Below, one piece after another: positions 1-64,000 of a DNA stretch of 64,000 bases. The stretch lies in contig CM073328.1 of the NCBI GenBank assembly GCA_037043015.1, forward strand, positions 18,263,495 through 18,327,494. Direction: 5' to 3'. The stretch is from Bryum argenteum. Lineage: Eukaryota; Streptophyta; Bryopsida; Bryales; Bryaceae. The notes below the pieces were generated by a model. The model had not been told where the DNA came from, ran no database searches, and saw only the letters and a program-made list of their open reading frames with translations. The translations under genes and the position numbers were made by a program. Every line of letters begins with the position of its first letter. Within the stretch, counting starts at the first letter, position 1.

Positions 1-185
1 ATGAAAATCTATGGGGTCCGTGTGTAAATTAAACATTCAAGCTTCTTACTACTTTCGAGATTTTGCTCTTCATGTTGATATTTATGTTAGTGAAGATGAA
101 CATATAAGTGCCATCATCGGTGAATGTATGTGCTTGATATGATCCTACATTCCGGCTTCTTGCTCCTTATCTTTGGTTTTTGCAG

Positions 186-3100
186 GCCGTAGGAGCGTCT
201 TCTAACCCAGACGAGACGGTGAATCGCCTGAGTGGACTCGCTGCAACTGCACTAGAAGGTCGTTCATGCTACTCATCATTGCGTGTCAGTCATTGTAAAT
301 CATGTCAATTGTCTGCTAGATGGATTGGTTCAGCGAAACATTGTAATTGTCAAAGATCCACATATGAGCGCTCTGATTTGTATTATGTTTACATGTTGAC
401 ATACTGACCAACCAGTCTATAATTCTGCAGGATTGTTCTCTGCTCTCAAGTTCATGCTACTAGACAATGGACGTCGTGCTGAAGATTATCAGATGGTCGT
501 GAAGAGATTTGTGAAACGAGATGAAGGTCAGACCTGTGAAACGAGACTGAAGCACTATAGTTGATCTTCAGCACTATAGTCGATCTTCAGCACATCTGGA
601 CAATACCGCATCTCAGAATCAGAAATTCACTAATTCACATCCTATTGCAGGTTTGGCAGTGTCAGGGTGGGTTACAATGCTCAGCCTTTGGTGCTTGAAC
701 CCTGGGGTAGTCTTTCAGGACATCGCAAGTTCCACTCGGTCCATAATTCTGACGTCAGGGTAAATATAGTAACTTGGTGGTGGCTGCTTTTCATGGTGTT
801 TACCAACCACAAGTCATACAATAGAGCACTGAGTAGGATATTCCTGTCATATGTTAGTATGAATGGATGGTACTCAGACAATAGTTACAGATGTAATACT
901 TTCCCTTTGATAGCGGATTTTCAGGTTCTTTCATCACTATGTACTTGCAGAACTTTATCGCCTATGGATTCTTTCGCGTCGGAGCTCGGTGTTCCTTTTG
1001 AATATCAGATGGAGGCGCCACATGTAGTCGATATGGAGAAGCAGGTTTGGTCACGCTACGCCATCATTCGTAATTAATGCGTTTCATGGGGTAATGATAG
1101 TGTTGGAAGTGTTGTGACTGAGCATTCATAATAACTGCTTTCAGGTTTGGGCTGCTGCTGTGTCGACGGGGCCAGACAACATATCTCTGAATGCAAGTTA
1201 CAAAAACGCCGAAGGATACGCCTTTCAGGTACTTTGTAGCTGACGGAATCTGAGATAGTCTTCATGAGCTTCATGTTGAGGCAACAATGCATTGCCTTTA
1301 AATCAATGCATCTAGGCATTAACGCAATGTACCTATACATCTCTCAGTAGCTCCCTTACAACCTCACTACGAGTTCACACGCACAGATCATTCGATATCC
1401 AATTAGACCTGTGCCCTCAGGAGTCATGTTTCAATTGGATAACCGTCCTGTTCTTATGAGTGAACCAAGGTGTGATGTGGTAAGCAAGGAGCAAGTGGGT
1501 ACATTGACTGCCAAATATGACGGGTGCATCATTATATTGAGATGTAATTCGACGAACAGAGTTTGTCACATTGTCTTATTCTTCCTTACTGACTGTCAAT
1601 TTTTGTGGCTGGAAGGATGCCCTGGGGATTGTTCTAGAGGAAGTTTTCAAGGTCGTTCCAGATGGCGCTCTTACGTTCTTCCCAAGCTACAAGCTCTTGG
1701 ACAAAGTATGTGCTCGATGGAAGTCCACCGGTCAGTGGAGCCGGATGGCCAATACAAAAGAGCTGTTTGTGGGTAAATCCTCACCTTTGTCTTCCTCGAA
1801 AGTCCAGGTTTAAAATGTTGACGTGTGCATTTAGGTCACAGTGTACTTCTGGTGTTGGCTCTATGGTGAGACTTATATTGTGCAAACTGAAAGCCTTGAC
1901 ACCAGAAAATATCGGCGTCTATGTTTGCCACGCTGTTTTTGCCAGAACCTCGTGGAAATACCGACCAATTTGAGCTGGTATTACAAAGTTATTACGACGC
2001 TGTCAACTCGGACACAAGGACACCGAATAAAGTTAGGAAAGTACGTTCAGAGATGAGACTAAACTCGAAACGTCAGAATGCGTCACGTAACACAGGAGGA
2101 AAAGCGAGTGGTGCCGCATTTTTGGCAGTGTGTCGGGGAAAGGTGAGTAGCAAATTCTTCGCATGTTGGCTATTAGCAGCCTGACTTAGTGTTGTTACTT
2201 GACTTCGAAGTTACACCTGCAATTGATATAAAATAAGGGTGATGTGCATTTGGTAGTCCTAGATAACTCGGATTTCTCATTTTTCTGTACCTTGTTGATT
2301 AATAACCTCAGCTTAGCAGTTGCGAAAGTCAGCTTAGCAGTTGCGAAAGTCAGCTTAGTGGCGACAAGTCTCATTAGAATCTATATCGTATATAATAACA
2401 GTAAACTTTACTTCAAAGATGCAAACTGTAATTGGGGACTGTTGGAAGGAGTGCAGGTTTCGGAGGGAATTGACTTCGCCGACAAATATGCTCGCATTGT
2501 TGTATCCTTTGGCACCACAATTGCCGGCAGGGAAAACTAGGTCATTATTTCCAAAAAGATTTCGTTGCGAGTTAGGATTGTCATCGATCCTAGGTTCTTT
2601 TTGAAGTTGACAGTTTTTTCTCGTGAAAGCCCTCGTACCCTCTACTGTGCTGGTGCTAGACAGTGCAGGTTCTTTAGATGCGAAGTTCATTCGATCATAT
2701 TCAAGTTGTTGGATTCTGTCTGCGAGCTCATTGTACTTTTTCATCGTTCTACATCGTTCTGTGTTTTGATTCCTTAACGTTGCGGCACAGGTGATAGTCG
2801 GCATTCCGTTTCCTAACGTGTAAGTCGCTATCCTGACCCTTTTCTTGTATACAAGTAATCAACGCACTTTCTATCACTCCAATAGCAAATGCATGCAGTT
2901 TCTGGAAGCCATTATTGTTCGCATTACATCTTCATTATTTGCTCTTTGCAGGAAGGATATCAAAGTTACTATGAAGAAGCAGTATAACCAGGAGAACCGT
3001 GTTCTTAAAAAGCTCTTGAGTGGAGACGAATGGTATTGCCAGCAAACGTTCCGTGCACTGAATCAGGCTGTTGGTGAGTGTGTGATATTTGCCTTCTATT

Positions 3101-5092
3101 AAGTAGTAGACTACAGTGTTATCCTAAATGTGCTTGCGCGTATCGATCACCTTTTGAAGTCCTAAATATCTCAGATGAACGGGAGATGGAAGTATTCTAT
3201 GAAGTAGTCTGATAACATGCACTAGGGACCCTATAGGCTTGTTTCTGCAACATACTGACACACCTATCGACTGTTACAGGTCGTTGCATTCGCCATCGCA
3301 ATGATTATGGCGCCATACTTCTCTTAGGTACGTGGCTGCTAGACAGAGGATAGCAGTCAGGGACTCGTGATTGAGTACGCAAAAATTATATCTTAGTGTA
3401 TTAATGCCATTTTGAACTCTGTTCAAATGTGAAGGTTCAGCTGTAAGTGAGTGGACTAGAGATAGCCAAGTTCCATATCACAGATCTGGGTTATCCGGGG
3501 GGAACTTGACAATGTTTGTAACCGACAATTCTGTCTCTGCTGGTGTGTTTGTAGATGATCGCTTTAAGAGGCCAGGAAACATTCAGTACATGTCCAAATG
3601 GTTACGGAAGTCTATCAGACCTTGTGAGGGCTACAGGGAATCCCTTGAAGGACTGAAAGCATTCTTCAAGGGCTTCGAGGTAAAGTTTCATCATGTCTGT
3701 TCTACTGGAATCCCCGTGTGTAAATCTGTGATATACAAACACTTGCTTGCGTCAATGCTCAATCATCACATTGCCGAATGTTTCTTCACCATGTCAAATA
3801 GTTAGGCGGGCAGTAGTAGACTGGTGTAACGCCAGTAAATTCTTATCTTAATGTACTTGATTTGGTTTCATCGTATTATATAGTCAGGTGGACGTACACC
3901 TAAGCTTGTACTATATTTCTTGTCTGTAATCATGATGCAGAGTATTACCGAAGTGAAAGATATGACTCTAATACCTACTCTCGAATCTGCTATGATTTCG
4001 ACTCCAAAGGCTAAACTTCCAATCGCTTCCCCATCTACGAAGTTAGAAAGTCGGTGTAATCTAAAAGATTACTTCACAAATGCCAGCAAAGATTCCTCTG
4101 GGGTTCATGTCAAAGACTTAATATCAGGGTATTCTAGCCATTCTCTTGCAATTGTTTGATGCAAGATACCCATGCTCATAAACTTTCATCCATTGCATTC
4201 GGGTAATGTTGCTCTGCTTTATTTCCAGTGTGAACCATTTATAGGAAGACATTCAACACGGAATCTGACAAACAGTTTCTTTGAGTTCCTTGAAATTTTG
4301 TTCAGCAACACGTAATTTTTGATGTTGGGATCTATATTAATGATGATGTACTGTCCTTACAGGTCAGTCAGGGAGCCCGCAGTGAGGGAGCAGGTCGTAT
4401 ACAAGAATAATGTGAAGGCAGCACTTGAAATTCGACGACCTAGAATGCCTGCACATCGACAGACAAAGCGGCTAGTAATTGACCCAATTGATCTATCCCG
4501 CCCCAAAGTAGTAGCGCCTGCACCAATTGATCTATCCAGCCCCGAAGTAGTAGCGCCTGAAGCAGTAGACCAGAGAGGTGTAGTTCTCCTGGATGAAGAT
4601 GCAGACAGTGAGTACGAGATCTTTTCCTTGCGAAACGATCCTTCTCCTTGGATGGACGAAATAGCCAGGAGTGATGTGGGAAAATACTTTACCGGAGATG
4701 CGAAGATGGTCGATCATCATGATGCTTCTATATTGACCCGGTCTCGTAAGACAAATCCAGAATCTGAGAACTTGTCAGAAAGTAGCAAGCTAGGAGAACT
4801 GGCTTGTGAGGGAGAGATTTATCTTGGTCAATTTAAGAACAAGAATCCCTGTAAACGGAAACTGGACGGCACATGTGAAGAGATCGCCTTTGACAAGTTT
4901 AGTATTCCTTTGGAGAGTGCGAATTCAACTGGCCAGGACTCTCATGTGAGATGTGCAAAGATGAAAACTGCAAATCTGCATCTTCATGAAGGGCACGTAC
5001 CAATGGTGATGTATGATCAGGTGCTTTTCTTTGAGCAGTACGTTAAGCTTGTATTTCTGGCAGATATTGGGATGCTGAAGTCCTCATTGTAG
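186..5092 (+). CDS. FANCJ: FANCJ/BRIP1-type superfamily 2 DNA helicase, 3' half (5' end outside window)
   Basis: Fourteen exons join in one open frame of 698 codons plus stop: 186-258, 431-526, 651-759, 951-1044, 1145-1228, 1616-1772, 1946-2142, 2457-2501, 2791-2819, 2952-3073, 3280-3327, 3555-3679, 3941-4128, 4363-5092. All introns are GT-AG and phases agree at every junction. Visible family features are SGTLSPMDSFASELGVP, then GALTFFPSYKLLDKV, the motif V region CRGKVSEGIDFAD, GIPFPNVKDI, and motif VI QAVGRCIRHRNDYGA. These fit FANCJ better than RTEL1. The family is an XPD-like iron-sulfur 5'-3' helicase that unwinds G-quadruplexes and acts in interstrand-crosslink repair in the nucleus. 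The Walker A/B and Fe-S parts lie upstream of the window. The C-terminal tail is low in recognisable domains and its exact end is uncertain: splicing at 5020 could join a short downstream exon instead. I see no lesion in the visible half. Confidence 0.9.
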
Positions 5093-6396
5093 AAGTATAG
5101 TGGTCTTCATAGTCTTCTAAGTCTCCTTTATTAGTTGATATCATAATCGCTGCAATGGATTTTGACCAACAAGAGTGAACCGATGATCGTCTCTCTTCTT
5201 GGAGCGTTTAGTGCTACTATGATTGCTGTGGAGGAGTTACTAAGTCTTGACTATACTACGGGAGTCGCAGGTCAACCACAAAGACGGCTAATCTAGTTGC
5301 TGTGGTTTGTACGTAAAATTCAGAGCGGTGGAGCGGAGGACAAGGCACATCGTAATTTGTTTGCTGCTACTGTTCCTACGACCCAGAGTCGTCACCACGC
5401 ATCAAGTGGGGCACGAGCTGTAACCCCAGCTAAAGCAAAGGTGAGTATACAGTTGCTGAAATTGAGTACCGTTACCGCCAAGCGAAACAAGTGGAACATG
5501 GAACAATCAGGATGAATTATGAAAGAATGTGCGTTTGTTCAACATGTACTAGGGTGTGCGAAAGCTTTGTTGCGCAAAACTGTATCTAAGTTGAGATATT
5601 GCCCTCGTTGTAGGCTATTTTCTAATTAGTGATATTGAGTCGACCGTCAGTAGGTAAGCATATCATGGAACATTGACGAGCGTACTATTTATTGCTACTT
5701 GTGCAGTTAAAACTTCAAAGGACCAAGTTTGACGCTTGAACTGCCCAAACAGTAGCAGATCATGCACATTAGTCATTCTTGAATCAGTGGCACACCAAAC
5801 TTACTTTAGCCCGGGTCGAAGCAGAGATGACACAGTACTGGGCTGCATATTTCTGGGCTTGTCCCATCTGTAACATCAGTTGGGTTTTTAACAACTCACA
5901 TTGAAATAGATTCTCCTCTGGTTTAATGATTTGAAGGAGCACGATCAGTCTCGGATACTGCTTGTTCCCCACATATTTCCGGTTATCTTAGATGAAACGA
6001 CCCTGACGAGGACCCGAGGAGATATTAATGAGAAAATACTAGTGTCTGGGAACAATGACATTCTGCGTACTCTACCAGCTTGCATCTTTGAACCATGTGT
6101 TGAGTTTTAGTCTACATCGTAGGAAGATCGCCTCCTGGACAGAAGAAGACGCACAGGACCATGAATTGCTCAACTAATTTACTCGGACTTTGCCTCGTAC
6201 TGTACAGCTGACAGGAACCTACTGTTGATCACCTCGACGACGAGTAAAGCGGTAACATGCATGCATGTGCATCCACAACTGGATGCTGCAAGGAAATTAG
6301 TGCAGTGCGGTCGGCTCAAGCAAACTTCTGGTCGGACGTTGTGGGTTGGCAACAGTTGATATTGCAGAGTGGATTTCTGAAGTAGTAATTGATAGA
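5093..6396. other. Intergenic region between convergent FANCJ and receptor-kinase genes
   Basis: This is shared 3' flank of two genes that face each other. A stretch at about 5297-5447 is open, ends at a good donor (AAG followed by GTGAGT), and could be an extra or alternative C-terminal exon of the helicase gene; an in-frame TAG just upstream argues against it. The rest (5450-6390) shows no coding signal I can support. It probably holds both 3' UTRs and poly(A) sites. Confidence 0.5.
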
Positions 6397-14952
<8,556 letters not shown>

Positions 14953-15635
14953 TTCGTTGCTTGGTGTTGATTACTAGCTGCTGATCGATGTCCCTCGCCT
15001 GAAGTCACCAGATTATAATAGTTGCTGCTACAGAATTAAGGATAGCGAGAATTCGAACTGATCACTCTGGGAGCTAGCTTGATGAAGACGAACATGAAGA
15101 GGATCCTCAGCGGTCGTTCGCTCGTAACATGAGGGCGAGGCTGTGGCAGTGGTAGCGCGTTGCGAAGTCAAAACCAGGCTAGACAACATCAGAAGCTGTA
15201 GATTGAGGGATAATACAAGAGCAGCGCCAGAAGTGGTGCATTCTGAGCAACTGGCTGCTCTGCTCTGGTGATGCAAGGAGCGGGGCGAGACGTTAGCACG
15301 GGTGTGTGCTGCTGGTAATGGCCAAGATTTGAAGTGAATTGAAGAGGAGGAAGAAGTCAGAAGCGGTGGACAATCACTTGCAGCCCGGAAGTGGAAGTCG
15401 CACGCAGACACGGAAAGTAGATACGCTAGCGGAAGTGGCAAATAAGAGGAAGAAAGCCCGAAGGAGCTGGTGCAGCTGCGTCCTCGTCTGGTCGGGCCCA
15501 ACTGTACATAAAAGTATGCGTGACGACCATGCCCAACTGTCTTGGAGCAGTGAGGACTTTCAAGCGGACGATCGAAGGATCCTCAATTCCATGGTCGTAC
15601 GCACAATTCATTCGCTGGCTAGCTCAGACTTTTAC
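14953..15635. promoter_or_regulatory. Upstream region of the receptor-kinase gene
   Basis: This holds the 5' leader and proximal promoter of the minus-strand kinase gene. It has no convincing conserved coding sequence; open frames at 15028-15501 (-) and 15339-15734 (+) are low-complexity and look like chance. The region ends abruptly where a piggyBac terminus (TTAACCCCTA) begins at 15636, so that insertion lies about 0.7-0.8 kb from the start codon. Confidence 0.5.
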
Positions 15636-17757
15636 TTAACCCCTAATGGTGAGCAGCCTCAGAACAGCCAAAAACCCTCAAAACTGCCCTCTTCTGATGC
15701 AAGATGTAAATGTTTGAATTCTGGCAAGTGTTGATGTATGTAAGATCCACTACCTAACTTGTACATGTACATGCATACCAAGTTTTAAATTCAATTTCCT
15801 CACCATTTGTGAGATCGTAACAATCAAAGTTGAAGAAAAAGTTTATTTCCGTGTTGAAGTATGGCAATCTAATGTTTTGGGTGCCAAAAAACCATTTTGG
15901 AAGGGAAAGTTGACATGAGGCTCTTCATATCTTGTTTCTAGGTGAGTTAGGAACATGTTACGAACCAATTCTTACCCTCATGCGACCTATAAAACCTAAA
16001 GAAATGCATGATCTTTCACATGTAGGTATGCTGAAATTGAAATACAAAGGCCCATTTTCAACAATTGAGGAGACGTGTAAAGAATTGTTGGATTCAAGAT
16101 CCAAACGGGAAGACCCCATGCCTTACTACCTTCTCTAAATGAAAAAGAAACAAAACTTGCAAAAAAGATAGAATGTCAAAAGAAAATTGAAGTTCTGAAG
16201 TTCTTGTCTTTTAATTAATATAGTTGATTTTGAGAATAAATGAGCATCTACTGCAGTTTGGGCAAATTTGGGCAAATTTCAATTAATGGTTTCAAAACTT
16301 TGACCATGACTATCTCCGAAAGTATGAGGAATTTAGAAGCATGAGATGACATTTTGGGAAGGTATGGAAAAACTCTACAACCTGCCAAAGGGTCCAGCTT
16401 TATGAGTTAGATATCCAATCAAATAGAGGCTGGCTAGAAGCAAATTGACGTGATTCGAGTTGGTCTTGACTTAAGGGCTAATGTATCAATTCATGGTCTA
16501 AAATATCATAAACTATATTGGAACGGATTAGAAAGCTCATGTTTGGGATAACAAACTTTGAAAAACCAAGTTGGCTACATGCATGCAAAATTCTGGAATC
16601 CGATTTGGTGTTTTGAGCTTCTATCTAATTTTCTCGAGAGATCAAGGTCTAGAATGGCCATAGATTCTAGGTTTAGGACAACTTGGAATAGCGTAATGCC
16701 AATTTGGTATTTGCAAGATCCGGACGGTGAGGATGTGCATCAAAATATTTGGGCACAAATTTCATCAGAAAATTTAAAAATCTCCAAAACTTATGAATTT
16801 GCAATGATAGAACACCAACAAATTAGATATGAGGGAGAGGGGCAGCTACCAAATGCTGGCTACCATTCTTAGTTTCCAGTTCCCATTTTGCATCTAGTGA
16901 AAGGCAATACAAATGGTGGGGTCGCATTGTAGTGGACATCTAAAGCAATGAAAATTGAGTCAATATAAGGGCTTTGGAGCTATGACCTTGCCACCAAGGA
17001 GAAGATAAGGGTTCTACAAAGCTAAAATTGATAATCCGCACTTCGTCTAAGCCTAAATAGTAAATACCATACAATCGCAATAAATGTTATTCACAAGATG
17101 CCCTCCTCTACAACATTAATTGCCAGACACAAGCAAAAGGTTGCAAGAGTTGGATCAAAGTTAGTTGTTATCTGCAAGGAGTCGTGGAAATAGGTCATCG
17201 AGCCAAGCCATATTGTACCCTCCATCCAATCCCCGCTTTGGCTCTCCTAGGGAGTAGGAACCAAGCACATGGAGCTCCTAAGATTAGCTAGAGGCCTTTG
17301 CCGAGCTGGTAGACTCTCTAAAGCTATCTATCCTAGCTAGAAAGCCCTCGCCAAACAAGCGACCCCGCATGCCATAGCTGGAGCCTAAAGGCTCCAATGA
17401 TTGGCGCGCCTCGCGTTGATCGGCGCGCCACCCCTTCCCTAGGCCGGCTTTTGCGACCATCTTTCCACCTTTGGAATTGTATTGATTGAGAAGGCCTTTT
17501 GGATGTACCTTCATGCAAAATAAAAAACAAAAAACGCAAAACTACAACCTTTTGACAAATTGCCTAGCTCCATTGTGGATCGATGTGATTATGGACAAGT
17601 GTTTCAACATTCAAATACTTGCATCCTACAAAAGTATGATTGAAGAAAAACAATAGAGCAACAAAATTCTAGCAAAAATCAGAAAAAATATTATTTTACA
17701 GTATATTTCTTTGATGTTATGAGTGAAAGAAATTCAATTTGTATAAGAAAAACATAC

Positions 17758-18125
17758 TTAGGAATCAATAACAACATGCACGGCGTCGTGCCAATGCTTG
17801 TAGCAGCCTCCTATAGAGTGACACATATACTTACCGCCACATTTGTAATAATAAGTGTGAGGTTTCTCCACAAGGCATGCAAAGCATTGGTTGTGTTGCA
17901 CCGAGCAACAGGGAAGAAATACCTCAAGGCATCCTAGCACGAGTGGGAGGTGAGAGGGGTGCAAGAAACTGAGTAGCCAATCAGCTAAAGGAGAATCACA
18001 TAGTCCCTTCTTGAACTACAAATGGGTGTGGCTCTAGAGCGACGTTGGTTGAACCCCATAAAACTTTCCAAATAGTTGAAAATTTGAATGTCACTACTTG
18101 TGTGATCGTAGTTGAACATAATTTT
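17758..18125 (-). pseudogene. piggyBac transposase remnant, C-terminal part with Cys/His zinc finger
   Basis: On the minus strand this reads as the last ~130 residues of the transposase found whole at 62194-63999. It shows RSHK followed by two stops where the intact copy has two Trp, then THL-stop-FKKGLC, and a C-terminal zinc finger with CFACLVEKPHTYYYKCGGKY. The Trp and Gln to stop changes are G to A or C to T. It abuts a plus-strand fragment of the same gene. Confidence 0.85.
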
Positions 18126-18189
18126 TAAAGTAATGGTGACGATGTGGGGTCAGTTGAAAATTGAATCAAAATAAAATGGAATTATTGTG

Positions 18190-19255
18190 ATGAGATATGG
18201 AATGAGTCTAGCTTTTTCTCCAACCCCATGCCTTTGATGTTTTGTGGAACTAGGATGGGTCCCTCTTTCAATTTAAGAAGGAGGTTTCTATTCAAGGCAT
18301 TGTTTGGCTTTTTTGGACATTTTTTATGTTGAATGTCATTGTTATGGAACCATTACCTATGCATCTATACCCTACGCTGAGAATGGTACAAAGAGAGGGT
18401 GACGGTGGAAAAACATTACCTTGCCTAAACTTCAAGCATTCTTGGCCTTAGCTCTTTTCATGGGCTTGAAATCACAACCCAATTGTCCCACATATTGGAT
18501 GCAAGATGATTCATTTCATTGCAAAGTGATTTCTAATATCATGATTTGTCAGCCCAATTCCAAGATCTTAGGAGGTTCTTGCATCTCACTAACTTAAATG
18601 GAATTTTTAGAGGGCATCCCATGTATAACAAATTGGTCAAAAACGTTGATGAGTTGATGGAGTTAGAGAGAGGTGCACTTCTGCTTGGCATCTTGGTAAA
18701 CATTTGTCTGTTGATGAGATGATTATTCGTTTCAAGGGAACTTATTTCCCTATTCGGTAGTACATGCCTAAAAAATTGCAGAAATGGGGATTGAAGGTAT
18801 GGTGTTTAGCTTGCACGGTCTCAAAATTCCTATGGAATTTTAAGATTTAGTGTGGGAAGAAGGTAATCACTCCTCAAGTGTTAGGAGATGTAGTTAAGCC
18901 TCGACGTTCTATTGGTGATGGTAGATTAGCACACAACGTTGTTATAAGGCTTGTTGATGGCTTGTGGGATCATGGCCATTGTCTCACTGTAAACAACTTT
19001 GTTTCTAGTGTTGGCTTGTTTTCTTACTTATTGTCTTGTGGTGTATATGCTTGTCAAATAGTCTGGCTAAACCACATAGGCCTTCCTACATTTTTAAAGA
19101 ACACTGCGGTTTTCAAGAATACCTCACAAGGTACTACACATTGGGCGTATGCACTCATCTAGGTCTATGTCATGTATGATGTGGAAGGACAAGAGACTGG
19201 TTCAATTACTCTCCACCCACAGTATATCCAACTAGGCTCCTTGTGAGCATCTAGT
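18190..19255 (+). pseudogene. piggyBac transposase remnant, N-terminal to central part, inverted relative to its C-terminus
   Basis: On the plus strand this matches residues from about 75 to 425 of the 601-residue transposase, including the first catalytic region (VDEMIIRFKGTYFPIR), MPKKLQKWGLKVWCLAC, and GLFSYLLSCGVYA. There are several stops and frameshifts, and the second catalytic Asp is Asn (TVNNF). About 45 residues containing the third catalytic Asp are missing between this piece and the minus-strand C-terminal piece. The gene is dead. Confidence 0.87.
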
Positions 19256-20737
19256 TCTAACATATTGGATGAAAGTTAATAAGATAACACTTTCATAAAG
19301 CACAGTCCCCTGAGATATGTGTTAAAACTCACTAATGCGCTTCTTCATTATTCTTTTGCATCCCAAATCTTGTGTTATCCACTGAGATCATGCTCCTTTC
19401 CGACACTTTGGTTGTTTCTTATATCATCCTTATGCGGTTATGCCACCAGCCTCCTACTTTATGGCACTTAATGTAGCTAGTCTACAACTACATTGTCTTT
19501 CATACATTTTCTTAACTCCCATACACTCTAATGTCTAACATCACTCAATGTTCTATATTCTATCTATTATTTGATATTGCTAAATTCTAAATCAACTTTA
19601 TTTATCTAGAATTTGTATGTCCTAAAACTAACATACTTTTAGAGTTGTGCACCAATTTGATGATTTTACACTCTTTTTGCTTGACTTTGTTGTTGATTGT
19701 ATCAAGTGTAAAAGTTCTTGTTGACCAAATTTGGGTTTGTGAGTTTTTACCACCTTCCGTAAAGTTTCAAATTTTATTCTCTCTTCTTCAAGATTATGGT
19801 GGATATAGACAATTCAAGTAGAATGTTGGAGAAAATTTGATAATAGAAAGAGATATCAAGGTCGAGGAGTGTGAAACTTTGTGATTCTAGGCTCCAACTA
19901 CATTACCTATTTTATTTTAATATTTCAAGACTTTCTTTCAACAATTTTTGTAGGATATTTTTAACCAAAATTTTATTTAAGTTTTCAACTAAACGAAGTC
20001 TTAAAATGCATAAATTACGAAGGCATGAATCAAAGCTTGCAAAAACAAATTTGTTGTAGTGATTGAAAAAATTACATCTCACTTATAGTATCACGTATGA
20101 TAGAAAAATCAACAGTGCAATTATGGTAAGCACGGATGTTCCATAAAGCATAATTGCCCTTTACTTGTCTTTTTGCTCTAAAAGCATGGCAATTTTTTTG
20201 AAGGTGGTCCCCGAAACCACTACTTTCAAATACTATCCTTCTTGTTTAAATACACCTCATGTGTTTTATCACACCTTCAAGAGTGTTTTGCCTTCTAGAT
20301 ACTGTCCCAAAATATGAGTCGTATTTATTTTTCTTGTACCATTTTGCACTCACCGTAGTACCAATTATTGCGCCATTTTTGCACTCACCGTAGTACCAAT
20401 TTTTGCGCCATTTTGCACTCACCCTATTGTTATTTATTGATAGGATTTCATTGTACTCTCAAAAAAGACAACTTGCAACAAAAGTTGAAGCCCTACTTTG
20501 AATTAAGAATTTGTGATCCAACTACAAGACAACCTTTGGGCTTTGTGAGAATTTTTGTTTACAGTATGCACGTTTCAGTTGTTTTGTGTGAAAGTCATCC
20601 CCTCAAGTGAACATGAATGCAATAGGAAAAGCTTCTAGAAAAGTAAAATAATTCTCAAACTTCATTGATAGCTAGAATGTTTTAAGAAGCAAAGGTTCGG
20701 AGTAAGCATGCCACTTATTTTAGGATGAGGGAAGTAT
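19256..20737. other. AT-rich non-coding sequence, probably piggyBac copy A 3' region
   Basis: I see no gene here. Open frames at 19871-20059 and 20368-20610 have no recognisable features. A tandem repeat of about 32-34 bp with core TTTGCACTCACCGTAGTACC lies at 20339-20427 (two full copies and a partial one). Confidence 0.5.
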
Positions 20738-21664
20738 TTAACCCCTAAAAATCCAAGCATTTCCTCACCCTCTAAAACTAAAAACTGCCATTTTTCACCT
20801 CTGTTGGGAAATGGGGAATTGGAGAAACTTTATTTCTTGTTTTAGACTTTGAACCGTAAGATCTTGTACCTAACTTGTATATATAGGATTAGTTAGAATT
20901 TCAACCGTTGGATGTTTGTCATTTGTGGGATCATAACAATCAAAGTTTGTCCAACACTTTTTTTTGTCGTTGTCCGAGAGGCATTGTCTAGATGGTGCCA
21001 AGGGCAACTTGATGATTGTTACTCCAAACATTTATCCCTCATTTTTCCCATGTAAGTAATCAAGTTGGGTAGGCTCATGCAAAATTTTAAAGACTCATTC
21101 CACTTTTTGACCTTGATGTACATTATTTTATGAAAGAAGGTCTAGAAACAACAATATAGTAAAACAAGCATCACATATGATGTATTAAGTTTAGGAGAAA
21201 TTTGGACGGTGAGTAGGTGCCTTTATGAGTATGTGAATTTTGCAAAAAAAGATCTTGGAAAGAATCCAAAATCTCAAATTTTGGCAATTTTCGAAAGAAA
21301 AAATTGTAAAATTATTAGAAATTGAGAAGATTGTTTTTGAAAGTTTTGGAGGGTGCCCTTGTAAAATTGGTAAACTTTTTGACTTTGGAAACTTTGGAAT
21401 TTGAATAATAATTTGGAAATGAACTTATTTTAAAAAAAAAAACTTAAAAAGAGCTAATTTTAAACTGCCTGTTTTGGACTTGAAACCTAAAATTTTTAGA
21501 TGAAGGTTTTAAAATTAAAATTTGGCTTTGAAAATTTTACCACATACACATTACACTATGGGGAGCACCGAGTAAAAATCTTAGACAAAAATATAAATTT
21601 ATCTTCTTAAAATGATCTGCCCAAAATCTCAGAAAACCAAATCGGTTTTCCTGGTAGGGGTTAA
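20738..21664. mobile_element. Non-autonomous piggyBac derivative, 927 bp, with both ends
   Basis: The left end is TTAACCCCTAAAA (TTAA at 20738-20741) and the right end is TAGGGGTTAA (TTAA at 21661-21664). The first 10 bases are perfect inverted repeats including the TTAA target site typical of piggyBac. The block GGGATCATAACAATCAAAGT near 20927 is shared with the other left ends. There is no transposase; it looks like an internal deletion product. Confidence 0.8.
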
Positions 21665-22188
21665 TTTTAAATGAAGCTGGTTTGCCAAGTGGTGCTTTGT
21701 GATATATGTTGACACAATTTAGAGGTGGTTGAGAAGGGGAGAAGGCGCCAGGATTCAAGAGAGGTGATATTGGGCACACGATAATGGGATGAAGAGAGAG
21801 AGAAGGGCGTGGGAATAGGGCACATCCGCCTGGTGCATCCGCAAATATAACAAGGGATGTCGGAGGGCGGAATGTAGGCAGACTGAGGATAGTGATGACA
21901 CAAGATCGTAGATACATGAGAACGTAGGCGAAGGAAAACCCCTTGCGTAGGACGGACAAGAAAGAAGGACAGACAGTCGAAGAGCGGCATGAGGGATGAT
22001 CTCGATCGATCCGTAGTGGAAGAAATGCCGCTGGTCCCCTCTCTTATATGACAATCCAAGTCTTCTTCGTTGTGTATTGTTGTACTAGACATGGGTGTGA
22101 AAGTGGTATTCTTCATACCCCTCCAAATACCTTACCTATGATGTTGTAACTCTCTGGAACCCTAAAAATTCTATATGTACTGTCACCC
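21665..22188. other. Non-coding spacer between piggyBac derivative and tandem repeats
   Basis: Overlapping open frames on the minus strand (21.5-22.1 kb) have biased composition and show no known domain. I see no supportable gene. Confidence 0.4.
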
Positions 22189-22309
22189 AATACTGCTCCT
22201 GATACTGCTCCTGATACTGCTCTCAATACTGCTCGCAATACTGCTCTCAATACTGCTCTCAATACTGCTCCCAATACTGCTCTCAATACTACTCCCAATA
22301 CTGCTCCCA
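22189..22309. repeat. 12-bp tandem repeat (AATACTGCTCTC and variants)
   Basis: About ten units of AATACTGCTCNN, with the last two bases varying, in one uninterrupted array. Confidence 0.9.
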
Positions 22310-22608
22310 ACACTAACACAGAAATCTCAACACTTAAGTTTAACACCTTTACATACAAATCCTTTTATAATGTCATTGAAAAAAAATGATAGTGGTACAA
22401 GCATTTCCTGCCCTGGCAATGCTACCTGGTCCTTCCAGGTACCATGAACTGCCCTAAGCCGTCGTTCCTGTCACTATCCAACACTCCACACACCCACACA
22501 CACGCTCCTAGCTCCAGCACGACAGAGAGAGCGAGAGAGAGCTCCAAAAACTCCTCCAAACCCTCGCCGCCAAACCCTAATCTCCAACCCTAGCCGCCTT
22601 CATCCATC

Positions 22609-22720
22609 CACAGGATTTCATCCAAGAACATGATTTCATCCCAGCACAGGATTTCATCCCAGGACAGGATTTCATCCGAGCACAGGATTTCATCCCAGAA
22701 CAGGATTTCATCCCAGGACT
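22609..22720. repeat. ~19-20-bp tandem repeat (CAGGATTTCATCCCAG core)
   Basis: About six copies of a unit with the core CAGGATTTCATCCCAG. Just before it (22501-22600) is a GA-rich stretch and CCAAACCCTAATC/CCAACCCTAGCC telobox-like motifs common in plant promoters and leaders. This could be part of the uridine-cytidine kinase C promoter displaced by the MULE at 22845. Confidence 0.85.
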
Positions 22721-22844
22721 TAATAGACTACTAGAAGATTTACTCTTTTACTGGCTAGGTAAATCCCCGGTTAACAATGGGGTAGGGGGCAGGGTTCGTT
22801 ATTCCTCCTCTCGCCCCCCCTCGCCTCTAAGGGCGGGACAGTAG

Positions 22845-23227
22845 AGGACTTGCGCCTCCCTGTCCGCCCATGCAGGTTGCCCGACCGCGTCAGGCTGAGC
22901 GGTCCTACGGCCTCCCCTTTGTCAGCGGCCTCGCCTCCAGCTCGTGTCAGCCAGCGCAGCCCCGATCCAGCACTGCCTGCGCTGCACGAGTGCCGTCTGA
23001 CCAGCCCCGTCACACGAGTTAAGTCCGCCCTGTCACATGCTTGATTCAGTCCGCCCGAGCTGCCACGCAGCCATGTCGTTCGCCGTTCGCGGTTCGCCCT
23101 GCTGCGTACTCAGCGCCCTCGATACCCGGCCTAGAAAACCTCGCGCCCTGAGAACCGCATATGCACTCTGTGCACAGATTTTCGAAGGCCATTAGGGGGA
23201 TCGAGTTTACTGTGAGCCATTTGGGCG
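22845..23227 (+). repeat. MULE left terminal inverted repeat
   Basis: It pairs with 27246-27628. The well-aligned stretch runs from CAGGTTGCCCGAC at 22873 (opposite 27600) to GTGAGCCATTTGGGCG ending at 23227 (opposite 27246). Differences are scattered single-base changes and small indels. Confidence 0.85.
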
Positions 23228-23661
23228 CTCTCTCATGTATTTCAAGGCCTCCACACCTTACCGATTTCTATGTCCTTGTTGGGTATTCAAACACACGAAG
23301 TGAGTGAGTGAGTGAACGTACACAATCACAAGGTATGTTACTTGCTTTCTTCCATATTTATAAATTACTTAATTGGTAAGAAATACACATAGTGCTCCTT
23401 CATTTTGTGTGAAGAGTGTAATGCACAAATTTTTAATCTCAATATTTGTTATTGTGTTGGATAATATTGTACTTAATTGCTAAATGTGTACTTCTTAATT
23501 GCATTTTCATGTGAGCTTAAGAGGAAGAACCCAAAATTTAAAATTAGAATTAGGGTTGATGAGAAATTAGGGTTTGTTTATTAAATTGTATGCATTTTCT
23601 TAAAATGTCATTACTTATAAATGTGTGGGGATTGTTTTTATAGAGTTTCTTTGAAGCTTTT

Positions 23662-26600
23662 GTGTCAATGATGGAGAATGATGCATCCTCCATGGAGGAT
23701 GACAACTTTCACCCATTCGATTTTGAGGACGATTTCTGTGAGTTGGTGGGAGTGGAAGCGTTTCTTGAAGGTGTGCATGAAGGTTCAAAATTCCAAGAAA
23801 CTTATTTCTTATCATCGAATGGGGATTCCGACACGGAAGAGGAGGAAGGAGTAGAAGAAATTTTAGAGTCTTGGGAGGACTTGTTGGTGAATGGTGGAGA
23901 GCATATCAACATTGCAAATCCAACAACTTATGAAGAGTCTTTGTCCTCATTCTATGAAGACATTTTAATTCATACTTTTCCAAAGTATGTACATTTCACC
24001 CTCCAATCGATCAGTCCATCACACTTATGATTGATTGCATAAGAGGTGACTAATTTCAATCATTTCAACAAATTCTTGATACAAATCTTCAATTTTGTCC
24101 CCTCTCAAATGTTCATGGGTGTTCCACATCTACTAATATGGAAACCCATGCACTTGAGAGGTAGAAAACTATTCAAGGAAAACTAAGAGTTGTAGAGGTA
24201 CATGATGTCTTTGCTTTGTCTCATTTGAGAGATACAAAGAGTAGACAAATACCTCCAATTGAATTTTGGCGTTCAATTGTGCACAAAGGCCATGTTGATG
24301 AGAATGAAAAACACGTGTCTTTGTCTTTGACAAGGAATGTCATTCGTACTCAATGGAGTACGGATATCACCGTGGGAGGTATGAATGTTTCATTCATACA
24401 AGATTGTGTCAATTCTTGTGAAGTGTGTCAAGAAATGAAGATTTGGGATGAAGTAGTAAGTGTTCCATTGGAGGAATTAAGTGCAACTCTTGATGCATTG
24501 TGCACAAAACACATTGTTTTGAAAAGGCATTTTAATTGCCGTGTGTGGGAGAATAAAACCGTGACATATTACTGTTGTCATAGGGTGGGAACAAAAATCG
24601 TCCTCATAGAAAAGGGGGTGATTTGAAACCCATAGATGACAAAGAGTCTAGAAGAGATAAAACTTCTAGGTTATGTGATTGCAAATTTCAAATGAAGGTA
24701 GTAGAACCTAAAACTTCCAAGTATTCAACTACCTCGGTTCATGCCACTATCTATGTTCATTCTAAACATAGTGGCCATAACCCGGGATCGGACGCCGATC
24801 TGTTTTTTCTTCCGGTTCACCTATATGTGATTGCGTGGGTTATGGAAAATTTAAAATACATGCATTCGCCACGAATCGTGGAAGCGCCATCGGAACGGGC
24901 CCGAGAGTTATTTTCTCAACGGGCGACGGATTTGGAACGGGTTATATATAGGTTTTTCATTATCAAAAAGGAAACATTCTTGCATATTCCTTGAGAATCA
25001 ATGGTATGTCTTTTGCTTCTATGATTTCATGTTTTGAAGGATGTCTTCATTTTCTTTCCTTAATAGTTTTTTTGCTCTTCTAATTTACATATGTTTGGTG
25101 TTTGCATTCTTGTAGATGCACTTCGTAGGGATGATTGGGACGGGGCCCAAATTGAGATTACTAGACTCCAAGCTAAAGGCAAAGTTCTTTACTATCAACC
25201 GTATGCGCCTACACATGAGGATACACAAAAAAGACCATTTGTAGTGGTGGTTCAAGATGAGTTCATGAGAGCTTCCGCTCTTCGATTTTCGGGTAACAAT
25301 TCTTGGGCTTTGGATTCCACATTTAAAACCAAGCAATATGGATTGTCACTTTATGCCGCTATTGTGCCTAATCAAGATGGAATAAGAATTCCGGTGTTCT
25401 ATATGCTATGTAGTAATGACACAAAACAAGGGCACGAAGGTATTGTCATAGAAATAGCATTGGCTCATGTTTTTGAGTCATTGGAGAGAATTAGACCTTC
25501 GGCTATCGCGATTGATAAGCACAAAACATCATTGAATGCAATCCAAAAATTTGTAAACAATGTTGTTTTTTGTTGGACTGATAAGGGTGATAGAAAAATC
25601 CAAATTGGTGGAAATGTGCTTTTATGTCACTTTTATGTGATGAAAGCATGGAGTGAGAATTTACTCACCCAAGTCCCTCTTGAAGACAAAGATCGTGTAT
25701 GGAGAGCTCTACACGTGTTGATGCTTTGTCCAAACGAATTTCACTTCGATGAGAACTTGAGACGATTTTATGTTGAATTTTAACATATTCCGGCATTTAG
25801 TAGATACATTAATTCCGGATAGACTGGAATTAATGTGCCTTGGAGAAGATTGTGGCCTAAGTTTGGAAGACTCTTCTCATATGGTGGCATGGACACCACA
25901 AATCACGTGGAACGACATTGGGAGTTAATTAAGTATACACTCCTCCAAGGAAATGTGAACCGGTCCCTTAGAGATCTCATTGTGGCGATTATCGGAAGTG
26001 CCAAAGATGGCACCCGTTTGGGTCAACCAACTTTGTTGAGTCAATTTAAAATGACTCAACGCATAAGTAAGTCGTCTAATCCTTTTTGCATTTTCAAAAT
26101 TTCTCTCAATGTTTTTGATTACGACAAGTTTCATACATGTTTAATACATGATAATAATTTTAATTTTTCTTGTGTATTGTGTAGGCGATTCGGAGCGTTT
26201 CATACGAAGAGGAAATAACAAAGCCCATCGACATCGACTAAAAGGAGGAGAGAGGATTTTTAGAGGTTACCAATCCTCTCCAATGGATGTTATGGAGGTG
26301 GTTGACAAAGAGCATCTTCTTTTTCGTATCAAAAGTGAGACGAATCTTACCCTTTGGTATAGTGTGTGTTTAAACATTCACTATTGCAATTGTCCGGATA
26401 GGGTCTCTACGTGCAAGCACATATATGGAGTACAATGTATTGTTCGGGAGTTTCTTGAGGAGCCTAAGGAAGACGCTTTTGTTGAAAAAATATTGCCTAA
26501 GGAAGCCAACATTGAAGTAGATGAAGTTGAGAGTTTATTTCAAATGGAAGCACAAGATGATAAGCCTACTTCAAATGATGAGATGCGTGAGAAGATGCTC

Positions 26601-27032
26601 AATTCGTTGAGTGAACTCGACACATTATGTAAAACATCTTTGGATGGTGACAATGAAGAGGAGATGCAACGGAAATTCCAAGCCCTTCAAGCTTGCATTG
26701 CGACATTTTTGGAGCCTTCAAGTTTTGAGAGGCCAAATACAATCAATCTACCTCTTCGAGGTTCCATTCCTTTCATTCAAGAGAATGTGAAACGCACAAG
26801 GATAGGACATGGGAAGAAACATGTTATTTCGGAAACAGGAGAAGGTTCTACCCCACACCCCCCTTTAAAGGGGCCCTCTCATATGCTCCTAGCACACTCC
26901 AAGCAAAAACGGGCCATAGTCCGCAAGTTACCTAAAGTTACTTGTGAAATTTGTGCTACGAAGACATTGGTAGAGGGAGGAGCAAACTCCATTTTTTGCA
27001 AAAATTGTGACCATGAGTTGTTTGTGAAATAA
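23662..27032 (+). pseudogene. MULE transposase with SWIM zinc finger, decayed
   Basis: Coding blocks in order: an acidic N-terminus (23662-23990), a region at about 24140-24980, the DDE transposase core (25114-25860) with ALDSTFKT (first Asp) and SAIAIDKHKT (second Asp), the conserved Glu in NHVERHWELI (25898-25927), a clean GT-AG intron at 26067-26184, then a SWIM finger CNCPDRVSTCKHIYGV (26388-26435) and a C-terminal Cys-rich tail ending at 27032. The DDE residues are present. Premature stops occur where Trp or Gln is expected (in the 24.16-kb block, at about 25782 and at about 25820), and there is a frameshift near 24600. This is a once-autonomous element now unable to make full transposase, unless some stops are spliced out. 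Confidence 0.85.
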
Positions 27033-27245
27033 AATTTGAATTTTTGCATTTTTATTCTCCCTTTCATATAAATATTACTTTTAATCAATTTATTCTATAA
27101 TACAATTATGTTTCCACATACAAACATACAATTTGTGATTTCATATGAGTATATTTATAAGGACATATGGTGTGTTAAATTGTGTGCTAATATGGTATTC
27201 CCTTTAGGTAGGCATGCTCGAGGACTTAGCGTCTAGAGAGGGCCT

Positions 27246-27628
27246 CGCCCAAATGGCTCACAGTAAACTCGATCCTCCTGATGGCCTTCGAAAATCTGTG
27301 CACAGATTGCATATGCGGTTCTCAAGGCGCGGGGTTTTCTAGGCCGGGTATCGAGGGCGCTGAGTACGCAGCAGGGCGAACCGCGAACGGCGAACGACAG
27401 GGCTGCGTGGCAGCTCGGGCGGACTGAATCAAGCATGTGACAGGGCGGACTTAACTCGCGTCACGGGGCTGGTCAGACGGCACTCGTGCAGCGCAGGCAA
27501 TGCTGGATCGGGGCTGCGCTGGCTGACACGAGCTGGAGGCGAGGCCGCTGACAAAGGGGAGGCCGTAGGGCCGCTCAGCCTGACGCAGTCGGGCAACCTG
27601 AATGGGCGGGTAGGGAGAAGCGAGGCTC
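27246..27628 (-). repeat. MULE right terminal inverted repeat
   Basis: Reverse complement of the left arm at 22845-23227, with few differences. It ends just before a CT-rich stretch that looks like the 5' leader of the next gene. Confidence 0.85.
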
Positions 27629-27781
27629 GCCCCCCGCCTGCCTGCACCCCGATCCTCACTCCACATTACTCCCTCCCTCCCTCTCTTATTTCTCTCTTTT
27701 CACCCATCGCTGTTGTACCGCATGCTATACTTCTCTAATTGCTTGGCCATTTCCTTTGCCCATGCTCCGAATGCTGCAGCT
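27629..27781 (+). promoter_or_regulatory. Short CT-rich leader between MULE and the kinase-C start codon
   Basis: Only about 150 bp separate the MULE arm from the ATG at 27782. The stretch is rich in CTCC/CTCTC, typical of plant 5' leaders. The native promoter of the gene is probably to the left of the MULE or was cut off by it. Confidence 0.5.
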
Positions 27782-30700
27782 ATGGACGACTCCTCTTCCC
27801 TCGCTCTTTCTGCCGTCCACACCTCTTTCCCTCTTCACGTTGTATGTCACCTTCCCTCCATTTCATTTGAATCCTTGTTTCTTTCTCATTTATGCTATTC
27901 TCCTTTAGTTATTTCTTCACTTCCTTCTCATGGCTTCTTGGCATTCTTTGAAATTCACCTCTTCCTGTTTCCTCTCACCGCTAGATTGATGCTGCAATCG
28001 TGTGAGAGCCTTCTTCACTTTCATTGCCGCCGCCTCCTCGTCCTCGTCCTCTCTCTTTTTCCCTCCTTGCTGTCTTGCTATTCTATGGCGCCGATTTCCT
28101 TGCTGTTCTGTTTTCACTCTTCGTTTTCCCCCTCTCGCGATCTTGATTGGCCTTTTTCAAAATTTTACTCATCCGCGCTAGTGTTGTCTCCCAATTGTAG
28201 TCGTCGATTTCCACCAGATAGGTTGCGAGATTTGAGTCTTTCTCCATGAATTTTAATCTCTAGATCCCCGCCAATCATAGCTATTGTTATCTAAGTTTAT
28301 ATTACAAGCCTTCATGCGTTTTCATCTCAGTTCTCTTCTCATTATTCAACTTCTGCAATCTCCTCTGATGTACCTTCATCTTTTTTGCCGTTCGGTGCAT
28401 GTGCCGTGATGGCTACCTACCGAATGAGTACCTTCTAGTTCTTGTATCCGCTTCTTGCACTTCATGACTCTACATTTGGAGTACTTATGAAGAAAGCGTA
28501 GCAGTACTCTTGCTTGAGGGAGTGCTTCGGCTGGATGTCTTGTCAAGAAAGTCTTGCACTCGGAAGGGTGCCACCATATCCATCCCAATTTGCACAAATG
28601 ATGTGTGTCAACTCAAGTGCTTTTTTGTGTTCATCAAGAATGGATGTGAATTTTTGTCCCCGAGTCAGCTGACTTAGTAATTTCTTGGCAGACTTTTGAC
28701 CACGGCTACTTCTTGACGGTGCGTGCTATCCAAGAGCTCCGAGACAAGAAATGTGGCTCTGTTCTTGTCGCCATTGGCGGACCAAGCGGCTCCGGAAAGT
28801 CCTGGTTAGACGCTTCAAGTCCTACTCTTGTAGCGGATTGGATTTTAGACAAGTTGGAGTTGGAGCAAGGCATAGAGTATATACGAAGCGCGTTCAGTTT
28901 GAAGCTGCAGGGCACCTCTTTTGATAGTTATCTGGCTCGAGTTGTACTTCATGACTTTTATCGTGTAAAGGGGTGTTTCGTTTCACTAATGTTGGGTTCC
29001 GGTTTCGTAGCATTTTTATGTGAAGCTGATTTTTGTTTCTTGAGCAAAGCTCGTCTCGAAACATTCATTGTTGTACAATCTACGACTGTAACATTCTTTA
29101 GCGTCATTTTATTTCTGAAATATGGTCCCACCATTTGCCTCCTCCTATCCTAGTTGATTGTGTTCGAAAGTCTTAAGTGAATGGTACTTTCGGCTCTTTT
29201 ATGCATTGGATGATTCAAAGATACATTTCGAACGCTGGTCAACTCTATACTCTTTAGCAATACCGCAAAATAGACAAGTATGATTCTTTGATGTCGATGC
29301 GGAGTAGAATTCAAATCAAGTCTTGTAAGGAAGATTCAGAACTCTTGTTACGCCGTCTAGTGAGGAATGTTGACTGTTTACATCACTAGGGCGTGGCGAA
29401 CAGCTTTTCTAACTGAAGGCTTTTGCTGTGATTTGTAGTCTCGCTACAAAAGTTGCCTCTATTCTTGGCGGTGTAGTCGTCACTATGGAGAACTACCACG
29501 ATCTTCTCTCTTCGTCGATGATAATAGCGATTTTGATGCAATTGATTTTCCACAATTGATTCGTAATCTAGAGGTACTTTCTCAGCTCAAATGCATGGGC
29601 AGTTATGCAGACCCTCGCCAGGCACCTCATACATCTGTTACCTGCTGCTAACCAACTAGATGAGCACGCAAGCTGCTTCAGATATTTTGGAACTCGATTG
29701 TCCATTTCTCTGCCCTCGTTGAATCGGAATTTATAGAGTTATCTGATTGTATATAATGCAATGTGTAGCTAGTTACTTATGATTTTACTCAAGTGCGACA
29801 GGACTTGCTCCAAGGGAATGATATAATGATGCTAGAATTCGACTTCCATGAAAAGAAGCGCTCACGTTTTGTTTTGATGCATGAAGCTCTGAAGTCTGGT
29901 GTGGTAAGCCTCTGATGATGAATTGCTGTATGGTTCACTTTTTGAGAGTTGTTAGGATATGTTGTTCTTCGCTTGCTGCAACGTAGGTCAACTTCAGAAT
30001 TCTCATGTCGTCTTTCATGCATCGTTCCTCTACTAGGTTGTCGTTGAGGGTATCTACGCACTAAATTCCAGATTGCGTCTTTTGTTGGACATTCGTGTGG
30101 CCTTGGTGAGTGTTTTCTGTATCCTGATTGTGAAGTAGATTCGGACGTCATAAATTTGATGTACGCATTTTTATTCATTTGTTAAATGTACTACATTTGG
30201 TAGCCTCTTCTTTCTTCCTTCACATGTACTCTGATTATTGACCGAGCTGTTTCACGCAACATACTTGTTGCAGATCATGTTATATGGGTTGTGTGCTCGC
30301 GGATTTTTGCTAGCGACACTCGAACTAATGTAGTAGCTAGATTTGCAGGTTGGAGGCGTTCATTTTAACTTGCTTTCTAAAGTCCGCCGTGACATTGGCA
30401 AGACCTTATCGCTGGATCGACTTATAGATAGTATCTTCCCGGCGTTTCGAACAAATATTGAACCAGACCTTCGTCATGCACAGGTATTCCGACCCAACCA
30501 TACTAATCATAGTGATGAACGCATTACCATATACTTTTATGATTGCGAGCACTATCATACTGATTTGTCAACAAATTAGGATCAGCAACAGTTTTGTGGT
30601 TGCAAGCCTTTGGGAACCATTTTACATCTTGAAGTCCAAAAAGCAGGTGCATATTTTATGACTTCACGAGATGTTATTATATATGATAGTTATTCTGGTT

Positions 30701-33700
30701 TTAACTTTTAAAATACATCAAACTCTATATTGGAGTGCTCTATAGATGTATATGTCATTTGAATCAGTCTGACTAGCTGAGCTCTATGTGCATTTACTTT
30801 CAGTTACTGAAGACTTCCATTGAGATGATGTTCAGTTCAGAAAATGTGCGCCATGAGCAGTAAGTATCCTTTTTCAATGTCTCAAATCTTCTATCAAGGT
30901 TACGATTAGTAAAACAGATTCAATAAAATTTAGTGTGGGCTTGTTGGACACGCTTTGGCAGAGTCACAAAATAATTAGGTCAGTATATATCTGGTGGCCT
31001 ATACGCCACAAATTTCTGGTTTGGTATTGAAACCAACATGGACTTTGTTTAAAACTTCAGATATATTGAGATGTACTTAAGACCCCCGGCTCAGCAGGAC
31101 ACCGCAAAAATCAGTGATTGGATCAGGATGAGGCAATGTGGCATCAGATATGAGCTCGCAGAGGGATATCAAAGAATTGTGGATAAACATTTTATCATAA
31201 AGCCCAGAGCTGAATTTGAGGTTCAAGATTTTATTCTTGACATTGGTCTTTCTTCTTACATCTATGAACTCTTCTACAGACGTGGACAATCACGCTGACC
31301 TCATCAAATGGTGCTCATGACAGTCATGAATAAGTGGTTATTGTCCTTAAGTTTTACTTTTGTTCCGCTTTGCTTGAACAGGTCCGGAAGACCACATTAG
31401 GCGGTCTCCTTAGCATTAGACTACCAGGTCGCTCTGAGCTTCAAAAGAGAATCGACCATATACGATAACGGCAAAATATCCATATCTATAGAAACCATTG
31501 ATGATATCAACAAGAGCTTAATTCAAGTTGAGGGGACTGACCGCAAGGTACATTTCTTCGGACAATCGTTGGTTCAGCTTGTTTGCAATTTTGGAAGATT
31601 TTTTCGGAGTTGGATGCTTATCTGGAATCTCCTAGGTGTCGCGTCGAGGTACTTAATTATTAAGTTCGAAAGAGGAACCTTGAAGCAGGTGGTCGCAACC
31701 AAAGCAACTGCGTTGGGTTTAGATGGTCCATGGATTACAAAATCGTTCATGGAGATGGTGCTTGATTTCAAAGGTAGGTACTCCTTCACTGTTTATGTCT
31801 GATGTCTATTAGAAGTTGTTGGTCTCTTGTATGAGGTTATGATTGTTTTTGTTTGCAGTACACTTTTTCTAGTGTTTTACATTCTTGGTGAGTGAGTTTA
31901 TTATATAGATTAGTGCTCTTGAATATTGAGCCCCTTAGGTCAATGGGCGGTTGCTTATCAGATAATAGGCTATATACGTTGATGTGAAGGCTATAAAACA
32001 GGTCTTCCACGCTTGGATTCCCCGCCGCTGCCGACTTCAGCCTTCACTGCATCGCGAACACTTAAATCCTCGACATCTCCGAATAAAAAAGAGTCCAATG
32101 ATAAATTCGCACCAGTTCCAATTCGGCTGAAAGAAGTGGTTCCTTTGAAGACTCCGGGCACCTTAGAAACCTGGATGAGATCGCCAACAAAGTCGGACGT
32201 TGACCAAGTGATTGGATCCTGGTATTTTACAAATTCCTGTGGAGGTTGAATCCGCGTTGCCATATTGCACTCGTATCCGTTTTCCTTCCTTTGTGTTGCA
32301 TCACTTTACTTGACTGGGAGCCGCCTTAATGCTCTTTCAAGAGTAGGAACGGATTGTGGCGAATGAGATTGTACGCACTTTTATTTGACATTGACAATGT
32401 AGCTCTAACTAGCGTATCATTATACTGAATTGTAATTTAATCGTTCGACAAGACTCACATTGAGGTGGTCATCTGCAGAGGATGATTGTGTACCTGACAG
32501 CGGTTCCTCAAGTTCCGTTGTTCGGGTTTCAGATCATCTTGTGATGCCTTCGAAAGATGCAATCAAACTTCTCCCGATGTCTGAGACATTTGACTTTGAC
32601 AGAGGCCTTCTTTTGGCTGTGCAAGCGGTACAGGTAGGGTTTGCCCCTTTTTTCATGTTTGCAGCCTGGATGGATGTTGTATCTTTGGGGTTGCTTTATT
32701 CTCATGATCTTTTTCTTATCGATGCTTCTGTGCAGACACTCTTCAATGCGCAAGGTCCTCCAGTTATTGTTGGCATTGGTAAGTGAACTATGTAGGTGCA
32801 TGTTGATGAAGACGATGCAACTAATATGCAATGTCGGCATAATGAACTTGGGTACATTATACGAGGGTGGCTGGGGTTTAATGCATCAACTTTCTGGAGT
32901 AGACGTCGTTAGGGTGACAGTCGCGGTAATAAATCTATTGTGCTGCTTAGAAACTCCTTGTTAATAGGTCCCGAGTGTTTTAGTACTCCCGCATCTACAT
33001 GAGGACCGAGTGGATCTGGCAAGACTAGTTTTGGACACAAGATGGCGAATATAGTAGGATGTGAAGTTATTTCTATGGAGAACTACATTAAGGCCGAAAA
33101 AGTAAACGACTCCAACTATGACGAATTCAGTACGTTGGGTTTGCCACTTCTGCTGAAGGTATTTTGAAGAGAAGGACCACAGACGTTGATAAGATGTAAA
33201 TTGTTCGTTTTCATCAATTAAATTTGTTCCTAATTCATCCGGCGAATTTGTGTCTGAAATAGGTATCAGAATAGGTGGCAATCCACTCCTAGTTTATTAC
33301 ATCCACCCTATGAGTACAATTCTATGGCAGATGTATTTATGTAAATGTTCATCAATAATGTGGCCAGGGAACTTTTAGCCTGGGTGTAATTGGTAGACGC
33401 AGATGAATTTACAAAGCGAAATCATATAGTTTTAGTATTTTCAATTTGATGTTTTAGTTTAGGAGTAATTGGTGGTCAGCGTAATTTGGTTACTCAAAAG
33501 TTCAACTATTACAGGGGTCTTGGGTTTTGTTTTCTTGGATCCCAAGGTTCTCGACGCAAGTATGTACTGTAGGGGTATTTTTATAATTTTGGTAGAAGTA
33601 GATGCAGTATTCTTCAGTTGGTGTTGCTTGGCTCAATGATTATCTCATGTTGTCAGGACCAAGGAAGGTTGATCTATTATTTTGTGTGTGCATTTGCAGA

Positions 33701-36700
33701 ACATTGAAGATTTGAAAACCCGTTCTTCAACTAGGGTCCCTGTCTTCGACTTTGAGATAAATAAGCAAAGTGGATCTAAGGAACTTGTTGTCTCGGAAGA
33801 TTGTGGTGTGGTCAGTCTTCTATATTTGTTGCTCCGAATGACCCAGTCTTGTTAATGAAGTTGTTGCATATGAAAGAGTTCATGATGTCAGATTTCCTTG
33901 TAGCTATTTATCTGCGACTTCATCTTGAGTACTGGAGGAAATTACAAAAGTGTGGATGGATCAGGTTATTCTAGAGGGTGTATACACACTTCATCCCAAC
34001 ATTCGACCTTTCTTGAACCTCTGGGTGGCTGTAGTAAGGACGTCTTCTTCCTCATGAAGTCTGGTTTCAAGCGTTTGCTGACGTTGTAAAAATGCGGTGC
34101 TTCGTATCGTAAACTATTATTCGATCTCAGGGGATATTACTTCTAGATCACTCAGAATATATTTCTTAACATTGCCTTGTATGCAAGAATCGAGAAATTG
34201 TGGGCAGCTTTATTAGAATCTTGCAGTCCTTTTCTTTATGAGTGTTTAAGACCTGCGTAACAGTAGTATAATCTGACATTTACCCAGGTTGGAGGTGTTC
34301 ACTCTCATCTTGTTGCCAGAGTTCAAGGAGATTTAGTACAAAGTGGGCGACTTGTATTAGAACAAGAAGTGATGACCACTGTCTTTCCTATGTTTCAACA
34401 AGATATTGAACCTCATCTTGTGCATGCACATGTGAGTTTCTGGGTCTAACTAGAGTACGTCTTTCTTAGTTTATTCTCTGCTAAATCGAGGAATACACAA
34501 GCTTACTTTAGTATCTACTTTGAAGTGACTGATTCTTCTTCGTAATCCCCTTCAACATGACCCCGTAAATCGTTTTCTTAATGTGTACTTTGCAGTTGAA
34601 AATTACCAATGACTTTGATCATGTTGATTCTCCAGAGAGCTCAATGTTTGTGCTGAAAAGCAGTAAGCAGGTATTGTTGATTTTTACTCACCGGTTCTCA
34701 GCATGCTTCTTCTACGGTCTGTAGCGTTCACTGAGTTATTCTAGTTGAAACCGTCATTTCGTAGTGATGAAGCTGGTATATCGACGAATGGTCTTTCCAA
34801 TCGATGTCGAACTTCGGGAAGTCCACCACTATTATGAAGGCCTTCATATCAGTACGGAGGCCATACTTCACCTCTGGAATATTTTTGCCCTGTGCAGGTT
34901 TTGTTTGAGGAGATAGTTAACTTGTTGGATTCAGAGAAGATTATCAAAACTGTGCAAAAGTTCACGAACATATATTTTCATCTCCCAGGACTACCAAATA
35001 ATGGTAACGACACAGAGAGCAATTGGATTCGCGTTAGGAACTGCGAATGAAGGTTCGCGCTTTTGATCCGTGAGGTATTCTACAAATAAGTTCGTTTTAT
35101 GTTTTGTTCTCTAGCTCGAGACCCTAGTTACCTCATCTTTCAACCGTTTGTCATCTAGGTGCTTTTAAGACTCTTAATCGTCGGTTATTATGTTCTTATT
35201 GGTGATGTTTTGCGTTCTGCAGCCAATAAGAGAGGGAGATTTCATCATTCAACCCAGGGTGGATTTTGACATCAGTGTCCGAACAGTAGCAGGACTTTTG
35301 ACTCTCGGGTAAGCGAAATGCTTTTAAAGCCCGATATGGCATCGGAATGAATTCTCATGTGGTTGTTTGATCCCTATAATGAGCCTTCCCGTTTCATGCT
35401 TTTTAGGTTCCACATGATATACTCCTGGTGTTCTCTAGCATAATATGTTGTCCACAACTTTTAGGCAGAGATGACAATTGTTGAACACAACGGATGTTTT
35501 GAATCACAGCTATCAAGCAGTAGCGTATATTGAGGCCATAGCAACCATATACCAAGATGAGAAGGTGATTTCTTATCTCCTTAAGTTTCTTGCACACCCA
35601 TATTTCTGATGCTGAATTGGGAAACGTACTTTTGGTTTCTCCTTTGACATGGAATGCTCGAATTTAGTGCTGAATCATACTTGGCATGGAAGTGTATTTC
35701 AGAACTGTTTTTATATGCAGTCATTAATGTTTTGAGAACTTGATAGCCTGATCATTTTACACATCAGCTCATGTATACTGTAAGATAACGGAGGCGTGTT
35801 TTAAGGCTTTGATGCTTGAACGTTTTAGCTCTTAAACGTCACAGCTTTCCAAAATACACTAAAAAGAACGCCCCTCGAGCATGCGTTGTCCTTTAAGGGT
35901 TCAAGCGGATTTACTATGTGTAGTGTTTGACTATGCTCTCCTTGGTTGTCATTGATATCATGCCAGCTTCTTATAGAAGTGGACCAGCTGCATAATATTC
36001 TGACTCCATATATTCGGATTAAGGGCTCCAATAAAGAGTCTATAGCAGCCGCAGGATCAACTCTCAACTTGGATGGTAGTTACACCACTCTGGTAAGAAA
36101 TACTTCCGCTTCCTTGAGTTTGATCCTTTCTCTGACTATATCTCTTAAGGCTAGACAGTACTAGTGACAATCTTTGCAGCCATATATTGAGATCATACTG
36201 GAAATGGGCCAAACCAGCAAGGGTGTGGAGGATCCACAAGCAGCTCGGCTGTAGGAACTGGTGGATTACGTTCAAGCCCAAGTTAGCTTGGAAAAATTTG
36301 AGGATTTTGAGAGTTTTTCCTATTTCTAGTTCTGCACTTCATTTATGCTGCAAGGTTTTTCCCTGATTTAGTTGAGGACATTTTTGGATTACATTTCTAA
36401 TTGCATCTAGTTTTGTTGCAGGAAGGCAGTATGGGGTCTGATGTTCTTGAAGGTCATTCAGTTTTGGTTGAGTGCATCTTGGAGGACCTTGACATGCGAA
36501 TCCGGAGACTCGAAAAGTGGAACATGGTTCACACGGTCAGTGCAGAATTGACTCCATTTGATACCTGCAAAACTACCTTAAAAAATTGCTCATTACGTTT
36601 CTCTTAACCTCGCGGCAATAAATTCTTAGAAGGATAAAGAACATCAAAGTCCTTTGGACGAAGTGATGCCGATGCTTTACTAGTGTATGTACTTGTCAGC

Positions 36701-36920
36701 TTGATTACAGTTGAAGTGTCCATCTTGTGGTTTAGTACTTAATTTCCCCTTCATTCTTATGTTTGTAGGAAGTTCGTTAGGTTTCTCAATAACAGAAGGG
36801 TTACCTATTTTTGACCTCAGCACCGTTTCTTTGATACTATTGCAGGTGTTGTGAACCTTCTTCATGTCAGCCTTTGTGGGTTGCTTACTTTATCAACGCA
36901 CTCAGCGGTCACATTCATAG
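27782..36920 (+). pseudogene. Uridine-cytidine kinase C-like gene (two P-loop kinase/CYTH modules), broken
   Basis: All 26 exons of a plant uridine-cytidine kinase C-like gene can be followed: 27782-27841, 28692-28804, 29439-29573, 29802-29903, 30037-30105, 30349-30483, ~30575-30646, 30804-30859, 31061-31220, 31382-31547, 31689-31773, 32002-32244, 32479-32633, 32736-32778, 33004-33158, 33700-33810, 33965-34033, 34288-34431, 34596-34670, 34898-35074, 35223-35308, 35510-35564, 35967-36092, 36180-36281, 36422-36535, 36846-36920. Two tandem modules each have a P-loop (GGPSGSGKS; GPSGSGKTS) and a CYTH-like part. Lesions: 1-nt frameshift near 29515; lost splice acceptor (AG to AA) at 30574; 1-nt frameshift near 31413-31420; TGA at 35048; TAG at 36252; TGA at 36852, which removes the C-terminal hydrophobic tail. 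The gene was complete and then decayed. Its family joins nucleoside kinase-like and triphosphate-binding folds; exact activity is not settled here. Confidence 0.88.
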
Positions 36921-37331
36921 TGTTATACCGAAGTTTACTACTGAAACCATGTGATACGAAGTTGTTTGAGCTAGTCACTTGAACAAACTTGACGTCTTGG
37001 AGATTGGAGATTCTAATTGACATTCTCATTTCCATGCCTCCACTCGCTGTAAGGTTTGTTGTGTTGCAGTTACTCCAAGATAGAGGGTGCATCACACAAA
37101 AGACTTTAGGTATATTCTTGTGACCAAAGCCATTTTGCAGCATTATTTTACAACCCGTGCTTCATTTAAGTGGTGTAATTGAGCACCCCATTTTTTCCTT
37201 AGTTGTATGTGGTAAGCATTGCATTGGCGCTAAATAAAGATTGAGTCGTGCCGCAGACTTTGTCAGGCTTGGGAAATGTTGGTGGATTTGTAGGCTCTGA
37301 GAAAATCTGGTGAACTTGTAGGCTTGGGCTT
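36921..37331. other. Spacer between kinase-C pseudogene and piggyBac copy C
   Basis: Probably the old 3' flank of the kinase gene. No coding or structural feature is evident. Confidence 0.4.
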
Positions 37332-37558
37332 CTAACCCCTAAAGTCCCCAAACTACCAAAAGGCCTCAAAACCACCCTCTCTCAATGTAACAAAAAACAT
37401 TTCAACTTTTCTAGTATGTAATTGTAACATCTCTCTCAATGCAACATAAAATATTTCAACTTTTCTAGTATGTAATTGTAACATCTTGTATGTAACTTGT
37501 CCAAGTACATGTATTCCAAATCTTAGCTGCAAGTTTCTCACCTATTGTGAGATCATAA
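37332..37558 (+). mobile_element. piggyBac copy C, left end, split by an hAT insertion
   Basis: CTAACCCCTAAAG at 37332 is the family end with the first T of TTAA changed to C. The sequence follows the family left-end pattern up to GAGATCATAA at 37549-37558, where the hAT element begins. It resumes after the hAT at 42317. It contains its own tandem duplication of about 55 bp (37375-37490). Confidence 0.7.
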
Positions 37559-40500
37559 ATAATGATTTTTTTACTGGCAAAAAATCGCCTAAAGGCGGAA
37601 TAATCATTAGTGACATGCCTTTTTGGCTAAAAAGTGATCCCTAGCCATTCAGTAGGGTGCCTCGGTGTCTCTAATCGCCACTGTTGAGAAGCCATCATTC
37701 GAGTAGGTTGGGTATCCTTTCGCGTGGAGTCATCTCTTGCAATCTCCGCCCCTAACTTTGGTATCGCCTGGCTGCGCTCATTTGGCCGTCAAAAGAGAAG
37801 ATTGGTGCCACTCCCAGTTTTTCAAGTTACTATGTATTCTATCATGATTGCTCAATTTTCGCCACAACTCGCCTTGCCTCACATAACGAATTCGCCAGAA
37901 TCTGCATTATACATTGTTGAGATTATATTTTCTTTCGCCACATTTGATGTACACTATAGAAATGTTCTTTATGTCTCCACTCGCAACAAAGATGAGGAGG
38001 TTTACAGCTTTAAAGAGTACAAAATATAAGGGGAATGATGAGTCAATAACTAGGGGCACCATGAGGTTGAAGGCGGATGAGTGCTGTAGGAGATTGTGGG
38101 TGTTCAGGGTTTCTGAGCGAGGTGATAATGTACACCGTCTACGAAGTCCAAACTCCAGAGAAGTCAATTGCGAGCATCCACCGTCTGATTTAGAAGTTGG
38201 TCCACATTCTGCAATCTGCAAGTCTGCAACAGTCTTTCAAAATCCATGGCCTTGAGGTTCACATTGCGCTTTAGGTTTGGCAAATTACAAGGTGTAAGTT
38301 GTTTCTTGCAAGCTCTCAGTTGCGTAAATGTTACGTGCACCGTTTAGGGTTTTTCATGCACGTTTCGGTTTTTTGGGAGGTGTGCCTTGTGAGCTCTTAC
38401 GTGTATGACTGTCATGTGCACTATTGAGGCTTTTGCTAGCACGTACATTGTTTTGAAATTGCTTTTCTGGACGTTGTTATTCTATCATGTGTCTATTTGT
38501 AACCAATAAGTGTGGATTTCAGGAAGATGTCCCCTGGGAGGTCGTTGCATCGGTTCTTTGCAAGGCTTCCAACTTTGGGATCATCCTCTGGTTCAGAGCG
38601 CTTACATGGTTGTGAAATTTCTGCAACATAAAGATCAACTTCAGAATCACTTGTACCATATACTACCAAAATGAGCAGCAAAAGTAGAGGGCAGTCAGTG
38701 TGCAACGTCCCTCGTCATCGTAGAGAAGAGAGACAGGCAAAGAAGCGGAGGTTGAAGTCGTTGCGCTGTCGTCAAAGGAGTCCATTGCAAACAGTCCCAT
38801 GCAAGAGAATGGGAATGAGAAGCTGCCAGAAACCTATCACTTTGAAGACTTTGACAACGAGGAGGACGAAGATTGCGACGTATAGGAGCCTGCTTAGAAG
38901 TAGGTGAAAAAATCCTACGAAGCAAGCCGGAAATTGAAAGATACGTAGGCTGCTCGACTTCCGTGGGCGGAGTTACATCGAGGGGGAGACGGCTTCCGTG
39001 GGCGGAGTTACATGAAGGGGGAGACGGCTTGTATGAATCCGTGAAGTGTCTTGTTTGCACAACTATTGAAGGTAGAGAGAAGATTCTTGGCCCTAAGTGG
39101 GACACCCTACAAAAGCATGGAGGTAGGAGAAAAGCCACACGTGACCTGACAAACGGCACCAGAAAGGGCCAGTAGTATCAAGACCTTAATTGCAAGCACG
39201 TCAAGAATGAACACATTTATGCGACTTGAAGCCGCAGAACTGTTCTGGAGCAAGTCACCGCTATGAAAGGTGAGCGAGGTCGTAAACAAATTCAGTTTGC
39301 CACCATCCTGCATTTGTTGCGTGAAGGACGTCATATGTTGGAGTATACTGCCCTTCAGCCACTGTTCACCTTTCTTGGTGTTCCCAAGTTGCCGAAAAAG
39401 CATTGGTCCGATGGACCTGGGTGGGAGTTGGCGGAGTGTTTGTTCGCACAAGTTCAATTGAAAACAAAAGTGATCATGGAGAAGGCTCGATTTTTCTCCA
39501 TCAGCTGTGATGAGGTATCTATGCTTGACACTCAAAGCTGGATCGACATTCATGGGTACGTTTGTGAAGACTCGCAGCGGAAATCCATATTGTTGTCCCT
39601 AGAGCGGGTTGTTGGTGCTGGCTCAAAGAGCACGACGAAGGTGATAGTCGATGCCATTCGTACGCATGGAGGTGTTAAAGACAAAGACCTACGAGCGAGG
39701 CTTACTTCATTTGGCGCAGGTAAACAGTAATCCTCCCCAGTGAGTCTCAACTTTGCACATGATTATCTTTGAACATGTTTTGGAGCAAGTTTGTTTTGAA
39801 ATGGATATGGTAAAGAACTGAAATGAGAAGAGGTGGAGGCAATAACATATTGGATTTTTGTACTGTTACAAAATTACCCAAATTTGTTGATACATGGTTT
39901 GATTGATTGTGCAGGTGGAATGAGCACTTTTCAAGGTAAGAGGACTGGAGTTGTTCAACAACTAAAGATGAACTACAATCCAAGGATTATCGGCATTCAT
40001 TGCATGGTGAGGATCTCTCTTCTTCTAACATTTACTGCACCATGTTCAATTCCTTTTTATTGTCATGTTCATTATTTTTTCACAAATAGGTTCATTATTC
40101 AAGTTGTCCGGCATGTTCTGAAGGTGCACTGATCTAAGTCTGATCTAATTGAATGCATCATTGTCTAGAATATTTGAGTTAAATGCATGGCAGTGACTTT
40201 GTAGAGATGTTTTAGTTGGGATCATGCATGCATGCAAAATTACATGCTGTCAGGGTTTGGGACTAGTCTACTATGGAGATCACTTCAAAGGTGGTAATTA
40301 AATTCAGTTCGGTGATTATTTGTCTTTGTGTAGGCCCATCGCACAAATCTTGTTGTGGAGACTCTTTAACTCTTCCGATTGTCCAACGCATTGAGGAGAT
40401 GCTGCAGTCATTGTATGCATTCTTTGCTCATTCACCGAAACGGCACCTCGAAATATCAGAAGCTAGCAAAAGTTATGCACTCCAAGGGGCTAAAGATCTT

Positions 40501-42316
40501 GAAGAACATTAAAACAAGGTGGATCAGCATGCTGTCTCCTGCCGCGAGGGTCATGAACGAGTACAGAGTACTCCTTGTGAAGATGCAAAGAGACTTGGTC
40601 GCACCTTTAGCAGACGGAGACGGGAATGCAAGAAAAAAAGACAAGGGTCTCATGAAGCTAGCGTCAAAGAACTTGGCCTACCTCTGCGATTTTAGAATCG
40701 TGCTTGGCCTTGCAGGTCTGCTACCTATGTTGCGGTCGGCGCACTCCCTCATTAAGTTCTCTCAAAGCAAGGAGGTCTTTGTCTGCTACTATGTCACTGC
40801 AATTCAAATCTGTGTTGCCGAGGTCTAGGCTATGTACGTGGATGAGGTCATTGCATTTAAACAGGACTTGTTCAAGGATTTTAATGCCCTCGATGAAATT
40901 CGACATGATGCTATTCCCATGTCTTGGGTGACCCCGGCTCTCGACTTAATCCAAGTTGGGGAGACTCTGTATTTTACCCCACGTGATCACAGTATCCAAG
41001 CTGTGACCCTCAATGCAAACAGAGGTAGTTCAACGCCCATCTCTAGGGAGCTACATGCAAGCATTTGTGATGATGTGAGGGCCATGTGTAAAGATAAAAT
41101 TCACCACCTTACATTGTCCGATCTAACTTTTAAATTTTAGTGTTTGTTTACACATCAGTTTAGAGGTGCTAATATTCTTCAATGGCCATGTTATAGGTGC
41201 AGCAGAGGTGCTCATAACACAGTTGCAGAAGCGTTTTCCAGCGTCCACCGTCATCGATGCATTCAGATTTGTATATCCACAGTATCGGCTAGTTCCCGGA
41301 GCAGAGGCATATTTTACACGACACTTGCAGATAATCAAATAGCAGTATGCTTATACGATGAAATTCCCTAAATCGCACGTGAAGAAGGGCCAGAAGAAGG
41401 GAGACGAAGTCACTAATGATCAATTGCTGAAGAGTGTGGAGCCTATCTTGTCCGCTGACAAGCTCGACGAGCAAGCTCAAATGTTTATCATGAAGATGAA
41501 GGCGAATTTTCAAGGAGCAATGAATGACGACTTGCCTCTGAATCCATTGACTCGCCTTTGGCGACGCCTGGAAGCATCCGGCCTCCTACGACACAAGCTT
41601 TCCGAGTACTTAAAGGTGGTGGAGATGGTTGTCATCACAGTATTAGGCAGCGTTGAAGATGAGAGGACCTTTAGCACTCTGTCGTTCATGAAGAACAAGT
41701 TGCGAAACCAGTTGAGCATCCATTTGCCCCTCGTGGTCGCGATGCATGCTCAAGAGCACTATGGCCTTGTCAACTTCCCATATAATGCCGCATACGACCT
41801 GTGGAAGACTCATGTGCGGAAGGTATATTAATTTGAATGTTGTTTCTGTGCAGGTTCCGGGGTCTATTATGAACAAGGGCCGTAGAGTTGGCGTCTGCTG
41901 ACTTGCGGCTCTTCAAACGCTCTGCGGCAATTCAAAGTGCCGAAAGCAGATGGTGGTTGCTAGTGCTTGTTACCATTTGGGTCAGCTGGTTCATTTTGGA
42001 GTGGTAGTCATGTTGTGAGGAATTAATGTCTGAAGCTCTGAATTGTAATCTCCAAGTCACATCTCTGAATTTTGAATTAGTAGCCAAGAATAGTATGCTA
42101 AGGAGTAGGTAATCGCCAAAGCAATTTCTATCTAAACAGACATGTCGCCTCATATGGCCAAAAACAATTCCTGTATATAGCCAGATATCGATGGCCAAGC
42201 AATATTGAATGCCAACGAACTTCACTAAACAAAATTTCAATACAGCCAAATTCTTGCTACCATTTCCTACTTAGTGGCCACCCAAGCATCGAATCAAAAA
42301 ATGTAGAAAAAACGCT
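37559..42316 (+). mobile_element. hAT element, 4.76 kb, with 8-bp target duplication GATCATAA
   Basis: GATCATAA occurs at 37551-37558 and again at 42317-42324. Both copies align with the single block GATCRTAACAATCAAAGT in intact piggyBac left ends (15811, 20927), so the interval between them is an insertion with an 8-bp duplication, as for hAT elements. It holds an hAT transposase on the plus strand. Terminal inverted repeats are weak (T-rich left start, AGCGTTTTTTCTAC as right end read inwards), so exact ends could shift by a few bases. Confidence 0.75.
38873..41831 (+). pseudogene. hAT-superfamily transposase with BED-like N-terminus, decayed
   Basis: Blocks in order: a BED-like finger region (39047-39230, KCLVCTTIEGREK then CKHVKNEH); a first catalytic block with SISCDEVSMLDTQSW (39484-39540); an intron at about 39722-39914; GKRTGVVQQLK and HRTNLVVETL; IKTRWISMLSP (about 40510); and a C-terminal dimerisation region with VLGSVEDERTFSTLSFMKN (41640-41697). 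Frameshifts near 40365 and 40460 and a stop at 40826-40828 break the frame. The 3' quarter (41211-41831) is still open. It fits plant or animal hAT families with a long BED-to-core spacing. Confidence 0.8.
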
Positions 42317-42620
42317 GATCATAACATTTGAAGTCGAGAAAAAAGTATTTTTTCACTTGTTGCAAAACGGGATTGAAGTTTTTCGTGAACCTCAAATGAA
42401 TTCTTGTGTTCACAAAAATTTAAGAGTAAATTTGAATTTAGGTTCTTTACATTTTTGTTCCTAAGCAAGTTAGAAACATGTGTGCAATATTTACCATCAT
42501 ACGACCTATAAGAAATTGCTTGAATTTTCACATGGAGGCATGTTGGAATTCAAATACAAAGGTCGGTCCTTGACAATAAAAATGGTATGTGAAATGGCAT
42601 GTTACTGCATTGACCCAAGG
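42317..42620 (+). mobile_element. piggyBac copy C, continuation after the hAT insertion
   Basis: The sequence after the second GATCATAA follows the family pattern (AGAAAAAAGT, then GCAAGTTAGAAACATGTG and GAATTCAAATACAAAGG), matching 15811-16090. Similarity to copy A stops near 42620, where an unrelated coding remnant begins. No right end was found. Confidence 0.65.
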
Positions 42621-42639
42621 GCACGCACCTGTTTGGCGT

Positions 42640-43050
42640 TCTTGGCACCGATCCTGCATACGGAGAAGCTTCACCGGCTTACATTACGGCTCGCCAACAC
42701 CATCATGAGGGCGTGTTCGGGAGAGCGCGAAGTCGACTAGGGTGTCCTAATCCAGAACCTCGTACTGAAGCTAGTTGGGAAGATTGGTAATATCCGGCAA
42801 AGCCCTCTTGCGCCTTTCCTCTACCACCTCTACGGGAAGAAAGAAGTACTCACTGCTTGTAAAGAAGAAGAATACGTGGCCGGAGACCCGGAGTGGAGTA
42901 GACCCTCCAAGGAATCGTGGACTCGGCAAGTGAGGAAAAAGAAGGCTAGGCGGCTTCATTGGATACGGATGGTGACGAGGACGGGTCGGATGATGATTGT
43001 CCGGATCCGGCTCCTGAGGTACTTACTACACCAATAGTTCGGGTGGAGAA
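42640..43050 (+). pseudogene. Unrecognised coding remnant, part 1 (interrupted by a CACTA element)
   Basis: A readable coding trace runs through LVLKLVGKIGNIRQSPLAPF and an acidic stretch DTDGDEDGSDDDCPDPAPEV, with stops and frame changes. It continues at 47835 once the CACTA element and one GAA are removed. I do not recognise the family. It looks like a mobile-element ORF rather than a host gene, but that is inference. Confidence 0.5.
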
Positions 43051-44150
43051 CACTATAAGAAAACCCTGTTTTTTGTGATGTCTTGTGTAATGTCTAATGT
43101 ATTTTGTGATGTCTTACTGTCTTAAAAGATGTCTTCGAAGACGGGAGGATGTCTGTACGTCTAACGGGCACATTTTGGATTGGAGGGGTATGAAGACATC
43201 ACCAAACAAAAAGATGTTGGTGAAGACATGGATATCTTTGAAGACATCTCGATAGACATCAAACTGCCACGTCGGCAAGGGATTTTGGACTAGCAAGGTA
43301 AAAACGACCAAAATTTACCGGTAGACAGGGTAAAAATCATTTCTAATGTTAAAAGAGTAGGTGAATGGGCAGTTGTTTTCAAAAGTAGAAAAAAAACATC
43401 ACACTTTTTTTCTTTTTTTTTTTTCCTCTTTAATGCTAAATCATCATGTGACGTGGCAATACTGAAAATACTAATTTCAGGCTATTCTCACTATTTTTTC
43501 ATTGGTCTATTTTTTTAATATTAAAATATATAATTATATTTCAATAAATAATATATTTTGTAAATTTTTATTATATTCAAATAAATTAGAATATTATAAT
43601 TCTGTAATTTTTTTATGATTTAAAAATATTTAATTATTTAAAAAATATTCTACTTAAAATATAATATCTATAAGATAACAATGGTGCCGAAAATAGAATT
43701 TCAAAGTAAAAGTAATTTCGTGGATATTTAATCCTCAAAAAACACGTGTTCATAGATTAAAAAAGTTATTTACAGCACTTTATCTACATGACAACAAAAA
43801 CTCCACGTCGGACCAGTTGACAAGTCATACAACATCTAGTCAGATGTCTAACACGATGTTCAACTTACCATAACTACAGTAAGGCATGAATGTCCGCGTA
43901 GACATCTACTGGGATGTCTATAAAGATGTTTTGCACGACATCCTCCTAGACGTCATTTACTAAAAAGGGGCAATACTTAAGGGTCTTTTAAGAATAATAT
44001 CAACTTTTTCTCTTACTGCTTGTCCTCCATTGGCGCGGGTCTCTGATTAGGCTCTGTCTCTAATAACCCTCAATCCTCGAATACTTAAAGAAAATATAAA
44101 AAGAAAACAAAAACAATAAACAGTATTTTTTGGCTTACTTCAAGAAGGAA

Positions 44151-45130
44151 TTAACCCCTATACGTCCCTAGTGTCGAAAAACGACATTTTGGATGAAGGG
44201 CAGAAACTTTGAAGAGCCATAACTTCTTCATCTAAACTCCGTTTTTGACGAAATCATTTGGGTTAGGTCACAAATCAAGTTTAGTTTATGTGGTAGAAAT
44301 TTCAGACTCATAATATAAAGTATGAATAAATGGCATGGATTTTAGTGAAGGCAAGTTTTGTTTTTGGGTTTTCAAACATTTGGCATGTTTTACCATTGCA
44401 TGCCAATTATGTGAAATCTAAAATATTTTTTCATGATTTTTGTTTCATAGGTTTGATATTTAGATGCATCCCAACAACTTTGTAGTTGGAAGTTTTTTGA
44501 TCTAAATAACTTTGGTATTGGCTTTGCAATGATGTTTCTCCGATGAAAAAAGTGAAAAAATGGATGATTTTTGAAGAGCTAGATCTCTTTTATCCACCGT
44601 TAGATTTTGACTTTATTTTTTGGGATGGATTCCAATTATAGTCTATTTTTAGTGGCAGAAATCTTGACCCAATTGAGGATATATTGAAGAAAAGGCATGA
44701 ATTTGAGTGCAAGGGGTCTAGTTTTGGACTATTTTTCCTTCGTAAAATTTTTGGCAGTTTTCACGACTACAAGGCTACTATTTGAGCCAAGATTTTTTTT
44801 TGATGCATTTTTTTGGTACAAGAGTGTCTTTGAGATGAAAATGAACAACTTTCTAGTTGCTGATTTTTTGATTGCAAATTTCATGTTGGTAGTATTTTCA
44901 CTTCAAAGTGGAAATGATGATATTTTGTATCCTGTTTTGCGCACTAATATGTTATGATCTCGCAATCTATGAGGTCCCATGAGTCAAGTTTTGGTCCACA
45001 TGATCTACTACAAGTCTATTACAAGTTTGTACGGTTGAGATCTGAATAGCTTATCTTTATTTTCATCTATATCACTTTTTTTGAAAATGAGTTTTTGGTT
45101 AAAAATATCCCAAAGACATTTAGGGGTTAA
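44151..45130. mobile_element. Non-autonomous piggyBac derivative, 980 bp, nested in the CACTA element
   Basis: TTAACCCCTATACGTC at the left and, inverted, TTAACCCCTAAATGTC at the right, each including the TTAA target site. The reverse strand near the right end contains GCGAGATCATAACAT, matching the family left-end block, so the element is in reverse orientation. There is no transposase. It inserted after the CACTA element. Confidence 0.85.
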
Positions 45131-45745
45131 ATATTATTGATTACTTAATGATTACTTATAGTCTAATGGCAAGATTATACATTACTCTATCATCAACAAC
45201 AAATATTATACAAAATTAAAGCAAATTTACAAGAAATATGAATTTATGAAAGTAGCTTTTTAATACAGTTTAGGAGACAATTCTAGAATAGAATTAGTAT
45301 TAGGAAAGTTAGTTGGAAAGTTAGTTAGGGTAGAAATAAAAGGTAGTTAAGTGTTTGAAAGAGAACCTATCACCATGGAAGACTATAAATAGTCTCATGA
45401 TTGTAATTCCACATTTTTTCTATCGATAAAAATTATTTGATTTGTTGTGGAAGAAACTTTAAGACTTACAATACGAGCTTTGTTGTGGAAAGAACTTTAA
45501 AGCATCTGGTATTTGATTTGTTGTGAGAAAAAAAAAAAAAAAAACCTTTTATAGTTAATATGTTGTGGTTGAAACCGTGAAGATGTCATCAGATGTCTAT
45601 GATAATGTCTGCAGGGATGTCTAAGATGACGTTCATGAAAATGTCTAACATGATGTCTATGAAGATGTCGAAGATGACATCTACGACAGCATCCAGAACC
45701 ATTTACAGGGATGATTTTCATTGACTTCAATAGATGAACAGAGGC

Positions 45746-46105
45746 GGCTAGGGTTTGCTGCCGCCGCCATAGTTAGGTCATGAGACCTTTAAGTAGAATT
45801 AGGGGTCGCACGAAGCTCATTTTTGCCTTTATTTTTTCAAGGAGTTAGTGTTTGGAGTGTAGAGGCTAAGGTTTGCTTCTTCATGTGGCTAGGGTTTGTT
45901 GCCGCCGCCATAGTCAGGTCATGAGATCTTCAAATGGAATTACAAAGCTCATTTTTGCCTTAGTTTTTCCAAGGAGTTAGTGTTGGGAGTGTAGAGGCTA
46001 AGGTTTGCTTCTTCATGTCGCTAGGGTTTGTTGCCGCCACCATAGTCAGGTCATGAGATCTTCAAATGGAATTACAAAGCTCATTTTTGCCTTAGTTTTT
46101 CCAAG
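45746..46105. repeat. Tandem repeat of 132-141 bp, nearly three copies, inside the CACTA element
   Basis: Each unit starts with GGCTAGGGTTTG.TGCCGCC and runs through TCATTTTTGCCTTA to GGAGTTAGTGTT. Copy starts are near 45748, 45889 and 46021. Confidence 0.85.
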
Positions 46106-47384
46106 GAGTTAGTGTTTAAAGTATAAAGGATTTCAAAATTGTTTCCTTTCAGTTTCAGAATGATTGTTAACTACAATAAGAGGATAGTATTTGTAGAAAT
46201 CCAGTAGCTCTCAAGAGTAGGTTTCCTTCTTCATGTGGCTAAGATTTGCTACTCAAGAGGTACTGGATTTCAAAAGCATCTTGTACAAGAAACCCTAGGA
46301 CTTGTAGTATTTGATTTGTTGTGGAGGAAACCCTAGTACTTGTTGTATTTGATTTCTTGTAGAAGATGTCTATGATGATGTCTGCAAGATGTCTTAGAGC
46401 ATGTCTATGAAGATGTCTAAATGTGTTGATGAAATTCTGTTTTGGAGGGTGGGACATAAGGGGTCGGGGCAGCAAAACAGGATCTGAGGCCGCGAAGCGA
46501 CATGCGTGCTTGTAGGTGAGTGAAACAGATGTATGCATAGATGTCTATAACGTTGTTTTTAATGATGTCTAGAAGGATGTCTGAAGAAATGTCTAAGAAG
46601 ATGTTTGCAAGAATGACTAACTGTGTCGATATCTTGAGGTTAGGAAGTAAACCATCTCAACCTAGGTAGTGCAATTAAATGGAATTAAATCAGATTTTTT
46701 TTACTTTTACAAACCCTTCTTTAAATGCAGTTGATACGGGCTTATTGAATATGTGTAGCGGCCGGACATGCACATGACCATACGGGTATCGACATCAAGC
46801 GATGGTAGTGGAGGGACTTACGGAGTTCAGATTGTGGGTGCGTAGTATATCGTAGTTGTTGACAGGCGTATTAGTAAATATTCTAGTTTGTGTTATCTGA
46901 GGTTTTAATGACCTAAGCAATATATGTTTGACTCATACTTTTTGATGTGATAGTGTTTACAGTTGATGTTATGTGAGACGTCTGTGGATTACGGATCTGA
47001 TGACTATATAAACATCTAAAAATGTCATCCTAGATGTCCTTTCATATGCCCAAAAAACATCAATAGTAACACTGTTGCAAACATCATGTTTAACACAAAA
47101 TATTCACATCGTTGTCCTAGGGGATGTCGCTACAAACATCCGAGCAAACATCACAAATTTAATAAGGACATCAACCTAAACATCATTCTACGCACTGAAA
47201 ACATCTTATAAGACATAAAAATTGTCTTCTAAGATATCTTGTAAGACATTGCATACGTCTCGCAAAACATCTTGTACAACATCTAAGATGTCTTGCAAGA
47301 CATTTAAGTTGTCTTAACTGATGTCTAAATCTATCATGATAGGAGCATAAAACCTCCGCAATATGCTGACGTGGCATGCCATGT

Positions 47385-47520
47385 CATTTTCCCGGGTCCA
47401 CGTCAACTTTTCCCGGGTCCACGTCAACTTTTCCCGCGTGCCACGTCGAATTTTCTCAGGTGCCACGTCGGATTTTTCCAGGTGCCACGTCGGATTTTCT
47501 CGGGTCCACTTAGGATTCTG
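47385..47520. repeat. ~21-24-bp tandem repeat (CCACGTC..TTTTCC core) near the CACTA right end
   Basis: About six degenerate copies of a unit combining GGGTCCACGTC or GGTGCCACGTC with a T-rich half. It sits inside the right subterminal region and is GC-richer than its surroundings. Confidence 0.8.
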
Positions 47521-47834
47521 GCGCTGCCATGTCATCTTTCGTGGGACCATGTAAAATTCCACATCATGATGAATTTCATCCCCATGTGGCACTGCCCGTC
47601 CACTTCAAGCTGATGTGTCATCTACGTGGCACCCACGTGGCACACTTTTTACCCTTCCAAAATTACCTTAAGACATCTTCAATCTTAAGACATATTCCTG
47701 TCTATTTAGATGTCTGTATAGACATCTGTCATGTCTAGGATGTCTTATCGTCTATAACACATCCGAATTAATGTCTACATTGTCTTTATAGACATCATTT
47801 ACAACATCACTAAAAACGCAGGTTTCTTATAGTG

Positions 47835-48890
47835 GAAAGAAGAGATAGCATTACATTTGTGTCCAGGGTACCACCAAGCCGGCGCGAGAGCTTAGGGCCT
47901 CTAGTGCCTAAGGCGCGAGCACCACCTGAACCGGCTGTCTCCCAAACCCCAGCCGGGCAGTCCAATCAGAATTGGGAGGGGCACGCAGATCCCATGATGA
48001 ACGTAGTGGCCGTCTTGGGATAGAGTATTTTGCGATGAAGGATGCTATCAAGGGCATCATGAAAGATTTCGGCATCACCAGCTTGGCAGACGTGAAGACG
48101 GTCATTGATAAACGAGCGACCGTCAAGGACGTAAAGTCCTTGGAGCAGAAGGCGTTCCAGATGCTGATGGACATCATAGCTCTAGGAAGTCGTGAAGCTG
48201 AAGGACGAGGCGTTCATTAAGTCCCAGTCGATGCTGAAGACCATACATGAGCTTGTCGCTCGGCTGGCAAGCATCTGCGAAGTTCCGTCCGTAGCCTTGT
48301 TGAACTCCAACCTAGACTAGGCTGGAATCGGGAAGTCCGAGGAATTCAAGAACAATACATTCAAGTAGTTCATCAAAGCTACCATGTCCTATACCAATCG
48401 AATCGGGGATAATAATCAACCGGTGGTTGCTATCCTCGAGTCTGTCTAGGACCAAATAAAAGAAGCCGGATTAAGGCCGCCTCCAACATTTGACTCACCG
48501 GCCAGGAATCCGATAAGTTGTCCTCCCTATGTCACTGTGCCTAGGACGGATGGAGGGTCTTCAAACCTTGTCACTACCAAAGACAAGGGCAAGAAGGTAG
48601 TCAAAGGGGCAACCACTCTTGTTGTAGGGGACTCGTCGGCCTAGAACACCCGTTCTGTGGTCCAGAATCTCTCGGCGGAGGATTGGAATAAGTCGCCGGC
48701 TGCCCAAAAGCTTCACGAGTAAGGCGGAATATTCATATTAGACGGCGAGGAGTTACAGGCAGAGCAGAGTACATATTCCATTGAGAGCAACAACAACTAG
48801 GAGCTAGATGTGGAGAGTAAGCGGATAAGGGTGCGCCGGATTTCCGCGACCGCTGTAAAACAATCCAAGCCGGCCCCTCGTTGACCACAG
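47835..48890 (+). pseudogene. Unrecognised coding remnant, part 2
   Basis: It continues part 1 (42640-43050). Readable blocks include IMKDFGITSLADVKTVIDKR, KSQSMLKTIHELVARLASIC and a basic C-terminus (SKRIRVRRISATAVKQSKP). Stops fall mainly where TGG, CGA or CAG would fit, and there is a frameshift near 48185. Predicted helical segments and a basic tail would suit a gag-like or DNA-binding mobile-element protein, but no diagnostic motif is visible. Confidence 0.5.
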
Positions 48891-51800
48891 TTTGGCCATA
48901 GTTTGGCGAAATAGGATCTGGATTTGTACTCGGATTAGATTCACGAGTTTCAATACAGACAGTAGGTAGGAATCTTTTTAGGAGAGCAAGCCGCTTTCCA
49001 AAGTATAGGCCTAGTGTAGACGGCTGCCACCAGGGTTTTAGGCCTTAGGGTTTTTCTCTGAGTACTTATATTAGGTGGAGGTTGTACCACCTAATTATTC
49101 CTTACTTGTTAATTAACAACCTCTTATGCATATATTGAATGTGATTCTTATATTGTCTCCTTTTGAGGTCAAGTACTTAGAAGTCTGTATCTACTGTCTT
49201 CGGCTATAAGTTGGGAGTTAGAAATTTGGATCTCTTGCAAAATCGGATTTGTGGGTTTGAAGCTGTGCTAAACATGTTGACAAGTGCCTTGTGTCTTAAG
49301 TCGAATCAGGTTTGCTGAGTGAGGGAAACGCTTGTTGGAACCACTTTATGACTTGGAATCACTTTAGGATCTTCTACGTGACCTGCTAAACTGTACTATA
49401 CGGATTAGTTGTAAGGAGATAATGGATGCCTTTGGATGTTTGTGTGTTTGGATAGTAATTAGACGTGGAATTTTCCGCCACTTAAAATATAAGAGAAATA
49501 GTATTTGTTCATCCCCTCTAGCAAAGGGATACCCTTGGCAATCAAGGTTAGAGTGCGGTATGGAGAGGAGTATGGATATGTGAAAAGGGTAGGAAAGGTT
49601 GGGCTTAGCGTTGTCAAAGTTGCTCCTCTGGTTTGGTTACTTCAAATAATCCTTGGAACGATACACGAGTCACTTTTGCACGTTTATTGCACTAATAAAC
49701 GCACAGAGAATATAATTGGGAGGGGCGTGGTCCGACAAATCTACATTGGCAAAAGGTTCCAACTTCATGCGAGCTAAATACAGTAAATAGTAAATACGAG
49801 GCTCAACGACCTCAAACGTCCCATTTTGGGCTCTTTTCAACATCAAGGGTGAAGACAATATGATGAAGGCTCAGTAGGCTTGGTTGAAGACAATATGCAA
49901 GATAGGTTTTACATGTGGGAACATGAGCAGTCCAAATTCACTTATTATTCCACTCAATATCTTATACTACTAATTATACTATTACTAACCTCACTAAAAA
50001 TTTCTTATTTTGAAACTTGCTGTAAGCAAATATCTTGTACATCGCATATCTGCTGAAAAAGATGTTAGTTGATGAGGTGTTGTACTATAAGAAGAGAGCT
50101 ATGAGCATCACCACCTATATAGAATGAAGCAATTGTGTAGGATAGGCAAAAAGAAAGTTCTAGAAAGTAAGTAGATTGTATGAACACATTTTGAGACCTA
50201 CCTTACATGCTAGGATTCTTTCTTAAAAGTCTCACATTGAATAACAAGGTAACTTGGAATAGTTCAATATGTTGAGGTGGTTAGTAATTGTAATTCTTTG
50301 ATGTAAAACTTGGCAACTCTTCAAAAACATGTTGGCAACCTATGGACTTTTGAAACTATGCCCCATTTGGGCTTAATGACTAACCTTGGCCTACAAAATC
50401 CAAGTTTTTGACTTTTACTTCAAGAATATTATCACATACACCTTGTATGTATAACTATACTAACATCAAATTACAACCTAGAATACTAAAATGTGACCCT
50501 TTATTTAAACTAATTGAAAAAAAAAAAAAAAAAACACTATCTAGAGAGCTAATTGCAAGTAGTCATCTTTTGTGTTGTTGTATATAGATCGTACATAGCA
50601 CATTGTATCACATTATATATTGACATCATACTGTATGTTACAACATCCTATGTAAGATTGTACATTGAAGTTATTTTAATGTGTATATTGTATGGGACAT
50701 CACAGAAGCCTATACCTTAAGACTATATGCAAAAGACTATATATTGTCAATCGTATAAGAAACCATACATCACACTACATACAACAAACCAAATATTGAA
50801 TTCTATGTACCACGTCTACAAAAAATATGATAGAACCATATAGTGCAATTATGCATTGTATGTTGTACAAGTTCTTACCTGTGTCCTCCAGACATGGACA
50901 TCAAAAAGGTCAAATGGAAATTTTAAAAAACATGTAATAAATCCAGATGTGGGTAGCATGTCCTTCGTTATCTTCGTTCCTAGTTCCTAGTTCTCCTCCA
51001 ATTTTCCCTTGATCTCTCGTTCACTCCGTCTTTGCTCTCATTTTGATGTTCTATAATCCTAATCCCTTTCACTCCTTGTTATATAATTGGGATCTTTATT
51101 AATGGTTCCCTATCTTTAAACTCCCGTTCTCGGATCCCATCCTTTGTTCAGTGTTCCCAATTCCCTCATCCCAACTCCCCTTCTTGGTTTCCATCATACG
51201 TTCCTAGTTCCATCATTTATTGGCTCTGTCATCATGACAGAGTCTTTGTATTGGGTCCAGCAACGATTTGCTTAAAAGTCCAATGACCTATCTCCTTCCG
51301 CACTCACACTTACACACGTTTTTTTTGAGTTTTTTCATTCTGCATTCACACTAGCAATCCTTCCACACGCTGTGCCCTATGCCTGGGCCAATTGGAACGG
51401 TAGCGAACGCGGAGAGTGAACACAGCCCCTGCATTTGCTGCTCGGACCCACGAGAAACGGCGACAACTAGCGACGAACGCTAAGCGAGCTCGTTGGAGGG
51501 CAGTGAGGCTTCGCGGGCGGTGAAGCGCCACCTTAGAGGCGAGGGCGGGCGGTAAAGACCTCTTTTAAGCAAAGGTGATTGCAGCCATGGTAGGGGCGGG
51601 GTGAGGGTTCGCAGCAGCTACCAAGAGGATGAGAAAGTGCCACCCCATCCTCCCTCCCATCCCTGGAATTTTAATTTGAACCCCCCCAAGGCCATTTTTG
51701 ATGATTTTGAATTCAGAAATGGGCCCTGCGGCCCCAAATTACTCTAGGAGCCTACTCCATGGCAATTTAAACCAATACACTAAAAAATTAGGGGGCTCCT

Positions 51801-52081
51801 TTATCCCTCCCCATCCAACGCTCATCCTCATCTTCATCCTCTTGGTAGCTGCTGTGAACCCTTAGGCGTAGGGGCGGGCGGTGGAGAGGATGTGGTTTCT
51901 GGTATCAACACTGCCAATCAGAGTCTCACTCCGTTGGGAATGCAAATCTACTGGAACCTTTCGTCTATGAACATGGCGGGTGCGGGAGGGTGCGGCTTTT
52001 GCGCTTGTGTGTGAGTTGCGAGAGAAGCAGGAGGAGTACGCTGCTAGTGGCGGACGAAGTGGAATCGGAGGTACAGCTCTA
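48891..52081. other. Non-coding region with poly(A) tract and AT-rich simple sequence
   Basis: No supportable gene. Contents: degenerate sequence to 50.5 kb; a run of A at 50516-50534; AT-rich sequence at 50570-50880 with imperfect repeats of GTATNTTGTA-like words; a TTCCTAGTTCC-rich stretch at 50960-51240 related to 60440-60957; and a GC-rich patch at 51340-51660 and 51860-52060 that may be part of the promoter of the EXO84 piece. Confidence 0.5.
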
Positions 52082-52140
52082 GTTTTGGGGTTTTGGGGTT
52101 TTGGGGTTTAGGCAGGGTTTAGGGTTTTAGGTTGTGATTC
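52082..52140 (+). promoter_or_regulatory. Telobox-like GGTTTT/TTTAGGG stretch
   Basis: Runs of TTTTGGGG followed by GGGTTTAGGGTTTTAGG. Such interstitial telomere-like motifs are common in plant 5' leaders of housekeeping genes. It lies about 110 bp before the EXO84-like coding sequence, so the EXO84 piece seems to have brought its own leader. Confidence 0.6.
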
Positions 52141-52249
52141 GAATTGATCGGGAGTTGGATAAGGAGAATTGAATTTAGAGAATTAGGTTAGCGGAATCTT
52201 GGATCTACGTATGGTCGGTTGAGGCCGAGAGTGATCTTTGACTGAAGCT

Positions 52250-53708
52250 ATGGGCTCCGTGAAGCCGTCCGTTCGGTATCGGAACGCTGGAGCGCCGTCG
52301 ACTGTACTGCAGTTTCAGCCGGTAGCAATGGTGTTGTTACCGCACTGCCTGTTGGTAATGGAAATCACGTCAATCACCTTTGGAATGAATTGTCCAAGTT
52401 CGAGAAGGAGGATTTTGACGCCCAGGGCTATGTTCAGGCGAAGTGTCAATCCATGAGTGAAAAGGTTAATCCCTGACCATTTGCTTTTCTTCGAAACCCT
52501 AATGTAATTGTGGTTGTTAATGATGCGTTGCTAGAATCACTTCTCGGAATTATCGTGAGAGATGTTTAGGGCTTTCTGCAATTTGACTCTGGTTTTCCAC
52601 CTCGACTTGTGTTGGTTGACAGGGCATACGGAAGCTGTGCGATGATCTCTTGGATTTGAAGAAATCGTCTGCGGAAGAAATGCGCAGAAGTGTTTATGCT
52701 AATTATGCAGCTTTCATAAGGTTCACACTCATTCCTCTCTTTATGGACATTCTTCAGGCATGACAGGAAGGTAGGTAGCAGCGATGGATTGAGTTGTAGT
52801 TACTTCTCCTTGTGTTCTCGGATCAGGATAGCCTCGCATTCTGTACTGCAAGATCTTAAATCTGAAGTCTTAATCGGCACTATGACGTATGATTCACTAT
52901 TATTCGTGGACTTCATTAAACGAGTAGAATCATGATAGTATCTTATTACGGTGATAGACAGTAGATTCATCCGCAGGGAGCCGTAATCATCACATCCTCG
53001 AAGCACCGCTCTGAATTATGTCCGATTCAGCCCTAGTTGTGTTTAAGTTTCATAGAGCAGGTATGCCTGATCCTGGACATCATTGGTCTGGAACAGCGGG
53101 CCAACTGGTCCACACAATTTGATGCTTGTTTCGCTTACCTTCCGATGGTGGATAGTACACTTATTGCACTATGGAGAGCTATTGTGTCTTTCATGTAGAT
53201 TCTGTAGGATTATTTAGACCTCTCAGTGTGGAATATAAAACCACTGGCATCTTTCTTTCTACAGTGTAAGCGCTGTTGGTCTTATGCACGCTTGGTAGTA
53301 GCCTCACTTTCGCTCATGTCCGCACTTTTTCTCCTGTCTCCTCATCCTGTCTCCTCATCGTGTCTACTGTGTGGCAGGACTTCTCGTGAAATATCCGACC
53401 TGGAGGGTGAGCTAGTTGCCATGCGCAATCCTCTAAATTCTCAGGCATCACTTGTTCGTAACTTGGCAGAAAGTGGTGCTTCCAAACCGGCTACTAATAC
53501 CGCTGGGGATGACACTCAAGATAAAGGTCTTCCTCAGCATGATAAGGAACCCTCCCAGCTGGAAAGACGAGCCCAGGCTCTTCCAGATATTCTGGATGTC
53601 CTGCTTGTTGAAAAGAAAGTGGAACAAGCTCTACAGGTCTTAGAAGAAGGTGATAGACTAGTCACAGAAGCATTTCAGTCAACTGGTCACGACCTAAATT
53701 TATCATGA
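52250..53708 (+). pseudogene. EXO84-like exocyst subunit, 5' gene fragment (three exons)
   Basis: Exons end at 52464, then 52623-52720 and 53378-53708, with matching phases. Protein features typical of plant EXO84B-type subunits: HVNHLWNELSKFEKEDFDAQ, IRKLCDDLLDLKKSSAEEM, RRSVYANYAAFIR, SREISDLEGELVAMRN and LPDILDVLLVEKKVEQAL. EXO84 helps tether secretory vesicles at the plasma membrane. Only about the first 200 residues are present; the frame ends at a stop at 53706-53708 and is followed at once by an unrelated gene piece. The likely start (near 52250) is not clear because the frame with an ATG differs from the coding frame. This is a fragment, not a working gene. Confidence 0.8.
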
Positions 53709-53714
53709 TAACTC

Positions 53715-55205
53715 TGATCAGTGTGCGAGACGGGGGTTTTCTACGGCGTTGACTGCGGTAGTTGAAGCTCTTCCTGTTCTACGTGGTGATGATTTGCTTC
53801 GGGTTATACCCTCGAACCTAGAGGTTACGTCTTCTATGAAAAAGCAGGTGAGTTGGAAATTCTGAGTGGTCAAAATTCGTGAGGAGGGTAGGAGCGAGGG
53901 ATTTCTTGTCGGAAGTAAGATATTCATATGATTTTCGTGTGGAACTGATGGCCTGATACGCTAGGAATAACCTGTTGGTCTTTGATCAACTTCATAGTTT
54001 TTTCCTCTCGCCAATGAAGGGTGAAGCTGAGAGTACTTAGCCTAATAATGTCCACCAAGGAGTGGAATTTTCTGAACAACATGTTCTTCCTCGTCGGTAC
54101 TAAGGGAAGGATATTGCTGTATGTCACCGTTTTGCGTGTCGGGCTACTAGAGTATTAAAGTAGTAACTGAGAGTCGAGCAACTGTCACACACTAAAGGAA
54201 GTGATGTAGGGGAATCCAAATCAGTGTATCATTGGTGGATCTTTCCTTGGCATGCCTTTGAAGATTTAAATGTAACTGCTAATATTACTTGCAGTGATCA
54301 CTTCTAAGTTCCTTGTACTTGTGTGACTTCACAGGATGCGAGAGATGGATTGTTAGGTCGCTTGTTTGCGTATGGGTCTTTGATACGAGCAAAGAGGATA
54401 CTTGGTGACGGCACTAGTTTAGAAGAGAAGGGGCTGGCAAATGAGATTGTGGAGCACATAATCACTCTCGCCAAGCAGAAGACTTTTCTCCGGGAGCCAG
54501 CTGTGACTTTGCTCATCGAGCTTCCCAACATGGTTCGTCTTGTTCCATCACTGTATCTTGCAAAGTGATATTACTACTGTTTTTGAGGTCGCATTGTACC
54601 TTTGTGACCACTAGATCCTTACATCTTCACAAACTCTAATTTGGAAACTGACGTTTCTAGGGTTACGTTTCCTCTAGTTTTAGATAAAATCTTTTCTTAT
54701 GTGCTAAAGTTTACTATATTTTACTTGCTTGACATTTTACTGATTATGAAATTTTGAAATTTTTCAGTTGCCTTCAAGTACTGTTACGGATACCGTGTGT
54801 GCTAGTCCTAGTCCCATGTTCAATGAATTGTTGCGGAAGGACGTCGAAAGCTAAAGTGTTGCGGAGGCATTGCTCCTAGTGTTGTGGTTGAATAATAAGC
54901 TCCCTGCTCGGAGCTCACCTTTGGTCCCGGAGTCAAGCAACCTGCAAGACCTGTTTGAGCCATCTCACCTAACCAAACTAATTCCGTGTTTGAAGGTGAG
55001 GTGATTCGAACAAGGTCTTTTGCTGAGTGCTAGGTTCAGTTTTATGAAGGGGAGGTTTTTTGGTGTATTTTTTCTTCAGAAATTGATGTAGATTGGAAAT
55101 CATGAATGCAGGAATCATCTAGCGCCCACCCTTATGTGCACGCCGTTTGGGATCACCTACTAGATCTTCTGTTTGCTCCATGGGTTCATGTGTTCATGGG
55201 TTCAT
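53715..55205 (+). pseudogene. DNA polymerase V / Pol5-Mybbp1a-like internal gene fragment
   Basis: Exons 53715-53847, 54335-54532, 54768-54995 and 55112-~55205 join in frame and keep their introns. Features of the Pol5/Mybbp1a nucleolar family: DQCARRGFSTALTAVVEALP, GLLGRLFAYGSLIRAKRI, LREPAVTLLIELP, and LTKLIPCLKESSSAHPYVHA followed by VWDHLLDLL. A stop (TAA at 54852-54854) lies within the third exon. Both ends of the gene are absent: it begins at the EXO84 break and ends before the satellite array. The match is from memory of family sequences. Confidence 0.7.
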
Positions 55206-55403
55206 GTCGACATTCCTATCGAATGTGCTTTACTTTGTCGCGCTTTCTAATTACCATTATCTCAACTTTCTCGGTTATGATGGTACGTCCTTACCCTATT
55301 TGCTTGGTGAAATCTTACCCTTTTTGTTTGGTAAAGTCGATGGTGATGTATTCAGTTAATAATGATCTTTTCTAGTCTTTGCAGTGCTGCCGTACGGAAT
55401 ATT

Positions 55404-55992
55404 TTCCAATACTCCAATACTTCAATACTTCAATATTTCAATATTTCAATACTTCAATACTTCAATACTTCCATACTTCCAACACTTCAATACTTCAAAT
55501 TCTTCAAATTCCTCAAATTCTTCAATTACTCCAATTCTCAATACCTCAATTACGTCAAAACTTCAAAACTTCAATACTTCAATACTTCAACACTTCAGCA
55601 CTTCAATACTTCAATACTTTATATACTTTAAATTCCTCAAATTCTTCAATTACTCGAATTCTCAATACCTCAATTACGTCAATACTTCAAAACTTCAATA
55701 CTTCAACACTTCAATACTTCAATACTTTATAAACTTTAAATACTTCAAATACTTCGAATTCTTCAAATACTTCAATCACTCCAATTCTCAATACCTCGAA
55801 TACTTCAAATACTTCAATACTTCAATACTTCAAATACTTCAATTACTTTAATTACTTCAAATGTTTCAAATACCTCAAATACTTCAAATACTCGAATCTC
55901 AATACCTCAAATACTTCAATACTTTAAATACTTCGAATACTTCAAGTACTTTAATACTTCATTTCTACAATACTTTAAATACTTAAATAATT
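55404..55992. repeat. Short-period satellite, 8-9-bp unit AATACTTC / AAATACTTC
   Basis: About 590 bp of imperfect AATACTTC units with 9-bp variants (AAATACTTC, AATTACTTC) and some higher-order repetition: blocks near 55490-55610 recur near 55630-55740. Long open frames over it (repeats of NTSILQYF) are by-products of the repeat. Confidence 0.9.
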
Positions 55993-56280
55993 CCACTCAC
56001 TCCAGTCGCTCAAATTACACATTCTACCCAACATGCTCTTTGAAGCCTATTCAAAACTTTTACATAGATAATTCCAGTGACGACCAAGGTCGGAGCTGGT
56101 TTAGTGTACATAGATGGTATGTACGTCGACAAGACAATTCCATTTCGTCACTAGGACAGTTCCAGTTTCGTCTTGCCACCACGACTGTTCTGGACGTTAG
56201 GAGGACAGTTCTGTTTTCAACGGCATCCTATCTCCGTGTCTCCGTGGCTGGGGTGGTTTTAGGGTTTAGGGCTCCAATGC

Positions 56281-56576
56281 TTGAGCCGCACTGGAGCAGC
56301 AGGCGGGCACGCAGCAACCATCGAAAGCATCAAAAGCAAGGCGTCCCGTCGCCTTGCCGAGGGGCGGGAGCGCTTGGAGCGAATGCAAGTGAAGTCCATG
56401 GGAGACTTCCACAAGAACCAGCGCAATCTGCAGAGCCAGATGGAGCTTTTAAAATGGATAGAAGATCAGCAGGAGTCTTGGCAACGGGAACGCGAGGCGT
56501 GGCAACGTGAGCGGGAAGCTTGGCAACGAGAGCGGGAGACCTCGCAACGGAGCGGGAGGCTTCGCAGCGTGAGCAG
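56281..56576 (+). pseudogene. Fragment of a charged coiled-coil protein with WQREREA heptads
   Basis: The open frame encodes a basic/acidic helix-forming protein with SIKSKASRRLAEGRERLERM, then NQRNLQSQMELLKWIEDQQ, and three or more 7-residue repeats WQREREA from a 21-bp DNA repeat (56470-56560). One repeat copy has lost a base; without that loss the frame would end at a TGA near 56575, exactly where P450-like sequence begins. There is no clear ATG in frame upstream. A telobox-like TTTTAGGGTTTAGGG at 56256 may mark its old leader. Function unknown. Confidence 0.55.
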
Positions 56577-59148
56577 GGTTGATTGTGAGTTACTTGTTGT
56601 GGGCAGCGGCAGATCGATGGGTGTTGCACAAGGGGAGGAAAGGTCCGGTACAGTGGCCCATTCTAGGTATTTATTCTCTTCATCCTCTGCGCATTTTCTA
56701 ACTTACAATGGTCACGAATTGACTGGGGTATGACAATTCGGTCAGGTGCGACGGTGGAAGTGCTACGGAATTACGACCACATGAACGACTGGGTTTTGGA
56801 GTATTTCCTCCGAGATGACCGGTTTACTTTCCCCTGCGAGTTGGTTTTGAGGATGTGCTCCACATTGTCCGGGTCAGCTGTGAAGATGCACTTCGAGTCT
56901 ACTAACTTCGAGAATTATCCAAAGGTTGGTATGATGTGTTCAAGGGCTTTTCTGATTGTTGGAAGGCCAATTTTGAGTAATTCGAGTGTGCGCGGTGTTT
57001 CAGGGAGAGAGCTTTCACGAGATGTTCGACGTATTTTTTGGAGATGGGATATTTAACGCGGATGGTGAGGTGTGGAGGAAGCAGCGGAGATTGGCGAGCT
57101 ATGAATTCTCCTCTGCCAAGCTGCGGGACTTCAGTTCTGTGGTGTTTCGTGACTTCTCTGTGAAAATGGCGTGTATACTTAGCAACGCTGCTACCACAAA
57201 TCAGGTTCTGGACATGCAGGTCAGACCTATTACCTCTATTGATTAGGGCTAGTTCTCAAATATGATGAGCCAGTTGGGCCCTTGAAAATCTGGACCAAAG
57301 AAATTCAGCACGAACCCCAATTGGCCATATCCTGCAATGATGGTACTATTTAGGGTGTTAGAATTCAATACAAAGAAGCTTCCAATGATAGTGATATTAC
57401 AGAGAAGGAATAGGTGTCATTTTGGAAGCATTTCCAAATATGTCATTGAAATGATACTTTGTGACGAAAATGACAAATTCAAAATAACACTTGACTACCG
57501 CCATTTTACCGAAAGACCTCTAAATTCACATATCCCCATGTGGACGATAAGGAGGTGCTGTAAGATCGAAATCGGGCATACTATATTGCTGAAGAATTTT
57601 ACAAGAAAGATTTTCTGGCAGCCGATCGGTCATTAGTTTCTACAGAAGGTTTTACGTACATCAAGCTCTGATGCCCTATAGAATGCTGGAGATTCTTCTG
57701 ACTGCTCATATGATGTAAAGAGGATGTGAAGCTGAAGTTTTCAAGTGTGATGAACCGCTGAACAGGACTTGTTCATGAGGTTTACCATGGATTCGATATT
57801 CAGAGTCACGTCTGGCTACGAGGTGGGCACCTTGAAACCGGAGCTTCCCATCACGCCGTTCGCGGAAGCCTTCGCAGAGACGAACGAGATCGCGTCCAGC
57901 CGATTCTTCAGACCGTTCTGGAAGCTACAGCGTCTGCTCAATGTTGGGCCAGAGGCAGCTCTTGCCAAGAGCGCAAAAGTGGTGGATGACTTCATCTACG
58001 GCGTGCTGGAAGCTCGGAAAGCAGACTCACAAATATTGGTAACTCCAATTCACCCTGAGCATCCTCACACAACATACTTTCTCTGCAAGCTTCTGAAACC
58101 TCTAAGTATCTTGCTTCCAGGACAAAAACGACCTCTTCTCGAAATTCAGTAACCTATACGAGGATGGGAAGCAGCTCACTAGCAAGAGACTCCGTGATAC
58201 GTTGTTGAACTTCCTTATCGCTGGCAGAGACAGTGCCGCCCTCACCATGTCATGGTTCGTGCACTTTATGACGTTGCACCCTCGCATAGAACAGAAGCTT
58301 CTTGAGGAGCTTCGATCGATTGACGCCGAGGCTCTGAAAAGTTTGGATACTGAGCTAATGAAAGTATTCAGAGTTTTTCGGAGCTGCTTACTCTGGATAC
58401 TCTTCACAAGCTCCACTATCTGCATGCATGCATCCTGGAGACTCTGCGCGTGTACCCTGTTGTGGGATTGGTAAGTAATGCCTTGCCTTGCCTTGCCTTA
58501 CCTTGCCTTTATCTTTGCAGTCGATGAAATTTTGTGATACATTTACAAGCTATTTGTGTGCAGAACCCGAAGTCTGCTGCGGATGATGACATATTTCCCG
58601 ACGGAACACAAGTAAGGAAAGGTAATATGATAATGTATGCACCTTACGCAATGGGACGTTTGCCAGCCTTGTGGGGTCCCGATGCAACTGAGTACAGGCC
58701 GGAGAGGTGGCTCGTCAATGGAGTTGTCCAGCAAGAATCGCCCTTCAAATTTGTTGCATTTCAGGTGACTAAGCTCCTCCTTCCTTAGTCATTATCATCT
58801 CAGAAGCTTAAAAATCTCTTCGTAGACCAACCTGGCTGTGTTCTATGAGGGAAATCTTCAGGAGGGTACCGACATTTTCTCATGGAGAACGCTAACTGCG
58901 ATTCTATATGTAATGGATATAATTGATATTCTCTTATCTTTGTTCGGTTAATGTGGCAGGCTGGTCCCCGGGTTTGCGTCGGAAAGGACTCCGCGATGTT
59001 GCAGCTCCGGATAGCATTAGCTACTGTGTTCAGATTCTTCACATTCAAAGTGGTGTCTGGCTCCGTTGTGAGATACCGACAGATGTCGACGTTGTTGCTG
59101 GATAATGGCTTGCCCGTCACGGTAGCCAAACGAGATTTGGAATCATGA
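56577..59148 (+). pseudogene. CYP704-like cytochrome P450, truncated at the 5' end and frameshifted
   Basis: Exons: ~56577-56666 (membrane-anchor piece SYLLWAAADRW, then KGPVQWPILG), 56746-56924, 57004-57219, 57766-58038, 58121-58470, 58564-58764, 58960-59148. All introns are GT-AG. Landmarks: VWRKQRRLAS (C-helix), AGRDSAALTMSW (I-helix; family norm AGRDTTA), ETLRVYP (K-helix ExxR), and the heme loop FQAGPRVCVGKDSA with its Cys. The family hydroxylates fatty acids (sporopollenin and cutin precursors) on the ER. A 1-nt frameshift between about 58355 and 58378 separates the I- and K-helices, and no start codon fits the N-terminus, which directly abuts the coiled-coil fragment. Probably a recent pseudogene. 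Confidence 0.8.
58477..58508. repeat. CCTTG pentanucleotide repeat in a P450 intron
   Basis: About six CCTTG/CCTTA units just after the donor at 58471. Confidence 0.85.
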
Positions 59149-60439
59149 ACTTCTCTCTATGACCAAATTGACCTTCGACCATTTCAAAATGTTCAAGACA
59201 ATATACTTCACAATATTGCTGGGTGGATGCTTGTTTGTTTAGCTTATGGCTGGCCTGTTATGGCTGGCCTGTTACTTGACGATTTCCAGATTGACATCTC
59301 TGTAGCTCTCGAGCTCTCAAATTCCATTAGCCGCTGAATTCACTTTGGAGAATCCACTCTAGTACTGAAAGTATCAGTTCAATAAGGATTTCTTAGTGAG
59401 TGTGATGACAAGGTGGAGTACAGATTTTTGGCTTCTTGCAATCATCAATTTACAACAACCAGACAATTCATCATGTGGAGTGTTCGCATTAGCATATGCA
59501 ACTGACGTTGCATATAAAATAAATCCTGAAACATCAATATACTATATTCCTGATATGAGACATCATCTAAGAGATTGCATTGCACAATCAAAACTAATAC
59601 CATTTCCTAAAAAAATATAATAATCATAACATATAAAATATGTATGAACAAATATATCACAAAATATTAAGATATTAATCGTCACTGGTAATGCGGAGAG
59701 CAGCGAAGCCCTAATTCTTTGATAGATTATATTTGGACAAACACCCGTAGAGTAGATGCTAAATATGGGATTACAGATGCATATTGGCCGGATCATCATA
59801 AACCTACATATTGTGCTTTTAAACTACCAACTACATTACCAAAGTTTTCAAAAAATACAACCTCACTACGATTTATTTGAACAAATACACATCAATCAAA
59901 ATAAATAAGATATAATTTGTAAACTCTTCAATGCTGGGTATTGTTATTGGAAACAATTGTGTATAATCCAAATACAACTTTTGTAATAAATACACTATGT
60001 AAATATTAAAATTGAAACAGTTGTCTATATATAATAATGTTCAATCATATTTTAAACTAAATATTGTATTTTCAACATTTAATAGTAAGCAAGCATAAAA
60101 TACCACACCCAAATATTAGACATTGAACATTAGGGATATCATATAATAATTTAAAAATAAACATTAAAAATTGCATATTAAATATTAATCATTGAATATA
60201 AGATATTAATCATTGAAAATTGGATATTACACTTTGTATAGATATTGTGGTTGTAAATAATTGGGTATACTTTACATAAAGTTTATATTATTTCATATTC
60301 AATTTTATCAATAAAAGAAACAAATGCACGAAGCGTAAACCAAATACCAAATTCACTATTTTGTATTACATTGGTTAATGTACGATTTTCTTTTAGATGT
60401 AGAGTGTAAGATAGAGGCCTTACGGTCCTACCGTTTTCT
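59149..60439. other. AT-rich region downstream of the P450
   Basis: From about 59600 to 60430 the sequence is strikingly AT-rich, with many ATATTAAATATT-like words and no conserved coding frame apart from the Ulp1-like piece at 59433-59620. It could be the body of a decayed mobile element. Confidence 0.5.
59433..59620 (+). pseudogene. Ulp1/C48 cysteine-protease-like C-terminal fragment
   Basis: The reading INLQQPDNSSCGVFALAYAT shows the Gln and catalytic Cys box of C48 peptidases (Q...N..CG.FAL), followed by MRHHLRDCI near the C-terminus. The His and Asp of the catalytic triad would lie upstream and are not seen. Such domains occur in several transposon proteins as well as in host SUMO proteases; the form with LQQ.DN..CGVFALA.A is closer to transposon-linked versions. 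The stop is at 59618. Confidence 0.5.
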
Positions 60440-60957
60440 TGTTCCTAGTACCTATCATTTGTTCATGGTTCTCATTATTTGTTCCTAGTTCCTATCCTAT
60501 GTTCCTGGTTCCTAGTTCTTGTTTCATGTTCCCTTAATCTCCTCTTCACTCCTTAGTCTGCTCCCATTTTACATGTTCCACATTCCTTGTCCCTTAGGAT
60601 GTCTTGTTTTCACTTCTTCTCAATTCCCCGTGCTTTTTAAGATTTATGGCATGTTCCATCCCCTAATTTTTTGTTAATGGTTCCCTATCTCCAAACACTC
60701 ATTCCTAATTGCCATCATTTGTTCCCAGTTGCCATCTTTGGCTCTCGGTTCTCCATCCTCTAACTTCCCTTCTTGGTTTCCATCATTCTTTCCGGGTTCC
60801 CCATTCCCCAACTCCCCTTCTTAGTTTCCATCATTCTTTCTTGGTTCCCCGTTCCCCAACTCTTCTTAGTTTCCATCATTTGTTCCTAGTTTCCATCTTT
60901 CGTTCCTGAATCTCATTATTTGTTCATTGTTCCCATCCTCTCTTCCTAGTTCCTCTC
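60440..60957. repeat. Degenerate repeat rich in TTCCTAGTTCC / TTTGTTCCTAG
   Basis: Many imperfect copies of words such as GTTCCTAGTTCC, CATCATTTGTTCC and CCATCATTCTTTC. A shorter related stretch occurs at 50960-51240. It ends exactly at the piggyBac TTAA site at 60958. Confidence 0.7.
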
Positions 60958-63900
60958 TTAACCCCTAAAAATCCAAGCGGTTTTTGGAGCTCCAAACACC
61001 AAAACTGCCATTTTTGACCACCGTGGGGGAATTGGGGCTTGATAATAAAAAATTTATTTTTTTTAGATCTCCAACCGTAGGATCTTGAAAATAACCCTAT
61101 TTTCAAATACTGTACCAATTTTGAACCGTTGGATGTTTACCATTTGCAAGATTATAACATTCAAAGTTGCTAATTTTTTTTTTTTGGCGACTGCCCGAGA
61201 GACAAAGTCTACTTAGTGCCAAGGGAGAGTTGACGATTTTTTCACCAAAATTTTTTCCCGTTCATAGATTCTTGTAGGAAACTAAGTTGGGAACAAGTGT
61301 GCAAAATTTTTTTTTGCCCCTATGCTTCAAGGGCCTTCAAATAAATTATTTTGTCCCGAAAGGTATGAAAATGCGGAAATTGCCAAGTTTGTTGAAAATC
61401 CGCATAGGGATAAATCTATTTACTTTTTGGAGAATCCCAACGGTGATTAGCTTCTTACATACAATTGTGATTCATGGGCGAAATTGGCATACCAAAATTT
61501 TGAAATCTCGCAAAGTTATGAATTTTCAAAAGAATGTCATGTAAATTGGTTTGTAATGAGAGACGGGCAAAGAGGCAATCTTGGGTCTCTCTCTTGGAGC
61601 CACTGACCCTTCATGCAAAAGTGCTTCATTGCATTGATGGAACTGTACACAAATAAATGGTTCTGACATATATGGCTGGATACGGGCACTAGCAATAATG
61701 AGACTGAACTTGGGCCAATGGCATGGGGGGGGGGGTAGCCCTCCGCCCAAGCGGTTTGCTTGTTGGGGAACCTCCCACCTCCATGGCAGCTCCTCGAACG
61801 TCGCACGTGTTCTCTGCTCCCTGGCCGCAGCGCTCCCAGCTCCATGTTGTGGCCTTGTTGAATGGGCCTTGCTCGCCCACGTGGCTGCTTAGATGGAGGG
61901 GTCGACGTCCCAAGTCATTCGGAATCCAGCTGAGGTGGCCTTTCCATCCTCTCTTCGAACCAGCAGCTTCGATTGCACAGGGAGTACTCCCAAACCTTGC
62001 AAGTCAATGTTGCAAGGTGGTAAACCTTTGGAATTGTAAAGATTATGGGTAGAAGTTCTAATACTATACATAATTAGAAGTTGTCATAAAACATATAAAA
62101 AAAACATGGGTAGAAGTTCAAAACAATATAGTTTGAAGTTGTGAAACAATATGATTAGTGAAATTAGCGAGTGTAGGAAAAACATACCCAAAATCAATGA
62201 TTGCGTGCTCGACTCGCCGCAAGCGCGGTGTGCCACCTCTCAAAACACCCCTTATGAAAGCACATCCACTTGTCCCCACACATATGGCAATAATAATGTG
62301 GCGAGCAAACATTACATACCACACATTTACGCCGCAATTTTGTATATGTAGGGATACAAATAACAGGTTCTCGCGGTGGTGGGGGAAAGTCAGTAGGCTT
62401 AGTGGATCTTAGTGGCCATTCCGCTAATAATACCTCACATAGACCTTTTTTGAACTGTAGGTGAGTCATGGGTGGCACAGGTCTACGATGTAGGTTGTAA
62501 TTTGCCACACAATCCAAGTAGATTATGTACATGTTTACAACGGTCACATCTAATAGGAAATAGAAAATTCGGTGCCACCACTTGTGTGAACGCACTTGGC
62601 AGCTGTAAGAGGCTCTGAGTTGATCCGCTACATCAACGCCCCGCATATGTGTAGTATACTCCAATAGCACGGGTGATGTCTGAATCTGCTCACGTGATGC
62701 ACCGTTGCGTCTTGGAACCGTGACCACCCTCTCACATGGGGCCTGAATAGGGTTACTGTGAGTAGAGATGAGCAGAACAAGTTTCTTGTCCTTCCACATG
62801 ACACAAGAAACCTTCCTAGACTCATGCATCTTCCAAACAAGAGTGCCCTGAACAGCGTTCTTGAAAGATGCCACATTCTTCAAAGCTGTGGGCAAGCCAA
62901 CCCGATTTGCACGCACGGTACCACTTGCATAGACACCTCTAGAAAGCAAATAAGAAAATAATCCTATGCTAGAGAAGAAGTTGTCCATAGTAATCACATG
63001 ACCAACATTCCAACAACCTTCTAGAAGTCTAACCACCACATTGTTAGCCAATCTAGCATCATCTACTACAGGCACCGGTTGAAGAGGAGGCATTGTGTCA
63101 TCCTTCCCACAATAAACCTCAAAATTCCACACATATTTCGAAACCGAGCAAGCTAGGCACCATACCTTCAAGCCCCATTTCTGGGGCTTTTTAGGCATGT
63201 ACTGTCGAATAGGGGAGTAAGTGCCTTTGTATCTAATCATCATCTCATCCACGGTTAGATGCTTACCAAGATACCAACCTACCTTACACCGTTCCCTTAT
63301 GGCGTTTACTAACCACCTAGTTTGACCAAGTTTATCATAACCAACAGACCCTCTAACAATTCCATCGACGTTGGTGATGTGAAGACACCGCCGCAATTCC
63401 TGGAACCTCTGTCTAGTGCAAATGGAAGAGATGATAGGACAACGAAATAAATCATCAGACATCCAATATGTATAATAATTTGGCTGCACTCTAAGCCCCA
63501 TGTAAATAGCCAAAGCCATGAACGCTTGGAGCTCAATAATGGTCAAATTGGTCCAACGTGGACCACCCTTAGTGTTACCAAGTGCATCAATTGGACAATT
63601 AGCATAGCGGTTTGTTTCTTCAACAATTGAAGTCAAAATCTCAGTAGTCCAAAAGAAGTTGAATAATTGCATGAAGGAGGGAAGAGTGCGGTAGTATCTC
63701 CTAGGACCTCTCCTAGGACCGCTAAAAATGTTGGGTTGAGGACTATAAGTGAAATTAGTGTCTCTCCAAGTCTCATCTCGAAACTCCCATTTTAGGCCCG
63801 TTTGATCATGAATGGAACCCCGATTTTCATTTTCCTCATCACTTTCCAATTCACTCTCAATGTTTGGCATTTCCTCACTTTCATTACCTCTTTGTGCATT

Positions 63901-64000
63901 ATTAGGAAAAAATTCATTTATGTCACCATTGTCTACCTCAAAGTCATCATTTTCGTCATATGCCATTGTCCCCCACGCTGGACCAGCGTTCAGAGACATA
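60958..64000 (-). mobile_element. piggyBac element copy E with intact transposase (right end beyond window)
   Basis: TTAACCCCTAAAA at 60958 is the family left end. The following 1.2 kb is non-coding and shares blocks with the other copies (AACCGTAGGATCTTG, GATTATAACATTCAAAGTTG). A G-run lies at 61724-61735 and a GC-rich patch at 61730-62010. The transposase is on the minus strand from 63999 to 62194, so its 5' terminus lies past the right edge. Whether both ends are intact cannot be told here. Confidence 0.85.
62194..63999 (-). CDS. piggyBac transposase, 601 residues, uninterrupted
   Basis: One intronless open frame. Regions: acidic N-terminus (residues 1-70), DDE_Tnp_1_7-type core (about 100-500), and a C-terminal Cys/His zinc finger (559-590) with CVVCNVCSPHYYCHMCGDKW. 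The three catalytic Asp fit D251 (LTVDEMM), D339 (ITMDNFF) and D456 (MRGVDVADQ). MPKKPQKWGLKVWCLA and RSHKWWHRIFYFLLD are further family landmarks. piggyBac transposases excise precisely from TTAA sites without leaving footprints. The start is taken as the ATG at 63997-63999; Met12 is an alternative, and the frame could extend past the window. With no stop or frameshift and all catalytic residues, it may still be active and could mobilise the short copies at 20738 and 44151. It could also be a domesticated PGBD-type gene, but the nearby TTAA end argues for a transposon. Confidence 0.9.
   Translation of the reverse strand: MSLNAGPAWGTMAYDENDDFEVDNGDINEFFPNNAQRGNESEEMPNIESELESDEENENRGSIHDQTGLKWEFRDETWRDTNFTYSPQPNIFSGPRRGPRRYYRTLPSFMQLFNFFWTTEILTSIVEETNRYANCPIDALGNTKGGPRWTNLTIIELQAFMALAIYMGLRVQPNYYTYWMSDDLFRCPIISSICTRQRFQELRRCLHITNVDGIVRGSVGYDKLGQTRWLVNAIRERCKVGWYLGKHLTVDEMMIRYKGTYSPIRQYMPKKPQKWGLKVWCLACSVSKYVWNFEVYCGKDDTMPPLQPVPVVDDARLANNVVVRLLEGCWNVGHVITMDNFFSSIGLFSYLLSRGVYASGTVRANRVGLPTALKNVASFKNAVQGTLVWKMHESRKVSCVMWKDKKLVLLISTHSNPIQAPCERVVTVPRRNGASREQIQTSPVLLEYTTHMRGVDVADQLRASYSCQVRSHKWWHRIFYFLLDVTVVNMYIIYLDCVANYNLHRRPVPPMTHLQFKKGLCEVLLAEWPLRSTKPTDFPPPPREPVICIPTYTKLRRKCVVCNVCSPHYYCHMCGDKWMCFHKGCFERWHTALAASRARNH

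Follow-up and report, generated by a model that had tools for sequence, protein, structure and literature searches.

The window (the whole stretch of DNA analysed here, 64,000 nucleotides, G000:C8:18263495-18327494 of a 258.8-Mb assembly in 25 contigs) ends within a piggyBac element, E3, and contains several relatives and derivatives of it (Table 1). The transposase frame of E3 adjoins a TTAACCCCTA end, as the first-pass annotation had reported; that annotation listed it as 60958..64000, and in the record that extends beyond the window (L009) E3 continues to window-equivalent 66659 (G000:C8). The right terminus with TTAA that the annotation asked for past 64,000, and whose absence would have refuted it, was found there as TAGGGGTTAA, which occurs once in this record, and the whole element measures 5,702 bp with both TTAA counted. 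Its terminal inverted repeats start with CCC (TTAACCCCTAAAAATCCAAG) and are identical over 20 bp at both ends, TTAA included. The window contains 6 exact copies of TTAACCCCTA; 100 shuffles averaged 0.14 copies, and every one of them had fewer than 6. The subterminal motif AAAACTGCC was found in 3 plus-strand copies, each 43–44 nt from a TTAACCCCTA end, and in one minus-strand copy (44753) away from that position. TTAA was present at both junctions of E3, of the short elements E1 and E2 and of 13 other cut-out copies; apart from the left end of E3 this is partly by construction, as ends were sought with TTAACCC patterns. A GC-rich block (61708-62007, 55–65% GC) between the left end of E3 and the transposase had no match elsewhere in the window and is possibly a captured fragment or a later insertion. 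E3 lies at the edge of a TTCCTAGTTCC-rich repeat (60419-60950), and a similar stretch occurs 9 kb off (50976-51211).

Table 1. Features of the piggyBac family in the window; positions above 64000 are window-equivalent.
Feature	Position	Strand	Evidence or remark
E3 piggyBac element, in-window part	60958..64000	-	TTAACCCCTA at 60958, TAGGGGTTAA at 66650-66659
Left (transposase 3') terminus of E3	60958..60977	+	20 bp, same as right terminus
Subterminal motif AAAACTGCC of E3	61001..61009	+	43 nt from end
ORF2, transposase core and Cys/His domain, running past the window	62194..64000	-	PF13843, DDD alignment, 925-codon frame
E0, decayed relative: left end, non-coding blocks collinear with E3, transposase C-terminal fragment 17779-18027(-)	15636..18027	-	
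Dead piggyBac transposase fragment, residues about 58-426	18138..19256	+	tblastn, 59% identity over 172 residues (best segment)
E1, short non-autonomous piggyBac element, both TTAACCCCTA ends	20738..21664	.	left 361 bp 69% identical to E3
Decayed end (CTAACCCCTA) related to E0	37332..37558	+	
Decayed subterminal piece related to E0	42317..42577	+	
E2, second short non-autonomous element, both TTAACCCCTA ends	44151..45130	.	

Within the window the transposase is encoded by a stop-free ORF of 601 codons (62194..63999, minus strand); when the window was shuffled 20 times by mononucleotides, stop-free runs reached at most 208 codons. The 601-residue frame described earlier is free of stops, but its length is an artefact of the window edge, and in L009 the frame is open over 925 codons from stop to stop. 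The earlier assignment to piggyBac was borne out by a match to PF13843 (DDE_Tnp_1_7) at 1e-76, in which residues 110-489 were aligned with positions 3-347 of the 349 of the profile. A search of the PDB with the sequence alone returned Trichoplusia ni (T. ni) piggyBac (6x67, 1.2e-27) and piggyBat (9c0f, 4e-26). All residues of the proposed D251/D339/D456 triad were present and aligned with D268/D346/D447 of 6x67, with D459 and W474 opposite D450 and W465. The C-terminal Cys/His finger, likewise proposed before, was recovered as a region from C559 to H590 that aligned with the domain of piggyBat 9c0f, the alignment running through residue 591; this domain gave no separate Pfam match. An NCBIfam search with protein P0001 returned nothing.

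Comparison with other copies placed the ORF2 start near the end of an upstream exon. The relatives, from which the start and one short intron were read, suggest a predicted product of about 912 aa (10 + 902) for E3. The long N-terminal extension of ORF2 has the typical form M[PG]xRRSxKRxK[EQ]|MEWDGIPVRRSSRL...LWPPE, where the bar marks the intron position; an alignment of 13 different copies showed that exon 2 opens with a conserved module of ~110 residues, closed by LWPPE, and E3 also has one. In the other copies examined the intron begins at an AG|GT donor and ends at an AG|ATGGARTGG acceptor, and in L027, L028 and L034 it is absent exactly at the AG|ATGGARTGG site. Its length is 211 nt in E3 versus 77–106 nt in relatives with the donor correctly read. 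The ORF2 ATG is absent from L041.

Upstream of ORF2, in another frame, lies a second reading frame (ORF1) with a conserved domain of ~86 aa, which was found in 31 of 46 locus records, equal to 29 of 40 distinct places besides E3 (E ≤ 1e-4); further comparison also found it in L010, L011 and L012. The domain of L012 (7663-7947, 27% identical) belongs to a third, diverged piggyBac group, and ORF1 occurs across three divergent transposase groups. It was not found in L014 (8.5 kb searched), nor in L007, L008, L039, L040, L042, L043 and L047 (about 1.5 kb of flanks searched). Median dN/dS of ORF1 was 0.19 (49 of 91 pairs, with estimable dS >0.2); the shifted-frame controls gave 1.40 (78 pairs) and 1.63 (77 pairs). 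The predicted structure of the domain is helical (pLDDT 89.4), and its basic middle (RKKSRxWPK...FRHHFYRQ) would fit binding of nucleic acid or chromatin. ORF1 had no match in Pfam at E ≤ 0.01 and no relatives in the PDB at the thresholds used. The ORF1 stretch of E3 comprises 324 codons and no Met, so that its translation would have to begin at a non-AUG codon or in a further exon upstream that was not seen. Frameshifts or a stop interrupt ORF1 in some copies (L010, L019, L031, L035 and L041). The ORF1 stop of E3 was considered as a disabling mutation and rejected as such, since L013, L044, L045 and L048 have the same stop point.

Elsewhere in the window the decayed relative E0 shares two non-coding matches with E3 (52.5 and 35.4 bits, against no more than 29.7 bits for any of 18 control stretches), and because its end, non-coding blocks and transposase C-terminus follow one another as they do in E3, the end and the ORF of E3 can be assigned to one element. 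The dead transposase fragment has frameshifts and stops, and Asn stands at the position of the second catalytic Asp; compared with E3 over 163 codons it gave dN 0.28 and dS 1.75 (dN/dS about 0.16), so that these lineages are old. The core of E3 as first annotated stood; that annotation had overlooked the second ORF, the longer intron-bearing transposase, the dead copy at 17.8–19.3 kb and two complete short elements.

A first look through the genome with PF13843 gave 776 candidates, the best 116 of which, E3 included, were scored and were all above the cut-off. These copies lie on contigs C1-C11 and C13, and the matched domain was stop-free in 93 of the 116 (counted by hand), a share in which intact copies are favoured by the choice of the best candidates. 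A DNA search with the E3 transposase gave 42 matches including itself (212 candidates, 40 scored); among those scored, the nearest full-length relative was 76% identical and partial matches reached 78%. As the best full-length match is only 76%, no recent amplification of the E3 subfamily is indicated, and the recent activity first read from the uninterrupted E3 copy was not upheld; it is real in a sister subfamily (L020-L026). There, L021-L026 were 99.75–99.84% identical to L020 over 5.7 kb (3–5 substitutions and 5–10 gap columns each) with different flanks, while L019 and L020 were 98.1% identical. TTAA stood on both sides of five of the six copies L021-L026 and TTAT on both sides of L023. 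The latter, a full-length recent copy placed by alignment at 1753-7452, has in these flanks a non-canonical target with a 4-bp duplication. Among the eight copies of this recent-burst type (L019-L026) the ORF2 frame runs through the Cys/His domain only in L020; four others stop at 824 codons, short of that domain, and three at 415, which suggests mobilisation in trans. A tree that comprised E3 and 19 further copies, with piggyBat as outgroup, gave L030 and L032 as the sisters of E3 (support 97/95). Its outgroup branch was very long and 8 of 18 inner branches were open, and the tree was used only for the sisters of E3.

TTAA junctions, 20-bp inverted ends, a DDD core, a Cys/His domain, dispersed copies, short derivatives and near-identical copies in the sister subfamily together identify a piggyBac transposon family. 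E3 is accordingly regarded, with good confidence, as a complete cut-and-paste piggyBac transposon of a large endogenous plant family, in which ORF1 is most likely an accessory protein. The biochemistry of piggyBac includes nicking, hairpin intermediates and seamless excision. By extension from it, the ORF2 transposase would bind the ends and the subterminal AAAACTGCC motif, would cut at the TTAA junctions via hairpin intermediates, and would insert the element at a new TTAA, leaving the donor site seamless. Whether E3 itself is a recently inserted and currently autonomous element is more doubtful: its ORF2 and ORF1 domain are intact and its ends identical, but it has no close sister copy and its intron (211 vs 77–106 nt) is longer than those of its relatives, so that we consider this possible and on balance improbable.

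For ORF1, a separate accessory protein is most likely by analogy with the two-gene Harbinger elements, and it would perhaps be a basic partner that binds the ends or chromatin or assists nuclear import. The ORF1 frame ends beside or overlapping the ORF2 start. That it reaches, and often overruns, this start in an adjacent frame would suit a joining of ORF1 to ORF2 by ribosomal frameshifting or alternative splicing into one long transposase; this is judged unlikely, given that the intronless copies L027 and L034 keep the offset between the two frames and that the ORF1 stop lies just ahead of the ORF2 start in E3 and in the four copies that share it. We advance only tentatively the wider proposal that plant piggyBac elements are two-gene transposons, in which a helical ORF1 protein of new fold, conserved across divergent groups, is required in trans for transposition, and which would be the first piggyBac branch with an accessory protein, in more than 100 copies and recently jumping.

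A domesticated transposase gene, retained for a host function, would account for an intact transposase frame, for the absence of any E3 transposase copy above 76% at full length (40 of 212 candidates scored) and for the dN/dS of about 0.16 in the comparison with the dead in-window copy. The same value is equally expected from purifying selection before insertion, E3 keeps identical 20-bp termini and TTAA at both junctions, and in the genome at least 115 other copies were scored, along with short derivatives and a recent burst. PGBD-like domesticated genes are single copy and lack terminal repeats, in both of which E3 differs (terminal repeats present, at least 115 scored relatives). Domestication is therefore held to be very improbable; the single-copy form of it, raised in the first-pass annotation, is opposed by the 115 other scored copies, the kept termini and the short derivatives, with the proviso that the E3 subfamily has no close sister.

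Like E3, T. ni piggyBac uses TTAA as its target and has ends starting with CCC. The T. ni protein (6x67/6x68) shares with E3 the PF13843-type core, the DDD triad and the equivalents of D450 and W465, at about 27% identity in the aligned part. E3 differs from it in its longer N-terminus, in the intron close to its start and in the second ORF that lies upstream. The piggyBat element of Myotis lucifugus (9c0f), which is not known to have a second gene, resembles E3 in its core and in an alignable Cys/His domain, with about 29% identity in the aligned part. PIF/Harbinger elements have a second ORF beside the transposase ORF, as the E3 family does; in Harbinger the second ORF encodes a Myb/SANT-like protein. 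Harbinger differs from the E3 family in transposase family and target site, and ORF1 of the E3 family has no Pfam match at E ≤ 0.01; protein-level selection on the second ORF, a mark of the Harbinger type, was found for ORF1 (dN/dS 0.19).

The piggyBac transposon, taken from animals, is a standard tool for gene delivery. If the two-gene reading of the E3 family is true, it would offer a natural plant piggyBac system with more than 100 scored copies, some from a very recent burst, and with short derivatives as well as a conserved second gene, and raises the question of whether the plant branch needs an accessory protein that animal elements manage without. The occurrence of piggyBac in plants is already known, and a two-ORF form was not found described in the literature searched (one library only). 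In the text available from two sources, piggyBac-like elements are stated to occur in plants (PMC8086355, citing a survey; PMC10813416), and the first of these gives piggyBat simple 15-bp terminal repeats. The repeat table of a paper on the fern Ceratopteris, of RepeatMasker type, has a line with 1,230 PiggyBac elements and 122,417 bases (PMC6890710); like the present case this is a land-plant annotation, and that part of the paper gives a table line only and no element structure. The corresponding part of a pomegranate paper lists 0 PiggyBac elements, and in the parts available of the plant papers piggyBac figures as a tool, by name only in a superfamily list or in one line of a repeat table.

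The plant host named in the first-pass annotation was supported by a receptor-kinase fragment in the window, whose best PDB matches were SymRK kinases, together with a P450 fragment in the same window. Animals are the best-known source of piggyBac, yet contamination of the assembly with animal or fungal DNA can be practically dismissed, because plant-type genes in the window stand among copies, dead copies and short elements, and relatives occur on contigs C1-C11 and C13. A tRNA search of the window with ARAGORN was negative. The ORFs at 39263-41831 and 59396-59620 resemble pieces of a hAT-type transposase and an Ulp1-type protease; Pfam gave no match to them at 0.01. Two local tandem duplications were noted (45746-46129 and 55405-55989). 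A Mutator-like element (22856-27617) is bounded by 372-bp inverted copies (22856-23227 and 27246-27617) that are 96% identical; it is possibly young, and an ORF between the inverted copies (25091-25780) contains a MULE transposase domain.
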